Positions 1 through 64,000 of a DNA stretch of 64,000 nt are shown piece by piece. The stretch covers positions 1,317,983-1,381,982 of the forward strand of contig NZ_CP061296.1 of the NCBI RefSeq assembly GCF_018687555.1, written 5' to 3'. Source of the stretch: Polynucleobacter sp. MWH-P3-07-1. Its GTDB lineage: Bacteria > Pseudomonadota > Gammaproteobacteria > Burkholderiales > Burkholderiaceae. How positions within the stretch are numbered: position 1 is the first letter of the stretch; every line of letters begins with the position of its first letter. The translations under genes were made by a program, and so were the position numbers. The notes beneath the pieces are model-generated. The model worked only from the letters and a program-made list of their open reading frames with translations. It was not told where the DNA came from and made no database searches.

Positions 1-673
1 TTTTTTCAGATGCGCTAACCAATCTATATAGATATTCCTCGCCAACACCTTTAGAAAATAAATCATCAATTCGGTTATTAACTGTTTCTAGTAAGCGGTA
101 GCATTTATTTAATGTTGTCTTCTCAAAATAGGTAATCCCAATTGCAGCAAAGATTGCTAAGCCTGATCCAATAAATGCTGATGTAACCTCTTGAAGTAAT
201 AAACCTAAGGTCTCGGGACTGTCTGCATCAAATAGATGCAGCCCCCAAACTAATCCACTAAACGTTCCAACAATACCAATTCCAGTCAAAATGCCAGGCA
301 AATGCCTATAAAAATCAGCTTCAATTTGTGTATCTACCACTGATTCTTTGGAGAAGTAAACTTCAGAAGTCGATGTTGCACGCATGGAGATTGGTTCACC
401 ATCCGGCGTGCGAACTAGATGCAAGGTATCCTCATATTCGGCCCATAAATGCTTAAACGGCTCTTCCGAAAAGATGGGATTCAAATTAGATATTTCTAAT
501 ATTTGAATATTCTCCTTCTTATATTTCAGCAACCCATCTGCTATCTTTATCAGTTCCAATTGAAGTTTTTTTGCTGGCCGTAGATATTGGGCAATGAATT
601 GAAATAAGAGATAGCCAATAATCCCTACAACTGGCGCCAAAATTAGCCAATTTAAATGTACTAAAAAACTCAT
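1..673 (-). CDS. zorA: ZorA-like proton-channel subunit of a Zorya anti-phage system (5' part, runs off the left edge)
   Basis: The reverse strand is open from an ATG at 673 to the window edge, about 224 codons, without a stop. Predicted membrane segments lie near residues 8-30, 126-146 and 162-184. The second contains LPGILTGIGIVGTF, the signature I associate with ZorA, a MotA/TolQ/ExbB-like inner-membrane protein that with ZorB forms the motor of Zorya defence. Residues 31-125 form a charged cytoplasmic segment, as expected before the MotA-like domain. The usual protein is several hundred residues long, so the coiled tail, zorB and the effector genes would lie left of the window. The ribosome-binding site is weak (AGAAG). 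It is transcribed divergently from the gene at 827. A general MotA/ExbB protein is the alternative. Confidence 0.8.
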   Translation of the reverse strand, partial: MSFLVHLNWLILAPVVGIIGYLLFQFIAQYLRPAKKLQLELIKIADGLLKYKKENIQILEISNLNPIFSEEPFKHLWAEYEDTLHLVRTPDGEPISMRATSTSEVYFSKESVVDTQIEADFYRHLPGILTGIGIVGTFSGLVWGLHLFDADSPETLGLLLQEVTSAFIGSGLAIFAAIGITYFEKTTLNKCYRLLETVNNRIDDLFSKGVGEEYLYRLVSASEK

Positions 674-826
674 TTTTTACTTCTTTCTTTTGTATTTGTA
701 TCCAGCATACACAGTTACACCCTATATATTTCTATTTTATATAGGTAATTTATATAAGGGGGCTCAATATGTGAGCTTCGTCCTAGACATACTGCATTCC
801 TCTGCATAAAACATCGCGAGGAAATT
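673..826. promoter_or_regulatory. Divergent AT-rich intergenic region between zorA and the 827 operon
   Basis: About 150 bases with no gene. It holds several TATA-rich stretches (725-757) that could serve as -10 boxes toward zorA, and the palindrome GCTCA-N5-TGAGC at 762-776 described separately. The zorA-facing hexamer at the expected distance from the palindrome is poor, so zorA may use another promoter here. Confidence 0.4.
762..793 (+). promoter_or_regulatory. Island palindrome promoter, site 1 (GCTCA-N5-TGAGC plus -10 CATACT)
   Basis: GCTCA at 762-766, five-base spacer, TGAGC at 772-776, and a -10-like CATACT at 788-793. The TGAGC arm starts 16 bases before the -10, the same spacing as in five other sites in the window. 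No TTGACA-like -35 is present at the normal distance, so the palindrome occupies the -35 region. It lies 51 bases upstream of the ATG at 827. Confidence 0.55.
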
Positions 827-1300
827 ATGACAGCACAAGTTTCAGAAAGGCTGATTTACGGCGGTAAGGAGATTCCCTTATTCACCAACCCCTTGTCGCT
901 TTATCTTCGTCAAACTGGAATTTCCTTTCAATCCCCACACACTGCGAATTGGCGTGGTTATGTTGGCACCTGGGAAATTCTGGAGCATGAAGGTGTTGAG
1001 CGTCTCTATTTGGTAGCTTTGTCTGCCCACAAGACCTATGAAGAGATTATTGGGCTATCTGATGTTTTTCCTGGTTGCGATAAGGTCTTTGCACACTGGT
1101 TCACAGGCGAATTGCGCTGTCCTCAAGGCGCCCAGCTTAAATACCGTCATATGGGATACGGCAGTATCTATGAATATGACCTCTTGATGGACTTTAAACA
1201 AGGTGTACTGGTTAATAAGCACGCCCGGCATAATCAGGTGCCTGAAGAAGAGCCGATTGATCCAGCAAAGATTCCATCTTTTCTGAGGAAACAACAATGA
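827..1300 (+). CDS. Hypothetical cytoplasmic protein, first gene of a two-gene operon beside zorA
   Basis: 157 codons preceded by a good ribosome-binding site (GAGG, six bases before the ATG). The protein is rich in aromatic residues, has no signal peptide or membrane segment, and shows no domain I recognise. The stop overlaps the start of the next gene (ATGA at 1297-1300), so the two are translationally coupled. Its promoter carries the island palindrome at 762-776. Because it is divergent from zorA and coupled to a membrane protein, a role linked to island defence is possible, but nothing in the sequence proves it. Confidence 0.75.
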   Translation: MTAQVSERLIYGGKEIPLFTNPLSLYLRQTGISFQSPHTANWRGYVGTWEILEHEGVERLYLVALSAHKTYEEIIGLSDVFPGCDKVFAHWFTGELRCPQGAQLKYRHMGYGSIYEYDLLMDFKQGVLVNKHARHNQVPEEEPIDPAKIPSFLRKQQ

Positions 1301-1902
1301 TGGACTCTCTATTGTCATGGAGGCCTGAGACCTGGTTTGAGTATCTACTTCTTTATATCACCCCAGGTGCTTTAATTATTATCTACTTGCTTGTCTCAAC
1401 ATGGCTTGAAAAGCCCTCTGACTTTGCCAAAGGTCTCATGAAGATAATGGGTAAAGAAGAAAAACTACTGGATAGACTAAAAGAGGCCGGTGTATATGGC
1501 ATTGCCTTGATATGCGTCTTAGTTGGCTGGCCAGGATTTATGATTTGGTTTATTAAAGAGAAGCGCAATAATGCTGTTCAACAAAAGTTCTATGATGCTC
1601 CTGACTTTAATTGCCTACCTGAACACCTAGTAGCAATAGTCAATCCAGTTGATGCAGAGATTGCCAGTTACATCATTGACCCTCTAGCAAGCGTACCTGC
1701 ACTACCCTTTGGGCATCTAAATAAAGGCTGGGTAAATTTTCTGACTGATATGAATGATGATCGCGATGAAATGTGGGCTTTTTATGTGTCCAAGGGTAGT
1801 AAATGCGGGAAGCACCGCTTTGCTGCTACAAGTGATCTCAGAGGGTATGCCAGGGTTCGCGATGGGCAGGTCTTAGGAGAATTTATTACTGAATCTAATT
1901 AG
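1297..1902 (+). CDS. Hypothetical protein with two membrane helices
   Basis: 201 codons, start overlapping the stop of the upstream gene by four bases; an in-frame second ATG three bases later is equally possible. Predicted helices lie near residues 16-38 and 66-90, with a soluble C-terminal half of about 110 residues. That half contains a segment near residues 150-190 rich in K, G and R. No family was recognised. The palindrome of site 2 begins at the last base of the stop codon. Coupling to the preceding soluble protein suggests the two act together at the inner membrane. Confidence 0.7.
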   Translation: MMDSLLSWRPETWFEYLLLYITPGALIIIYLLVSTWLEKPSDFAKGLMKIMGKEEKLLDRLKEAGVYGIALICVLVGWPGFMIWFIKEKRNNAVQQKFYDAPDFNCLPEHLVAIVNPVDAEIASYIIDPLASVPALPFGHLNKGWVNFLTDMNDDRDEMWAFYVSKGSKCGKHRFAATSDLRGYARVRDGQVLGEFITESN

Positions 1903-1933
1903 CTCATGATTTGAGCTTTAGCCCTGCTTTAAT
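1902..1933 (+). promoter_or_regulatory. Island palindrome promoter, site 2 (GCTCA-N5-TGAGC plus -10 TTTAAT)
   Basis: GCTCA at 1902-1906, TGAGC at 1912-1916, and TTTAAT (five of six matches to TATAAT) at 1928-1933, again 16 bases from the start of TGAGC. No good open reading frame follows. The transcript would run to the strong terminator at 2106-2133, giving a candidate small RNA. Confidence 0.5.
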
Positions 1934-1939
1934 TAATTC

Positions 1940-2133
1940 ATTAGATGTTTGATTTGTTTTGGTGATCGCCGGGATCAGGTATGAGTGCCCTAAGATCAAA
2001 GGACTGCCTTTTATTCATTAGCCCTTCTCATGAGAAAACCATACCAGCATGTGCATTCTGCTATACCCATTTCGTTGGGGCCTCCTTCAGGGTGCGAGCA
2101 AGCTGACAGCCGGGAAAGACCGGCTGTTTTTCT
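1940..2133 (+). ncRNA. Candidate small RNA, about 190 nt, from site 2 to an intrinsic terminator
   Basis: The stretch between the site-2 promoter and a strong terminator has no convincing gene. A 41-codon frame from ATG 1981 (to 2106) and a longer frame from 2030 that reads through the terminator exist, but neither resembles a known protein. The 3' part is G+C-rich and ends in a perfect 8-bp stem plus T-run, typical of bacterial small RNAs. The 5' end is inferred from the -10 box. I do not recognise a known RNA family. Confidence 0.35.
2106..2133 (+). terminator. Strong intrinsic terminator
   Basis: Arms ACAGCCGG (2106-2113) and CCGGCTGT (2120-2127) with a six-base loop, followed by a run of T on the plus strand. 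It ends the candidate small RNA and separates it from the oppositely oriented gene ending at 2132. Confidence 0.8.
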
Positions 2134-2392
2134 ATTCGTTAATTACAACTCTACCGATCAAATCCCCCATCACCATACCCCCTTCACGGTAGATGGCGAT
2201 GCAGCGATTAAGGCGTACTGACTTTACAAGCTCGTCATCATCTTCACATAAGTGAACTTCTTTTTGACAGTCATTACAAAAGTGCACCTTGTCATCATCC
2301 GTTGGGGTTAACTCATCCCACTTTGCTGTGCACTTAAATGCAAAGACACAGTTGCGAATCGTGTAATCATCATCTTCTGGCATTTGAATCAT
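2132..2392 (-). CDS. Small cysteine-rich hypothetical protein, probable zinc binder
   Basis: 86 codons with a clear ribosome-binding site (AAGGAG) upstream of the ATG at 2392. The pattern is C16, C20, then CNDC at residues 39-42, and C49, with acidic stretches between. The CxxC pair flanked by W, D and V residues resembles short zinc-ribbon segments seen in uncharacterised proteins, with phrasing like FCNDCQKEVHLC. No enzyme domain is visible. It is the last gene of a reverse-strand operon behind the transglutaminase-like gene and is probably transcribed from the divergent promoter near 4657. Confidence 0.65.
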   Translation of the reverse strand: MIQMPEDDDYTIRNCVFAFKCTAKWDELTPTDDDKVHFCNDCQKEVHLCEDDDELVKSVRLNRCIAIYREGGMVMGDLIGRVVINE

Positions 2393-2423
2393 TTATTTCT
2401 CTCCTTATTTAGAGCTTCTTTTG

Positions 2424-4331
2424 TTACTCATAAAAAATCTGCCCACGCATATCTTTAATGAAGACTTGATAGAAGTCTTTCCAGTTCTGCAGCTCTTCTG
2501 GCTGGCAGACTGCTCCCGGTCTTTGAATGGCTAGCTTTCTAATAACAAAGATATTGTTCTTGACTTCGTTATAGGTGGCTTCATATTCAATGCCGGCTTT
2601 TTTGTAGCTTACATTAGGTGGAATACGCGTTACCTTGGTGTTGCTAGGAAATCTGATCTGGTATGACTCTCCTACCATTCTGGTGGAACAGATATATGGA
2701 ACTGTAAATTTCTCAGGCGGCCTATCACTGGCAATGGCAGCCAACTCTCCAGGCGCTAAGCCAATAGGCACTGTCATTGCGCCTGGTCCTGGCACATTTG
2801 CAATGGCGTCTAAGGTGAACTCAGTGTCAGTTGTAAAGGGTTTATCAAGGTCATAGACATAGCTAGTGGTGATCTTGCCTTCACCTGTTTGCCTAAATTT
2901 AGCTAACTGGTTTTTTACTAGCTTTTCTGAGTAGGATGTTTCAGCACCCTCATATTTATAACGAGCACTGATTGCTGCACTTCCAAAATACATAGTGTGT
3001 GCCTTACCGGTAATCCGCCCATCTTTCTCAATCTGCATAAAGATACCAGTAGCCATCTCGCTATCTTCTTTCTTAGGCTTGGGTGTGCGCCCTACCTTTG
3101 CTAATTTAGTGAGTAGTACAGGCTTATCCATCTCATCCGAGGGCAACGTGCCGTAGCTCGCCATCTCATCGGTCGAGTCTAGATATAGATTCCAGGCTGG
3201 GATATAGGTGATGACATGATTAAAAGGCCCGAAGACTGGGTATTTAGGGAGTACATAAGCATTACCTGAGTTAATTAATGCGCTGGTTGCTTCGATGCCC
3301 TTGGCTGCTAATAAAGTGATTAAGAGTGCGTTGTGATCTTTGCAGTCACCATAGCGATTTTTCAGCACGCTATTGGCATCGTGTGGCACGATTCCACCAT
3401 CAGAAAGGTAGATAGCTACATAACGAATATTTCTGGCTACCCAGTGATAGATCGCCTTGGCCTGTTCTTTTTTTAGGTCGAGTTTTGGATCATTTTGAAC
3501 CTTCTTCTCTAGCCCTTTAGTTATCTCATCAGCTTGTTTCTGAATCTCTGGGGTGATGATGAATTTACCTTTAATGCGCTCTTCATATGCCTTGGCAAAA
3601 GCCTCTTGACTTGGGAAGCTGGAAATATAAATATGGGGAGCATAGTCGTTACTAGAGACCTGATATGGTTCTTTTTTCTTCATCTTGAGGTTTTCATATG
3701 TGTAGCTCACATAACGTACGCCACCAACCACTTCATCTCTCGTTTGTTTAACGTCTTTAATATCGGTATACAGCTTTAAATCTTCCGGATAACTGAGGTT
3801 GTACTCATAAGACCTCACCTCCACATTAGGCGAGAAGATCAGCCTGGTATAGAAATAACCTGGCAATAGTGGCTTGTAGGTCGTGAGCTTCGTCTTGTAA
3901 TAGGTTTTAGATCCCGGTGTTACCTTTGGAAAGATGATGATCTTGTGTTTTTGATCGGAGAACATAGCTGCGCCTGAGCTATTGTCATCCTCTACTGTGC
4001 GTATTGCATTGGCGGCTACCGGAATTTTTTCTCCCTTAGGGGTGATTGTGTAGGCATCAAGCACTTCCAGCTTAGATAGCGTGGAGTTATATGGCAAGTC
4101 GGCTTGTGACTCAGAGTCAACGACTAACTGCGATTTCACCAAGGTAGTGAGTTCATCAATCTCGACAACCGTACCATCGGCCTGAATAGTTTCTGTGATG
4201 ATGGCTCTTTCAACAGCAGAAAGTGATTCGAGCTCACCTCTGCCTGCGCTGGTTATGCCAACATTGGCGAGCAATAAGAATCCCATAAGGACTGCCGCAA
4301 GACTACTAATTGATTGAATTGCAAATTTCAT
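2424..4331 (-). CDS. Exported DUF3857 / transglutaminase-like protein
   Basis: 635 codons. Residues 1-29 form a signal peptide. Residues about 50-230 match the DUF3857 type, and about 280-390 a transglutaminase-like core with the triad C330 (in RYGDCKDH), H372 (in FNHVITY) and D385 (in LYLDST). A C-terminal beta-rich domain, DUF2569/DUF3858-like in position, follows. In other bacteria such proteins are periplasmic and of unknown substrate; peptide or polysaccharide cross-linking or hydrolysis is inferred from the core fold. All three catalytic residues are present, so it should be active. It lies between two small genes in one operon. Confidence 0.85.
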   Translation of the reverse strand: MKFAIQSISSLAAVLMGFLLLANVGITSAGRGELESLSAVERAIITETIQADGTVVEIDELTTLVKSQLVVDSESQADLPYNSTLSKLEVLDAYTITPKGEKIPVAANAIRTVEDDNSSGAAMFSDQKHKIIIFPKVTPGSKTYYKTKLTTYKPLLPGYFYTRLIFSPNVEVRSYEYNLSYPEDLKLYTDIKDVKQTRDEVVGGVRYVSYTYENLKMKKKEPYQVSSNDYAPHIYISSFPSQEAFAKAYEERIKGKFIITPEIQKQADEITKGLEKKVQNDPKLDLKKEQAKAIYHWVARNIRYVAIYLSDGGIVPHDANSVLKNRYGDCKDHNALLITLLAAKGIEATSALINSGNAYVLPKYPVFGPFNHVITYIPAWNLYLDSTDEMASYGTLPSDEMDKPVLLTKLAKVGRTPKPKKEDSEMATGIFMQIEKDGRITGKAHTMYFGSAAISARYKYEGAETSYSEKLVKNQLAKFRQTGEGKITTSYVYDLDKPFTTDTEFTLDAIANVPGPGAMTVPIGLAPGELAAIASDRPPEKFTVPYICSTRMVGESYQIRFPSNTKVTRIPPNVSYKKAGIEYEATYNEVKNNIFVIRKLAIQRPGAVCQPEELQNWKDFYQVFIKDMRGQIFYE

Positions 4332-4338
4332 AAGATCC

Positions 4339-4626
4339 TTAGCGCCTTACATACGATTGTATGTAGACTTTTCGTTTATTTACTTCGCTGGTGAAAATAA
4401 TTCCTGCGCTGTCATGGATCATCGCCAACGGTTCTTGTAGAAGTGTTTTTTCTGGCATGTAGGGATTACCATTTCCATCCCTGAGCCTGAACTTAGGTAA
4501 ACCTAAGATCTTTGAGGCATCAACATAGGCAGCAACAGCCAAAGGCCTAGAGAGGGGTACGACTGACTTTCCGGTTGGAGAAACCTGCAGAGGCATGAAG
4601 GTAACGAATACAAGGGTGCTTAACAT
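4339..4626 (-). CDS. Small hypothetical protein upstream of the transglutaminase-like gene
   Basis: The frame can start as far up as 4671. A start at 4626 (95 codons) is preferred because the divergent promoter would begin transcription near 4650, and GAG precedes this ATG. The N-terminus is hydrophobic for about 15 residues but has no clean signal peptide. Residues from about 25 on (SRPLAVAAYVDASKILGLP) have no family I know. It ends seven bases before the next gene, so the two are co-transcribed and the product may assist the exported enzyme. Confidence 0.55.
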   Translation of the reverse strand: MLSTLVFVTFMPLQVSPTGKSVVPLSRPLAVAAYVDASKILGLPKFRLRDGNGNPYMPEKTLLQEPLAMIHDSAGIIFTSEVNKRKVYIQSYVRR

Positions 4627-4656
4627 GGGCTCTTTATGAAATTTGTTAGGTATTTC

Positions 4657-4705
4657 ATTTTCTTGAGCCACTAGCTCATTGGGTGAGCCTTATTGCTTTT
4701 AATCT
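4657..4705. promoter_or_regulatory. Bidirectional island palindrome promoter, site 3
   Basis: GCTCA at 4674-4678 and TGAGC at 4684-4688. Rightward, a weak -10 TAATCT lies at 4700-4705; leftward, GAAAAT is read on the reverse strand at 4662-4657. Both are 16 bases from the start of their TGAGC arm. The rightward unit starts translation at 4736, the leftward at 4626, each about 48 bases from the palindrome. Confidence 0.5.
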
Positions 4706-4735
4706 AACTCCATCAAGACTTATTTGGAGGTCAAC

Positions 4736-5050
4736 ATGAAATATCTAATCACTCTATTTTTAATAGCCCAAGCCGCTCTAATGGCACGGGGAGCATCAGC
4801 TCAGGCTATTTATGGACCCACCGGGAATTACCTTGGCTATAGTCAAACAGCGCCAAGCGGTGTCACTAATGTTTACAACGTCACTGGTCAGAACGTTCAG
4901 TCTTTTCAAACCGATAACGGGCAGACCAATTTTTATAGCCCTCAGGGTGCTTATCAAGGGACTTCAACTACACCTGTTTATGCAGCGCCAAATACTTCGA
5001 TCAATACGCCGCGCCAAGCACCTCAGGCGCCTTCTGTGAAAGGTTGGTAA
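4736..5050 (+). CDS. Small secreted protein with a GVTNVY module
   Basis: The ATG at 4736 is chosen over a TTG at 4724 because TGGAGG lies just ahead of it and because it begins a clean signal peptide (MKYLITLFLIAQAALMARGASAQ). The mature part is about 80 residues rich in N, Q, T, Y and P, with GNYLGYSQTAPSGVTNVYN. The gene at 5255 carries a matching module (GNRIGYETQSPTGVTNVFD), so the two are divergent paralogues. A surface or periplasmic role is likely; no enzyme residues are seen. First gene of the rightward operon from site 3. Confidence 0.75.
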   Translation: MKYLITLFLIAQAALMARGASAQAIYGPTGNYLGYSQTAPSGVTNVYNVTGQNVQSFQTDNGQTNFYSPQGAYQGTSTTPVYAAPNTSINTPRQAPQAPSVKGW

Positions 5051-5053
5051 AAA

Positions 5054-5176
5054 ATGAAAAGGCTAGTCATTACTGCGATGTTAATTAGCATCGCCATTCC
5101 TGTTTTTGCACGCACCGATGGCGGCGGCAAGAAGAGCTCGCAAAAATATAACAATCCAAGTGGGCATGAGAATTGA
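5054..5176 (+). CDS. Tiny secreted peptide, 40 residues
   Basis: ATG at 5054, three bases after the previous stop, TGA at 5174-5176. Residues 1-19 are a signal peptide (MKRLVITAMLISIAIPVFA) and the mature part is about 20 residues ending KYNNPSGHEN. The signal peptide resembles that of the next gene (MKRLLVIGALLISSVSQA), so it may be a shortened member of the same secreted family. No separate ribosome-binding site; it probably depends on translational coupling. Confidence 0.5.
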   Translation: MKRLVITAMLISIAIPVFARTDGGGKKSSQKYNNPSGHEN

Positions 5177-5254
5177 TACTACTGCTGGAAAGATCTGAGC
5201 ACTAACTACACACCGTCCCGCCACAAATATGCCAAAAAATCTTAGGAGATCTAA

Positions 5255-5560
5255 ATGAAGCGATTACTTGTTATAGGTGCCCTTCTAATTTCTAGCGTCA
5301 GTCAAGCCCAAATAACTAGCTGGGATAACTCACCTTTAAATTACAACAACAGCCCTCTTAACTACAACAACTCACCCTTGAATTACAACAATTCCCCATT
5401 GAATTATCAAAACAGCCCCCTTAACTACAACTCAACCAATGGGGTTTATGACAATAATGGAAATCGAATTGGATATGAAACTCAGTCGCCCACTGGCGTC
5501 ACCAATGTCTTCGATAACAATGGCAACAGGATTGGGTACTCACCTAGCAAAAGACAATGA
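5255..5560 (+). CDS. Small secreted protein with five tandem NSPLNYN repeats
   Basis: 101 codons, AGGAG upstream of the ATG. After a signal peptide of about 18 residues come five seven-residue repeats (consensus NSPLNYN, residues about 25-59). They are followed by two copies of YDNNGNRIGYE/S around a GVTNVF core. Repeat-rich N/Y proteins of this kind often form extended or adhesive beta structures, which is an inference. The last four bases overlap the start of the next gene (ATGA). It is a paralogue of the product at 4736. Confidence 0.75.
   Translation: MKRLLVIGALLISSVSQAQITSWDNSPLNYNNSPLNYNNSPLNYNNSPLNYQNSPLNYNSTNGVYDNNGNRIGYETQSPTGVTNVFDNNGNRIGYSPSKRQ
5327..5431 (+). repeat. Five 21-bp coding tandem repeats
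   Basis: Five in-frame units of 21 bases encode NSPLNY(N/Q)N. Third-codon positions differ between units (for example AAC TCA against AAC AGC, and TTA, CTT and TTG for leucine). The array is therefore either old or selected at the protein level, not a fresh slippage product. Confidence 0.85.
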
Positions 5561-5757
5561 GTACATACGAATATGAACTAATCAAAATGGAGCCCGTATC
5601 ATCAGACATTGATACGGTGGAAAATATCCTTAATGAAAAGGGTGGTGAGGGGTTTCGTTTTGTGGCGGTACAAAAGTTTTGGACACAAGATGACTATGGA
5701 CAACCGATTCAGAGGAATTTCATAGTGCTTGAGAAAAAAGATGAGGAAGAACTATAA
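5557..5757 (+). CDS. DUF4177-like small protein
   Basis: 66 codons, start overlapping the preceding stop. The pattern YEYELI...ILNEKGGEGFRFVAV...NFIVLEKK fits the DUF4177 type: a short beta-alpha-beta protein with a central G-E-G-F/W segment. Function is unknown in all members I know of. It has no signal peptide although its upstream neighbours are secreted, so the operon mixes cytoplasmic and exported products. Confidence 0.7.
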   Translation: MSTYEYELIKMEPVSSDIDTVENILNEKGGEGFRFVAVQKFWTQDDYGQPIQRNFIVLEKKDEEEL

Positions 5758-5759
5758 GA

Positions 5760-6185
5760 GTGCATAAGGAAAAGCTAATCTTTTTAGATTTTGATGGAGT
5801 TTTACATCCAACTCACTTTGCGGGTGAATCTCCATTCTCACGCGCAGCTCTTTTAGAGGAATCTTTTAACTTGCTATCACCCAAGATTGTGATTTCATCT
5901 AGCTGGCGCTTTACCGATAATCTTGAAAAACTACAAAAGACCTTACCTACTTTTATTTCATCCCTCATTATTGGTGCCACTGGAGCAGCAGTAATTGGCA
6001 AACATCCGCGCTTCACGGAAATTCAGAATTACTTACAGAGTTACGGATCAGCAGATTGGAGAGCGCTTGATGATTCTTATTGGGAATTTCCAAATCCTTG
6101 TACCAGACTAATCCGCTGCAATCCTAATACCGGTATTGCTGATAGACAAATACTGGAACTCAACCAATGGCTCATTCAGGGTTAG
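5760..6185 (+). CDS. HAD-like hydrolase domain protein (RNA-repair-associated HAD type)
   Basis: 141 codons from a GTG at 5760, two bases after the previous stop; no in-frame ATG is better placed. The N-terminal FLDFDGVLHP supplies the two aspartates of HAD motif I, and VISSSWR near residues 45-50 the motif II serine/threonine region. A DWRALDD segment near residue 100 gives late acidic residues. The arrangement matches the compact HAD domain sometimes fused to Swiss-army-knife RNA repair proteins. Phosphatase activity is likely; the substrate is unknown. Last gene of the site-3 operon. Confidence 0.75.
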   Translation: MHKEKLIFLDFDGVLHPTHFAGESPFSRAALLEESFNLLSPKIVISSSWRFTDNLEKLQKTLPTFISSLIIGATGAAVIGKHPRFTEIQNYLQSYGSADWRALDDSYWEFPNPCTRLIRCNPNTGIADRQILELNQWLIQG

Positions 6186-6187
6186 GA

Positions 6188-6538
6188 CTACAAAGCCATT
6201 GGCTCTAAGTCCGGCTCCGGCTCATAGTCTTCAAACTCAAAGCGCAATTGTCCAGATAAAGGAGTTAAGCAGCGCAAGAATCGATCAGGTACCAAGCCCA
6301 CCCTTTCATGGCGCAATTCCCCTTTTTTAGGTAGGTGATAACAGATAGCATGACCTTGAGCTAGGACTTTGACGCGCCAAACTGGAATTACTCCCCAATC
6401 AATATCCGGCCAGTGCATTAAGCCCATAGGCTCAATCACCTTCACAATGATTCCCTTATTAATTGAAAATTTACTATCGGTAATCATGGCAATGCTTCCT
6501 AACTCGCAACGCAAATGAATATGACCATTCCTAGACAT
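6188..6538 (-). CDS. Hypothetical protein, paralogue of the upstream gene
   Basis: The ATG at 6538 overlaps the stop of the upstream gene, so it is preferred to the longer frame from 6556. About 116 residues. It shares with its neighbour the order of G-x-I/L-A, a G-I/N-I-V-K-V/I segment, then W near the middle, and PDR/TFLRxLTPxSG near the C-terminus, indicating tandem duplication. No domain name can be given. An SH3-like small beta barrel is conceivable from the alternating pattern. Transcribed with 6531 and 6881 from site 4. Confidence 0.65.
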   Translation of the reverse strand: MSRNGHIHLRCELGSIAMITDSKFSINKGIIVKVIEPMGLMHWPDIDWGVIPVWRVKVLAQGHAICYHLPKKGELRHERVGLVPDRFLRCLTPLSGQLRFEFEDYEPEPDLEPMAL

Positions 6539-6884
6539 TGCTTTCGCTTTCCACAAAATCTAGTTCATGAAAATTTATTTGCAGCTGCTCTGAGTCTATA
6601 AACTTATCATTAAGGTATCCGCTAGGCGGGGTTAAGCGTCTAAGATAAGTGTCAGGAACCGGACCAGATGTAAATGGTTTAAATTCTTCGCCTTCATATT
6701 GGTAGTACAAAAAGCTGCCTTCACTGGCTATCTCTACATTCCAGGTATAAACCAGCTCCTCATGATTTGCCCATTCCTCAAATCCAACGGCTGAAACTAT
6801 CTTCACGATATTGCCTAGATTTTTTGGATAACTACAATTCACGGTAATTGCTAAGTCACCAACTGAACAATTAAGTTTTCTCAT
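6531..6884 (-). CDS. Hypothetical protein, paralogue of the downstream gene
   Basis: 117 codons. It starts MRKLNCSVGDLAITV and ends in an acidic tail. The middle (NLGNIVKIVSAVGFEEW) and the PDTYLRRLTPPSG block match the product of the following gene. The start overlaps the upstream gene by four bases and the stop overlaps the downstream start. This makes a tightly coupled three-gene operon. Confidence 0.65.
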   Translation of the reverse strand: MRKLNCSVGDLAITVNCSYPKNLGNIVKIVSAVGFEEWANHEELVYTWNVEIASEGSFLYYQYEGEEFKPFTSGPVPDTYLRRLTPPSGYLNDKFIDSEQLQINFHELDFVESESNV

Positions 6885-7066
6885 CTTCTTCCCCTGTACT
6901 GCGCGCGCACCCTTTCACGCTCAACAAAAAATAGGTGCTCAATAAGTGGTTTGCCACAAACCATAAAAAGACCCAATAAAAAGATAGCAATCAACTTGGG
7001 GGTGTAATAACCCTGCTCAAAGTTGTAGCAACTCAAAAATATCAGTAAGAACCCTAAAAGCTTCAT
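6881..7066 (-). CDS. Small membrane protein, 61 residues
   Basis: The start at 7066 is chosen over 7120 because GGGAGG lies about ten bases ahead and because the site-4 promoter would begin transcription below 7098. Two hydrophobic stretches (residues 2-14 and about 22-42) predict one or two membrane helices, followed by a strongly basic tail (RERVRAQYRGRR). No family recognised. Confidence 0.55.
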   Translation of the reverse strand: MKLLGFLLIFLSCYNFEQGYYTPKLIAIFLLGLFMVCGKPLIEHLFFVERERVRAQYRGRR

Positions 7067-7097
7067 TTGGAGCACCTCCCTCTGGACATATATACGA

Positions 7098-7146
7098 AGA
7101 ATAAAGTGCCAGTAGCTCATTAAATGAGCTATAAAGAACTTATAGT
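7098..7146. promoter_or_regulatory. Bidirectional island palindrome promoter, site 4
   Basis: GCTCA at 7115-7119 and TGAGC at 7125-7129. Rightward -10 TATAGT (five of six) is at 7141-7146; leftward -10 TATTCT is read on the reverse strand at 7103-7098. Both hexamers begin 16 bases from the start of the facing TGAGC arm. It feeds the WYL operon to the right and the three-gene operon to the left. Confidence 0.6.
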
Positions 7147-7150
7147 TCTT
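7134..7150. promoter_or_regulatory. Perfect palindrome covering the rightward -10 of site 4
   Basis: Arms AAGAACT (7134-7140) and AGTTCTT (7144-7150) with a three-base centre. The -10 TATAGT lies inside it, so a bound protein would block transcription of the 7176/7638 operon. Autoregulation by the WYL protein encoded there is a natural hypothesis. Confidence 0.45.
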
Positions 7151-7175
7151 AAATGCAATTAATCCGGGAGGCTAA

Positions 7176-7616
7176 ATGGAAGGTGAGATCTTCGTCATAC
7201 CCAAATGGCAGGCGCATAACGTAGTCAATTTTGAGCAACTCGTAAAACTAGATAGTGGCGGAGGAAAAGTTTTAAATTTTGCATCCTGCGCATTAATAAA
7301 CACTATGCCTATGGTCGGTATCACCGAAATAACAGAGGAAACAAAGCGAGACCTATGGGTAAGAATCGCAATATTTCATGCCATGAATGGAAGTTTATTT
7401 TATTTTGAGCAGGAAGATAAAAAAACACCTGTATTTTTAACTCAACAGGATATTGATAGACATATAGGACTTAGCACCGAAGGTGCTAATTATTCATTTG
7501 TAGAATTTATTGACAGATGGGTAGCAAATAGAAATATTGAAGACGAAACCTCTTCAGCTAGGTGTGCAAACAACTTTAGGTCGATGCTAGATATCTGCCT
7601 TGCTAACAAAGCATAA
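7176..7616 (+). CDS. Hypothetical protein preceding the WYL regulator
   Basis: 146 codons with a strong ribosome-binding site (GGGAGG). The product is soluble, with no signal peptide, no obvious catalytic motif and no family I recognise. It is followed after 21 bases by the WYL regulator and shares its promoter, so it may be a partner or a target of that regulator. Confidence 0.65.
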   Translation: MEGEIFVIPKWQAHNVVNFEQLVKLDSGGGKVLNFASCALINTMPMVGITEITEETKRDLWVRIAIFHAMNGSLFYFEQEDKKTPVFLTQQDIDRHIGLSTEGANYSFVEFIDRWVANRNIEDETSSARCANNFRSMLDICLANKA

Positions 7617-7637
7617 TTCGTACGGGAAATAAAAAAT

Positions 7638-8609
7638 ATGAGCGATATTGAACGTTTACACCGCATTAAGTACATGATTCAGGATCGAAAATGCGTCCCT
7701 ATCGAAAGCTTCTTAGATGAGCTTGAAATCTCCAAAGCCACCTTTAAGCGTGATCTTGAATACCTACGTAGTCGACTTAAAGCATCAATCATTTATGACC
7801 GCTTTGAAGGAGGCTATAAATTTGAATTCCCAGACCAAGTTAACAAGATTGAAATGCCGGGTTTATGGTTCTCCGAAAAAGAAGCTACTGCTCTGGTCTT
7901 AATGCAGCACTTACTGTCATCTTTAGATCAAGGTGGATTAATTGGTCCTCATATTGAACCCTTAACCACAATCATCGATGGTATTTTGGGTCAAAGTGAA
8001 ACTTCCGCTAAAGAATTACGTAAGCGCATCAAAGTATTGGGCATGGGTTCACGTAAGAACTCGATTGATAACTTCTCTGAAATTGGCGCCGCCCTACTGA
8101 AGCGCAATCGTCTTGCGATCAAATACTATGCCAAGGGCAAGAATGAAGAAACTGAGCGTGAGATTTCTCCGCAACGACTCATTTTCTATCGCGAGAATTG
8201 GTATCTCGATGCCTATTGTCATATGCGCGAAGGCCTACGCAGCTTTGCTGTAGACGGCATCCGCAGTGCAGTACCGACTAACAAGAAAGCGCAAGAAATC
8301 TCCGATAAAGAGTGCCAAGAACACTTTGCCGAGAGCTACGGCATCTTCTCTGGCAAGGCTACACAAAGAGCAAAACTTCGTTTTACACCAGAACACGCTC
8401 GTTGGGTCTCGGGAGAAAACTGGCACGGCCAGCAAGTAGGCTCTTTTGATAAAGAGGGTTACTTCAATCTTGAGTTTGATTACAACCAAGATCCCGAGCT
8501 TGTGATGGACATCATGAAACATGGCTCTGGGGTTGAGGTGATTAGTCCTACTAGCCTTAAGAACAAAGTAAGAGCCGAATTAGAAAAAGCATTTAAGGCT
8601 TATCAATAA
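7638..8609 (+). CDS. WYL-domain transcriptional regulator
   Basis: 323 codons. Residues 1-60 form a winged helix (ISKATFKRDLEYLRSRLKA). The WYL domain spans about 145-210 and includes a literal W188-Y189-L190. A C-terminal domain with a characteristic EHARWVSGENWH segment follows. WYL regulators, such as the BrxR/CapW types, commonly control phage-defence islands by binding inverted repeats and sensing a nucleic-acid-like ligand; that is family knowledge. Here it sits a few kb from zorA and its own promoter carries two palindromes. Its 3' end abuts the oppositely oriented gene at 8610. Confidence 0.88.
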   Translation: MSDIERLHRIKYMIQDRKCVPIESFLDELEISKATFKRDLEYLRSRLKASIIYDRFEGGYKFEFPDQVNKIEMPGLWFSEKEATALVLMQHLLSSLDQGGLIGPHIEPLTTIIDGILGQSETSAKELRKRIKVLGMGSRKNSIDNFSEIGAALLKRNRLAIKYYAKGKNEETEREISPQRLIFYRENWYLDAYCHMREGLRSFAVDGIRSAVPTNKKAQEISDKECQEHFAESYGIFSGKATQRAKLRFTPEHARWVSGENWHGQQVGSFDKEGYFNLEFDYNQDPELVMDIMKHGSGVEVISPTSLKNKVRAELEKAFKAYQ

Positions 8610-9071
8610 TTATTGTTGCTTTAGTTTTTTATTGCACGCATCACAGTAATACTTGCCATCCTTTTCCCAGGCTTTAATACCAAGCTTCTTGGTACACCAG
8701 TAGCAATACAGATTGGTTGAAGGTATAAATTTACTTTCTGCCAAATCCGGCATACTTTGGATCAATTCCGGCTGACCAAGATTGACCTCAATGGCTTTAG
8801 GCTTTAACTGCGTAAGCATCCATCTCCAAGCTTTTGGGATAAGCTGGTAATGAAAGATCGCATAGCTTGAGGCCAACCCTAGCAATATGAGAACCACAGT
8901 TAGTGGATTTTGACTCATCCACTCTAAGACAGCTAGCGCTGCCATATAGGCAATGTAAAGGCCTAATATTGCCAATAGATATGGCCAAATCGCCGCTAGA
9001 ATCAAAATTGAAATAATGGTTCCAATAATTGATCCGCCACCAGAGCTATTGCTATCGTCGTAATCACCCAT
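8610..9071 (-). CDS. Membrane protein with C-terminal zinc-ribbon-like motif
   Basis: The frame is open from 9362, but the ATG at 9071 is chosen. AGGAG precedes it, the longer form would overlap the HD gene completely, and the HD stop (9064) overlaps this start by eight bases. 153 residues: an S/G linker, hydrophobic segments near 16-45 and 55-80, then a cytoplasmic tail with CYWC and CDAC pairs near the C-terminus. These four cysteines likely bind zinc. Function unknown; last gene of a four-gene operon starting at 10619. Confidence 0.65.
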   Translation of the reverse strand: MGDYDDSNSSGGGSIIGTIISILILAAIWPYLLAILGLYIAYMAALAVLEWMSQNPLTVVLILLGLASSYAIFHYQLIPKAWRWMLTQLKPKAIEVNLGQPELIQSMPDLAESKFIPSTNLYCYWCTKKLGIKAWEKDGKYYCDACNKKLKQQ

Positions 9072-9555
9072 GAGCTCTCCTGGGAAGCTGAGTACTCCAG
9101 TCATAGGCCAGATCGATAAAGATATTAGCTTCTTGAGATAAGTATTGGGGTGCAGGAAAAATTCCAACCCTCCCAAGATCCAATCGATCTGCGTCCCAAC
9201 AGGTCTGAATTGTTTTGTTAGCCGAGACATCACCACCTGAGTGATGGCGTAGTGCATAACAAAGCTCATCCAATTGCTTTGAGCGAAGTTGATAGAAGTC
9301 CCCGTGAATGCCATGCGCAAATTCTGCAGCACGTTCGCCATGTTTTGGATCTCTACCATCATCTAAGCGACAACTATCATGCAAGAATCCAAAGAGCTCG
9401 ACGACTAGTAAGTCTGCTTTGCGTAATTGCCCGATATTTTTACCGTGGTGAAGCACCCTAGCCCAATGGTTTGCGCCATGAATACCTTGCCAATCGAGCT
9501 TGAACTCAGACTTGATCAGAGCAATCAGACCTGAGCGGTCATAGTCTTTACTCAT
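9064..9555 (-). CDS. HD-domain phosphohydrolase
   Basis: 163 codons. The metal-binding HD set is visible: H30 (HGANHWARV), H59-D60 (FLHDS), H104/H105 (LRHHSGG) and D121 (CWDADRLDLGRVG). The length suits a single HD domain. Such enzymes hydrolyse phosphate esters of nucleotides; the substrate here is unknown. The start overlaps the upstream stop by four bases. Confidence 0.85.
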   Translation of the reverse strand: MSKDYDRSGLIALIKSEFKLDWQGIHGANHWARVLHHGKNIGQLRKADLLVVELFGFLHDSCRLDDGRDPKHGERAAEFAHGIHGDFYQLRSKQLDELCYALRHHSGGDVSANKTIQTCWDADRLDLGRVGIFPAPQYLSQEANIFIDLAYDWSTQLPRRAHG

Positions 9556-10265
9556 GAATAGAGTTTTTCTAAGCCAGAGGCTGCTAACTTAAACATCCGA
9601 TCCATTTCTGTTCCTGCAGATATGGCTGTGCCATCTGGGGTGGCGAGCGGCCAAGGCTGATTAAGATCCCAATATTGAGGAAATAACCAATGCTCTAACT
9701 CCACCTCAGAAATCGTCATGAGCCACTTCACATCCGGGTAAGAGCCACGAAGTAAGGCCAGCATATGGGCTTGCGAAAGACCCAAGGTCCACTCGTGCAA
9801 TTCTTGGTTAGTAGGCTCTCCAATGGGATGCTGCAACTTCAGACTCACAAATCCGTGCTCATTCGTTACCCATAGAAATGCATTCTGCTCATATCGATCT
9901 GCTAAGACCCTTGCATCGTCTAGATGTATACCTAAAGTGAGCATGCTTAGCTCATGAGGCCATTGGTCATCCTTATCTCGTCCTATTCCCGGAAATATTT
10001 TGGGGCACATTGGCAAAGCATCAGCCCACATCTTTTTTTGCCGCGCCTCATTCTCTTGAGTATCTAAGGGTTGGCTATAGGGATTAAAGGCAGTCAGAAA
10101 AGCTGCTGTTGTTATCTCCCACTCCGTCATCAACTCTGCCAATTGACTAGAAGCCTGGTTCACTTGCAGGGCGATTTCTCGATCACCAAGATGAACCACA
10201 TAGACCGCTTCGCGATAGGCCTTAATTAAATTTGGAGAAATTGTTCTGATCTCTAATTCGTCCAT
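9552..10265 (-). CDS. DUF3293-containing protein with extra C-terminal domain
   Basis: 237 codons. Residues about 15-125 follow the DUF3293 pattern (FLTAFNPYS, N, R, then P-x-E-x-S and a late NAFLWV). DUF3293 proteins are normally about this size or shorter. Residues about 140-237 add a segment with conserved W and P positions (WLMTISEVELEHWLFPQYWDL) that I cannot assign. It is coupled to the HD gene and follows the small gene at 10266 without a gap. Confidence 0.65.
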   Translation of the reverse strand: MDELEIRTISPNLIKAYREAVYVVHLGDREIALQVNQASSQLAELMTEWEITTAAFLTAFNPYSQPLDTQENEARQKKMWADALPMCPKIFPGIGRDKDDQWPHELSMLTLGIHLDDARVLADRYEQNAFLWVTNEHGFVSLKLQHPIGEPTNQELHEWTLGLSQAHMLALLRGSYPDVKWLMTISEVELEHWLFPQYWDLNQPWPLATPDGTAISAGTEMDRMFKLAASGLEKLYS

Positions 10266-10619
10266 TTATTTCCCCAATTCAAAAATATTGATCGGTGCTG
10301 CTGGTTTAGTTGGCCAGTGATAGCCAATTCCTAGCTCTTTTGCCTTTCGGATGCGGTGGTGCAACTTCAATGCGGAAGAAAAATAATAGAGGCGAGGGTT
10401 ACTTATAACGCGCTCATACTCATATTGCTCTGCCTGCACTGTCAAATCATCTACCCGATAAAAATATTTACCTTCATGTTCAATCGCTTCGGCAAAGTAA
10501 TTGTTTTCATCTTTGACAAACACAATCGGAATATAACGATCTCTAAAGACGTCTAGTAGTTTCTTCCACTTACTGTCGTTAAATTGATGTAAGCCAATTT
10601 TTAATTGCGTAATCTTCAT
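10266..10619 (-). CDS. Hypothetical protein, first gene of the HD operon
   Basis: The ATG at 10619 is chosen over 10640 because AGGAG lies nine bases ahead. 117 residues, basic and rich in Y, H and K, with no known domain. Its stop adjoins the next start. No island palindrome is found ahead of it, so this operon seems to be outside the palindrome set. Confidence 0.6.
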   Translation of the reverse strand: MKITQLKIGLHQFNDSKWKKLLDVFRDRYIPIVFVKDENNYFAEAIEHEGKYFYRVDDLTVQAEQYEYERVISNPRLYYFSSALKLHHRIRKAKELGIGYHWPTKPAAPINIFELGK

Positions 10620-10714
10620 TGCACTCTCCTGTTTAGCCAATTTGACAAATGTCTGGGCTTGGCAATTCGGTTTAAATCCGCCCTCCTACTTTTTTACCTC
10701 TACCGCTGATTCGC

Positions 10715-11077
10715 TTAGTGGATAACAGCCTCCACTACTTCAGGCTTTCCCTCGGGGTTCTTTTTTTGACTTGAAACCAAGAACTCTTTAGTCTCTAGTG
10801 CTACGGTGAGATAAGCGTCAGTTGCGATACGAAACGCATCTTGACCATCCTCTTTGCTAAAGATATAGGTCAGGCTATAGATGAGGTTGTCCGCATCCTC
10901 GCCGTCAACAGTGACGGTATTACCTACATCGTTATCTACAACCCGCAATCCTCTTGTGAAATCTGGCTTCTCACCATCAACCCAGCTCATATCGAGGCGA
11001 TCAATATCAAACCTCAAGCTTCGGAATAAGTTATTGATGGAAAAACGAGCACCATTTAAATATGTGTAATCACGCAT
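10715..11077 (-). CDS. Hypothetical protein
   Basis: 120 codons, acidic, single domain with an alternating V/T-rich stretch (GNTVTVDGEDADNLIYSLTYIF) and no recognisable family. It is transcribed from the promoter at 11116-11147, which carries a near-perfect island palindrome. A separate transcript is indicated because the gene below it starts at 10619. Confidence 0.6.
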   Translation of the reverse strand: MRDYTYLNGARFSINNLFRSLRFDIDRLDMSWVDGEKPDFTRGLRVVDNDVGNTVTVDGEDADNLIYSLTYIFSKEDGQDAFRIATDAYLTVALETKEFLVSSQKKNPEGKPEVVEAVIH

Positions 11078-11115
11078 AAGACCTCCAATATCAATTGATT
11101 AATCTCTACAATTCC

Positions 11116-11147
11116 ATTATCAAGATTGGCAGGTTCAAATAATGAGC
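11116..11147 (-). promoter_or_regulatory. Island palindrome promoter, site 6 (one mismatch)
   Basis: On the reverse strand GCTCA, five bases, TGAAC (11147-11133), then GATAAT (five of six matches) at 11121-11116, with the same 16-base spacing from the second arm to the -10. It lies 56 bases upstream of the ATG at 11077. Upstream flank CCACTA is identical to that of site 3. Confidence 0.5.
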
Positions 11148-11176
11148 TAGTGGTCAGTTTTTGAGCCACTTGTCCA

Positions 11177-11343
11177 ACAAAAAACCCACCAAATGGTGGG
11201 TTTGTCGCTTTTGATTACCTTTTACCTTGCTTGGTATTGGGTCTCATCTTTTTAGCACCTTACTAGCGTTAGCAGGTTGCTGTGGCGACAAAGCCATCTC
11301 TTGATGTTTGTTTGATTATAAAGACCTTGCAGTCATTTGTAAA
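11177..11343 (-). ncRNA. Small transcription unit with near-consensus promoter and terminator
   Basis: On the reverse strand, TTTACA (11343-11338), a 17-base spacer and a perfect TATAAT (11320-11315) form the best sigma-70 promoter seen in the island. Transcription from about 11308 would end at the terminator near 11177, giving about 130 nt. It contains only two minute frames: 17 codons at 11297-11244 (MALSPQQPANASKVLKR) and a 10-codon frame overlapping its stop. Neither has a well-spaced ribosome-binding site. A small RNA or a leader peptide are both possible. Confidence 0.45.
11178..11203 (-). terminator. Intrinsic terminator of the small unit
   Basis: Stem AAACCCACCA (11182-11191) with TGGTGGGTTT (11194-11203); read on the reverse strand it is followed by a run of six T. 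Confidence 0.75.
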
Positions 11344-11364
11344 TAAGTTCTAGGAGCCATGGGC

Positions 11365-12534
11365 TCAAAATTGGCTTAACCATTGCTCAAGCATAGAGAC
11401 ATCAGCAATGCCTTTTGAAATTAGCAGCTGTGAAATATCTATGGCGGATATTATTAACAGCGGATGTCCATCCTCAATAATTTCTTTATAAGCCTGGAGA
11501 GATACAAATGATGTAGTAATAAAAATACCAAATTGCCTATGTCTTAGACGTGAAATTAATCGCGAGGTTTCCTTAACGCCACAACTCGATGTCAACTTAT
11601 AACACTTAGCTTCAAGAGCAAACTCTACATCTGTGTAAGCCTGACCTACACCTATTCTATAAACTCCGATAGCATCTCTACCGCCGTCTCTCCATGGCCT
11701 TGTGTTATCACAAGAGATAATATTTTTATCCATCATTTGTGCAATTACCGAAGCACACTTCTCAAATGAATACTCGCCATCCTTATGTTTAGAAAAGTAA
11801 TCTTTGATTAACTCTATATACTTTTTCTCTTGTGACGTTTGTGGCAATTGTTGCTCAGGGGTTCGATAACTAACAGTCGGCGGCGCTAATAACGGAAGGT
11901 ACTTGCCAGTATTGAGCCACTTTAAATAGGTGTCCGGGGCATTTCTTGTAGCACTACCGTTTTGGAGTTCGCTTATCCAGCCCCTTTTAATAACCGACTC
12001 ATTCAAAATGGTAAAAATTGCGCGATAGTTTTGAAACCTATTGCCATCTACTGATTTCCATATAGCCACTAGATCATCAGTTTGTAAGATATTTGCAGCA
12101 CCAGGAACAGCCAGGCCACGGAAAACTACAGAGCGACCAGCACCTCCGACCTTTGTAAATATAAAAAATGGAGGAACTTTATCTCTTTGTAATGAGTGCA
12201 AGTTATCAAAAGAATTTTTTAATATTAAATTTCCTTTTTTGCTAGTGTCATGCAGCTCATGCCCAGCTTTTTTGTTGTCTCCAAAATAAATGAACTGTCC
12301 TCTTTCAGAATTCAATTCATCTGGCCACTCATTGTTTGACATTTCGGAATATAGGACGCAGTACTTAAGGTCTCCTAGAGTGCCTTTTTGACGAAATCCA
12401 CCCTGATTTCCACATCCCATTAATTTAGAAATTGGATCGTCACCAGCATTGCCGGAATTGCCACCTTCATAGATAGCGTCAATAACTAAATCTGCATTTT
12501 CAAGTTCGTCAAATTTGAATAGTTTGGCTGTCAT
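11365..12534 (-). CDS. AspBHI-like modification-dependent restriction endonuclease
   Basis: 389 residues from the ATG at 12534; a TTG nine bases upstream is in frame. The N-terminal half (GGNSGNAGDDPISKLMG, later FGDNKKAGHELHDT) resembles the DNA-recognition domain of AspBHI, a 5-methylcytosine-dependent enzyme of the MspJI group. The C-terminal Mrr-type catalytic domain shows D287, then E308-x-K310 (EAK), and a following (S/T)FV helix region. If correct, it cuts DNA carrying methylated cytosine. Its start faces that of the Eco47II-type gene across 95 bases. A conventional Mrr-like type II enzyme is the alternative. Confidence 0.7.
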   Translation of the reverse strand: MTAKLFKFDELENADLVIDAIYEGGNSGNAGDDPISKLMGCGNQGGFRQKGTLGDLKYCVLYSEMSNNEWPDELNSERGQFIYFGDNKKAGHELHDTSKKGNLILKNSFDNLHSLQRDKVPPFFIFTKVGGAGRSVVFRGLAVPGAANILQTDDLVAIWKSVDGNRFQNYRAIFTILNESVIKRGWISELQNGSATRNAPDTYLKWLNTGKYLPLLAPPTVSYRTPEQQLPQTSQEKKYIELIKDYFSKHKDGEYSFEKCASVIAQMMDKNIISCDNTRPWRDGGRDAIGVYRIGVGQAYTDVEFALEAKCYKLTSSCGVKETSRLISRLRHRQFGIFITTSFVSLQAYKEIIEDGHPLLIISAIDISQLLISKGIADVSMLEQWLSQF

Positions 12535-12577
12535 ATATTTCAAATTGTGTAATTTTAGTAATTAATATACCTCTTCT

Positions 12578-12597
12578 GTCTATGCATGGGTTACCAT
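12578..12597 (+). promoter_or_regulatory. 20-bp element shared with the methyltransferase promoter
   Basis: GTCTATGCATGGGTTACCAT lies 33 bases before the endonuclease ATG. A copy with 18 of 20 matches lies at 14564-14583 just upstream of the methyltransferase gene. The core CTATGCAT-N-GGTTACCAT is shared. It is a likely operator for coordinated control of the restriction-modification pair, perhaps bound by the MerR-like domain of the methyltransferase. Confidence 0.55.
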
Positions 12598-12629
12598 TCT
12601 TTTGGGCATTATTAATTTTGGAGAATTTC

Positions 12630-13382
12630 ATGGCATATGTCAGCTTTATCAAGGATGAAGATTTTAAGAAAATCATAGGTGAAATTCTTGTCATTGCTGC
12701 CCAATCAAAAAAGAAGGCTGATACTAAATTTAATAGAAATGTCATTGATCCATTTTCTGTATTGATTGAAATCGGTGGGTTTGATATTGACTTTGATACA
12801 TGGGTTATCAGCGAAAAGACTCGGCAAGCTCAAAAGTCCCTATCTAACCATGTGGGCTTATTGCATCAAAAATTACTAGGCTCCATAGAGGGCTGGACTG
12901 ATCTTGGCGTAGGACAGTTAATTGATGTTGTAAATCCTCAGAAAAAAATAATTGCGGAAATCAAAAACAAACACAACACCATCAAGGGTGCAGACAAAAT
13001 CGGACTATATAAAGAATTAGATAATTTAGTGATGATGAAAGGTCACCAATATAAGGACTTTACCGCCTACTATGTTGAGATAGTCCCAAAAAAAGCTGAT
13101 AGATATAATATTTGCTTCACCCCATCCGATAAGAGCAAGGGAAATAAATGCTCTCCAAATGAAAAAGTAAGGCAAATCGACGGCGCCAGCTTTTATGCTT
13201 TAGTCACTGGCATTGATGATGCCCTAGAGCAAATATTCCGCGCGTTACCTCAAGTAATAAAAGATTGCAAAGCTGATGCAAAAATGATTGGGGCTGAAAA
13301 GGCGACTGAATTTTTTAAATCAGCTTATGTTCCAAAACCACTAAAGACTTCTCGTCGTACGAGTTCGAAAGCATCGCAATAA
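12630..13382 (+). CDS. Eco47II-family type II restriction endonuclease
   Basis: 250 residues. The ATG at 12630 is chosen over one at 12582 because GGAG precedes it, and because the extra 16 residues would be encoded within the shared operator. The protein matches my memory of the Eco47II/Sau96I-like family (recognition GGNCC). It shows a PD-(D/E)xK centre: D99 (QLIDVVNP), E110 and K112 (IAEIKNKHNT). It converges on the methyltransferase gene and overlaps it tail-to-tail by 68 bases. Specificity is a family inference. Confidence 0.85.
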   Translation: MAYVSFIKDEDFKKIIGEILVIAAQSKKKADTKFNRNVIDPFSVLIEIGGFDIDFDTWVISEKTRQAQKSLSNHVGLLHQKLLGSIEGWTDLGVGQLIDVVNPQKKIIAEIKNKHNTIKGADKIGLYKELDNLVMMKGHQYKDFTAYYVEIVPKKADRYNICFTPSDKSKGNKCSPNEKVRQIDGASFYALVTGIDDALEQIFRALPQVIKDCKADAKMIGAEKATEFFKSAYVPKPLKTSRRTSSKASQ

Positions 13383-14547
13383 TAGCTCTTCCAATATGGT
13401 AGCCAAGATTTACTGGCACCGCATTTCCTATTTGCTTATACTGCGACGCTGTTGATCCAGAAAATGCCCATTCATCAGGAAACGACTGAATACGGGCATA
13501 CTCCCGAACATTTAATGGTCTCGTTTCACCAGGGTGACATCTCTCGGTTTGCTTTTGCGCAGGATTACAAGTCAGTGTCAACGATGGCTCATCCCAAGAT
13601 AGCCTCCTAGCCATACCGGTTTTTCCGCCCCCCAAATAGAAGCTCGCTCCCATGTATTTTTTCTGCAAAGGTAATGGTAGGTCACGCCAATATCCTCCAG
13701 GCGGGATCAATTCCATAATTTTCTTTTTTTCGGGTGTATATTTTTGACCTTCAGCTTTTGGAGCACCTTTTAATGCCTCACGTATGCCAACCGTATAGTT
13801 CTGTTCTTTGGGAAAGGCAATAGCACGTTTTAGATCTTTTCTAACGCCCAAAATAACTAAACGTTCTCTCTTTTGAGCTACATCAAAATACTGAGCACGC
13901 AAAATTTTGTAGGAAACATCGTACCCAAGCTCATCAAGGACATTGAGCATAGTCTCGAGAGTACGCCCGTTATCATGACGCTCGAGCCCCTTTACATTCT
14001 CTCCAAGTATTACTTTGGGCTTTATTTCTTTAACCGCTCTAGCGTATTCAAAGAATAAAGTCCCTCTTGTATCCTCAAAGCCCATTCTCTTACCAGCATA
14101 ACTAAATGCTTGACAAGGAAACCCTCCAGCAACTACATCCGCTTTGATCTTTTTAAAATCTACATTAGCAATATCATCATCAACTACATTCCACTTTGGA
14201 CGATTCGTCCTCAGTGTCTCGACTGCTTTTTTATCTATCTCAACCAACAAATTGCAATCTAGCCCAGCATTTTCCATTCCTAGCGCTAAACCACCAGCAC
14301 CAGCAAATAATTCAACAACAGAAAATGGGGATTTTTTCTTCGCCTTTAATACTTTGTAGCCAACATCCCCGCTACCACCATTTTTGGCAATCAGCCTATC
14401 CAACTCTTTTTTATCAAAATATCTATGGCCATTTGCCGCCCTATGCGCCTTGATTAACCCCTTCTTTTCCCAGCGCCGGATTGTGTCAAGCGATACGGCC
14501 AACTTCTCGCTTGCATCAGAGATAGAGATATGTGTAGCTGAATTCAT
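13315..14547 (-). CDS. DNA (cytosine-5) methyltransferase with N-terminal MerR-type helix-turn-helix
   Basis: 410 residues. Residues 5-55 form a MerR/excisionase-type winged helix (ISDASEKLAVSLDTIRRWEKKG, then GHRYFDKKELDRL; shown in parts). The catalytic domain has motif I FAGAGG (81-86), motif IV PCQ with nucleophile C145, motif VI ENV (183-185), motif VIII QKRER (225-229), a target-recognition region with GGYWRDLP, and motif X GNAVP. This type methylates GGNCC, protecting against the neighbouring enzyme. N-terminal regulator domains are known in some 5mC methyltransferases (Xre-like ones); a MerR-like one is less usual and suggests autoregulation. Confidence 0.92.
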   Translation of the reverse strand: MNSATHISISDASEKLAVSLDTIRRWEKKGLIKAHRAANGHRYFDKKELDRLIAKNGGSGDVGYKVLKAKKKSPFSVVELFAGAGGLALGMENAGLDCNLLVEIDKKAVETLRTNRPKWNVVDDDIANVDFKKIKADVVAGGFPCQAFSYAGKRMGFEDTRGTLFFEYARAVKEIKPKVILGENVKGLERHDNGRTLETMLNVLDELGYDVSYKILRAQYFDVAQKRERLVILGVRKDLKRAIAFPKEQNYTVGIREALKGAPKAEGQKYTPEKKKIMELIPPGGYWRDLPLPLQKKYMGASFYLGGGKTGMARRLSWDEPSLTLTCNPAQKQTERCHPGETRPLNVREYARIQSFPDEWAFSGSTASQYKQIGNAVPVNLGYHIGRAIIAMLSNSYDEKSLVVLEHKLI

Positions 14548-14553
14548 TTAACT

Positions 14554-14609
14554 GGTAACCTTTGCCTATGCATTGGTTACCATAATACATTCTTTTTAAC
14601 ATTTTTCAA
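14554..14609 (-). promoter_or_regulatory. Methyltransferase promoter with inverted-repeat operator
   Basis: On the reverse strand TTGAAA (14609-14604), 16 bases, TATTAT (14587-14582). An inverted repeat GGTAACC (14554-14560) / GGTTACC (14575-14581) spans the predicted start of transcription, and one arm belongs to the 20-bp element shared with the endonuclease promoter. A protein bound here would repress. Confidence 0.55.
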
Positions 14610-14710
14610 AATTGAAAGATAAGACAATCCCACCAGCATTAGTAGCGTTAAACCATTGAAGTTATTGATAAATTCCATTTAAGATTCCAAATTAAAGTTA
14701 TTGAGATCTT
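14610..14710. other. AT-rich intergenic stretch without a gene
   Basis: Between the methyltransferase promoter and site 5 I see only AT-rich sequence and short frames of no quality. It would be the 5' leader of the site-5 transcript. Confidence 0.5.
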
Positions 14711-14742
14711 AGAATAAGTAACTTAAAGCTCACACAATGAGC
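14711..14742 (-). promoter_or_regulatory. Island palindrome promoter, site 5, inside a 14-bp perfect stem
   Basis: GCTCA (14728-14732), five bases, TGAGC (14738-14742). On the reverse strand a -10 TATTCT at 14716-14711 keeps the 16-base spacing. The palindrome extends to 14 perfect pairs (14719-14732 with 14738-14751), so it could also fold as a transcript hairpin behind the gene ending at 14765. Transcription from here would enter the methyltransferase gene through a leader of about 160 bases. Confidence 0.4.
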
Positions 14743-14764
14743 TTTAAGTTATATTGGGAAATTA

Positions 14765-14947
14765 TTAGCTCTTAACCCTCCGATTTCTTTGCTCAAACTC
14801 TATAGCTTCTTGTAGCAAAGCTCGTTGCTTATCTGCCTCCTGTTTGGCCAATCTATCGCGCTCAATAAGTTTCTTGCCCGTGATGACCTGTTGGTCATTT
14901 AGCAAAGAATCTAACGTAGGCTTACTCTTCCCAGGGGAATCTTTCAC
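14765..14947 (-). CDS. Small coiled-coil-like protein behind the integrase
   Basis: 60 codons from a GTG at 14947 that overlaps the preceding gene by 26 bases. Rich in K, E, Q and R (ERDRLAKQEADKQRALLQEA), predicted to be one long helix. Function unknown. It is coupled to the gene at 14922, which follows the integrase. Confidence 0.45.
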   Translation of the reverse strand: MKDSPGKSKPTLDSLLNDQQVITGKKLIERDRLAKQEADKQRALLQEAIEFEQRNRRVKS

Positions 14948-15131
14948 GAGTCATTTCTTCCATGATTTCACGCTTGCTAAGAGCGGCCTTCCTTTGACTA
15001 TTGGTACCGTACCTTTTCCAGCGCTCAGTATCAGCCTTAATTAGCTCTTGCTCTTTCTTGGCGTCTTCCTCCAGCGAGGTTAGCTTCTGAGGATTCATTT
15101 TTCCTACAGGTTCAAGATTATCGATGCTCAT
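14922..15131 (-). CDS. Small charged helical protein behind the integrase
   Basis: 69 codons, strongly charged (K, E, R), mostly helical, with no named family. It starts at 15131 just beyond a 23-bp palindrome that also occurs before the integrase. Like its overlapping partner it could be an excisionase-like or accessory factor of the mobile element, but no helix-turn-helix is evident. Confidence 0.45.
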   Translation of the reverse strand: MSIDNLEPVGKMNPQKLTSLEEDAKKEQELIKADTERWKRYGTNSQRKAALSKREIMEEMTRERFPWEE

Positions 15132-15142
15132 TTTAATATTCT

Positions 15143-15165
15143 AAGCGTTACTTAAAGTAACGCTT
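15143..15165. repeat. 23-bp palindrome, copy 1 (downstream of the integrase gene)
   Basis: Arms AAGCGTTACTT (15143-15153) and AAGTAACGCTT (15155-15165) around a single A: a perfect inverted repeat. An almost identical copy lies at 16654-16676 on the other side of the integrase gene. Confidence 0.8.
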
Positions 15166-15174
15166 ATAACTAGC

Positions 15175-16527
15175 CTACGCTGCCCGCCGCTCTTGTTCAG
15201 CCCGCTTCTTACTTGGATAGTTATCCGCAGCCTTACTATCAGCCTCAATGAGCTTTCTAGTATTAGCGCCGCGCAATTGCTCAATAGCCTGTATTACCTG
15301 TAAGTGACTATAGTGCCGCTCTATCATTAATACGCTAGTACCCATCTGCTTGGCTAAGGTATGAATAGGCACCATATCGTGAGTAAGTGCTAAGGTGGCA
15401 TAGGTATGGCGTAGGCTATAGAACACCCGCTTTTGATTAGTCTTGGGATCAATAAGTAACCCATGGTCTGCTAAAAAACCATCAAACATGTGATTAAGCA
15501 CATCACTTAAATCCCTGCCTTCTTTGGTTCTAAAGATGTAGTCGTCATTAGTAGGTTTAATGAGTTCAGCCAATGGATCTTTAGTTGAGCTAGCAACCCC
15601 ATAGTTTCGCAAGGCAATGCGCTCTAAAACTCTAATACTGGGTAAGCGTCCAATTATCTGTCTTTGTCCTGTTTTGCCTTTAACTGTCATTTCGCAGCTA
15701 CGGTTAAGGCTGTGCACTTCAATAACTTCGCCTTCTTCATCGATTTGGTCTGTTACAGTACTAATGGGGTTCATCATGAAACGAATTTGCTTCCATTTCA
15801 TATCTAAGAGCTCAATGCCTGGTCTTGCGCCGGTATCCACCAGCATCTCCACATAATCTCGCAGGATTTCTCGGCGTTCACGAACATCTTTAGTTCTGCC
15901 TGAGTCTATGTATGGGCCTAGAAGTTTTAATAAAGCTCTAAGCTCATGAAGCTCAAATGCTGGGCGACGCACACTCTCTTTAGTCTTGCCATCTAGCTTA
16001 GGACGATTGCTCTCAGTTAAATAACCCCGAACGATGGCTTCATCAAAAACTCTATTAAATGCAGCATTTTGGGTTTTACGATTACTGTTAGACATTGCCA
16101 AGCCATACCTAGCTTCACGATCATCGTAGTACTGCTGCAGGGCGTCGTAGTCAATATTGGTAATGAGTCTTTGCCCAAGAGTGGAGATGAAATTTTCATT
16201 AATAATACGGATGTAGTCTTTGTAGATTGATTTACCTAGGCCGCCTTTTAAATCCCGCTCCATGCGATCAATAGCCAACATAGCAATATCTTTAAAGCGC
16301 TTGGTCACTACTGGGATGCCAGAGCGTTTACGAATCTCTGCTTCCACTAAAAGCTCTTTGGCTTTATTGACCGCCAAGTCAAGCTGGGTTTCTTTGGTAG
16401 TTGCTCGTATCCACTTGTTATCTACCTTATAGCGGCATTGCCATACGGCACTATGCTCGCGTTGATAGAGGGTTAGGTTACGGTGTATGAGTTGATGTGT
16501 ACTTTCTTTTTTAATTGCCATACACAT
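15175..16527 (-). CDS. Tyrosine recombinase (phage/island integrase)
   Basis: 450 residues from the ATG at 16527; a second ATG six bases later is equally plausible, and neither has a good ribosome-binding site. An N-terminal SAM-like core-binding region (about 75-175) precedes the catalytic domain with R235 (TGARPGIELLDMKW), R373-H374 (YSLRHTYAT) and nucleophile Y406 (IERHYSHLQ). The usual histidine of the HxxR box is tyrosine (Y370), as in some island integrases. It lies about 1.1 kb from the interrupted tRNA gene, the likely integration site. Confidence 0.92.
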   Translation of the reverse strand: MCMAIKKESTHQLIHRNLTLYQREHSAVWQCRYKVDNKWIRATTKETQLDLAVNKAKELLVEAEIRKRSGIPVVTKRFKDIAMLAIDRMERDLKGGLGKSIYKDYIRIINENFISTLGQRLITNIDYDALQQYYDDREARYGLAMSNSNRKTQNAAFNRVFDEAIVRGYLTESNRPKLDGKTKESVRRPAFELHELRALLKLLGPYIDSGRTKDVRERREILRDYVEMLVDTGARPGIELLDMKWKQIRFMMNPISTVTDQIDEEGEVIEVHSLNRSCEMTVKGKTGQRQIIGRLPSIRVLERIALRNYGVASSTKDPLAELIKPTNDDYIFRTKEGRDLSDVLNHMFDGFLADHGLLIDPKTNQKRVFYSLRHTYATLALTHDMVPIHTLAKQMGTSVLMIERHYSHLQVIQAIEQLRGANTRKLIEADSKAADNYPSKKRAEQERRAA

Positions 16528-16674
16528 ACTTTAGCTTCTGACCACCAGCTAGGACAACCTAATTGGAGGAATTACTGGGGGCAATTTAGCCAAAATAAAG
16601 AGTGGCTATGAGTGGTGATTCATGGGGGAGTTTTTGAAGTATTGCGCGGGGATGAGCGTTACTTTAAGTAACGT
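16528..16674. other. Integrase upstream region
   Basis: About 150 bases with no gene. It includes the second copy of the 23-bp palindrome at its right end and presumably the integrase promoter; no clear -35/-10 pair is seen. Confidence 0.4.
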
Positions 16675-16676
16675 TT
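16654..16676. repeat. 23-bp palindrome, copy 2 (upstream of the integrase gene)
   Basis: Arms AGCGTTACTT (16655-16664) and AAGTAACGTTT (16666-16676) around a T. It matches copy 1 except near the outer ends and the centre. It overlaps the last codons of the HEPN-type gene at 16675, so it may also act as a transcript hairpin. Confidence 0.7.
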
Positions 16677-17085
16677 AATGACCCAGTTTCATTTCAATCA
16701 AAAAGTATCTAGCTAACTCTTGGTTAAGCTGTCGAACCCAATCTACAACATCTTTACCATTTTGATATAAATCCGTAAATCGAGCATCGTTATACGTTTT
16801 TTGGTAATGAAATACACCATTTCGGTACCTTCTAAGCAACTCAAGATTATCGGATTTAAGTAACTCATTAATTTGATCATCCTTTAACTTAAGCTCTCTC
16901 CATCCATCTGCAACTAAATACATAGTTGCGTACCAATATCCCATGTACATAAATGCATCCATACCATTGCTGCCATCTTGCGTTACAGAATATTTGAGCG
17001 TTTCATCAAAATTTTGGCGCATCTTATTTGCCCAGATGAAGTATCGATGTAAGGAAAGAAGCTTTTCTTTTGAAGCTAGAGTCAT
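16675..17085 (-). CDS. HEPN-like small protein (second of a pair)
   Basis: 136 codons, almost wholly helical. It carries R88-N-x3-H93 (RYRNGVFHY), the Rx4-6H signature of HEPN RNases, in the expected C-terminal helix. The stop overlaps the palindrome at 16654-16676. It starts 18 bases after the preceding HEPN-type gene. Many HEPN proteins are toxins or abortive-infection effectors; that is family knowledge, and activity here is inferred. Confidence 0.65.
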   Translation of the reverse strand: MTLASKEKLLSLHRYFIWANKMRQNFDETLKYSVTQDGSNGMDAFMYMGYWYATMYLVADGWRELKLKDDQINELLKSDNLELLRRYRNGVFHYQKTYNDARFTDLYQNGKDVVDWVRQLNQELARYFLIEMKLGH

Positions 17086-17102
17086 AAAAATACCATTCCG
17101 AA

Positions 17103-17585
17103 CTATAAAGATTGATCGCTGATTTTTTTCTGGTCTCTTATGTGCTGAGCTAGTCTAAACATTGAGACCATATTGAGAGGTGCTAATAATGAATATAAAT
17201 CATTGGCTAAATCATATAACTCAGCAGAATCAGCTTTTCTTTCCGGCATTCCTGGCCTAGCTGGTTTTAATATATCCACCGACCCGGGAACTGCATAGAT
17301 TCTTCCGTGAATAATTTCATTCCTCTTCTCCATGAGATTTTTTACGTAATCTAAATATTGATCAAATCCTTGAAATTGACCTCCAAGCAAATTTTTTTCT
17401 TTAAGCCAGTCTTTAATAAACTTAATTTGCTTGCTAACTTGCTGTTTGAGAATGTTGTCATCAGCAGTTGAATCGCTTGCTAGGATGACTTTTATAACCT
17501 CCTCAATTGCCTCTTCTACGTAAGCTGCATACACTGCCACATATCCGACACCATGGATTAAGTCACCATCATTTTTAACTGGCAT
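17103..17585 (-). CDS. HEPN-like small protein (first of a pair)
   Basis: 160 codons, helical, with R88-N-E-I-I-H93 (EKRNEIIHGR), again the HEPN Rx4H motif. The N-terminal part resembles the small-molecule-sensing type of helical bundle with repeated I/V and E. It is the first gene inside the tRNA boundary, reads away from it, and forms a two-gene operon with 16675. Neither gene looks like a MazE- or MNT-type antitoxin, so a classic HEPN/MNT pair is not supported. Confidence 0.65.
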   Translation of the reverse strand: MPVKNDGDLIHGVGYVAVYAAYVEEAIEEVIKVILASDSTADDNILKQQVSKQIKFIKDWLKEKNLLGGQFQGFDQYLDYVKNLMEKRNEIIHGRIYAVPGSVDILKPARPGMPERKADSAELYDLANDLYSLLAPLNMVSMFRLAQHIRDQKKISDQSL

Positions 17586-17632
17586 GTTTAAATCCTTAAA
17601 TATGTAGTTAGATTCTAGATCTCAAAAGACAA

Positions 17633-17660
17633 AAACCCCCATCATTACTGATGGGGGTTT
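17633..17660. terminator. Bidirectional intrinsic terminator behind the tRNA gene
   Basis: Perfect 12-bp stem AAACCCCCATCA (17633-17644) with TGATGGGGGTTT (17649-17660) and a TTAC loop. On the reverse strand it is followed by TTTTTGTCTTTT, ending the tRNA transcript eight bases after its CCA. Confidence 0.85.
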
Positions 17661-17667
17661 GCTTTTC

Positions 17668-17956
17668 TGGTGGGCCCACCAGGACTTGAACCTGGGACCA
17701 AAGGATTCCGGTTTGTGTAGCTTTCACTACTCCCTGGACTATGCCTTCATCATATCGATTGCTCGACTTAGATGGGTGCCGTCTAGTCTCTACACGTTCA
17801 AAGTATTTCTACTAAGCTTCGCTCGGCGTTAGCTTGTGCAGCTTTTGGCTACATTTAGCTTTCTCCGAATTTGACACCATCCCTTATGCAGTTTCCACGC
17901 ATAAGGCACAACTTTCGCTATGAGTCCTCTGCTCTAACCAACTGAGCTATGGGCCC
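17668..17956 (-). tRNA. ileX: tRNA-Ile(CAU) interrupted by a group I intron
   Basis: Exons 17956-17920 (37 nt) and 17707-17668 (40 nt) join to a 77-nt tRNA with encoded CCA. The acceptor arms GGGCCCA and TGGGCCC pair fully. The anticodon loop is CTCATAA and the T arm CCAGG-TTCAAGT-CCTGG. The CAU anticodon with the E. coli tRNA-Ile2-like body (TTTGGTC, TTCAAGTCC) indicates the isoleucine isoacceptor whose C34 becomes lysidine to read AUA, not a methionine tRNA. The intron splits the loop right after the anticodon. If this is the only AUA-reading tRNA, splicing is essential for growth. Confidence 0.93.
17708..17919 (-). ncRNA. Self-splicing group I intron (IC3, Azoarcus type), 212 nt
   Basis: It begins after CAU of the anticodon. 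P1 is formed by exon CAU plus AGC with the guide GUUGUG, closed by a GAAA loop (the terminal U of the exon faces G, the conserved U-G pair). P2 has the arms CCTTATGC and GCATAAGG. The strings GATGGTGTC, AACGCCGAGC, GAGACTAGACGGCACC and CATAGTCCAGGGAGT match my memory of the 205-nt Azoarcus tRNA-Ile intron almost letter for letter in the core. The 3' end ...ACAAACCGG gives the terminal omega-G. There is no open reading frame, so it depends on self-splicing. Confidence 0.92.
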
Positions 17957-17968
17957 TAAATCGTTACT

Positions 17969-18073
17969 TTTACTACACACCTTACTGCTGGTGTTTACCA
18001 CTGCAAAACCACACTAAAACCGCATTTACTACACACCTCGGTTTTTGCTTCGGTGTGTAAGCGGTGTGTAAGC
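17969..18073. repeat. Short repeats resembling integrase arm-binding sites
   Basis: TTTACTACACACC occurs at 17969-17981 and 18025-18037. GGTGTGTAAGC occurs twice in tandem in opposite orientation at 18052-18062 and 18063-18073. All four share ACACACC/GGTGTGT. Short direct and inverted repeats next to a truncated tRNA are typical of an attachment site used by a tyrosine integrase. No gene lies in 17957-18202. Confidence 0.5.
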
Positions 18074-18149
18074 AATTTTGACCACCTAATTCACCACTAA
18101 CCTCTTGAATCTATTGAGGTCTTTGTTACAAGACCCCTTGGGCTTCTTT

Positions 18150-18189
18150 CTTATGAGTCCTCTGCTCTAACCAACTGAGCTATGGGCTC
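18150..18189 (-). pseudogene. Truncated tRNA-Ile(CAU) copy without the intron (5' half)
   Basis: Reverse strand GAGCCCATAGCTC... runs through the anticodon loop CTCATAA and then departs (AAGAAG). 36 bases (18152-18187) are identical to the intact tRNA 5' exon, and position 2 is A instead of G. It continues as an uninterrupted CATAA, so this copy never held the intron or lost it. It breaks just after the anticodon loop, the usual crossover region for tRNA-targeting integrases. It is probably the remnant of the host gene beside rpoD. Confidence 0.85.
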
Positions 18190-18202
18190 GTAAATGCTTC
18201 GA

Positions 18203-20653
18203 TCAATCTTCCTCTAGGAAAGTTTTGAGCTTGTCACTACGACTTGGATGACGCATTTTACGGAGTGCTTTTGCTTCGATCTGACGTATACGCTCTCGGG
18301 TGACATCGAATTGCTTGCCCACTTCTTCAAGGGTGTGATCTGTACTCATCTCCACACCAAAGCGCATACGCAATACTTTTGCTTCGCGAGGTGTGAGTGA
18401 GTCCAAGACATCCTTAACGACATCGCGCATGGAGTCATGCAAAGCTGCCTCTGCTGGCGCCAAGGTATTCGAGTCTTCAATAAAGTCACCCAAATGAGAG
18501 TCTTCATCGTCACCAATTGGAGTCTCCATAGAGATAGGCTCTTTAGCGATCTTCATGATCTTGCGAATCTTATCTTCCGGAATCTCCATCTTGAGCGCTA
18601 AGGTTGCCGCATCCGGCTCATGACCAGTCTCTTGCAAGATCTGACGGCTGATGCGGTTCATCTTATTGATAGTCTCAATCATATGGACTGGGATACGAAT
18701 CGTGCGGGCTTGGTCAGCAATAGAGCGAGTAATAGCTTGACGGATCCACCAAGTTGCATAAGTGGAGAACTTATAACCACGACGGTATTCAAACTTATCT
18801 ACCGCCTTCATCAAACCAATATTGCCTTCTTGGATCAAATCCAAGAACTGCAATCCGCGATTAGTGTATTTCTTGGCAATAGAGATCACCAAACGCAAGT
18901 TCGCCACGGTCATTTCACGCTTCGCTTCACGGGCACGCTTCTCGCCAGCGATCATCTGCTTGTTGACTTCTTTCAACTCAAGAAGTGGCAGAACCACACG
19001 AGTCTGAATATCAATCAGCTTCTGTTGCAACTCTTGAATCGCTGGAACGTTACGCTCCAAGAGAGCTGAGTAAGGCTTATTTTCTTTGAGTAATTTAGCG
19101 GTCCAGCCCAAGTTCATTGACATCTTAGGGAACTCTTTTAAGACTTCACCGCGGTTTACGCCGACTTTATCGACCAACAGACTCACAATACCGCGCTCGA
19201 GTTTCCAGACCTGGTCTACTTGCGAGCGCATGGTGTCGCATAACTTCTCAACACTTTTTGCAGTCAAGCGGAAACCTAACAACTCATTGCGAATGTTTTC
19301 TTGAGCCTTAAGGTAAGCAGGGCAGTTATAGCCATCTTTGTCAAAAGCTCTGCGCATTTTGTCAGCTTGAACACGAACTACTGCAAATTTTTCGAGCGAG
19401 ATTTGCTTGAGCTCTTCGAGCTGCTTCGCATTCGCTGTAGCAGCACCTCCGCCACCACCGCCCTCTTCGCCTTCACCGCCCTCTTCGCCTTCTTCAGCAT
19501 CAGGATCAATCTCAGGCTCTTCAGGTCCCAACTTAATATCTTCAGCATTAGGATCAACCAAACCATCCACAAACTGATCAATTTCCATTTCACCAGAAGC
19601 AATCTTGGCAGCGTTATCCAAGATCTCAGCAATAGTTACTGGGCAGGCAGACAAAGCCATCACCATGTCTTTTAAGCCAGCCTCAATCTTTTTGGCAATG
19701 ACAATCTCACCCTCACGCGTCAAGAGATCAACTGTACCCATTTCACGCATGTACATGCGCACGGGATCGGTAGTACGGCCAAACTCAGAATCCACTGTGG
19801 ATAAAGCGGCCTCGGCTTCTTCCTCTGCCTCTTCTTCTGAGGTGGCTGCAGCAGTGTTCTCACTTAGGAGCAATGTTTCTGCATCAGGCGCTTGCTCGTA
19901 AACAGTAATGCCAATGTCATTCAATAAACCAATCAAAGTCTCTAATGCATCCGCATCAGACAACTCATCTGACATTACGTCATTCATCTCACCATGGGTT
20001 AAGTAACCCTTAGATTTACCCATCTTGATCAATGTCTTCAAGCGGGCACGACGGAGTTCTTGTTGCTCTTCAGAACCCAACTGCTGCGCAGCGAATTCTT
20101 TTAAGAGGGCTTTTTCTTTTGCTTTGCGCTCACGGGCTTTTTGGCGATCGGTCAGAACAACCTCACCACTCTCAACTGGCGCAACTTCAGCTTTTGGCTT
20201 ACGGCCGCGTGTTTTCTTTTCCTCGACTACCTCAACTACGGGCAACAACGCTTCTTTTGCTTTTTTACCCTTAGCAACTGGCTCTGGCTTTGCGACAACC
20301 TTGGCGACTTTGGCCGGTACTACCTTAGCGACTTTCGCAGGCGCTTTTACTGCCGCCTTAGCGACAGGCTTAGCAGCTGGCTTTGCGGTAGGCTTAGCTA
20401 CTGGCTTTGCGGCCACCTTCTTAGCGACTGGCTTCGCTTTAACTGCGACTTTCTTGGCAACCGGTTTCTTAGCGACTGGCTTCGCTTTGACTGCGACTTT
20501 CTTGGCAACCGGTTTCTTAGCTACTGGCTTCGCTTTGACTGCGACTTTCTTGGCAACCGGTTTCTTGACTGCTACTTTTGCTGGTACTTTTTTCGCAGCA
20601 GGTTTTTTAGCAACGGCTTTAACGGCGGGTTTTTTTGTCTTGGTAGTTGGCAT
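18203..20653 (-). CDS. rpoD: RNA polymerase sigma-70 factor RpoD with long Lys/Ala-rich N-terminal region
   Basis: 816 residues. Region 1.1, region 1.2 ([14 protein letters not shown]), a non-conserved acidic insert with an E/G run, region 2 ([27 protein letters not shown]), region 3, and region 4 ([20 protein letters not shown]) are in order. The first 150 residues are unusual: mostly K, A, V and P with a 16-residue unit repeated, resembling histone H1-like tails. Typical RpoD proteins start near region 1.1. It is the last gene of the rpsU-yqeY-dnaG-rpoD cluster, 223 bases after dnaG. Confidence 0.97.
20418..20561 (-). repeat. Three 48-bp tandem repeats in the rpoD N-terminal region
   Basis: Units start at 20418, 20466 and 20514 on the plus strand and encode a 16-residue K/V/A/P unit. 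They differ by only one or two bases each, so the array is recent and likely length-variable. Confidence 0.85.
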
Positions 20654-20876
20654 TTGTTAGTACTTACTTACATTACTGGTGATTGATATCGACTGATTAA
20701 GTACAGCCCCGTTTGTCACTTGCCCCAAATTTCATCAAAATAATGCGCAAGTGACTGAATTAAATCGGTTTTTTCTGGGAATAGAGGATTATAGTCGATT
20801 ACGATATTTTTCCCCTGCTTCATCAGCAAAATAAGGGGATATTTTCAGAAAAATCTAGGGGGAATTCTGTAAATTC
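20654..20876. other. dnaG-rpoD intergenic region
   Basis: 223 bases, AT-rich toward the dnaG end (CCCCTGC, AAAATAAGGGG). No small gene is seen; it probably holds an rpoD promoter. Confidence 0.4.
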
Positions 20877-22808
20877 TTATGAGAATTTCAGTTTTTCACC
20901 CAATTCACGATATCGGGCCCGGTCTTGGTCGCTTGCCGAACCATCAGACAGCTTTTTGGTGATTTCATTCATCTCTTTTTTGAGCTGATTGGCCTGAAGC
21001 TTTTTAAAGGCGCCCTCAAGGTCTGCGCTAGCACCAGCCAGATCTAAATCGGATTCCATGACCCTTTTGCGTAATACCTCGTAAAGAGGTGCCAATTCAC
21101 TCTGCGCTAATTGTTCTTGAAACATTGCAAAAGCCCCGGCACCCACTTCACCAGCTCCGCCATGTTCACCGGGGATGAGCTCCACACTGTCACATTGGAT
21201 CAAAAGGTCTTGCATCATACTCTTGGCATTGGGTGATCGCTGCTCTGCTGCTTCAATTGCCATACTGCGCTGATTTGAATTCAATGCTTTACCTAAATGC
21301 GGAAACTGCAAAACCACTCGCAAAATTTGTTCGGCCAAATCCATGGGTGCTTGTGGCGGAGGAATATTCTGCGCCATTCTTTTAGAAGCGCCTTTACCTG
21401 CTTGCCATGGCCCGCCTTGAGTGCGATTAGGGAAATTGCCTTGCTCAGTGCGTGGCTGCATTCTGGGCTGAGCTGATGGCGCCGCAGGCATAACAGTCAA
21501 GCCACAGAAGGCCTCTAACTCAGCTGGCGAGGAGTTCGTCCTAATGGCCAACTCTCTCAAGATTTGTGTACGCAAGGCAATTGGCGGCATTGATAGCAGC
21601 AATGGCTTGGCGGCATGATGCGTTTGCGCCCTACCTTCAGGAGTGGTGAGATCGTGGTCTGCGCTCGCTACCCTAAAGAAAAAGGTTGAAAGTGATACTG
21701 CTTCCTTAATGACTTTCTCAAATGCAGGCGCACCATAAGCACGCACATAACTATCGGGGTCATGCTCCGTTGGCAAAAATAAGAAACGAATCTCTTTGTC
21801 ATCCGACATCAAGGGCAAACAAGCCTCTAGAGCTCTTTGCGCAGCGCGCTGACCTGCGGAGTCGCCATCAAAAGAAAACACAATCCGATCTGTTTGACGC
21901 AACAACATGCGCACGTGGTTTGCGGTACATGCTGTACCTAGTGTGGCTACCGCATTCGGAAAGCCTAACTGTGCGAGCGCCACCACATCCATATACCCCT
22001 CACAGACCAACACATACTCTTGTGCACGAATGGCCTGGCGGGCCTCAAACAAACCATAGAGTGTGTTGCCCTTTGAAAATAATGGCGTCTCTGGAGAGTT
22101 GAGGTACTTAGGCTCGCCTTGATCGAGAATGCGTCCACCAAATCCAATCACTTGACCTTTGGGATTGCGAATCGGGAACATGATGCGATCTCGAAAACGG
22201 TCGTAGCGACGCACCGTTTGATTACCTTCACTTGCCTCACTCTGAATCAACAAGCCACCCTCCAATAAAGTCTTGGCAACCTCATCATTACTGTAGGGTC
22301 CGAAGACTGCCTCTAAGCCCTGCCAACCATCGGGTGCGTAACCTAAGGAGTAACGCTTGGCAATCTCGCCCGTCAAACCTCGGCCTTTGAGATAGTCAAT
22401 GGCACGTGGGGCATTCTTGAGTTGAGCACGATACCAATCCGCTGCAGAACTCATGACCTCACTTAAGGCCATGGCCTGCTGTTGGCGAGCGACATCCTGA
22501 ACAGTACGCTCTTCACGCGGAACAGTAAGTCCAGCAGAACGCGCTAAGTCTTCAATCGCATCAACGTAACCCAGGCCAGAGTACTCCATCAGGAAGCTGA
22601 TTGCAGAACCGTGGGCTCCACAGCCAAAGCAGTGATAAAACTGCTTATTCGGTGAAACAGAAAATGATGGAGATTTCTCTTGATGAAAGGGACACAAACC
22701 TTGATAGTTTGCGCCAGCCTTTTTGAGCTTTACATGCTGCCCAACCACATCAATGATGTCAACCCGATTTAATAGATCAGCAATGAAAGATTGAGGGATG
22801 AGCGCCAT
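20877..22808 (-). CDS. dnaG: DNA primase
   Basis: 643 residues. An N-terminal CHC2 zinc finger (CPFHQEKSPSF ... HCFGCG, residues about 40-64), the RNA-polymerase basic region, and a TOPRIM domain with CEGYMD (about 265) and DGDSAGQRAA (about 315) are visible. The C-terminal region (from about 490) would bind DnaB. It synthesises RNA primers at the replication fork. It lies between yqeY and rpoD as in the classic macromolecular synthesis operon. Confidence 0.97.
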   Translation of the reverse strand: MALIPQSFIADLLNRVDIIDVVGQHVKLKKAGANYQGLCPFHQEKSPSFSVSPNKQFYHCFGCGAHGSAISFLMEYSGLGYVDAIEDLARSAGLTVPREERTVQDVARQQQAMALSEVMSSAADWYRAQLKNAPRAIDYLKGRGLTGEIAKRYSLGYAPDGWQGLEAVFGPYSNDEVAKTLLEGGLLIQSEASEGNQTVRRYDRFRDRIMFPIRNPKGQVIGFGGRILDQGEPKYLNSPETPLFSKGNTLYGLFEARQAIRAQEYVLVCEGYMDVVALAQLGFPNAVATLGTACTANHVRMLLRQTDRIVFSFDGDSAGQRAAQRALEACLPLMSDDKEIRFLFLPTEHDPDSYVRAYGAPAFEKVIKEAVSLSTFFFRVASADHDLTTPEGRAQTHHAAKPLLLSMPPIALRTQILRELAIRTNSSPAELEAFCGLTVMPAAPSAQPRMQPRTEQGNFPNRTQGGPWQAGKGASKRMAQNIPPPQAPMDLAEQILRVVLQFPHLGKALNSNQRSMAIEAAEQRSPNAKSMMQDLLIQCDSVELIPGEHGGAGEVGAGAFAMFQEQLAQSELAPLYEVLRKRVMESDLDLAGASADLEGAFKKLQANQLKKEMNEITKKLSDGSASDQDRARYRELGEKLKFS

Positions 22809-22813
22809 GAAAC

Positions 22814-23260
22814 TTATTTTGCGAGAGCAGCCTTAACCAAGCCAGAGACTTTGCCCATATCCGCTTTACCTGCCAACTGGGGTTTCAGAATTCCAATGAC
22901 TTTACCCATATCCTGCGGACCAGATGCACCGCTAGCACTAACGGCGGCCGATACTGCGGCAGCAATCTCAGCATCCGATAATTGCTCAGGAAGATAATCC
23001 TGCAAAATCACCATCTCTGACTGCTCTACCGCTACGAGATCATCACGCCCTGCTTTTGCAAATTGCTCAATCGAATCTTTGCGCTGCTTGATCAGTTTTT
23101 CAACAATCGCTAAAACACCAGCGTCATCCACCACCACACGCTCATCTACTTCACGCTGTTTGATGGCTGCTAATAGCAAGCGGATGGTTCCAAGTCGTGT
23201 CACTTCTTTGGCACGCATTGCGGTTTTCATATCTTCAGTGATTTGGTCTTTGAGGCTCAT
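22814..23260 (-). CDS. yqeY: YqeY/GatB-domain protein
   Basis: 148 residues, the usual length. MSLKDQITEDMKTAMRAKE and VIVTLQDYLPEQLSD-type motifs (here EMVILQDYLPEQLSD) fit the GatB/YqeY domain that binds tRNA in amidotransferases. The cellular role of stand-alone YqeY is poorly known. It lies six bases upstream of dnaG. Confidence 0.93.
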   Translation of the reverse strand: MSLKDQITEDMKTAMRAKEVTRLGTIRLLLAAIKQREVDERVVVDDAGVLAIVEKLIKQRKDSIEQFAKAGRDDLVAVEQSEMVILQDYLPEQLSDAEIAAAVSAAVSASGASGPQDMGKVIGILKPQLAGKADMGKVSGLVKAALAK

Positions 23261-23311
23261 AAATAAATCCGTTTAATGGAAATGAATTCTTATCGTAAAT
23301 GCTCTGGTATT

Positions 23312-23352
23312 AAAAAAGCAAAAACCCGCTGCGAATCACCGTCAGCGGGTTC
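23312..23352 (-). terminator. Intrinsic terminator behind rpsU
   Basis: On the reverse strand AACCCGCTG ... CAGCGGGTT, followed by TTTGCTTTTTT. It may be leaky, since the downstream genes belong to the same cluster. Confidence 0.8.
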
Positions 23353-23395
23353 AAAGCCTCTCGGTGAGGAGAGCTTTAATATTCTGAAAAGCTAC

Positions 23396-23608
23396 TTAGT
23401 AGAGCTTCTTAGGCAACATTTGGCTGCGAATACGCTTGTAATGGCGTTTTGCAGCAGCAGCTTTTTTGCGCTTGCGCTCAGCTGTTGGCTTCTCGTAAAA
23501 CTCGCGCGCGCGCAAGTCGGTCAAGAGGCCGTTTTTCTCAATGGTGCGTTTGAAACGGCGTAAAGCTACTTCAAAGGGCTCGTTTTCGCGTAGGCGGACT
23601 GTAGTCAT
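23396..23608 (-). CDS. rpsU: 30S ribosomal protein S21
   Basis: 70 residues, beginning [21 protein letters not shown] and ending in a basic tail, as in S21. It is needed for initiation on natural messages. It heads the yqeY-dnaG-rpoD cluster and is divergent from tsaD. Confidence 0.97.
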
Positions 23609-23684
23609 ACTGGTTTAACTCGTTTATGCTCGAAAAATATCGAAATTTAACTGAATCACGGATTCTAGCACGACCAGGCCAAAA

Positions 23685-24749
23685 ATGATTGTTTTAGGAG
23701 TAGAAAGTTCTTGTGACGAGACAGGGGTGGCTTTATACAACACCAAGCCCTGGGAAAGGGGTCTACCCGCCTCACAAGGGGTTTTGGGGCAAGGATTGCA
23801 CTCCCAGATTGCCATGCACCGAGATTATGGGGGTGTTGTCCCAGAATTGGCCTCACGCGACCATATCCGCCGGGTTTTACCCCTTTTAGAACAAAGCCTT
23901 ACGGAGGCAAGTCTGAAGCTGAGCGATATTGATGCGATCGCCTATACCCAAGGCCCAGGTTTAGCGGGCGCCCTCCTAGTCGGCACTGCTTTTGCCAAAT
24001 CTTTAGCTCAAGGACTCAATATTCCCTCAATAGGGGTCCATCATCTTGAGGGCCATCTGCTTTCCCCGCTCTTAGGCCCATCTGCACCCCATTTCCCTTT
24101 TGTCGCCCTACTGGTTTCAGGAGGACACACCCAACTCATGTTGGTCAAAGATATTGGCCAATACGAACTCCTTGGCGAAACGGTTGATGATGCCGCTGGC
24201 GAAGCTTTTGATAAAACCGCCAAACTCTTAGGCCTGGATTACCCCGGGGGAGCCGCTCTTTCTGCACTTGCCGAAAAAGGGCAAACAGGTCGCTTTGATT
24301 TACCTAGGCCTATGATGCATTCAGGAGACTTCGACTTTTCATTTTCAGGACTCAAAACTGCAGTCTTAAATCAAGTCAAACAGTTCGAAGCAAAGAACAT
24401 CGCTAACGCTGATGAAGTTATGCAATTTCATGCGGATCTTGCGCGGGGTTTTGTTGAGGCCTTGGTTGCCGTTCTGCTTCGCAAGTCTGAAAAAGCAATT
24501 CAGCAGACAGGCTGCAAAGACCTGGTTCTCGCTGGCGGCGTTGCTGCAAACAAGCAACTCAGATTCGCGCTGAACGCAAGTGCTAGTAAACATGGCTTTG
24601 CAGTTCACTATCCCCCACTTGCACTATGTACGGATAACGGGGTCATGATTGCATTTGCAGGAGCGTTGCGCATGCTACAAAAAAATAATGCCGCGACTCA
24701 ATCGGGATCGTTTGATGTCAAGCCCCGCTGGGACTTAGTGGATTCTTAG
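23685..24749 (+). CDS. tsaD: tRNA N6-adenosine threonylcarbamoyltransferase TsaD
   Basis: 354 residues. [18 protein letters not shown] at the start, iron/zinc-binding HHLEGH near residue 117, [10 protein letters not shown], and [10 protein letters not shown] near the C-terminus. It transfers threonylcarbamoyl to A37 of ANN-decoding tRNAs with TsaB and TsaE. It is a single gene here, convergent with folE2. Confidence 0.97.
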
Positions 24750-24753
24750 TGAG

Positions 24754-25581
24754 TTACTTCGTCAAACTAATTTTGGCGTAGGCACTGTGATTGTGAATCG
24801 ATTCAAAGTTTTCAGCCTCAACTACCAAAGATTGAATACGTTGATCTTCTTGTAAGCGGCCAGCCACATCACGGACCAAGTCTTCTACAAACTTCGGATT
24901 ACTGTAAGAGTGCTCAGTAACCCACTTTTCATCAGGGCGTTTGAGCAAACCCCACAACTCACTAGAGGCTTCGCTCTCTGCAGCAGAAACTAAATCTTCC
25001 ACAGTCATTTGTGTTTGAGGATCAAGCGCCACTGACATGGTGACGTGTGAACGTTGGTTGTGCGCACCAAATTCAGAAATCTCTTTTGAGCAAGGGCACA
25101 AGCTCATGACAGGAACAACTGCCCGTAAATGCAGCTGCGTTTCTAGAGTGCCATTGGCATTTTGACGAGCATGGGCTGTCCATGTAACTTCATAGTCCAT
25201 CAAGCTTTCAACGCCAGATACCGGTGCAGACTTCTTAACAAAGTGAGTGTACGTAAATTGCACTTGGCCTTCAGTCGCATTTAACAGAGGCAACATCTCC
25301 TGCACTAAATTCACCGCAGTTGTGCTATCCACTGCTGCCTCTTGCTTTTGCAAGAGTGCAATGAAGCGTGACATATGCGTACCTTTGATGTGTGCAGGTA
25401 AAGCGACATTCATTTCAAATGTAGCAACCGATGGAAAGCTACCGGCTTTACTACGCACAGTTAAGGGATGACGCACTCCACGAATCCCAACTTGCTCGAT
25501 AGCTAAGGCCCGTTCATCCCGAGTCGACTGCACATCGGGCATGCTTTGGGTCTTTAAAAAGGCTGCGCTTAAATCATTCAT
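24754..25581 (-). CDS. folE2: GTP cyclohydrolase FolE2
   Basis: 275 residues of the metal-flexible type IB family. The SLCPCSKEISEFGAHNQRS block carries the catalytic cysteine and metal-binding residues, and HPLTVRSKAG lies near residue 40. It makes dihydroneopterin triphosphate for folate or queuosine. Followed by dxs. Confidence 0.94.
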   Translation of the reverse strand: MNDLSAAFLKTQSMPDVQSTRDERALAIEQVGIRGVRHPLTVRSKAGSFPSVATFEMNVALPAHIKGTHMSRFIALLQKQEAAVDSTTAVNLVQEMLPLLNATEGQVQFTYTHFVKKSAPVSGVESLMDYEVTWTAHARQNANGTLETQLHLRAVVPVMSLCPCSKEISEFGAHNQRSHVTMSVALDPQTQMTVEDLVSAAESEASSELWGLLKRPDEKWVTEHSYSNPKFVEDLVRDVAGRLQEDQRIQSLVVEAENFESIHNHSAYAKISLTK

Positions 25582-25606
25582 GGGTATATTTTCGGATAAA
25601 ACCGAA

Positions 25607-27511
25607 TTATTTGCCGATCACTGCCGGATTAACAGGCAGGATCACCGGAAATCGCTCCTGAATCGACTTCAAAATCCCTTCGGCATTTAAACCGCAGCCG
25701 GCCATCAGTAGCTTGTAATCACCATGCTCAATAAAGCTGTCAGGTAAGCCCAATTGAAGAAGGGGTTTATTGATAGCCATTGCAGCCAGCGCTTCTAAGC
25801 AAGCACTGCCCGCTCCACCCTGAATCACGCCGTCTTCAATCGTCACAAAGTAATCATGGTCCTGGGCCAAAGTCTTTAACAACTCGACATCGAGCGGTTT
25901 AACAAAGCGCATATTTGCTACTGAAGCGTTGAGTTGTTCAGCCACTTCCAGGGCGGGATAGAGCAAAGTACCAAAAGCCAAGATCGCAATACGCTTACCG
26001 GATACCGCAGAAGATCTTCGGCGAAGCTCTGCTTTACCAAATGGAACAGTACGCAATTCTTTTGAAGGGATTGAACCAATACCTGCGCCTCGTGGATAAC
26101 GAACAGCACTAGGATGATTCTGGTGATAAGCCGTTGTCAGCAGATCTCGACACTCAGCTTCATCGCTTGGCGTCATGATCAACATGTTTGGAATACACCG
26201 CAAGAAAGCGATATCGTATGAGCCAGCATGGGTTGCGCCATCCGCCCCAACTAGGCCAGCGCGATCGAGAGCAAACAGAATCGGTAGATCCTGGATCGCC
26301 ACATCATGAATCAATTGATCGTAGGCACGCTGTAAAAAGGTCGAGTAGATCGCAACTACAGGCTTCATGCCTTCGCAAGCCATGCCAGCCGCAAACGTGA
26401 CCGCATGTTGTTCGGCAATGCCAACATCGTAATAACGATTTGGAAACTGTTTCTCAAACTCTACTAAACCAGAGCCCTCACGCATTGCTGGCGTAATGCC
26501 AATCAGCAAGGGATCGGCGTTTGCCATATCACATAGCCACTCACCAAAGACCTGGGTAAACGTTTTGTTAGAAGGAGCTGCAGGCTTTTTAACGCCCTCA
26601 TCCGGATTAAATTTACTGGGGCCGTGATACAGGACTGGGTCCGCTTCGGCCAATTCATAGCCCTGACCTTTGCGAGTAACCACATGCAAGAACTGGGGGC
26701 CACGCCCTTCTATCGCCAGGCGTCTTACGTTCTGCAACATGGGCACCAAGGCATCGAGATCATGTCCGTCGATGGGGCCAAAATAATTAAAGCCAAATTC
26801 TTGGAAGATGGTTGAAGGTGAGACCATACCCTTGGCATGATCTTCAAGACGCTTAGCAAACTCCCGTAGCGGAGGGGCAATAGAAAGCACACTATCGATC
26901 CCTTTTTTAGTGGCTGAATAAATATTGCCACTCAGCAATCTTGCCAGGTGACGATTCAAAGCACCCACTGCTGGTGAGATCGACATATCGTTGTCATTCA
27001 GAATCACAACAAGTGGTAGATCGTCATAGACACCTGCATTATTCATTGCCTCAAAGGCCATGCCGCCAGTCATCGCGCTATCACCAATGACTGCAACTGC
27101 TACGTGACGCTCGCCAAGGGTTTGAAAAGCACGGGCCATACCCATTGCTGCAGAAATACTCGTAGATGAATGACCGGTACCAAAGGCATCGTATTCACTT
27201 TCAGAGCGGCGCGGAAAACCTGCCAAGCCATCGAGTTGACGCAAGGTGTTCATTTGCTCACGACGTCCCGTCAATATCTTATGGGGATAACTTTGATGCC
27301 CTACGTCCCAAACGATTCGATCAGCCGGTGTATCAAATACATAATGAAGCGCAATCGACAGCTCAACAGTGCCCAAATTAGAGGAAAGATGCCCGCCTGT
27401 CTTAGAAACTGAGTCTAGGATAAATTGACGTAACTCATCTGCCAGCTCAGGCAAGTCTTCGCGAGAGAGCTTTTTTAAGTCTGCGGGAGTGTGAATAGAA
27501 TCTAAAGTCAT
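25607..27511 (-). CDS. dxs: 1-deoxy-D-xylulose-5-phosphate synthase
   Basis: 634 residues. Thiamine diphosphate motif [28 protein letters not shown], and the pyrimidine domain DIRPL-type region ([14 protein letters not shown]) are present. First step of the non-mevalonate isoprenoid pathway, next to ispA, whose product uses the pathway's isoprene units. Confidence 0.97.
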
Positions 27512-27537
27512 TGAGTCAAATAATAGGTGATGGTTCT

Positions 27538-28428
27538 TTACTTGCCGCGATTCACCATCAAAAGCGCCAACTCTTTTAATGCTTGCGCCTTACTGCCAAA
27601 ACTAGCCAAACTCGCAATTGCCTCGACCTGAAGCTCTTGAGCCTGCTTACGGGCATAGTCTAAACCCATCAAGCTGACATAGGTTGGTTTGTCCTGGGCA
27701 GCGTCTTTTCCAGCAGTTTTTCCTAGGGTTTGACTATCGCCGGTGACATCCAAGACATCATCGATGATCTGAAAAGCCAGACCCAACTTTTGCGAGTAAT
27801 TACGCAAGTGCATCATTTGAGCCTGATCGAGATGGGATGCGATAGCGCCCATCTCAACTGCACACGACAATAACGCACCGGTTTTCATGGCGTGCATTTG
27901 CTGCAAACCCGATAAGTCCAATTGCTTACCCACATTCTCTAAATCAATCGCCTGACCGCCAGCCATTCCTCGAGAGCCAGATGCTGCAGCAAGTGCACTG
28001 ATCATCGACAGACGAATCTCAGCTGAACAATTAGCATGAGCCAAGATTTCAAAAGCCCGTGTTTGTAAAGCATCGCCAACCAAGAGTGCAGTCGCTTCAT
28101 CAAATGCTTTATGCACAGTGGGTCGTCCGCGCCGTAAATCATCGTCGTCCATGCAAGGCATATCATCATGTACTAGTGAATAGGCATGAATACATTCAAT
28201 GGCGGTAGCAGCCGCATCCAAAGTTTCAGGATTAGCATCGCCCAATTCGCCGGCGGCATAAACCAACAGTGGCCGCATGCGTTTACCCCCACCTTGAGCC
28301 GCATAACGCATTGCTTGATGCAAGCGCGTGGGGATCGAGGTTTGCGCATCGAGCAAACTTTCTAGAGCTTGCTCGCTCCTGTGCGTATGACTCGCAAGCC
28401 ATTCAGTAAATGAAATTAATTCGCTCAT
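27538..28428 (-). CDS. ispA: Farnesyl diphosphate synthase
   Basis: 296 residues. First aspartate-rich motif in [17 protein letters not shown], second in QIIDDVLDV, and the [15 protein letters not shown] segment. Length and FARM-type spacing fit the bacterial C15 enzyme. It lies 22 bases from xseB, forming the familiar xseB-ispA-dxs operon. Confidence 0.96.
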
Positions 28429-28450
28429 GGTGAACTACCTAGAGTGCAAT

Positions 28451-28684
28451 CTAAGCTTCGAAGACTCTCACCTGTTGCTCAACTTGCGCCAAGACAGCCT
28501 GGCAATGTTTAAGCAAGGCTGCGCCCCGTTGGTAGGCCAATAAAGTTTCTTCCAGAGAAAACTTGCCTGATTCCATGTCAGAAATCAGCTTCTCAAGCTC
28601 TTTAACGGCTTGCTCGTAGCGCAAATTCGGATCAATTTGAACCTCTAGGCCAGCGCCTGAGTTCTCGGGTTTTTTAGATGCCAT
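28451..28684 (-). CDS. xseB: Exodeoxyribonuclease VII small subunit
   Basis: 77 residues. The central YEQAVKELEKLISDMESGKFSLEETLLAYQRG (in parts) is the family signature. It binds XseA to degrade single-stranded DNA. First gene of the ispA/dxs operon. Confidence 0.95.
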   Translation of the reverse strand: MASKKPENSGAGLEVQIDPNLRYEQAVKELEKLISDMESGKFSLEETLLAYQRGAALLKHCQAVLAQVEQQVRVFEA

Positions 28685-28845
28685 ATGCTGACTTTCTCTG
28701 GATTTCCATGCGAATAGCCCTACATATTAAAGCGATATGGGGTCTAGATGGGTATAATCACCCCCTTCCTTTCCAATATCGATACGTCGATGGTTGGATT
28801 GGTTATTCCGCTTAGCTTCGGCTGACGTTTTCGGGGGTGGGGAGA

Positions 28846-29952
28846 ATGACTAATCTGGCTACCGTGCAGAAACTTGCACCGTCCAATCTACAACTGCCGG
28901 TTTCGGCATATTTTGACGTTGATTTATACCAACGTGAAATTGAACTGCTTTTTAAGCAGGGGCCGAGTTATGTCGGTCACGAACTCATGGTTCCTGAAAA
29001 AGGCTCCTATCGCACAATTGCTGCCGAAAACGAGGGGCGCATACTGGTGCGCAATGAATCTGGTGTCGAATTACTTTCCAACGTTTGCCGTCATCGTCAG
29101 GCGCTGATGCTCAATGGCAGCGGCCAAGTTGATAACATTGTTTGCCCCTTGCATCGCTGGACTTATGATTTACATGGCGAGCTCTTGGGCGCACCTCACT
29201 TTGAAGATAAACCTTGTCTTAACTTAGGCAAGTCTCCCCTGCAAAACTGGCAAGGGCTTCTGTTTGAAGGTCCACGGGATGTTTGCAAAGACCTAGCGAA
29301 TCTCGGCGTTGCTGATGATCTCAAGTTTGATGGCTATGTCTTAGACCATGTTGAAGTGCATGACTGCAACTACAACTGGAAGACCTTTATTGAGGTTTAT
29401 CTTGAGGACTACCATGTGGTTCCTTTTCATCCAGGCTTAGGTAAGTTCGTTTCTTGCGAAGACTTACATTGGGAATTTGGTGATTGGCATAGCGTTCAAA
29501 CTGTAGGTATTCATAAGAATCTGGAAAAACCAGGCTCTGCTACTTATCAGCAATGGCATGACGCCGTCTTACGTCAATTCAATGGGAAGACACCGCGCCA
29601 TGGCGCAATTTGGTTAACCTATTACCCTAATGTCATGGTTGAGTGGTATCCAGGCGTCCTCTGCGTTTCTACCCTGCACCCTATGGGCCCTAATAAAACT
29701 CGCAATATTGTCGAATTTTATTATCCGGAAGAAATTGCCTTGTTCGAACGTGAGTTTGTTGAAGCTGAGCGCGCTGCTTACATGGAAACCTGCGTTGAAG
29801 ATGATGAGATCGCAGAGCGGATGGATGCGGGTCGCGCAGCCCTGCTGGCGAGGGGTATCAATCAGGTTGGCCCTTACCAAAGCCCAATGGAGGATGGCAT
29901 GCAGCACTTTCATGAGTGGTATAGACGGGTGATGCAGCTCTCTGACATCTAA
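28846..29952 (+). CDS. Rieske [2Fe-2S] aromatic-ring-hydroxylating oxygenase, alpha subunit type
   Basis: Start at ATG 28846, preceded by GGGGTGGGGAG; a GTG nine bases up is in frame. 368 residues. Rieske cluster ligands lie in CRHRQ ... CPLHRW (C-x-H-x17-C-x2-H) and the mononuclear iron set in EVYLEDYHVVPFHPG. Substrate unknown; it could be an aromatic or quaternary-amine oxygenase. No reductase gene is next to it. Confidence 0.88.
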   Translation: MTNLATVQKLAPSNLQLPVSAYFDVDLYQREIELLFKQGPSYVGHELMVPEKGSYRTIAAENEGRILVRNESGVELLSNVCRHRQALMLNGSGQVDNIVCPLHRWTYDLHGELLGAPHFEDKPCLNLGKSPLQNWQGLLFEGPRDVCKDLANLGVADDLKFDGYVLDHVEVHDCNYNWKTFIEVYLEDYHVVPFHPGLGKFVSCEDLHWEFGDWHSVQTVGIHKNLEKPGSATYQQWHDAVLRQFNGKTPRHGAIWLTYYPNVMVEWYPGVLCVSTLHPMGPNKTRNIVEFYYPEEIALFEREFVEAERAAYMETCVEDDEIAERMDAGRAALLARGINQVGPYQSPMEDGMQHFHEWYRRVMQLSDI

Positions 29953-29995
29953 TAATGCTTTAATCAGAAAACCCTCTTTAAGACAGGCTTCCCAC

Positions 29996-30826
29996 ATGAA
30001 TCCACTGATTACCGCTAACCAGCTAGAAGAAATCATTAATAGCGGCGAAGATGTGTTGATCTGTGACTGTCGTTTTGATTTAGCCAATCCATCAGCGGGC
30101 AAGACAGCCTATTTAGAAAATCATATTCCTGGCGCTCTTTACGTTGATCTCGATCAGGATTTATCGGGCAGCAAAACCGGTAAAAATGGTAGACACCCCC
30201 TACCCTCACCAGAAGATTGGGCTGAAACTAAAACACGTCTAGGGATGGACAACAACACTTTGGTTGTTGCTTACGACAATCAAGGCTCCATCTTTGCTAG
30301 CCGTCTGTGGTGGATGCTCAAAGCTACAGGCCATGCTAACGTGCGCGTACTAGATGGTGGACTTGATACTTGGAGCGGTCCGATTGGCAAAACTCCGCGC
30401 CAACCTACTGCTAGCGCCCATCCTATCGATGCCATGCCTTATGTTGGGCTAGCATTACTGGAAGAGGTGCTTACAAATCTTCAAACTCATCAAAAGAAAA
30501 TTGTTGATGCCAGAGCAAGCGATCGGTTTCATGGTGAGAATGAAACGCTGGATCCCGTTGGTGGCCATATTCCAGGGGCCCTCAATCATTGCTATAAAGA
30601 AAATCTCTCTGGAAAACTCTTCAAATCGCCTGAACAGCTCTACCAAGATTATGTGGACTTACTTGGCACCACTAAAGCAGCAGAAGTGATTCATCAATGT
30701 GGATCTGGCGTGACCGCTTGCCATAATTTACTAGCGATGGAAGTTGCCGGCTTAAGGGGTGCGCGCTTATATGCGGGCAGCTGGAGCGAATGGTGTGCTG
30801 ATCCCAGTCGCCCTGTAGGGCGTTGA
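29996..30826 (+). CDS. sseA: Sulfurtransferase with two rhodanese domains (SseA-like)
   Basis: 276 residues. An inactive N-terminal rhodanese domain and an active C-terminal one with CGSGVTA, the 3-mercaptopyruvate sulfurtransferase loop. CDCRFDL and VDARASDRFHGE are also typical. Transfers sulfur from mercaptopyruvate or thiosulfate. Confidence 0.92.
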   Translation: MNPLITANQLEEIINSGEDVLICDCRFDLANPSAGKTAYLENHIPGALYVDLDQDLSGSKTGKNGRHPLPSPEDWAETKTRLGMDNNTLVVAYDNQGSIFASRLWWMLKATGHANVRVLDGGLDTWSGPIGKTPRQPTASAHPIDAMPYVGLALLEEVLTNLQTHQKKIVDARASDRFHGENETLDPVGGHIPGALNHCYKENLSGKLFKSPEQLYQDYVDLLGTTKAAEVIHQCGSGVTACHNLLAMEVAGLRGARLYAGSWSEWCADPSRPVGR

Positions 30827-30834
30827 TTTAAGCG

Positions 30835-31608
30835 CTATGACGCTTGCGATAAGAGCAGTACAAAACCTACTCCACAAGCAATCAATATAGTTTGGCGCAA
30901 TGACTCAGCCCAATGTGGTCGACGATGCATTTGTGGAATGAGATCGCTCACTGCAATATAGATAAAACTACTCGAAGCAATCACCAGTAAGTAGGGCATC
31001 ATCGCATGGGCTTTTTCTAGAAAGAAGTAAGCCAAAACACCACCGATCACAGCTGATAAACCACAGAGCAAGTTATATAGGAGCGCCCGACTTTTTGAAA
31101 ATCCCGCATTCAGCAACACCATGAAGTCGCCAATCTCTTGGGGAATTTCGTGAGCAATGATGGCAATCGCAGTGAAGAAGCCCACTTCATAATTGGCCAT
31201 AAAAGCAGCGGCAATCAAAACACCATCGACAAAATTATGCAGGCCATCACCAACCAATATCATCCACCCGCTTCTACCTGCGACTTCAGCATCATGGCCA
31301 TGATGGTGCTCATGGCCATCACCCTCATGATGATGACTATGTCTTAGCAAAGCAATTTTTTCTAATAAGAAAAATCCCAACAGGCCAGCCAATAAAGTTC
31401 CGAACAAAATTTGCGGCTTGGTATTAGGGAAGCTAAATGCTTCTGGTAAAGAATGCAATAAGGCCGTTGCCAACAAAATGCCGACTGAAACGCTCACCAT
31501 ATTGTCGACCATCTTGGAAAGCAAGCCCAAGGAGAAGCTGGCTGCAATTAAGACACTCACCAATCCCGCAAGAATGGTAACTAACAGAATGTTTTGAAGA
31601 ATTGACAC
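30835..31608 (-). CDS. ZIP-family metal transporter
   Basis: 257 residues, eight predicted membrane helices, a histidine-rich cytoplasmic loop (HSHHHEGDGHEHHHGHD), and the HNFVDG and HEIPQEIGDF motifs in helices IV and V that bind zinc. Likely imports zinc or iron. Confidence 0.93.
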   Translation of the reverse strand: MSILQNILLVTILAGLVSVLIAASFSLGLLSKMVDNMVSVSVGILLATALLHSLPEAFSFPNTKPQILFGTLLAGLLGFFLLEKIALLRHSHHHEGDGHEHHHGHDAEVAGRSGWMILVGDGLHNFVDGVLIAAAFMANYEVGFFTAIAIIAHEIPQEIGDFMVLLNAGFSKSRALLYNLLCGLSAVIGGVLAYFFLEKAHAMMPYLLVIASSSFIYIAVSDLIPQMHRRPHWAESLRQTILIACGVGFVLLLSQAS

Positions 31609-31611
31609 CGG

Positions 31612-32487
31612 TTAAATAACTCCGTTTTTCTTGAACCAGGCTAAGCACTTGCTCCAGCCATCTTTGGCGGGACCTTCACGATAGGAATCTCGATAGTCTG
31701 CATGAAAGGCGTGCGGAGTATCAGGATAGACCACGATCATAGAATCTCTCGCTGCAGGATTAGTGGGTGCTGCTTTTGCCAATGCTGCCCGCATTTGCTC
31801 AACACTCTCTAGAGAAATGCCGGTATCCGCTCCGCCATAGAGGCCGAGGACAGGGGCATGTAATTGAGCAGCAATGTCTACGGGATGCAAAGGATTACCT
31901 GGAGTTTTGTCACCAATTAAACGTCCATACCAAGCTACCCCGGCCCTCACTTGCGGCAAGGTCGCAGCTAACCAGGTGATACGACCACCCCAGCAGAATC
32001 CAGTAACGCCAACCCGTTTTAGGTCACCGCCATTTTTGCCAGCCCAATTCATGGTGGCCTTGAGATCACCAATCACCTGATCATCAGGTGTTTTAGAAAT
32101 GACGTTAGTAAAAATCTCGGCAATGCTGCCATAGTTATTCGGATCTCCAGCGCGCATAAAGAAATCTGGTGCAATGGCAAGATAGCCAAGCTTTGCGAAG
32201 CGTCTGGCAACATCAGCAATGTGCTCATGCACACCAAAGATTTCACTTACTACAATAATGACAGGTAAAGATGTTTTAGCATTCTGTGGACGTGCTACGT
32301 AGATGGGCAGCTGATAGTCGCCCATCTGAATATTCTGCTCGCCAGCCTCAAGACCGACAAAATCGGTTTTGATTGCAGCAGCCATCACTGGCATAGATGC
32401 TGGGGCAAAGCCAACCCCCATCACTCCTGCAGTCAGTGCAGAAGTTTTTAAGAAAGCTCTTCGATTTAAGGGCATATTTGATTTCAT
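31612..32487 (-). CDS. Dienelactone hydrolase family protein, Tat-exported
   Basis: 291 residues. A twin-arginine signal (NRRAFLKTS) leads into an alpha/beta hydrolase with the nucleophile C in VTGFCWGGR, D in GGADTGIS and H in TPHAFH, the cysteine-type triad of dienelactone hydrolases. Its start overlaps the polA stop (TAATG). Confidence 0.92.
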   Translation of the reverse strand: MKSNMPLNRRAFLKTSALTAGVMGVGFAPASMPVMAAAIKTDFVGLEAGEQNIQMGDYQLPIYVARPQNAKTSLPVIIVVSEIFGVHEHIADVARRFAKLGYLAIAPDFFMRAGDPNNYGSIAEIFTNVISKTPDDQVIGDLKATMNWAGKNGGDLKRVGVTGFCWGGRITWLAATLPQVRAGVAWYGRLIGDKTPGNPLHPVDIAAQLHAPVLGLYGGADTGISLESVEQMRAALAKAAPTNPAARDSMIVVYPDTPHAFHADYRDSYREGPAKDGWSKCLAWFKKNGVI

Positions 32488-35237
32488 TAATGTGCTTCCT
32501 CCCAGTTATCACCAACCCCAATACTAACCACTAATGGGACTTTAAGTTGCGCAACCTGACACATCAACTCAGGCAATTTCGCTTGTAAGATTTCAATCTC
32601 GTCCAAGGGAACATCAAACACCAATTCATCATGGACCTGCAAGAGCATCTTAGTCTTCAATTGCTCCTTCTCTAACCAATCTTCTACTGCAATCATTGCC
32701 AGCTTAATTAAATCTGCCGCAGTACCTTGCATAGGCGCATTAATTGCGGCTCGTTCAGCACCTTGTCTGCGCGGACCATTAGACTTAATCTCAGGCAACC
32801 ACAAGCGTCTCCCAAAAACGGTTTCAACATAACCCCTATCGCGAGCCTCTAGACGGGTTCTCTCCATGTATTGGGCAACGCCAGGGTAACGCTCAAAATA
32901 CTTGGCAATGTAATTCTGAGCTGCCCCTCTTTCAATGCCCAGATTTCCCGCTAGACCAAATGCGCTCATGCCATAAATCAAGCCGAAGTTGATCACCTTG
33001 GCATAACGTCGCTGCTCCGAGCTTACCTCCGCCAAGGGGATCCCAAAGATCTCCGCAGCAGTTGCCTGGTGTACATCCTTGCCCGTAGCAAATGCCTCGA
33101 GTAGATTTGCATCTTCAGCAATATGCGCCATGATGCGCAACTCGATTTGTGAATAGTCAGCTGAGAGCAATTTACATCCTGGCGCGGGAATAAACGCTTC
33201 GCGAATGCGCCGCCCCTCTTCAGTTCGTACTGGAATATTTTGTAAATTGGGTTCGCTCGATGCCAAGCGACCAGTGACCGCAACGGCCTGAGAGAAATTG
33301 GTATGTACGCGCCCAGTTTGAGGATCTGCCATCCTTGGCAATTTCTCAATATAAGTCGACATCAATTTAGCGAGACTGCGGTAATCCAAAATGCGAGCAG
33401 GCAATGGGTAGTCTTCTGCCAGCTTTTGTAAAACTTCCTCATCGGTGGAAGGGCTACCAGATGGGGTTTTCTTGATCACAGGTAATTGAAGCTGGCCAAA
33501 CAGAATCTCCGCAATTTGTTTTGGCGACTGAATATTAAAAGGCTGACCGGCTAACTGATGGATCTCCCTCTCCAAGGCTAACAAGCGCTTACCAATTTCT
33601 TGACCCTGCTGAGCTAATAAGGCAGAGTCAATCCGAATGCCATTGCGCTCCATGATGCCGAGGACGCGCATTGCGGGCATTTCAATTTTTTCGTAGACGT
33701 AGAGCAAGCCGGGGCTAGTCTGAATTTGAGGCCACAAGGCCAGATGCAAGCGTAAGGTGATATCAGCGTCTTCAGCGGAGTACTTGGTGGCTGTTTGAAG
33801 ATCAACCTGATCAAAACCAATCTGATGAACGCCTTTGCCACAAACCTCTTCATACTTAATCGTCTTCATGCCCAGATGACGCTCTGCTAAGTTGTCCATA
33901 TTGTGTGGCATATGAGACTCCAACACATAAGACTCGAGCAAGGTATCGAACTGGACACCCTGTAAGGCGATGCCATAGTTTGCAAAAATATGGGCGTCAT
34001 ACTTTAAGTTTTGACCCACCTTGAAATGCGTTTTGCTCTCTAGCCAAGGCTTTAGTCGGTCAAGTACATACTCCCGCTTTAATTGCTCTGGCGCATTGAG
34101 ATGACCTACCGGAATATAACAAGCCTCGCCTGCATGTACTGATAAGGAAATACCCACTAACTGTGCGGCAAGTGCATCCAAACTGGTAGTCTCAGTATCC
34201 ACTGCGGTGAGACTCGCTCCTTGAATTTTCTGAATCCATTTATCGAGACCAGCCTCATCCAAAATGCACTCATAATTTTTTTCAACAGCACTGTGCATCG
34301 CACCCATTTCAGGCGATGGTGAAGTAGTAGCCTCCAAGGCCAAGGAGGTTGGCGAAGTGACTTGAGATGAACCACCGACCTGCTCAACTTCGCGTAACCA
34401 AGTTTTAAATGCGTAACGTTCAAATAATTCACGCAGTAGCTGACTGTCTTCTGGTTTTGCATGAAGCTCATCTAGACTGGGCACATGGGATGACAAATCG
34501 CAATCTGTCTTCACAGTAATGAGTTGTCGCGCTTGAGGTAACCAAGCGAGAGCAGCGCGTAAATTTTCACCAACGACACCTTTGACTTGATCCGCATTCG
34601 CCATCAAGCTGTCGAGGTCCCCAAACTCAGCCAACCATTTATTCGCTGTCTTTGGGCCTGCTTTTGGCACCCCAGGTACGTTATCTACCGCATCGCCGAT
34701 GATGCTCAGATAATCTACGATGCGCTCTGGAGGGACGCCAAACTTCGCAACCACCCCTTCAGCATCCAGACGTTCATCAGTCATCGTATTAATCAAACTC
34801 ACTGATGCGTTCACGAGCTGGGCCAAGTCTTTATCCCCAGTAGAGATAATCGTCTCCCAGCCAGCCTGAGTTGCCTGGCAAGCCAAGGTGCCAATCACGT
34901 CATCAGCCTCGACCCCTGAAACCACTAAAACAGGCCAGCCCAGGGCCTTGACCAGGGCATGAATTGGCTCGATTTGCTTCACCAAATCTTCTGGCATCGG
35001 GGAGCGATGGGCTTTGTACTCGGGATACATCTCATCCCGAAAGGTCTTCCCTTTGGCATCAAAAATACAGGCAATATGGTCGGCCTGAATCTCTGAACGA
35101 GCCCGGCGCATCATATTCACCATGCCGTAGATCGCCCCAGTGGGGTCACCCGCCCCATTTCTGAGATCTGGCATGGCATGAAAGGCGCGATAGAGGTAGC
35201 TTGAGCCGTCTATCAATAAGAGTCTATGTTTAGTCAT
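32487..35237 (-). CDS. polA: DNA polymerase I
   Basis: Start at ATG 35237 (MTKHRLLLIDGSSYL); an upstream frame from 35252 adds five residues. 916 residues. 5' nuclease (1-300), an exonuclease domain with DTETTSLD, and the polymerase domain (DYSQIELR, RRYAKVINFGLIYG, QVHDELVF) are complete. Confidence 0.97.
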   Translation of the reverse strand: MTKHRLLLIDGSSYLYRAFHAMPDLRNGAGDPTGAIYGMVNMMRRARSEIQADHIACIFDAKGKTFRDEMYPEYKAHRSPMPEDLVKQIEPIHALVKALGWPVLVVSGVEADDVIGTLACQATQAGWETIISTGDKDLAQLVNASVSLINTMTDERLDAEGVVAKFGVPPERIVDYLSIIGDAVDNVPGVPKAGPKTANKWLAEFGDLDSLMANADQVKGVVGENLRAALAWLPQARQLITVKTDCDLSSHVPSLDELHAKPEDSQLLRELFERYAFKTWLREVEQVGGSSQVTSPTSLALEATTSPSPEMGAMHSAVEKNYECILDEAGLDKWIQKIQGASLTAVDTETTSLDALAAQLVGISLSVHAGEACYIPVGHLNAPEQLKREYVLDRLKPWLESKTHFKVGQNLKYDAHIFANYGIALQGVQFDTLLESYVLESHMPHNMDNLAERHLGMKTIKYEEVCGKGVHQIGFDQVDLQTATKYSAEDADITLRLHLALWPQIQTSPGLLYVYEKIEMPAMRVLGIMERNGIRIDSALLAQQGQEIGKRLLALEREIHQLAGQPFNIQSPKQIAEILFGQLQLPVIKKTPSGSPSTDEEVLQKLAEDYPLPARILDYRSLAKLMSTYIEKLPRMADPQTGRVHTNFSQAVAVTGRLASSEPNLQNIPVRTEEGRRIREAFIPAPGCKLLSADYSQIELRIMAHIAEDANLLEAFATGKDVHQATAAEIFGIPLAEVSSEQRRYAKVINFGLIYGMSAFGLAGNLGIERGAAQNYIAKYFERYPGVAQYMERTRLEARDRGYVETVFGRRLWLPEIKSNGPRRQGAERAAINAPMQGTAADLIKLAMIAVEDWLEKEQLKTKMLLQVHDELVFDVPLDEIEILQAKLPELMCQVAQLKVPLVVSIGVGDNWEEAH

Positions 35238-35312
35238 ACCGCAATCGTACAATCTAGTGGTGAATTACCTGCCAGTCTGGTGAATCGAAAACCGGGCGGT
35301 AGGCTTTAAAAG

Positions 35313-35732
35313 GTGAAAATCATGCACGCTATTAGTTACTTATTTGGCCACACTTTGAGCTATACCCTGACTTTATTGAGTTTTTTGATGGCCTTTAGTG
35401 TTTTCGGGGTCAGCAACACCTGGGCTCAAGGGACAAGTCAAGCCCTCAGCCCCAATGAGCTTGAACTCATTAATAATCAGCCACTTGCACAGCCCGTCAC
35501 TGCTTCGGATTCAGCGAACTCCAGCAGCAAACGGAATCCAAGCTATCAGTACACCGATAAGAATGGCACGCAAATTACTGAATACAAAGATGCCAATAGT
35601 CCAACCCAGGTTCAAGTCAAGACCCGCCTAACTACTTATGACATGTCTCCACCAGATTCAGTGATGCCTGGACCTCCCTCTGGCGAGGGTAGCTTACTCA
35701 GCGTACCTAGCATCAGCATTCCATTTAAGTAA
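35313..35732 (+). CDS. Exported DUF2782-like small protein
   Basis: 139 residues: a signal peptide to about residue 38 (FGVSNTWAQG), a low-complexity S/N linker, then YQYTDKNGTQITEYKDAN and VQVKTRLTTYDMSPP. In other bacteria a DUF2782 protein lies between polA and thrB as here. Function unknown. Confidence 0.7.
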   Translation: MKIMHAISYLFGHTLSYTLTLLSFLMAFSVFGVSNTWAQGTSQALSPNELELINNQPLAQPVTASDSANSSSKRNPSYQYTDKNGTQITEYKDANSPTQVQVKTRLTTYDMSPPDSVMPGPPSGEGSLLSVPSISIPFK

Positions 35733-35735
35733 TTC

Positions 35736-36707
35736 ATGGCCGTTTTTACCCCACTTGAGCTGAGCGATATCTCAGCGTGGATTGCTCGAGATTTTCGGAT
35801 TGGCGACGCCACTGGCATTCGTGGCATTCATGGTGGAATTGAGAATTCCAATTTCTTTTTGGATACCTCGCTGGAAGGCAAGCCCCAAGAATATATCCTC
35901 ACCATCTTTGAAAGACTGACTGCCGAGCAGCTTCCCTACTATCTCGAGTTGATGCGCCATTTAGCCAATCGAGGTATTTCGGTACCTAGACCAATTGAAA
36001 ACCAATATGGTGAAATCCTATTTGAACTTCAAGGCAAACCTGCAGCCATAGTCAGCAAGCTTCCGGGCTTATCTAGACTGAGCCCAGATAGCCATCACTG
36101 TGCCCTAGTTGGTGAAATGCTAGCCAAGATGCATCTGGCAGCAAAAGACTTTGGGCAGACCCAAGAAAACCTTCGCAGCTTAGCTTGGTGGCAAAAAACA
36201 GTTCCGGAAGTCCTCCCCCATTTGAGCGCAGATCAACAAGATCTTCTTCAAACTGAGTTAGCAGCACAAGAGCAATTTTTTGCTTCTTCTGAATATTCCG
36301 CGCTGCCATTTGGCGCCAGTCACTGCGACTTGTTTAGGGATAATGTCCTGTTTGATCCACAACCGAATCAATCCCCCGATCTTCTGGGTGGCTTCTTTGA
36401 TTTCTACTTCGCAGGAACTGATAAATGGTTATTTGACCTCGCGGTCACGGTAAATGACTGGTGTCTTGCTGAGAATAAAAAAGATTTGGATCCACAACGA
36501 CTCGAGGCAATGCTCAATGCTTACGAAGCGGTTCGTCCGTTAAGCCCCATTGAAAAAGAGTCTTGGTCAATGATGTTGCGTGCAGCTGCACTGCGTTTTT
36601 GGATATCCCGGCTCTGGGATTTTTATCTACCTCGCAATGCCGAAATACTCACACCACATGATCCAAAGCATTTCGAAAAGATTCTACTTAGCCGGCGCGC
36701 CGTATGA
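35736..36707 (+). CDS. thrB: Homoserine kinase (aminoglycoside-phosphotransferase type)
   Basis: 323 residues. The motif GGIENSNFFL near the N-terminus, catalytic GASHCDLFRDNVLF, and metal-binding FDFYFAGTDKWLFDLA match the ThrB type of beta/gammaproteobacteria. Phosphorylates homoserine for threonine synthesis. It overlaps the next gene by four bases. Confidence 0.95.
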   Translation: MAVFTPLELSDISAWIARDFRIGDATGIRGIHGGIENSNFFLDTSLEGKPQEYILTIFERLTAEQLPYYLELMRHLANRGISVPRPIENQYGEILFELQGKPAAIVSKLPGLSRLSPDSHHCALVGEMLAKMHLAAKDFGQTQENLRSLAWWQKTVPEVLPHLSADQQDLLQTELAAQEQFFASSEYSALPFGASHCDLFRDNVLFDPQPNQSPDLLGGFFDFYFAGTDKWLFDLAVTVNDWCLAENKKDLDPQRLEAMLNAYEAVRPLSPIEKESWSMMLRAAALRFWISRLWDFYLPRNAEILTPHDPKHFEKILLSRRAV

Positions 36708-37486
36708 AACTCAACTCAGTAGGCATTCAAGAGGGCTATCACTGGATTCGCCAGGGCTTTTGGTTATTTAAGCAAAATCCCCTTGCCTTTCTGATGCTCG
36801 TCTTCATCTATGTTTTAGTTGCACAACTGGCTATTTTGATTCCGATCATTGGCGTCATTGCCGTGCTCGTTTTGACCCCCACCCTATCTGTAGGCTTTAT
36901 GACGGCTTGTCGCCAAGCGATTCAGGGAGAGCGGATTGTTCCACAAGTCTACTTTTGTGCGCTTCGATCAACTCCACTGATTCGCAAGCGCATTCTGCAA
37001 TTGGGCTTGCTCTACGCCATCATGATTTTTGTGCTGAGTTTGATCCTGGGTTTATTCATCAACGTTCAAGCCCTCATTCCCTTAATTAGCAATGATCAAG
37101 CCATAACACCTGAAGCAATCCATCAGCTCTATTGGGCTTTACTGATTGGCGGTTTACTCTACTTCCCTATTGCGGTATTAATGTGGTTCTCCCCTGTACT
37201 CGTTGCTTGGGAAAACATGTCAATCCCACAGGCACTTTTCTCAAGTTGGATAGCGTGTTGGACAAACCGTGGGGCATTTCTGTACTACATCCTAATCTGG
37301 GCAGCGATTCTGGTCGCCATTCCTCTATTGGTCGGCGCATCACTAGATACAGTGAACCTGGGTCAAGCCGCTTCTTTCATCATTGCGCCGATTTCAATGG
37401 GTGGTCTCACCATCATGCATTGCTCTTTTTATGCGAGCTGGAAGGGTAGCTTCATTACTGATGAAGCAATGGTAATGGGCGATTAA
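36704..37486 (+). CDS. BPSS1780-type integral membrane protein
   Basis: 260 residues, about six membrane helices, starting with a soluble N-terminal segment (GYHWIRQGFWLFKQNP) typical of this uncharacterised family. Translationally coupled to thrB, convergent with uvrD, whose 3' end it overlaps by four bases. Confidence 0.85.
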   Translation: MKLNSVGIQEGYHWIRQGFWLFKQNPLAFLMLVFIYVLVAQLAILIPIIGVIAVLVLTPTLSVGFMTACRQAIQGERIVPQVYFCALRSTPLIRKRILQLGLLYAIMIFVLSLILGLFINVQALIPLISNDQAITPEAIHQLYWALLIGGLLYFPIAVLMWFSPVLVAWENMSIPQALFSSWIACWTNRGAFLYYILIWAAILVAIPLLVGASLDTVNLGQAASFIIAPISMGGLTIMHCSFYASWKGSFITDEAMVMGD

Positions 37487-39831
37487 TCTATCGCAGCCAA
37501 CTTAGCAATACTAAGTTGTAGCCACTTAATGCCATTGCGCTTGAAATGAATTTGAGCCCGTGCATCAGCATCCAACCCTTCTAAAGCAGTAACGCGGCCT
37601 TCACCAAACTTTGTGTGAAAGACATTTTGGCCAATCTTAAATGGATACGTATCACGCGGGGGCGCAGCCATTCTTTTGACGGTAGTTGCTAGCGAACTAT
37701 GGGGCTTAGTCGCTTGACGATCGCTGCCGGAATCAAAGAAATCATTTGACTCATACTCGCGTTGACGGGTATAGCCGTCATTCCAGGTAGAGCCCGAAGT
37801 ACGGCCACCCCAACGTGCGTCTTTGGCTTTAGGAGTTAACCATTTCAGCGAATCAGCCGGTAGTTCCTCGAGGAAGCGGGAAGGCATGTTGTAGCGCACC
37901 TGACCATGCAACATACGAGATTGGGTATGCGACAGATATAGACGTTCTTTGGCACGAGTGATCGCAACATACATTAAGCGCCGCTCTTCTTCTAGGCCAT
38001 TGAGTTCGTTAACGCTGTTCTCATGAGGGAATAAACCCTCTTCAAGACCAGTGATAAAGACGGATGTGAACTCCAGGCCTTTCGCAGAATGGACTGTCAT
38101 TAATTGCACAGCATCCTGCCCAGCCTGGGCTTGGTTATCGCCAGCCTCTAATGAAGCATGAGACAAAAAGGAAGCCAGGGGTGAAACTTCAACATCACCT
38201 GGCGCATTCTCACCGGGCAAGGTGGCTGCTTTAGCGTCTTGCCCATAGCCCTCTTCTGCAATAAATGCAGTGGCAGCGTTAATCAATTCCTGTAGGTTCT
38301 CCACTCGATCCTGGCCTTCGCGCTCACCCAAGTAATGCTGAATCAGGCCGCTATGCTGAATCACAAACTCCACGGTTTCAGGCAAAGTATTGTGTCGGGT
38401 TGCTTCACGCATATGATCAATCAAACGCACAAAACCGCCAAGCGCAGCTCCCGCCTTACCCTCCAGGCTAGAGGCAGCCAAGTAAAGAGAGCATTGTTGA
38501 TTACGAGCGGCATCTTGTAATGCCTCGATTGAACGAGCACCAATGCCACGCGTCGGGAAGTTCACCACCCGTGAGAAAGAAGTATCGTCATTGGGATTCT
38601 CGAGCAAACGTAAATAAGCCAAAGCATGCTTAATCTCAGCACGCTCGAAGAAGCGCAAGCCACCATACACACGATAAGGCAGTCCTGCAGAGAACAAAGC
38701 ATGCTCAATAATTCGTGACTGGGCATTGCTACGGTAGAGCAGTGCAATCTCGGTGCGCTTAATACCACTATTGATCAGGGCCTTGATTTCATCTACGAGC
38801 CAAGCAGCCTCTAGGCCATCACTTGCAGCCTCATAAATACGTACTGGCTCACCATGCCCAGCATCTGTTCGAAGATTCTTACCGAGCCGCTCAGTGTTAT
38901 TGGAAATCAGGTGGTTCGCCGTATCGAGAATATGTCCATGTGATCGATAGTTTTGTTCCAATTTCACCATCATGGGATGAAACTGTTTTTCATATAAACG
39001 CATGTTTTCAACATCGGCGCCACGGAAAGCATAAATACTTTGATCATCATCACCCACCGCAAAGACAGCACTTCGCTGCGTAGAGGAACGACCACCGTCA
39101 TGTCCAGAAAGTAATTTGAGCCAGGCATATTGCAAGGCATTTGTATCTTGAAACTCATCAATCAAAATATGACGAAAGCGTTCTTGATAATGCGTCCGAA
39201 TCGCTTCAGAGTGCTTGAGCAACTCATAACTACGCAGTAAGAGCTCTGCAAAATCTACCACGCCTTCACGCTGACATTGCTCATCGTAGGCTTGATAGAG
39301 TTGTGCCATCTTTGCCTGAAAATCATCGCCGCTGTCTATATCCTTGGCACGCAGACCCCTCTCTTTGGCATGGGCGATAAAGTACTGCAATTGCTTAGGT
39401 GGGTACTTTTCATCATCCACCTTTAGGCCCTTCAATAAGCGCTTAATGGCTGAGAGTTGATCTTGAGTATCCAGAATTTGAAAAGTGGAGGGCAAACCGG
39501 CTTCTTTGTGGTGAGCTCTGAGTAGTCGATTACAAAGACCATGAAAGGTCCCAATCCACATGCCACGGGTATTAATCGGTAACATCGCCCCCAAGCGAAT
39601 CAGCATTTCTTTGGCGGCTTTATTCGTAAAAGTCACCGCTAAGACCCCAATTGGGGAAACTTGCCCTGTTTGGATCAACCAAGCGATTCGGGTTGTGAGC
39701 ACACGAGTCTTGCCGCTTCCTGCCCCCGCCAGAATTAAAGCAGATTGGGCATGGCCGTTTTGATCAACAGGAGGGAGGGTAACTGCCTCGCCCTGTTCTG
39801 GATTGAGGTTGGCGAGTAAGTCGGAGTACAT
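37483..39831 (-). CDS. uvrD: UvrD-type superfamily I DNA helicase
   Basis: 782 residues. Walker A ([11 protein letters not shown]), [28 protein letters not shown], and [13 protein letters not shown] are all present. Length and C-terminal sequence fit UvrD. Used in mismatch and excision repair. Divergent from valS. Confidence 0.95.
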
Positions 39832-39855
39832 CAGCCCAATTATAATTTGCCTCTT

Positions 39856-42765
39856 ATGCCAAATGCCTCGAATACCCCTAATTCATCATCAAAAAATCCT
39901 GAGGGCAATCAGCAACCCTTGGATGAACTTGCTAAATCCTATGAACCAGCCCCGATTGAAGCCTTTTGGGGTCCCGAGTGGGAAAAGCGGGGCATTGCCG
40001 ATGCAACGCTAGATGAGGGTAAAGGTGACTTTAGTATTCAGCTCCCACCACCCAATGTAACGGGCACCCTACATATGGGGCATGCTTTTAATCAAACCAT
40101 CATGGATGGGCTGGTTCGACATGCACGCATGTCAGGTAAAAATACCCTGTGGGTGCCTGGCACCGATCATGCTGGTATCGCCACCCAAATCGTGGTTGAG
40201 CGTCAGCTCGATGCCCAAAAAGTTTCTCGTCACGATTTAGGTCGTGAGAAGTTCTTGGAAAAAGTGTGGGAGTGGAAGGAAACTTCTGGCTCGACCATAA
40301 CCCGTCAAATCCGTCGTCTTGGCGCCTCGATTGATTGGGCTAAAGAATATTTCACGATGGACAGCAAAATGTCCAAAGCCGTGGTTGAAGTCTTTGTGCG
40401 TCTCCATGAGCAAGGCCTCATTTACCGCGGCAAACGGCTTGTCAACTGGGATCCTGTTTTGGGTACTGCCGTTTCTGATCTCGAAGTAGTTAGCGAAGAA
40501 GAAGACGGCTCGATGTGGCATATCCGCTATCCGCTCGCAGACGGTTCTGGCCAACTGATTGTGGCCACCACTCGCCCCGAGACCCTATTGGGTGACGTGG
40601 CGGTGATGGTCAACCCCAACGATGAGCGCTATCAACATCTGATTGGTCAATCCGTTGTGTTGCCGCTTTGCGATCGTGAGATTCCAATCATTGCTGACGA
40701 CTACGTCGATCTGAGCTTTGGTACTGGGGTCGTTAAAGTCACCCCCGCACATGACTTCAATGACTATGCGGTTGGTCAACGCCATCAATTACCTCTCATT
40801 AATATTCTCACACTAGATGCCAAGATTAATGAGCATGCACCAGCGGCATATCAGGGCTTAGATCGCTTTGCTGCACGCAAACAAATTATTGCCGATCTAG
40901 ACCAAGCTGGACTCTTAGAAAAGGTGCAGCCTCACAAATTGATGGTTCCACGCGGTGACCGAACCCAAACCATCATTGAGCCCATGTTGACTGACCAATG
41001 GTTCGTGGCTGTCTCTAAACCCAGTCCCGATAATCAATACAAACCTGGTTCCTCGATCGCAGCTGCCGCCTTAGAGGCGGTAACCAAAGGCGACATCAAA
41101 CTGGTTCCAGAAAACTGGATCAGTACTTACACGCAGTGGTTAGAAAATATCCAAGACTGGTGTATCTCTCGTCAACTCTGGTGGGGCCATCAAATCCCCG
41201 CTTGGTATGGCGATCAAGGTCAAATCTTTGTAGCACGCTCTGAATCAGAAGCGAAAGCGCAAGCAGCTGCAGCGGGCTACTCAGGAGAGTTAAATCGTGA
41301 TCCCGATGTATTGGATACCTGGTTCAGCTCCGCTCTCGTTCCTTTTAGCTCTCTCGGCTGGCCAGATAAAACCCCTGCGCTTGACCATTTCTTGCCCTCT
41401 TCTGTTTTAGTTACTGGCTTTGACATCATCTTCTTTTGGGTAGCGCGCATGGTGATGATGACTTGTCATTTCACTGGTAAGGTCCCTTTCCATACGGTAT
41501 ATGTACATGGCTTAGTGCGCGATGCTGAAGGTCAGAAAATGAGTAAGTCCAAGGGCAATACCTTAGACCCCATCGACCTCATCGACGGCATTGAACTCGA
41601 CGCATTGGTTAATAAGAGAACTGTGGGGCTTATGAACCCTAAGCAAGCTGAGAGCATTAGTAAGCGCACTCGCAAAGAGTTTCCGGAGGGTATCGCTGCA
41701 TTTGGAACAGATGCCTTGCGCTTCACCTTTGCATCCCTGGCATCCCTAGGTCGCAACATCAACTTTGATCAAAAACGCTGCGAAGGTTATCGTAATTTCT
41801 GTAATAAGCTTTGGAATGCCACGCGCTTTGTTTTAATGAACTGCCCTGGCACTCTTGAAGATAATGGCTTTGCACCCTGCGATGATCAATGCGGTCCTGA
41901 GGGCTACCTTGATTTCTCGCCAGCAGACAAATGGATTGTTTCAGCATTGCAAAGAACCGAAGCCGAAGTTGAAAAAGGTTTTCAAAACTATCGCTTCGAC
42001 AATATCGCCAATAGCATCTACCAATTTGTTTGGGATGAATATTGTGACTGGTACTTAGAGCTTGCCAAAGTTCAACTTCAAACCGGAACTCCAGCACAGC
42101 AACGCGCTACCCGCAGAACCTTGCTGCGTGTTCTAGAAACTATTTTGCGTTTAGCCCATCCTCTGATTCCATTCATCACTGAGACCCTGTGGCAAACCCT
42201 TGCCCCCAAGACAGGTAAAGAGCTTGCACAGCAAACCAAACAAACAATTGCATTGCAGCCCTACCCAATTGCCCAGCCTGAAAAAATCGATATAGCGAGT
42301 GAAGCATGGCTAAATCAAATTAAGGCCATGGTGGATGCCTGCCGTAACTTGCGTGGAGAAATGCAAGTCTCCCCCGCACAAAAAGTGCCCCTTTGGATTT
42401 GCGGTCCTGAGACTTTCCTGAAGCAAGCCACACCTTATCTTCTGGCCTTAGCTAAATTATCTGAAGTGAAGATCTACCAAAATGAGGCCTCTATGGAAAA
42501 AGAAGCTTCTGGAGCACCCATGGCTCTAGTGGGAGATCTGAAACTTCTTCTAAAAATTGAGGTTGATGTGGGTGCTGAGCGTATTCGTCTGGGCAAAGAG
42601 ATTGATCGTCTAGCCAATGAGATCCAGAAAGCTCGCAGCAAACTCTCCAATGAGAGCTTTGTGGTCCGGGCCCCAGAAGAGGTGGTAGCCCAGGAAAAAC
42701 AACGTCTTACAGGGTTTGAACAAAATCATGAGAAGCTTGTAGCACAATTAGAGCGTCTGAAATAA
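39856..42765 (+). CDS. valS: Valyl-tRNA synthetase
   Basis: Start at ATG 39856; the upstream TTG frame adds three residues. 969 residues. [12 protein letters not shown] (HIGH type), KMSKSKGN (KMSKS), an editing domain with [10 protein letters not shown], and a C-terminal coiled coil ([19 protein letters not shown]). Confidence 0.97.
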
Positions 42766-42789
42766 CTCACTCATCAATGACTGCGCGAT

Positions 42790-43674
42790 ATGACCACTTT
42801 GAATAAACCTGTTACTAAAGCCGTCTTCCCAGTTGCCGGTTTGGGCACTCGCTTCTTGCCAGCCACCAAGGCTAGCCCAAAGGAAATGTTGAACGTGGTT
42901 GACAAGCCATTGATTCAATACGCGGTTGAAGAGGCTATTGCGGCAGGTATTACTGAAATGATTTTCGTTACGGGTCGCAGCAAACGCGCCATTGAAGATC
43001 ACTTTGATAAAGCATACGAACTAGAAGCAGAGTTAGAGGCCAAGAATAAACAAGCCCTCCTGGAGATCGTCCGCAATGTCAAACCAAGTCATGTCGACTG
43101 TGTTTATGTTCGTCAACCCGAAGCCCTAGGTCTGGGTCATGCCGTTCTATGCGCAGAGAAACTCGTCCGCGATGAGCCCTTCGCTATCATCCTGGCGGAT
43201 GACCTATTAGATGGTCAGCCTGCCGTTCTCAAGCAAATGCTCGCTGTGCATGATGCTCAAAAAGGCTCAGTGCTGGCAGTAGAAAAAATTGATCCCGCCA
43301 AGAGCAGTTCTTATGGAATTGTTTCGGGATCAGAAGTGAGCAAGGGAATATATCGTCTCGATGGCATCGTAGAGAAACCCCAACCGAAAGATGCGCCATC
43401 TAATTTGGCAGTTGTGGGTCGCTATGTGCTTTCGTCTAATATTTTTCAACACATCCGCGACCTCAAACCAGGCGCTGGTGGCGAAATTCAATTAACCGAT
43501 GCCATTGCATCTCTTCTCAAGGAAGAGCCCGTATTTGCTTATGAGTACAGCGGTGTTCGCTATGACTGTGGTAGCAAGCTAGGCTACCTCAAGGCTTCGA
43601 TTGAATTTGCCTTACGCCACCCAGAGGTTGGCACTGACTTTGCTGCCTACCTAAAAAGTCGCTCTCTGGCCTAA
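42790..43674 (+). CDS. galU: UTP-glucose-1-phosphate uridylyltransferase
   Basis: 294 residues. Nucleotide-binding start [19 protein letters not shown] and [13 protein letters not shown]. It makes UDP-glucose for cell-surface polysaccharides. 24 bases after valS. Confidence 0.96.
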
Positions 43675-43686
43675 ATTAGGTGTCGC

Positions 43687-43932
43687 TTATCTTCTTTTCA
43701 TAAAGAAGATCAGAACATCGCCTTCTTTTCCAGCAGCAAGCAGTTCATTGCCAGTTTGCTTGGCAAACGCAGGGAAGTCATGCACTGCGCCTGCATCAGT
43801 CGCTTTGATCTTCAATACCTCACCTGATTGCATAGTGGCCAAAGCCTTCTTGGTACGCAAAATGGGTAGCGGACAATTCATACCAATCGCGTCCACTTCC
43901 GCATTAAAGACCATATTCAAGCTCTCACTCAT
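43687..43932 (-). CDS. TusA-family sulfurtransferase
   Basis: 81 residues. [12 protein letters not shown] carries the active cysteine typical of the TusA/SirA family. It could pass sulfur for tRNA thiolation or cofactors. It overlaps the 3' end of alaS by four bases and is co-transcribed with it. Confidence 0.9.
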
Positions 43933-46553
43933 TTACTAGCAACCCAATCTTTCACTCCAGCTAACGCCGCAGGAAGAGCAGCAGCATTCGTGCCGCCCGC
44001 CATCGCCATTTCGGGCTTACCACCACCCTTACCGCCAACTTGCAGGGCAACGAAGTTAACGAGATCACCTGCTTTCACTCTAGCAATCGTGTCGGCAGTA
44101 ACGCCTGCGATCAAACTCACCTTATCGCCCTGAACTGAAGCCAATACAATCGCAGCGGTCTTGAGTTTGCCTTTAAGGGCATCCATTGTTTCGCGCAAGA
44201 CTTGTGCATCTGCGCCATCCAATCTTGCTGCCAACACTTGAATTCCATTGACCTCAATTGCTTGACTAGCTAATTCATCGCCTTGGCTAGCCGCCAATTT
44301 GGAATTGGCTTTCTCAAGTTCGCGCTCAGCTTGTCGCAAACTCTCTTGTAACTGCGCCACGCGGTTCACTAAATCTGCTGGATGCGTTTTGAGAATAGTT
44401 GCCGCCTCATTCATGCGATCTTCTAGGTCTTGTAGAAAATGGAGGGCGTTACTACCTGTAACCGCTTCTACCCGACGAATGCCTGCAGCCACTCCACTCT
44501 CAGACAGAATCTTTAAGCTACCAATATCACCAGTACGTTGTACGTGAGTACCACCGCATAACTCTTTTGAGCTCCCAATTTCCAATACGCGCACTTCTTC
44601 ACCGTACTTCTCACCAAAGAGCATCATCGCCCCAGTCTTTTGTGCGTCATCTAATGACATGACTTTGGCTGAGGTAGCAGCATTGGCCAAAATTTCGGCA
44701 TTGACAATATCTTCGATGCGGCGAATTTCTGCTGAGGAGATCGGCGCATGATGCGTAAAGTCAAAGCGCGTTTTGCTCGCATCCACCAAAGAACCTTTTT
44801 GCTGAACATGATCGCCCAAGACTTCGCGCAATGCCTTATGGAGGATGTGGGTTGCACTATGGTTACGCATCGTATCGAGACGAAGCTTGCTATCAACAAT
44901 TGCGGTAAGCGAATCACCAACCTTCAATTCACCCTCCAGCAATTCGCCTTGATGCCCAAAGACGTCTGCCTGAATTTTGAAAGTATCTTGCACACCAAAG
45001 CGAGCAGCCTCATTACGTAACTCACCTTGATCACCAACCTGACCGCCTGACTCAGCATAGAACGGGGTATTGTCTAAAACCACAACGGCGGCATCGCCAG
45101 CCTGAATTGCCTGCACTGGGGCGCCGTCTACATAAAGAGCTGTAACACTAGCACCCTCATGCTTGAGGTTCTCGTATCCATGAAAATGGGTTGGCTTACC
45201 TGAATACTCCAGCCCTTGCGCTACTTTGAATTTACCTGCAGCTCGAGCTTGATCCCGTTGCTTTTGCATCGCTTGCTCGAAGCCTTCTGCATCTACGGTA
45301 ACGCCTCGTTCACGACAAACATCTGCGGTTAAATCCAATGGAAATCCAAAGGTGTCATGTAGACGGAAAGCGGTCTCACCATCAACTACTGTTGCGCCAC
45401 CTGCTAGAGCACTCTCGAGGATTTCCATACCATTTGAAATGGTCTGGAAGAAACGTTCCTCCTCTTGTTTCAAAACTTCGCCGACTTTATCTTGCGCCGC
45501 CCGAAGTTCTGGGTATGCATCGCCCATCTCTTTGACTAAGGCTGGTACTAATTGATAGAAGAAAGGCTTACGTGCGCCTAGCTTATATCCATGACGAATC
45601 GCACGACGCGCAATGCGGCGCAGAACATAACCCCGCCCAGCATTACCGGGGATCACACCATCAACCACCACAAAGCTACAGGCACGAATATGGTCTGCAA
45701 TCACTTTTAAGGATGGACTATTAGCGTCGCAATGACCTCCACCAGCAGCATCGACTGCTTCTTTAGCAGCTTTTAATAAGTGAACAAATAAGTCGATTTC
45801 ATAATTGGAATGCACCTGTTGCAGAACTGCTGCAATGCGCTCCAGACCCATACCAGTATCCACGCTAGGCTTAGGCAGGGGGTGCATATTGCCCGCCTCA
45901 TCGCGATTAAATTGCATGAAGACGTTATTCCAAATCTCAATGAAGCGATCGCCATCCTCATCGGGACTGCCAGGAGGGCCTCCTGGGATATGCTCGCCAT
46001 GATCGTAGAAAATTTCAGTACAAGGGCCGCATGGACCTGTATCACCCATCATCCAAAAATTGTCTGAAGCGTAACGCGCACCCTTGTTATCACCAATCCG
46101 AATAATCCGTTCAGCTGGAACGCCAATTTGATCTTTCCAAATCGCGTAAGCCTCATCGTCTTCTGCATAGACAGTGACGAGCAGTTTTTCTTTTGGCAGC
46201 TTGAAGACTTGAGTCAGCAGATCCCATGCAAACTGGATCGCCTCTTTCTTAAAGTAATCTCCAAAAGAAAAGTTACCCAGCATCTCAAAGAAAGTGTGGT
46301 GACGTGCGGTGTAACCTACATTATCTAAATCATTATGCTTACCACCTGCGCGAATACACTTCTGTGCAGTTGTTGCTCTGCTGTAGGGGCGCTTATCAAA
46401 TCCCAAGAAAACGTCTTTGAATTGATTCATCCCGGCATTTGTAAACAGCAGGGTCGGATCATCTCCAGGCACTACAGGGCTAGATGGGACAATTTGGTGG
46501 CCCTTGCTGGCAAAGAAATCCAGGTAGGCTTGGCGAATTTGGGAGACTTTCAT
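43929..46553 (-). CDS. alaS: Alanyl-tRNA synthetase
   Basis: 874 residues. The core starts [19 protein letters not shown] and includes the [10 protein letters not shown] motif, the editing HxxxH (HSATH) with the CGGTH motif, and a C-terminal DHHA1 region. It charges tRNA-Ala and clears Ser/Gly errors. Confidence 0.97.
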
Positions 46554-46587
46554 GTGAATAATTATCGCATTGGCCCAAATCTAGGGC

Positions 46588-46612
46588 AAACCCTAGAGAG
46601 CGGGCTCTAGGT
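46588..46612. promoter_or_regulatory. Palindrome upstream of alaS
   Basis: CCTAGAG and CTCTAGG separated by six bases, about 35 bases before the alaS ATG. It may be an operator or a leader hairpin; unclear. Confidence 0.3.
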
Positions 46613-46679
46613 CTGCCTTACAATTCGAGAGCTTTGATATAAATAAATCGGCACAAATGCCGATACACAAGGAGATTTT

Positions 46680-47138
46680 GTGGAAATCCGTAATCAAAAA
46701 GATTTTGGTGCTGGCCTGATGTACATGGTGGTCGGTATCTTTTTTGCCTATCTAGCCAGCCAGTATCAAATGGGGACACCTGCCAAAATGGGGCCAGGTT
46801 ACTTTCCATTTTGGATCGGAATACTGCTCACTGCCATCGGCTTGCTTGTTTTAGTAAAGTCACTCAGCGCCAAGGCAGCCATTGAAAAGATTCCGGCTTT
46901 TAACTGGAAAATTATTGGACTCATTACTGGATCAGTCATTCTTTATGGCGTTCTGCTCCCCATCATGGGCTTTGCCTTCGCGATTCTGGTGCTGGTTTTT
47001 ACTTCAGCCTACGCTAGTCATGAGTTCAACTGGAGGGGCACCTTGGTCAATGCGGTGGTCTTGGCCGCCTCGACCTATTTAGTTTTTGTCCTGGGACTCA
47101 AATTGCAGTTCCCATTACTTCCCTTCTTCTTTCAATAA
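46680..47138 (+). CDS. tctB: TctB-family small membrane subunit of a tripartite tricarboxylate transporter
   Basis: 152 residues from a GTG with AAGGAG just ahead. Four predicted membrane helices, with the short N-terminal GPGYFPFWIG motif shared by TctB proteins. Works with TctA, encoded next. No periplasmic TctC gene is adjacent. Confidence 0.9.
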   Translation: MEIRNQKDFGAGLMYMVVGIFFAYLASQYQMGTPAKMGPGYFPFWIGILLTAIGLLVLVKSLSAKAAIEKIPAFNWKIIGLITGSVILYGVLLPIMGFAFAILVLVFTSAYASHEFNWRGTLVNAVVLAASTYLVFVLGLKLQFPLLPFFFQ

Positions 47139-47156
47139 TTAACCGGGACATTCAAA

Positions 47157-48659
47157 ATGGATTTATTTAGCAATCTAGCGCTCGGTTTCGATACCGCCTT
47201 CACCCTACAGAATCTTCTGTATTGCTTTATCGGCTGCATCCTGGGTACGCTCATTGGAGTATTGCCTGGCCTTGGTCCTATTGCCACCATTGCGATGCTC
47301 TTGCCAGCAACCTATGCACTTCCACCCACAGCTGCCCTGATTATGTTGGCCGGCATTTACTATGGCTCCCAATATGGCGGCTCGACTACAGCCATTCTGC
47401 TCAACATCCCGGGAGAGACGTCCTCGGTGGTCACTGCAATTGATGGCTACCAAATGGCTCGCAATGGTCGAGCGGGCGTGGCACTCTTTACAGCCGGCAT
47501 GGGATCCTTCTTCGCCGGTTGCGTTGCTACTTTAGTTTTAGCTGCATTCGCTGCCCCTCTTTCTCAGCTCGCATTTAAGTTTGGTCCGGCAGAGTATTTT
47601 TCTTTGATGGTCCTTGGCCTGATCGGCGCCGTTGTGCTCGCCTCAGGATCCTTGATCAAGGCGATCGGCATGATTGTGCTTGGTCTGTTAATGGGTCTGG
47701 TTGGTACAGACGTCAACTCTGGCGTATCTCGTTATGCATTCGATATTCCAGAGCTGAGCGATGGTATTGGCTTTGTTGCAGTTGCGATGGGCGTATTTGG
47801 TTTTGCTGAAATCATGACCAACCTTGAAAAGAAAGGTGAGGATGAGGGCTTCTTGAACAAGATGACCACCATGATTCCAACCAAGCAAGACATTAAGCGC
47901 ATGATTCCTGCCATCTTGCGCGGTACAACCATTGGTTCTATTTTAGGCATCCTGCCAGGAGGCGGCGCTGCTTTGGCTTCATTTGGCGCTTACTCGGTAG
48001 AGAAGAAAACTTCCAAGTACAGCCATGAATTCGGTAAGGGTGCTATTGAGGGTGTTGCTGGCCCAGAGTCAGCAAATAACGCTGCCGCACAAACCTCCTT
48101 CATTCCATTGCTCACTTTGGGTATTCCACCAAATGCTGTGATGGCGCTAATGGTTGGTGCGATGACAATTCATAACATCCAACCAGGACCCCAGGTGATG
48201 ACGAGTAATCCAGCTCTCTTTTGGGGCTTGATTGCGTCTATGTGGATCGGCAATATGATGCTGATCATTTTGAACTTGCCACTGATTGGAATGTGGGTAC
48301 AGCTTCTGAAGATCCCATATCGCTTTATGTATCCAGCAATCCTGGTCTTCTGCTGTATTGGCGTCTACACCGTTAACAACACCGTGTTTGATGTCTACAT
48401 CACTGCTGTGTTTGGTCTGGTCGGTTACTTGTTTACCAAACTGGGTTGCGAGCCACCTCCATTGCTACTGGGTTTTATCTTGGGGCCCATGATGGAAGAA
48501 AACTTCCGCCGCGCCCTATTGTTATCGCGTGGAGATTTCTCGACCTTCTTTACCCGTCCACTCTCCTTGGGTCTGTTAATTGCTGCAGCCCTCTTGGTTG
48601 TGATTGTGGCACTGCCAGCGGTTAAGAAAACCCGTGAGGAAGCATTCGTAGAGGAATAA
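47157..48659 (+). CDS. tctA: TctA-family large membrane subunit of a tripartite tricarboxylate transporter
   Basis: 500 residues, about twelve membrane helices, with GVLPGLGPIATIAMLLP, YGSQYGGSTTAILLNIPGE and GSILGILPGGGAALASFG, the two conserved loops of the family. Imports di- or tricarboxylates with TctB and a solute-binding protein. Confidence 0.93.
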   Translation: MDLFSNLALGFDTAFTLQNLLYCFIGCILGTLIGVLPGLGPIATIAMLLPATYALPPTAALIMLAGIYYGSQYGGSTTAILLNIPGETSSVVTAIDGYQMARNGRAGVALFTAGMGSFFAGCVATLVLAAFAAPLSQLAFKFGPAEYFSLMVLGLIGAVVLASGSLIKAIGMIVLGLLMGLVGTDVNSGVSRYAFDIPELSDGIGFVAVAMGVFGFAEIMTNLEKKGEDEGFLNKMTTMIPTKQDIKRMIPAILRGTTIGSILGILPGGGAALASFGAYSVEKKTSKYSHEFGKGAIEGVAGPESANNAAAQTSFIPLLTLGIPPNAVMALMVGAMTIHNIQPGPQVMTSNPALFWGLIASMWIGNMMLIILNLPLIGMWVQLLKIPYRFMYPAILVFCCIGVYTVNNTVFDVYITAVFGLVGYLFTKLGCEPPPLLLGFILGPMMEENFRRALLLSRGDFSTFFTRPLSLGLLIAAALLVVIVALPAVKKTREEAFVEE

Positions 48660-48680
48660 GTAGCATCCGCCTAGAACCAA

Positions 48681-48705
48681 GCCCGCATTAGTTTGCGGGC
48701 TTTTT
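48681..48705 (+). terminator. Intrinsic terminator after tctA
   Basis: GCCCGCA, six-base loop, TGCGGGC, then TTTTTCTTT. Confidence 0.85.
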
Positions 48706-48738
48706 CTTTGAGCGCAAGGATTTCCTTACAATGTTGGA

Positions 48739-50511
48739 ATGTCCCAAGAAAGCAAATCAGCCAAATCCAGTCCTAGCTCGGTAACAGAGCCATCTAATTT
48801 TCTGCGCCAAATTATTGATCACGATTTAGCAAGTGGTGCATATGCTGGACGTAGCGATAGTGAGGGACATGGATTGCCAACAATCATTACGCGCTTCCCA
48901 CCAGAACCCAATGGCTATCTGCATATTGGTCATGCCAAAAGCATTTGCCTCAATTTCGGCTTAGCCGAAGATTACAACCAGCTTCCCGGGGGAGCTCGTT
49001 GCAATATGCGTTTAGATGACACCAATCCCGTCAAAGAAGATGTGGAATATGCAGAGAGTATTTTGGATGCTGTGAAATGGCTTGGATTTGATTGGGGTAC
49101 GCATCTTTATCATGCAAGCGATTATTTTGATCGCCTCTATGCATTTGCTGAAATTCTGATTCAGCATGGCAAGGCCTATGTTGATAGTCAAAGTGCGGAC
49201 GACATTCACGCTAATCGCGGTAACTTTGGTCAAGCCGGAAAAAATAGTCCTGATCGCGAACGTACTGTCGAAGAAAATTTACAACTCTTTCGGGATATGC
49301 GTGACGGCAAGTTTCAAGATGGTGAGCACGTATTACGCTTAAAGATTGATATGTCGCATCCGAATATTGTGATGCGAGATCCCGTGGTGTACCGCATTCG
49401 CCATACTGATCACCATCGCACCGGAAACAAGTGGTGTATCTATCCGCTGTATGACTTCACGCATTGCATTTCTGATGCGCTTGAAAATGTCTCTCACTCA
49501 ATCTGCACCCTCGAGTTTGAAAATAATCGCCCACTGTATGACTGGGTTCTAAATGCCCTAAAAGAAGCGGGCGTTTTCAAGGGCCCTCTGCCACGCCAAT
49601 ACGAATTCGCTCGCCTGAATTTGACTTACACCATTACCAGTAAAAGAAAACTGCTTCAGCTGGTAGAAGAAAAACATGTTGACGCTTGGGATGACCCCCG
49701 TATGCCCACGATTGTTGGTATCCGCCGGCGTGGCTACACCCCTGAAAGCATTCGTTTATTTTGCGAACGCATTGGTGTCTCCAAAGCGGATAGCTGGATT
49801 GATATGAGCACACTTGAGCAAGCTTTACGGGATGATCTTGAAGTCAGGGCTCCTCGCGCAACCGCTGTGCTAAAGCCCCTCAAGCTGGTAATACAAAACT
49901 TTGATGAGCAAGCCAGTGAGCTCTGCTCCGCACCGTGTCACCCTCAGCACCCCGAATGGGGTAACCGTGATTTTCATTTCACACGTGAGTTGTGGATTGA
50001 GGCAGATGATTTTATGAAAGAGCCAATCAAAGGCTTCTTCAGGCTGTATCCACCCATAGGTGATCAAGCTGGTAGCCGAGTTCGTTTACGTCATGGTTTT
50101 GTGATTGAGTGCACTGGATTTGAACAAGATGCTGCGGGCAATATCACTCAAGTCAATGCAAATTACTTCCCCGATAGTAAAAGCGGTACAGCAGGATCCA
50201 ATAACTACAAAGTTAAAGGGAATATTCATTGGATCAGCGCCAAGGAGGCCGTGCCTGCTGAAGTGCGCCTTTATGACCACCTCTTTAATGATCCTCATCC
50301 GGATAGCGGGGATAAGAATTTCCTAGACGCAATCAATCCTCATTCCAAGCAAACCATCACCGCTTACTTAGAACCTTGTATGAAAGAAGTGAAACCAGAG
50401 GAGCGCTTTCAGTTTGAACGGCACGGTTATTTTGTTGCCGATCAACTCGACTCCAAACCAGGTAAGCCGGTTTTCAATCGTACAGTTGGACTTAAGGATT
50501 CTTGGAAATAG
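48739..50511 (+). CDS. glnS: Glutaminyl-tRNA synthetase
   Basis: 590 residues. HIGH-type motif PEPNGYLHIGHAKS near residue 55, KMSKS counterpart TSKRKLL (ITSKRKLLQL), and the anticodon-binding C-terminal half. Present in gamma/betaproteobacteria as an alternative to the GatCAB route. The last 20 bases overlap the end of the next gene. Confidence 0.96.
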   Translation: MSQESKSAKSSPSSVTEPSNFLRQIIDHDLASGAYAGRSDSEGHGLPTIITRFPPEPNGYLHIGHAKSICLNFGLAEDYNQLPGGARCNMRLDDTNPVKEDVEYAESILDAVKWLGFDWGTHLYHASDYFDRLYAFAEILIQHGKAYVDSQSADDIHANRGNFGQAGKNSPDRERTVEENLQLFRDMRDGKFQDGEHVLRLKIDMSHPNIVMRDPVVYRIRHTDHHRTGNKWCIYPLYDFTHCISDALENVSHSICTLEFENNRPLYDWVLNALKEAGVFKGPLPRQYEFARLNLTYTITSKRKLLQLVEEKHVDAWDDPRMPTIVGIRRRGYTPESIRLFCERIGVSKADSWIDMSTLEQALRDDLEVRAPRATAVLKPLKLVIQNFDEQASELCSAPCHPQHPEWGNRDFHFTRELWIEADDFMKEPIKGFFRLYPPIGDQAGSRVRLRHGFVIECTGFEQDAAGNITQVNANYFPDSKSGTAGSNNYKVKGNIHWISAKEAVPAEVRLYDHLFNDPHPDSGDKNFLDAINPHSKQTITAYLEPCMKEVKPEERFQFERHGYFVADQLDSKPGKPVFNRTVGLKDSWK

Positions 50512-51388
50512 TTTTTAAGAATGCCGCTACGCTCGGGTAGCGCAAAGTTGTTTTCAATTCACCCAGGCGGGTATTCATGACCCGTCGAGACTCGCGCATA
50601 AAAGACCAGAGCATAGGACTGACGATTTTTTGTAATTGCTCAGCAGGCAACCTTGTTGGTCTCGCTAAATCAAATGCATCAGCAACCTGATCAAAGTAAT
50701 CACCCATCTTTGTCTCGCCACCGTCGCAAGCGTTAATCACTCTCTGCGGTTTACCGTGATAAACCGCGCTACATACCAATCGAGCAAGATCTTCGCTATG
50801 GATATGATTGGAATACGCATCTTCCTCGGGCAATAACGCTGGTGTCTTAGCCTCTAAGCGCTCGAGCGGCAAACGGTCCAAAGCATAAATCCCTGGAACC
50901 CTCAAGATAGTCAATATGACCCCATGCGCTAAGGCCCATAGCCTCAAGGTGCACTCAGCATCGACGCGTCGCCAAGCCCTTTCGCTTTCCGGATGGACAG
51001 GGGTTGTTTCGCTGACATGGGCTCCAGAATGATTGCCATAGACACCGGTGGTACTGACATAGATCAGGCGTCGGACTTGATTGGGCCTTTGGGATAAAAT
51101 TCGAATGAGATTGCGAGTGCGCCGGTCCAAACGGCTCATATTTTGTGGGGGCGCTAGATGAATCACGGTTTCGGCGATCGCACTTAAACGCCATAAGCTA
51201 TTAGGTTCGTCCAGGTTGCCTAAAAGCGGTGTAACGCCAACCGCTCTTAGTTCAGCAAACCGGCTCACCTGAGAAGTTAAAGCAAAGACTTTGTAGTGAC
51301 GAATGAGCTGTTTGGCTACGCGCAGACCAATGTCGCCGCAGCCAATAATCAGAATTCGAGGTTTACCAAACGATTGCATAACTGACAT
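50492..51388 (-). CDS. NAD-dependent epimerase/dehydratase-like protein (extended SDR)
   Basis: 298 residues. N-terminal Rossmann GCGDIGLRVAKQL, SDR-like YVSTTGVYGNHSG with Y in the active site region. Similar to the YeeZ-type atypical SDR. Substrate unknown. Divergent from the reductase at 51415. Confidence 0.85.
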   Translation of the reverse strand: MSVMQSFGKPRILIIGCGDIGLRVAKQLIRHYKVFALTSQVSRFAELRAVGVTPLLGNLDEPNSLWRLSAIAETVIHLAPPQNMSRLDRRTRNLIRILSQRPNQVRRLIYVSTTGVYGNHSGAHVSETTPVHPESERAWRRVDAECTLRLWALAHGVILTILRVPGIYALDRLPLERLEAKTPALLPEEDAYSNHIHSEDLARLVCSAVYHGKPQRVINACDGGETKMGDYFDQVADAFDLARPTRLPAEQLQKIVSPMLWSFMRESRRVMNTRLGELKTTLRYPSVAAFLKTISKNP

Positions 51389-51414
51389 CGTAACGATTTA
51401 TTAAAGGAATGAGA

Positions 51415-52455
51415 ATGTCTTACCAAGTCACCATCAAAGCGAGCGGCAAACAATTTGAGGTTAACGCCGATGAAAACGTGCTCGAGGCGGCTCTGCGTCA
51501 CAATATTCAACTGCCCTATGGCTGTAAAAATGGTGCCTGCGGCTCCTGCAAGGGCAAGATCCTTGAAGGTCAAGTAAGTCACGGGCAACATAGTGCTAGC
51601 GCCCTCTCGCCTAACGATGAAGCCGCAGGATCTGCTTTATTCTGCTGCTGCCATCCTCAATCAAATCTCTTAATTGAAGCTCGCGAGATTCAAGGGGGTG
51701 GAGATATGCCAGTGCGCAAGGTCCCTTGCCGTGTTGCATCCCTCTCCATGCCGAGCGCAGATGTGGCTATCCTGAAGCTTCAGTTACCTGCTACAGATCG
51801 ATTCCAATTCTTGGCTGGCCAATACATTGAGTTTCTCTTAAAGGATGGGCAAAGACGTGCTTACTCAATCGCAACGCCTCCAGTCGCTGAGGGTCCGCTT
51901 GAGCTTCATATTCGCCATCTACCTGGCGGCTTGTTTACAGACTTTGTCTTCGGCAAAACAACGCCCGCTTTAAAAGAGAAAGACATCCTCCGTTTTGAAG
52001 GCCCCTTGGGTAGCTTTTTCTTGAGAGAAGATTCTCAAAAACCCATTATTTTTGTTGCCGCTGGAACTGGCTTTGCGCCAATTAAATCGATCATTGAGCA
52101 GATGCAGGCTAAAAAGATCACTCGCCCCATTCATCTATATTGGGGCGGCCGTCGCCCCAGCGATCTTTATCTTGATGAACTGTGCCAGACCTGGGCCAAG
52201 GAGATTCCTGAATTTACCTATACCCCAGTCATTTCCGATGGCCTGGCTGAAGACGCCTGGACTGGCCGTACCGGCTTTGTGCACGCTGCAGTAATGCAAG
52301 ACCACCCGGATTTGTCTGCCTTCCAGGTCTATGCCTGTGGAGCGCCAGTGATGGTGAATGCAGCACGACAAGACTTTTCATCAAAATGTCATTTGCCTGA
52401 AGAAGAATTTTTCGCAGACTCATTCACCAGCGCCGCAGATCTCGCATCTGCGTAA
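51415..52455 (+). CDS. Ferredoxin-type NAD(P)H reductase (CDP-6-deoxy-glucoseen reductase family)
   Basis: The ATG at 51415 is favoured by AAGGA spacing; one at 51409 is possible. 346 residues. An N-terminal 2Fe-2S domain (CKNGACGSCKGKILEG), then FAD-binding (RRAYSIATPP) and NAD-binding (FVAAGTGFAPIKSIIE) modules. In related bacteria it is an electron donor to oxygenases; the deoxysugar name is only a family label. Confidence 0.88.
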   Translation: MSYQVTIKASGKQFEVNADENVLEAALRHNIQLPYGCKNGACGSCKGKILEGQVSHGQHSASALSPNDEAAGSALFCCCHPQSNLLIEAREIQGGGDMPVRKVPCRVASLSMPSADVAILKLQLPATDRFQFLAGQYIEFLLKDGQRRAYSIATPPVAEGPLELHIRHLPGGLFTDFVFGKTTPALKEKDILRFEGPLGSFFLREDSQKPIIFVAAGTGFAPIKSIIEQMQAKKITRPIHLYWGGRRPSDLYLDELCQTWAKEIPEFTYTPVISDGLAEDAWTGRTGFVHAAVMQDHPDLSAFQVYACGAPVMVNAARQDFSSKCHLPEEEFFADSFTSAADLASA

Positions 52456-52494
52456 TAATAAGGTCTTGCCTGAATCCTTTATCTTCCAAAAGAC

Positions 52495-53685
52495 ATGAAC
52501 AAAGCACCAGCTACTATTGATACCCACTCAGTGATGTTCATCACACAGCGGCCTGACGTGGTCATGGTTGAAGGTGAGGGATCTTGGTTAACAGATAACA
52601 ACGGCAAACGCTATTTAGATTTTCTGCAAGGTTGGGCGGTCAATTGTCTCGGTCATGGTAACCCTGGCATGATTTCTGCACTAAATACACAAGCTAAAAA
52701 GCTGATCAATCCCAGCCCCGCTTTTTATAACGAACCAATGATTGGTTTGTCAGATCTCCTAACGAGCAATAGTTGTTTTGACAAAGTCTTTTTTGCCAAC
52801 AGCGGAGCTGAAGCAAACGAAGGTGCCATTAAATTGGCGCGTAAATGGGGGCAACTCCATAAAGGCGGCGCTTTTGAGATCATTACCTTTGATCACAGCT
52901 TTCATGGTCGCACTTTAGCCACCATGAGCGCCTCCGGTAAACCGGGTTGGGATACTTTATTTGCACCGCAAGTGCCAGGCTTTCCAAAAGCAGACTTAAA
53001 TGATTTAGAGTCTGTTAAACAATTAGTCACTCACAATACGGTTGCGGTGATGCTAGAACCTGTTCAAGGTGAAGGCGGCGTCATCCCTGCAGATCCAGAG
53101 TTTATGAAGGGCTTACGCAAGTTCACTCAAGAGCAAAATATTCTTTTGATTGTGGATGAAGTACAAGCAGGGTGCGGTAGAACCGGCAAACTCTTTGCAC
53201 ACCAGCTATACGATATTGAACCTGACATCATGAGCCTGGGTAAAGGTATTGGTGGCGGTGTTCCGCTGGCTGCTGTCCTCGCGACTGATACTGTTGCTTG
53301 TTTTGTACCTGGCGATCAAGGCGGTACCTATAACGGCAATCCCCTCATGACCGCTGTAGGTATGAGCGTTATTGAACAGTTGCTTGCTCCAGGATTTTTA
53401 GATGCAGTGAAAGCCAAAGGCGCCCTCTTGCGTGCTGAACTCCTTAAATTAGCAAATGAGTTTGGACTCGAGGGTGAACGTGGTGAAGGCTTACTCAGAG
53501 CATTGATGCTCGGCAAAGATGTCGGCCCCAAATTGGTTGAACTTGCTCGCGATCGTAGTCCAGAGGGATTATTAATTAATTCACCAAGACCAAACTTGCT
53601 CCGCTTCATGCCAGCACTCAACATCGCTGATCAAGAGATCATACAGATGTGCAATATGCTCCGCGAGCTCTTAAAGCAAGTCTAA
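52495..53685 (+). CDS. Acetylornithine/aspartate-type class III aminotransferase
   Basis: 396 residues. FFANSGAEANEGAIKLAR, HGRTLATMSAS, and DEVQAGCGRTGKL with the PLP lysine in SLGKGIGGGVP. Fits ArgD, which makes N-acetylornithine. It follows the reductase, but no arginine gene is nearby, so specificity is open. Confidence 0.85.
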   Translation: MNKAPATIDTHSVMFITQRPDVVMVEGEGSWLTDNNGKRYLDFLQGWAVNCLGHGNPGMISALNTQAKKLINPSPAFYNEPMIGLSDLLTSNSCFDKVFFANSGAEANEGAIKLARKWGQLHKGGAFEIITFDHSFHGRTLATMSASGKPGWDTLFAPQVPGFPKADLNDLESVKQLVTHNTVAVMLEPVQGEGGVIPADPEFMKGLRKFTQEQNILLIVDEVQAGCGRTGKLFAHQLYDIEPDIMSLGKGIGGGVPLAAVLATDTVACFVPGDQGGTYNGNPLMTAVGMSVIEQLLAPGFLDAVKAKGALLRAELLKLANEFGLEGERGEGLLRALMLGKDVGPKLVELARDRSPEGLLINSPRPNLLRFMPALNIADQEIIQMCNMLRELLKQV

Positions 53686-53707
53686 GTTTGCTTGCTGATT
53701 GAATGCA

Positions 53708-54649
53708 CTAATCTACTAAATTTTTAGGCAGTGAAAAAGTAACGTCTTCAACTACCCCCGGTAGGGGTCTGACACTTCTCGGTCCAAACTCTTGGATGCG
53801 CGCCACAATCGATTGAGCCAAGCTCTCTGGGGCTGAAGCGCCTGCTGTTAAACCCACCCGCTTCTTGCCTTCGAACCATTCGGGCTTGAGCTGATCCGGC
53901 GCATCGACCATGTAGGAAGGTACACCCAGTTTTTCAGAAAGTTCGCGCAAGCGATTCGAGTTTGAGCTTGTCTGACTTCCGACCACAATGACCACCTCGA
54001 CCTGAGGTGCCATGAACTTCACGGCATCTTGTCGGTTTTGGGTTGCATAACAAATATCTTGCTTGCGAGGTTGAACAATATTGGGAAATTTTTCTGTCAG
54101 CGCTACAACAATCTCTTTAGTCTCATCAATCGACAAAGTAGTCTGGGTGACGAAAGCTATTTTGGTATCTTGTGAAAAAGATAAGCCGGCTACATCGGCC
54201 AACTTTTCAATCAGGAATACACCCTCCTTGACCTGTCCCATGGTGCCTTCAACCTCAGGGTGTCCTGCATGTCCAATCATCAGAACAGTGAAGCCCTCTT
54301 TGCACATCTTGATCACCTCTAGATGCACTTTAGTCACCAAGGGGCAAGTTGCGTCATATACCTGTAGGCCTCGCTCCTCTGCATCTTTTCTCACCTCTTG
54401 AGAGACGCCATGAGCACTAAACACCACAATTCCGCCTTTGGGTACCTCATCCAATTCTTCAACAAACACTGCGCCCTTATTTCGCAGCTCATCCACTACA
54501 TAAGCGTTGTGGACAATTTCATGACGAACATAAATTGGCGCGCCAAAACGATTCAGCGCTTCATTCACAATATTGATTGCTCGATCCACGCCCGCACAGA
54601 AGCCACGGGGCTGAGCCATCAAAATCTCGGAAACATTCGACTCACTCAT
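53708..54649 (-). CDS. ispH: 4-hydroxy-3-methylbut-2-enyl diphosphate reductase
   Basis: 313 residues. The cluster cysteines lie in RGFCAGVDRAI, DATCPLVTKVH and QDICYATQNRQ. Last step of the isoprenoid pathway started by dxs upstream in the window. Co-transcribed with fkpB. Confidence 0.97.
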   Translation of the reverse strand: MSESNVSEILMAQPRGFCAGVDRAINIVNEALNRFGAPIYVRHEIVHNAYVVDELRNKGAVFVEELDEVPKGGIVVFSAHGVSQEVRKDAEERGLQVYDATCPLVTKVHLEVIKMCKEGFTVLMIGHAGHPEVEGTMGQVKEGVFLIEKLADVAGLSFSQDTKIAFVTQTTLSIDETKEIVVALTEKFPNIVQPRKQDICYATQNRQDAVKFMAPQVEVVIVVGSQTSSNSNRLRELSEKLGVPSYMVDAPDQLKPEWFEGKKRVGLTAGASAPESLAQSIVARIQEFGPRSVRPLPGVVEDVTFSLPKNLVD

Positions 54650-54658
54650 GCATCACTC

Positions 54659-55105
54659 TCACATAATCGCCACAATTTGCGCTTCGAAATTGACTGCCAC
54701 TCCAGCCAAAGGATGATTGAAGTCAAACCAAGCACCCTCCTCGTTAATCGATTGCAATACTCCTGCGTACTGAGCGCCACTCGGTGCGTTGAACTCAATC
54801 ACATCACCGGGGTTGAATTCCACATCCTCATCGCGCCCTTCTTTCAGCGCTTGCAGGGAAACCCACTGCACTAGATCTTCTTTTCGCTCTCCAAAGCTTT
54901 CTTCTGGTGCCAACAAAGCACTTCTTCTCTCCCCCACTTCCAAACCGAGTAGTACTTTTTCAAAACAAGGTGCAAATTGTCCAGAACCCATCAACACCGT
55001 AGCAGGTCGATCCACAAAAGTATTGATGTAATCAGCCCCACTCGGCAAGGTGAGCCGGTAGTTCAAAGTCAAATAAGAATTGGGCAAAACAGTGAGCTTG
55101 GTCAT
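54659..55105 (-). CDS. fkpB: FKBP-type peptidyl-prolyl isomerase (SlpA/FkpB type)
   Basis: Start at ATG 55105 (MTKLTVLPN); the longer frame from 55174 overlaps radC and has no family support. 148 residues: an FKBP domain with an inserted chaperone flap and the FNPGDVIEFNAPSG and FDFNHPLAG segments. It neighbours ispH as in many proteobacteria. Confidence 0.92.
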   Translation of the reverse strand: MTKLTVLPNSYLTLNYRLTLPSGADYINTFVDRPATVLMGSGQFAPCFEKVLLGLEVGERRSALLAPEESFGERKEDLVQWVSLQALKEGRDEDVEFNPGDVIEFNAPSGAQYAGVLQSINEEGAWFDFNHPLAGVAVNFEAQIVAIM

Positions 55106-55168
55106 CTTGCAATTGTAGCGAGACCCTCGCAATGCGTAGATTCCCCGATTTCGAAATGGCCCAAGCCG

Positions 55169-55825
55169 GTGCAACCCCGCGAGAAATTACGCTCGTTTGG
55201 GGCAGATGCCTTAAGCAACGCAGAGCTCTTAGCCATTTTTCTGCGAGTTGGGGTGAAGGGTAAAACTGCCGTTCAGTTAGCGAAAGATCTTTTATCCCAG
55301 TTTGGCAGCCTGCCGAAACTGCTGAACTGCAGTCCTGAGGAGTTGACTGCTATCCACGGAATGGGTTGGTCAAAATGGTCACAGATACAGGCAGCCTATG
55401 AATTGGTTAAGCGCAGCCTAGAGGAAAAACTCGCCCAGGACTCGATCTTTTCCTCCCCACACCATGTTCGGGAGTTCTTGCAAGCCAAAATTGGCCGCCT
55501 ACCGCATGAGGTTTTCCTTTGTCTATATCTCGATAGCCGCTGTCGCCTGATTGAATGCCAAGAGCTCTTCAGGGGGTCTATCACCCAAACTGCCGTCTAC
55601 CCCCGAGAGATCCTCAAGGAAGCGCTTGGAAGAAATGCCAGCGCCTTAATCGTTGCCCATAACCACCCCAGCGGGAACCCACTCCCAAGCCAGGCCGATC
55701 AGGACCTGACTAAAACCCTCGAAAAAGCCCTCCAGCTGGTGGATATTCCCCTGCTTGACCATTGCATTGTCAGTAGCAGCGGTTTTTTCTCCTTTTCAGA
55801 TGCGGGGCTTATCCAAAATACGTAG
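55169..55825 (+). CDS. radC: DNA repair protein RadC (JAB-domain)
   Basis: The homologous part begins with KWPKPVQPREKLRSFGADALSN. No ATG is in frame: a GTG at 55169 within this segment is the first plausible start, while an ATT at 55148 would give the usual length. From the GTG, 218 residues. An HhH region and the JAB metal site HNHPSGNPLPSQAD are complete. Divergent from fkpB. Confidence 0.8.
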   Translation: MQPREKLRSFGADALSNAELLAIFLRVGVKGKTAVQLAKDLLSQFGSLPKLLNCSPEELTAIHGMGWSKWSQIQAAYELVKRSLEEKLAQDSIFSSPHHVREFLQAKIGRLPHEVFLCLYLDSRCRLIECQELFRGSITQTAVYPREILKEALGRNASALIVAHNHPSGNPLPSQADQDLTKTLEKALQLVDIPLLDHCIVSSSGFFSFSDAGLIQNT

Positions 55826-55973
55826 AAATGATAGTAATCACTAACTTATTGGGTATTTAAGCACTCCAGACTTCACCCTTAATGCAAACAGTCTAAGTAA
55901 AAGCAATTTAGGGCTAGCTCAAACAGGGTCTAGCCTGATACAATCTCTTTTTTTCGCAATTATGGAGTCTGTC

Positions 55974-56207
55974 ATGGCAAAAGTTTGCCAAGTCACTGGG
56001 AAGAAGCCGATGGTTGGCAACAATGTTTCCCATGCAAACAATAAAACCAAGCGTCGCTTTTTGCCTAATCTGCAAAATCGTCGTTTTTGGGTTGAATCTG
56101 AAAACCGTTGGGTTAGCTTGCGCTTAACCAATGCTGGTTTGCGCGTTATCGACAAGAATGGCATTGATGCCGTGTTGTCTGATCTTCGTGCACGTGGCGA
56201 AATTTAA
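55974..56207 (+). CDS. rpmB: 50S ribosomal protein L28
   Basis: 77 residues starting [17 protein letters not shown], with [19 protein letters not shown]. The ATG at 55974 is used, with GGAG ahead; an in-frame ATG at 55962 is too long. Followed 11 bases later by rpmG. Confidence 0.97.
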
Positions 56208-56218
56208 GGAGCGCACAA

Positions 56219-56386
56219 ATGGCTAAAGGCGGTAGAGAAAAAATCAAGTTAGAGTCATCAGCTGGTACTGGTCACTTCTACACAACCACAAAAAACAAGC
56301 GTACCAAGCCTGAGAAAATGGAGATCATGAAGTTTGATCCAACCATTCGCAAGCACGTTGCTTACAAAGAAACTAAGCTGAAGTAA
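56219..56386 (+). CDS. rpmG: 50S ribosomal protein L33
   Basis: 55 residues ([18 protein letters not shown] ... [10 protein letters not shown]), ATG at 56219, AAGGAG ahead. Without the zinc-binding cysteines, so the non-zinc form. Co-transcribed with rpmB. Confidence 0.97.
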
Positions 56387-56403
56387 TTACCTTCTTCAGA
56401 TAA

Positions 56404-56432
56404 TAAAAAACCCGCTCAGTGCGGGTTTTTTA
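56404..56432 (+). terminator. Intrinsic terminator after rpmG
   Basis: AAAAACCCGC, TCAG loop, GCGGGTTTTTT; works on both strands, so it also backs the desaturase gene. Confidence 0.85.
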
Positions 56433-56452
56433 TTGACCAGGATTCTGAATCC

Positions 56453-57646
56453 CTAAGCGTACCGACGCAATCTCAATGAGAAATCACGCAAGCTGGTTAG
56501 ACCACTATCTTCTGCGCGTTGACACCATGCATGCAACTGCGAAACTAATTGCTCACGAGTTGCATTAGAGCGGCCCCATAGCATCTGCAACTCACGACGC
56601 ATCTCAATCATCTTACGCAGTTGCGCATTCGCTGCAATCAACTCTTCCAACTTGAGCTTCTCTTGCTCACTCAGGCGAGACTCGTCTTTACATAACCATG
56701 AACGAGCATCACTTAAATGGCCAGCTAAGACTTGCATATGCTGGACCTCATTACTAAAGAAGCGATGCAAGGTTTTACTGTAGCGAGCCATGATCTCGTA
56801 ACGATTGGCAATAATGGCTTCTAGAGTGCCTTGGTCTGCGGGACGTAAATTACTCATGACTGGCTTGGGCGAAGTTTTCTTGACAGTAGCCAAACCCACT
56901 GCACTCATCATCTGGATATACAGCCATCCAATATCAAATTCGTACCATTTGCTTGAGAGCTTTGCACTCGTTGCAAAGGTGTGATGATTGTTGTGCAGCT
57001 CTTCTCCGCCAATCAAAATACCCCATGGCATGATGTTCCGCGAGGCATCTTCGCAGTCATAGTTGCGGTAACCCCAGAAGTGCCCAATGCCATTAATCAC
57101 CCCAGCCGCAGTCACGGGAATCCATAACATTTGCACCGCCCAGACTGTTAGACCCACCGCACCAAATAAAAACACATCAATGATGAGCATCAAGGCAACG
57201 CCCTGCCAAGAAAACTGGGAATAGATATTGCGCTCAATCCAATCATCGGGAGTGCCGTGACCAAATTTTTCTAAGGTCTCGGGGTTGGCTGCTTCTTTTT
57301 TATACAGCTCGGCACCGCGAGTTAGTAAAGTTTGAATGCCCAGAACTTGTGGGCTATGGGGATCGTCAATGGTCTCGCATTTAGCGTGGTGCTTGCGATG
57401 GACCGAGGCCCATTCCTTAGTGACCATTCCTGTAGTGAGCCAAAGCCAAAAGCGGAAAAAATGAGATGCAATTGGGTGCAAATCTAATGCGCGATGCGCT
57501 TGGCAGCGATGCAAAAAAATTGTCACGCCGGCGATCGTGATATGCGTCACGAGCAAGGTAAACATCACAATTTGCCACCAGGCCCAATTGAGATAGCCAT
57601 TTGCTAGCCAATGTAAAAACTGATCAAACCCTGAAACGGTATTCAA
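56453..57646 (-). CDS. Membrane acyl-CoA/fatty-acid desaturase
   Basis: 397 residues. Three histidine boxes, HRCQAHR, HRKHHAK and HNNHHT, with four membrane segments, as in delta-9 (DesC/Ole1-like) desaturases. A C-terminal soluble helix region of about 130 residues is unique to this group. Makes unsaturated fatty acids under aerobic growth. Confidence 0.93.
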   Translation of the reverse strand: MNTVSGFDQFLHWLANGYLNWAWWQIVMFTLLVTHITIAGVTIFLHRCQAHRALDLHPIASHFFRFWLWLTTGMVTKEWASVHRKHHAKCETIDDPHSPQVLGIQTLLTRGAELYKKEAANPETLEKFGHGTPDDWIERNIYSQFSWQGVALMLIIDVFLFGAVGLTVWAVQMLWIPVTAAGVINGIGHFWGYRNYDCEDASRNIMPWGILIGGEELHNNHHTFATSAKLSSKWYEFDIGWLYIQMMSAVGLATVKKTSPKPVMSNLRPADQGTLEAIIANRYEIMARYSKTLHRFFSNEVQHMQVLAGHLSDARSWLCKDESRLSEQEKLKLEELIAANAQLRKMIEMRRELQMLWGRSNATREQLVSQLHAWCQRAEDSGLTSLRDFSLRLRRYA

Positions 57647-57705
57647 AAGGAAGTGTCCTAAAAGATCTACTAAGTCTCTATTTTAGAACCTTCTAACCAC
57701 AGGGG

Positions 57706-59241
57706 TTATTGCTCGGACTCTTCTTTTGGCTTCTTCTTGGAGACCTCTTTGGGAGGTGTGGTGCTAGGCTTTCTTTGAAAAATAGCCCCAAAGAAGCCAT
57801 CAGTCCCATGAATATGGGGCCATAACTGCCACCAAGGATTGTCTTTACTGCAACCAATTGGCAAAATATCCTTTGGAAACAACGGCTTAAGCGCTTCCGC
57901 TGCAGGGACAATCTCAAACTCAGGATGATTAGCCAGAAAATCTTCCGCTATTTTTTGGTTTTCCTGAGGCAGGAGACTGCAGGTGGCGTATACCAAGCGG
58001 CCACCAGGTTTGAGCAAGCGGCTAGCAGAATGCAAAATACTGGCTTGTTTTTGATTGAGCTCTAAAACCCCCTGAGGGGTTTGGCGCCACTTCAGATCTG
58101 GGTTACGTCGTAAAGTGCCCATGCCACTACAAGGGGCATCTACCAGGACGCGATCAATCTTGCCGGCCAAGCGCTTAATCTTGGCATCGTTCTCACTATC
58201 AATCCACACAGGATGGACATTTGAGAGGCCGCTGCGGGCTTGTCTTGGCTTTAAGTTCGCAAGTCGACGCTCTGAGGTGTCAAAAGCATAAAGGCGCCCT
58301 GTCGAGCGCATCAGAGCTCCAATCGCTAAAGTTTTACCGCCTGCACCAGCACAAAAGTCGACTACCATCTCGCCTCGCTTGGGGGCAAGCAAGTAGGCCA
58401 ATAATTGACTGCCCTCATCTTGCACTTCAAAAGCGCCAGCTTTAAAGGCCACTGTATTTTGTAGGGCAGGCTTGCCCATGATGCGCACACCATCAGGAGC
58501 ATACGGGGTCGGGATGGCTTGATAGCGACCACCGAGCGCATTCATATCGGCAAGCAATTGCTCGCGATTGATTTTCATGGTGTTGGCTCTTAAATCGAGC
58601 AAGGCGGGATGCATCAATGCTTTAGCTAAGTCTTCGCGCGCCTCCTCACCCGGATACTCTCCAAAAGCATCCCATAACCATTCAGGTAAATTGTTCCGCA
58701 CCAATGGATTTAGGGCTTGCGGGTCGACAGTTGAGAAGCGCTGCAACCACTCGTACTCCCCAGGCTGGAGAACATGTGCAAGATCAGCAATCGCGCTCTC
58801 GGCACGATTAGCAGAGCCTAGACCGCCCTCAGAGAGAGCGGAAACCAAACCCAAGAGAGCGAGACGTCTAGCTTGCGAGCCAGTACCACTCTCAGCAAAC
58901 TGAGCAAACTCATTTTTTCTTCGCAAGATCGCAAAGGCACTCTCTGCAATCAAAGCACGGTCGCGATTGCCCAACTGTGGCTCAGCACGAAAATAGCGAC
59001 TCACCACTCGATCGGCTGGCTGCTCAAAACTCAGGAGTTCTGGCAATAAACGCTCTAAATGAATTGCATGCTGAGGCAAGGCCTTGGCGTTCGAGAAATT
59101 CTTTTGACCAACAGGGGCGATTAAGTTACCACTTGCATTGCGTCGCTCTGGACGCTTTGAGGCATCTCGGCTTTTAGCTGCGTAGCTTTTGGTATTACTG
59201 CTGCGTGGGCCAGACCCACGTGGTGAACGTTCTTTACTCAT
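57706..59241 (-). CDS. rsmB: RsmB/NOP-family rRNA (cytosine-5) methyltransferase
   Basis: 511 residues. An N-terminal NusB-like domain, then the SAM-dependent core with DFCAGAGGKTLAI, DAPCSGMGTLRRNPD (catalytic cysteine of motif IV) and TCSLLPQEN (motif VI). Methylates m5C967-type sites of 16S rRNA. Its 5' end overlaps the purN stop by eight bases. Confidence 0.93.
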   Translation of the reverse strand: MSKERSPRGSGPRSSNTKSYAAKSRDASKRPERRNASGNLIAPVGQKNFSNAKALPQHAIHLERLLPELLSFEQPADRVVSRYFRAEPQLGNRDRALIAESAFAILRRKNEFAQFAESGTGSQARRLALLGLVSALSEGGLGSANRAESAIADLAHVLQPGEYEWLQRFSTVDPQALNPLVRNNLPEWLWDAFGEYPGEEAREDLAKALMHPALLDLRANTMKINREQLLADMNALGGRYQAIPTPYAPDGVRIMGKPALQNTVAFKAGAFEVQDEGSQLLAYLLAPKRGEMVVDFCAGAGGKTLAIGALMRSTGRLYAFDTSERRLANLKPRQARSGLSNVHPVWIDSENDAKIKRLAGKIDRVLVDAPCSGMGTLRRNPDLKWRQTPQGVLELNQKQASILHSASRLLKPGGRLVYATCSLLPQENQKIAEDFLANHPEFEIVPAAEALKPLFPKDILPIGCSKDNPWWQLWPHIHGTDGFFGAIFQRKPSTTPPKEVSKKKPKEESEQ

Positions 59242-59866
59242 ATTTAAAAAATTGCGCCTCAGGGGGAGATAACTTCACTTGATTACCTTCAATGCGCAAT
59301 CGTCCATCAAGGAACCATTTTACGGCCCGCGGGTAGATTTGATGCTCAGCGGCCAAAACACGGGCAGCTAGAGCCTCAGCGCTATCGCCCTCCAAGACTG
59401 GCACTGAGGCTTGGCAAATGATGGGGCCTTCATCAACTCCCTCAGTGACAAAGTGGACAGTTGCCCCGTGAGTCTTCACGCCTGCCTCTAAAGCCCGCTC
59501 ATGGGTATGCAAACCGGGGAACTGGGGCAATAAGGCAGGATGAATATTGATCAAACGACCTTCAAAATGTCGAATAAATTGCGGGGTCAGAATTCTCATG
59601 AAACCCGCCAACACGACCAAATCAGCCCCTAATTGGTCGATTTGATGAATTAGTGCCTCATCGAACGACTCTCGGCTGGCATGAGCACGATGCTCAACTG
59701 TAAAAGCCGGAATACCCTCTGAGCGAGCAAAATCAAGGCCCTTGGCGGCAGAATGATTGGCAATCACCCCTGAAAAAATGACTGGCCAAGCCTCTTTTTG
59801 GGCAGTTTTGACGATGGCCTCGAAATTAGATCCGCGGCCGGAGATTAAGGTAACGATTGAAAGCAT
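59234..59866 (-). CDS. purN: Phosphoribosylglycinamide formyltransferase
   Basis: Start at ATG 59866; a GTG six bases up is in frame. 210 residues. SGRGSNFEAI phosphate loop, catalytic N/H/D in INIHPALLPQFPG and HFVTEGVDEGPII. Third step of purine synthesis. Confidence 0.96.
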   Translation of the reverse strand: MLSIVTLISGRGSNFEAIVKTAQKEAWPVIFSGVIANHSAAKGLDFARSEGIPAFTVEHRAHASRESFDEALIHQIDQLGADLVVLAGFMRILTPQFIRHFEGRLINIHPALLPQFPGLHTHERALEAGVKTHGATVHFVTEGVDEGPIICQASVPVLEGDSAEALAARVLAAEHQIYPRAVKWFLDGRLRIEGNQVKLSPPEAQFFKYE

Positions 59867-59904
59867 GCCCACAATATAATTGATGGCTACCCTGAAAGCG
59901 ATTT

Positions 59905-60855
59905 GTGAACGTATTCCGTGGCCCCACCCAGTTTTCCGCAGGACCAGCTTGTGCCTTAACCATCGGCAATTTCGATGGCGTGCACAGGGGTCATCGCGCC
60001 CTGCTTGAACAACTGAAAACTGGGGCTAAGGAAAAAGGGTTGGTGAGCTGCGTCATGACTTTTGAGCCACACCCTAAGGAATTTTTCTCCCCAGAGCAAG
60101 CGCCCCCACGAATTTTGAATCTGCGCGACAAGCTTTCTGCATTTTCTGATGTCGGCATTGACCGAGTGGTGGTGGAGCATTTTGATAATGCCTTCGCAAA
60201 ACTTACTCCCGAAGAATTTGTTTCAGAGATTCTGGTTAAGCGCTTGAACGCCAAATGGATTTTGATTGGTGATGACTTTTGCTACGGAGCCAAACGTGCC
60301 GGAAATTTTGCAAGTCTGAAAGCTTCTGGCAATCAACTGGGTTTCGAAGTGTCCAGTATTGCTACCATTCTAGAAGACGGCGAACGTATCTCCAGCTCAG
60401 CACTGCGTGATGCTCTAGCAAATGGGGATATGCAACTGGCAAGTAAGTTACTAGGTCGTCCCTACGGCATTTCTGGTCACGTGATACATGGCCAGAAATT
60501 AGGTCGAGAGCTTGGCTTTCCGACCCTTAATCTTGCTGTCGCAAATCATCTCCATCATCGCAAACCTGCAACCAGCGGAATTTTTGTGGCGCAGGTTCAC
60601 GGCCTGTCTGACAAGCCTTTACCAGCCGTGTCCAGTCTGGGTGTCAGGCCTACCGTAGAAGACCAAGGACGCGTCTTACTAGAAACACACGTGTTTGATT
60701 TCAATCAAGATGCTTATGGCAAAGTCATTACCGTAGAACTCTTAGAAAAAATTCGGGATGAGGCAAAGTACTCCGACCTCAACTCTCTTACCCATGCCAT
60801 TGCGGCAGATGCTCAGCACGCCAGAAATTATTTCCTGAAAAAAACTTATGTCTGA
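59905..60855 (+). CDS. ribF: Bifunctional riboflavin kinase / FAD synthetase
   Basis: 316 residues from a GTG at 59905; the next ATG is too far inside. NTP-binding [16 protein letters not shown], the kinase part with [24 protein letters not shown]. Makes FMN and FAD. Overlaps ileS by eight bases. Confidence 0.96.
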
Positions 60856-63709
60856 AAAAGAAAACGCCTATCCAGTCAATCTTCTTGATACTCCATTTCC
60901 AATGCGGGGAGATCTAGCAAAGCGCGAACCTCAATGGGTTGCACAATGGCAAAAAAATAAGCTCTACGAAAAGATTCGTGAGGCACATGCGCATCAACCG
61001 AAGTTCATCTTGCATGATGGCCCACCATATGCAAACGGCGATATTCATATTGGGCATGCAGTCAATAAGATTCTCAAAGACATGATCGTTAAATCCCGTT
61101 GGCTGATGGGTTTTGACTCTGTCTATGTGCCAGGCTGGGATTGTCATGGCATGCCAATTGAGATTCAAATTGAAAAACAATTTGGTAAAAATCTACCGAC
61201 TGCTGAAGTGCAATCGAAAGCGCGTGCTTATGCTCAAGTACAAATTGATAAACAGAAAAAAGATTTTGAGCGTCTAGGGGTGTTGGGCGATTGGAATAAT
61301 CCCTATCTCACCATGAACTATCGCAATGAGGCCGATGAAATTCGAGCCCTGGGTAAGATCTGGGAAAAAGGCTATGTCTTTCGCGGACTCAAGCCTGTGA
61401 ACTGGTGTTTTGATTGCGGCTCTGCACTCGCTGAAGCTGAAGTGGAATACCAAGATAAGACTGACACGACCGTTGACGTCGCATTTGCGTTTGATGATGC
61501 GCAACTACCTGCCCTTGCCAAAGCCTTTGGCTTAAGTAGCATCCCAAACAAACCCGGCATGATTGTGATTTGGACTACCACTCCCTGGACTTTGCCTGCG
61601 AACCAAGCCTTGAATGTGCACCCAGAAGTGAACTATGCATTAGTAGACGTAGGTGACAAATTACTGATTCTGGCTAAAGATCGTGTTGAGACTTGCTTAA
61701 CTGACTATGGTCTTGAAGGCAAAGTGCTTGCTACCTGTTTAGGAAGTCAATTGGAAAATATTTCTTTCTGGCACCCTTTGGCAAAACTAGATGAGGGTTA
61801 TCGTCGCTTATCGCCAATCTATCCTGCGGAGTACGTCACACTCGATACTGGAACTGGAATTGTTCACTCATCCCCAGCTTATGGCGAGGAAGACTTTAAA
61901 TCTTGCAAAGCCCATGGCTTGTCCGACAAAGAGATTCTGAATCCTGTGATGGGTAACGGCGTCTATGCCTCATGGTTGCCCCTCTTTGCTAATGAATTTA
62001 TCTGGAAAGCCAATCCGAAGATTGTCGAAGCCCTCCGTCAAGCGGGAAGCCTGCTGAAAGATAAAACCTATACGCATTCCTATATGCATTGTTGGCGTCA
62101 TAAGTCACCCATCATTTATCGCGCAACCTCACAATGGTTTGCGAGTATGGATAAGAAGCCAAGTGATGGCAAGGCCAGCTTACGAGAAACTGCCCTAGCG
62201 GGTATTGAGAACACCGAATTTTTCCCTGCCTGGGGTAAGCAACGCTTACACAGCATGATTGCCAATCGTCCTGACTGGACTTTGTCACGCCAACGCCAAT
62301 GGGGTGTGCCGATGGCTTTCTTAGTTCATAAAGAGAGTGGTGAGCCACATCCAAGAACCATAGAGTTATTAGAAGAAATTGCAAAGCGCGTTGAGAAAGA
62401 TGGTATTGAAGCTTGGCAAAAATTGGAGTTGAGCGAACTCATTGGCGATGAAGCAGGTCAATATGAAAAGAATCGAGATACGCTGGATGTCTGGTTTGAT
62501 TCAGGTACGACACATTGGCATGTGATTCGGGGTTCGCATCGTCATGAACTCTATCGCCCAGAAGCCGAGACTCCAAATGGCCGTCTAGCTGACCTGTATC
62601 TCGAGGGCTCAGATCAACATCGTGGCTGGTTTCATTCATCGCTATTAACCGGCTCGATGCTCGATGGCAAACCACCCTATAAGGCATTGCTCACGCATGG
62701 CTTTACGGTAGATGGACAAGGTCGCAAGATGAGTAAGTCCGTTGGCAATGTCATCGCACCGCAACAGGTTGCCGATAAGCTCGGCGCAGAAATCATTCGT
62801 TTGTGGGTTGCATCGACGGATTACTCAGGAGAGATGACTATCTCCGATGAGATTCTCAAACGAGTGGTAGAAAGTTATCGTCGCATTCGTAACACCTTGC
62901 GTTTCTTATTGGCGAACTTGGCAGACTTTGACCCTAGCAAGCATGCTATGTCAGCTGACCAGTGGTTAGAGATTGATCGCTATGCTGTAGCCTTGGCCGC
63001 TCAATTGCAAGATGAGGTCAAAAACTCTTATCAAGCCTATGAATTCCAGCCTGCGGTGGTAAGGATGCTCACCTTCTGCTCAGAAGACCTTGGTGGCTTC
63101 TATCTCGACATCCTCAAAGACCGCCTCTATACCAGCGCCCCCGATTCTCCTGATCGCCGTGCAGCTCAGAATGCGCTCTTTCACATTACCAAGAATCTAC
63201 TTAAATGGGTTGCGCCATTTCTTTCCTTTACGGCAGAAGAGGCTTGGCAAGTAATGCCTCATGCTGACAGCGAAAAAGCCAAAGCATCGATCTTCATGGA
63301 AGAGTTTGGAAAATTTCCTGCCATTACAAATGCTGCCGACTTACTGACTAAATGGAATCGCATTCGCGAGATTCGGTCTGAGGTAACTAAAGCAATCGAA
63401 ATCGAACGTGAAGCTGGTAACGTCGGATCGTCACTTCAAGCTGAATTAGTGATCAAGCTACCCGAGCCTGATTTTGCAATCCTGAATAGTTTAGGCAATG
63501 ACCTACGCTTTGTCACGATTACCTCTAGCGCTTCGGTTGAACTCCATCAAGGCCCGCTTGAAATTGCAGTACGGGCTAGTCAATATAAAAAATGTGGTCG
63601 TTGCTGGCATCACACTGCTGATGTGGGCAGCAATGCCGATCATCCCGATTTATGTGGCCGCTGTATAAGCAACCTTTTTGCCAGCGGTGAACATCGCTTA
63701 TTTGCTTAA
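60848..63709 (+). CDS. ileS: Isoleucyl-tRNA synthetase
   Basis: 953 residues. HIGH motif ([17 protein letters not shown]), KMSKS ([10 protein letters not shown]) and a C-terminal zinc ribbon with CGRCWHH and CGRC. It would charge the intron-bearing tRNA-Ile described here, among others. Precedes lspA in the usual ribF-ileS-lspA order. Confidence 0.98.
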
Positions 63710-63726
63710 GCGATTGGTTTAAGAAA

Positions 63727-64000
63727 ATGCCACTTTATTATTCGCTCACAATTGCTACCTTAGCTCTACTATTAGATCAGTGCACTAAATGGCTAGCGTT
63801 GAGTCATTTGCAACTAGGCATTCCCCAGCCTGTATTGCCATTTCTAAACTGGCTGTTACTTTTTAACCCAGGCGCAGCATTTTCTTTTCTGGCACAAGGG
63901 AGTGGCTGGCAACGTTGGTTCTTCACGCTTCTAGGTTTAGCCGCTTCAGCCTACATCGTTTACTTGCTGGCACGTACCCAGCTGAGTAAAACGATGTCTT
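63727..64000 (+). CDS. lspA: Lipoprotein signal peptidase (5' part, cut by the right edge)
   Basis: ATG at 63727, 17 bases after ileS. 91 codons remain. LLLDQCTKW and FNPGAAFSFL are the catalytic-region motifs of signal peptidase II. The second aspartate is beyond the edge. Confidence 0.95.
   Translation, partial: MPLYYSLTIATLALLLDQCTKWLALSHLQLGIPQPVLPFLNWLLLFNPGAAFSFLAQGSGWQRWFFTLLGLAASAYIVYLLARTQLSKTMS

Follow-up and report, generated by a model that had tools for sequence, protein, structure and literature searches.

Why should the only tRNA through which a genome can be expected to decode AUA be interrupted by a group I intron, and why should it lie at the very end of an integrated island? 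This question is raised by a 64,000-nt stretch of the genome of Polynucleobacter sp. MWH-P3-07-1 (contig NZ_CP061296.1, positions 1,317,983 to 1,381,982; hereafter the window), in which a sequence-only reading had pointed out an intron-bearing tRNA-Ile(CAU) gene.

The tRNA-Ile(CAU) gene and its group I intron

Based on tRNA typing and Rfam, the gene occupies 289 nt on the minus strand (17668-17956). Its 5' exon (17920-17956, minus strand) comprises tRNA positions 1-37 with the anticodon CAU at its end, and its 3' exon (17668-17707, minus strand) comprises positions 38-77, including an encoded CCA. The exons add up to 77 nt and, once spliced, give a regular cloverleaf with CAU. The remaining 212 nt had been described as an insertion directly after the anticodon, and those coordinates proved exact to the base. 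ARAGORN called no tRNA in the window, because the group I intron splits the gene.

The 38 remaining tRNAs of the genome were typed as well. CAU occurs in two more, which by sequence are the initiator and the elongator tRNA-Met, and this count bears out the earlier suspicion that the intron interrupts the only AUA-decoding tRNA. The gene is confirmed as the sole tRNA-Ile(CAU) of the genome, in which tilS was also found. Since this sole copy has an intron, AUA decoding would, by established decoding rules, need splicing. A scan for sigma-70 consensus promoters just upstream of the tRNA found nothing, and its transcription is assumed.

The intron (17708-17919, minus strand) begins with AGCGAAAG and ends in the terminal G that the sequence-only reading had named. 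In the covariance search, the Rfam model Intron_gpI (RF00028) matched 17932-17715 (minus strand) with 51.4 bits against a gathering score of 50 (E 3.8e-10), a significant score that upholds the group I assignment; it was the only such match in the 1.71-Mb single-contig genome. The P1 hairpin is CAUAGC-GAAA-GUUGUG, so that the anticodon itself forms the 5' splice-site helix, as had been proposed. This hairpin is kept in almost all related introns, with a variable loop and extension, and the peripheral helices also vary among relatives, in agreement with the earlier description. Across 12 diverse relatives, 91.6% of cells in the named structure (P2-P9 and the P3/P7 pseudoknot) were paired, and 72 cells were double-compensated, compared with 19 ± 4 after shuffling and 5-11 when the partners were slid. 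All helices form; compensatory changes were found in P2, P5, P5a, P6, P7, P8, P9 and P9.0, and P3 was invariant. The excess of double-compensated cells over the controls indicates selection on the intron fold. Judged from sequence, splicing in vivo appears strongly supported.

The closest counterpart is probably the group I (IC3) intron in the pre-tRNA-Ile(CAU) of Azoarcus sp. BH72. We take the two to share the host tRNA, the site after CAU, a P1 built with the anticodon, the core, the terminal G and a length of about 205 nt in Azoarcus, and to differ in P5a, P6a and P8a and in that the Polynucleobacter gene is the rescue copy of an island. Same-position introns from the Azoarcus neighborhood (L074, Rhodocyclaceae, and L108, Uliginosibacterium) are ~79% identical. 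Assignment to an Azoarcus type is best read as probable, on the grounds of tRNA, position and core, the Rfam model making no subgroup split. Introns of this type in tRNA-Ile(CAU) are already known from Azoarcus (review PMC3984707). The 212-nt intron itself is of a known kind, and the novelty lies in its setting. Related group I introns were also observed in another tRNA, in an anticodon loop around TTTGT, in Alphaproteobacteria (L057, L070, L103, L117 and others; Roseobacteraceae, Paracoccaceae).

A 32.6-kb island that splits the original tRNA-Ile gene

The sequence-only reading had mentioned an island boundary in passing. The tRNA does lie at one, and both junctions could be mapped exactly. 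The island is 32,582 bp long and sits in the anticodon loop of an original, intronless tRNA-Ile gene next to rpoD (18203-20653). Between rpoD and the intron-bearing gene lies the orphan 5' half of this original gene (18152-18187, minus strand; tRNA positions 3-38), a perfect 36-nt copy that ends in CTCATA and is preceded by a decayed position 2 (GAGCCCA). The intronless 3' half (positions 33-77, 100%) was located at C1:1303508-1303552, 14.5 kb to the left of the window. The two orphan halves overlap in exactly CTCATA, the integration core, of which the right-hand copy is at 18152-18157 (minus strand) and the left copy at C1:1303547-1303552, outside the window; the joined flanks give an intronless tRNA-Ile(CAU) with a decayed second base. 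Hence, the island was inserted inside the original anticodon loop. The host's own tRNA-Ile was intronless and is now broken; the intron-bearing one is part of the island. The integration site and the split host gene are established, as are the sole copy described above and the conserved intron-bearing rescue module described below.

The right part of the island fills positions 1-18151 of the window and the remainder extends to the left of it (C1:1303553-1317982). Its attachment site is represented at the right end by the P' arm (17957-18151, minus strand), which starts with AGAAAGAAGCCC and in which the motifs TTTACTACACACCT and CGGTGTGTAAG recur, probably as sites of the arm type for the integrase. 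At the left end, the P arm (TTGCTTACACA repeats, then on to GGGCTTCTGCT) is joined to the original intronless 3' half. In stacked elements of relatives the fused arms read GGGCTTCTGCT-CTCATAA-GAAAGAAGCCC. This is what attP should look like, and it contains a nearly perfect inverted repeat. The host site is AGAGCAGAGGA-CTCATAA-TCCTTTGGTCC, that is, the anticodon stem-loop. Identity between attP and attB is limited to CTCATAA. As the shared core spans only 6-7 bp, the tRNA is not rebuilt at either junction.

A tyrosine integrase of 450 aa is encoded at 15175-16527 (minus strand; phrog_1 E 1e-31, no match in Pfam), and a second, shorter tyrosine integrase lies close to the left end of the island. 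The cargo of the region C1:1303508-1336134 is mostly anti-phage defense, with a type I Zorya system, an Eco47II-type restriction-modification system, an AspBHI-like enzyme and a WYL regulator. In the window, zorA (2-673, minus strand) continues beyond the edge, with zorB, zorC and zorD to its left; the AspBHI-like methyl-directed restriction enzyme is at 11365-12543 (minus strand); and the stretch 12582-14547 holds the Eco47II-type restriction enzyme (12582-13382, plus strand) and a C5 methyltransferase (13315-14547, minus strand). The island further contains a SAM-I/IV riboswitch (11201-11312, minus strand, 61.5 bits) upstream of an unannotated 120-aa frame (10715-11077, minus strand).

Probable rescue tRNAs in Polynucleobacter and other bacteria

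Among 111 genomes of the genus, 47 have a P' arm like that of the present island and 32 have the P arm. In the loci read, a complete tRNA-Ile follows ~200 nt past the P' arm. Of the 59 such rescue tRNAs that could be typed, 53 had an intron and the other 6 were intronless; the intron was mostly of the after-CAU type, and a few had a second group I intron elsewhere in the anticodon loop. We examined the rpoD site in 32 complete genomes selected independently of introns or arms. Where the orphan 5' half was present (n = 15), the complete gene was intron-bearing in 12 genomes and intronless in 3; where it was absent (n = 17), the numbers were 1 and 16, respectively (Fisher p 3e-5). Integrases beside arms of the P'a type in relatives were 94-97% identical to the 450-aa integrase of the island; identity fell to 66% and 37% for those beside two further types of arm. 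Integrase identity thus follows arm type, which indicates that the two move as a unit, and each type was seen with the intron-bearing gene.

Arms without a tRNA (P'x) were never found on a broken tRNA (0 of 13), in comparison with 41 of 59 tRNA-carrying arms (p 3e-6). Such a distribution would be expected if a host whose gene is broken dies unless it has a rescue copy, and it speaks indirectly for function of the intron-bearing gene in vivo. The P'x arms themselves (CTCATAACCAGAGAACC; L258, L260, L274, L277, L222 and others) were located behind the arm of another element or in an unclassified context. Taken as a whole, it is very probable that the intron-bearing gene is the island's rescue tRNA and a conserved module.

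Several loci carry a different intron, of 245-251 nt, inserted before the anticodon (ACU|CAU) in a gene that occupies the same place as the one with the after-CAU intron. Three of these were scanned with Rfam and matched the group I model with E 3e-5 to 2e-4, under the gathering score. One locus (L017, 182-378, Polynucleobacter HJF.22, on a contig shared with L099) is a chimera whose 5' part is of the after-CAU type and whose 3' part is of the before-CAU type, and its splice sites, as written, are mutually mismatched.

Loci outside the genus were taken from public matches to the intron-core pattern. Among the matches listed, the intron-bearing gene had a second copy of the 5' half 160-350 nt upstream in 10 of 14 Methylophilaceae, 3 of 4 Comamonadaceae, 2 of 4 Oxalobacteraceae and 1 of 2 Sterolibacteriaceae, and in none of 3 Rhodocyclaceae. 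The layout that recurs among these matches in other betaproteobacterial families has different arm sequences. There, the host copy usually continues as CTCATAATC before it diverges, so that the shared core spans the intron insertion point in those families.

Searches of plasmid and phage collections returned no relative of the whole gene, and only half-tRNA and short intron-core matches. A 38-nt 5' half of tRNA-Ile(CAU), 95-97% identical, was observed in temperate phages of Pseudomonas and Moraxella (phi3, L353, and Mcat4, L354), and in phi3 it adjoins the integrase; these phages probably target the same tRNA by the classical half-gene solution. Some IMG/VR contigs classed as viral (L176-L186) have intron-bearing tRNA-Ile(CAU) genes, some apparently beside further tRNA genes, and phages may therefore carry such genes too.

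The role of the intron and known systems

In the mechanism that we propose, a tyrosine integrase would have recombined attP with the CTCATA(A) within the anticodon loop of the intronless tRNA-Ile(CAU) beside rpoD, and the 5' and 3' halves of the host gene would have ended up 32.6 kb apart. Survival of the host would depend on the complete tRNA-Ile(CAU) that the island has about 230 bp inside its end. Judging from the conservation of the intron, the transcript would self-splice to the same mature 77-nt tRNA, with modification by TilS as the next step. In DNA, the inverted repeat of the anticodon stem would have its two arms pushed apart by the intron, which would also change the end of the core, and for these reasons the rescue gene should be a poor target. 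A poor target would keep the integrase from recombining the island's tRNA with attL or attR, and would keep later islands of the same specificity from breaking the only remaining copy. A functional tRNA could in this way be encoded by DNA without an intact integration site. The seventh core base before the intron is changed here (CTCATAG, not CTCATAA), but CTCATAA precedes the intron in some relatives. As this mismatch is not general, the argument for a poor target also draws on the disruption of the right arm.

The integrations found in relatives bear on such protection. Where the junction was recognizable, 28 intronless and 2 intron-bearing complete tRNAs had been split (26-27 and 2, respectively, after clustering of near-identical flanks), compared with 19 intronless and 13 intron-bearing complete genes standing at the rpoD site in the 32 genomes, a comparison that is confounded, since the intronless state is ancestral and has been exposed for longer, and in which relatedness was treated crudely. 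Where an element was already in place, newcomers had entered at an old att junction in 18 cases and at the intron-bearing tRNA in two (p 0.02 if three sites are taken to be used equally). The two intron-bearing tRNAs split at CTCATA are L249/G007 and L264/G110; in one of them, position 7 holds the base found in attP (CTCATAACG), which true strand exchange predicts. Five fragments consisting of intron and 3' half (G022, G086, G099, G104 and G097) were considered as further splits and rejected, being truncated introns fused to coding sequence with no att junction, and were kept out of the count. With two splits at CTCATA and five decayed fragments, protection is not absolute, and a strict rule that the intron gives immunity was discarded on account of the two split genes. 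Intronless rescue tRNAs also persist in six cases. On these counts, the tentative reading that the intron protects the tRNA from integration is favored, and we give it somewhat less than even weight. We grade with the same reserve the broader idea that group I introns of bacterial tRNAs can act as integration-site immunity, the att site being split in DNA and the intron spliced from RNA, such that an essential rescue tRNA would not readily be cut by its own or rival integrases. If true, part of the Azoarcus-type introns would gain a function and a route of spread.

The intron could instead be a passive passenger with no role in the island, if an ancestral island took up a tRNA-Ile with an intron of the kind common in Betaproteobacteria, and we regard this as only a little short of an even prospect. 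It would account for intron-bearing tRNA-Ile genes that have no second 5' half close by in Rhodocyclaceae, Zoogloeaceae, Neisseriaceae and others, and for those rescue tRNAs that are intronless. Against it, the same slot is filled by two different introns at two positions, both of which split the anticodon loop, and this makes pure accident less likely; moreover, the intron is carried by several arm families and intron-bearing genes are rarely split. Independent spread of the intron through homing or reverse splicing, with the island as an incidental location, is very unlikely. Its sporadic occurrence in the genus, the differing peripheral helices and the mixture of both intron types in L017 would fit, but a homing endonuclease gene would not fit into 212 nt, and at the rpoD site the intron tracks the broken 5' half (12:3 with it, 1:16 without).

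Two further readings concern the gene as a whole. An ordinary tRNA-targeted island, in which an identity block rebuilds the tRNA and the intron merely came along, seems highly improbable. One genome (G002) does have an intact intronless tRNA with a displaced 3' half, and the 38-nt 5' half is present in three temperate phages (phi3, Mcat4 and Mcat5); yet both junctions of the island are non-functional halves, the complete gene lies 230 bp inside, and only CTCATAA is common to attP and attB. For the present island, this Islander-type reading is refuted by the two orphan halves and the lack of an intact tRNA at the junctions. That the intron-bearing copy is a decayed remnant, with AUA decoded otherwise, is barely credible: we found no point in its support, and the gene is the sole tRNA-Ile(CAU) of a complete genome that has tilS, with intact exons and an intron rich in compensatory changes.

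Group I introns of bacterial tRNAs are usually regarded as near-neutral passengers. The present one is a conserved component of the rescue gene of a mobile element, in a genus where a single locus occurs in intronless, intron-bearing, broken and stacked forms. Owing to the setting of an intron-bearing rescue tRNA, standard tools call neither the tRNA nor a proper island at this locus. The literature that we searched for group I introns together with tRNA-targeted islands, with subscription papers mostly outside its scope, did not report the combination, which is therefore new as far as checked.

Introns in archaeal tRNAs need protein splicing enzymes. In Caldiarchaeum, a tRNA-Thr intron was gained from a mobile element (PMC3293823), and that article cites the idea of Randau and Soll that tRNA introns protect from integration in archaea. 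Both cases have an intron brought by an element into a tRNA att site, an adjacent orphan 5' half and a proposed block to integration. Unlike the one in Caldiarchaeum, the Polynucleobacter intron is of the presumably self-splicing group I type, bacterial and present at many loci, and the idea of tRNA introns as guards, argued so far from archaea, becomes directly testable in bacteria. Anticodon-centered att sites are a recognized class among tRNA-targeted islands (Islander, PMC4383910), with which the present island shares a tyrosine integrase, a crossover in the anticodon loop and a displaced tRNA fragment at the far end. Islander islands restore their target via an identity block, whereas the Polynucleobacter island brings a whole gene instead.

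Our system most likely works like the tRNA-dependent lysogeny of mycobacteriophages and actinophages, in which, according to Guerrero-Bustamante and Hatfull (2024, PMC10865867), an element-borne tRNA replaces the host's after non-restoring integration. The common features are a tyrosine integrase, a short core in a tRNA gene, junctions without a rebuilt tRNA and a complete replacement tRNA of the same isotype on the element, and all of these features of tRNA-dependent integration were found in the island, with its target left unrestored. The status of the island's tRNA as the sole genome copy and the absence of tRNA-less arms from broken tRNAs (0 of 13) bear indirectly on the need for this tRNA in survival. 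The Polynucleobacter case differs in that it concerns islands with defense cargo in Betaproteobacteria and in that the replacement tRNA is intron-bearing, a kind of tRNA not mentioned in the accessible text of PMC10865867. The discussion there raises how common tRNA-dependent lysogeny is elsewhere, and the present locus extends tRNA-dependent integration from actinophages to defense-carrying islands of common freshwater bacteria.
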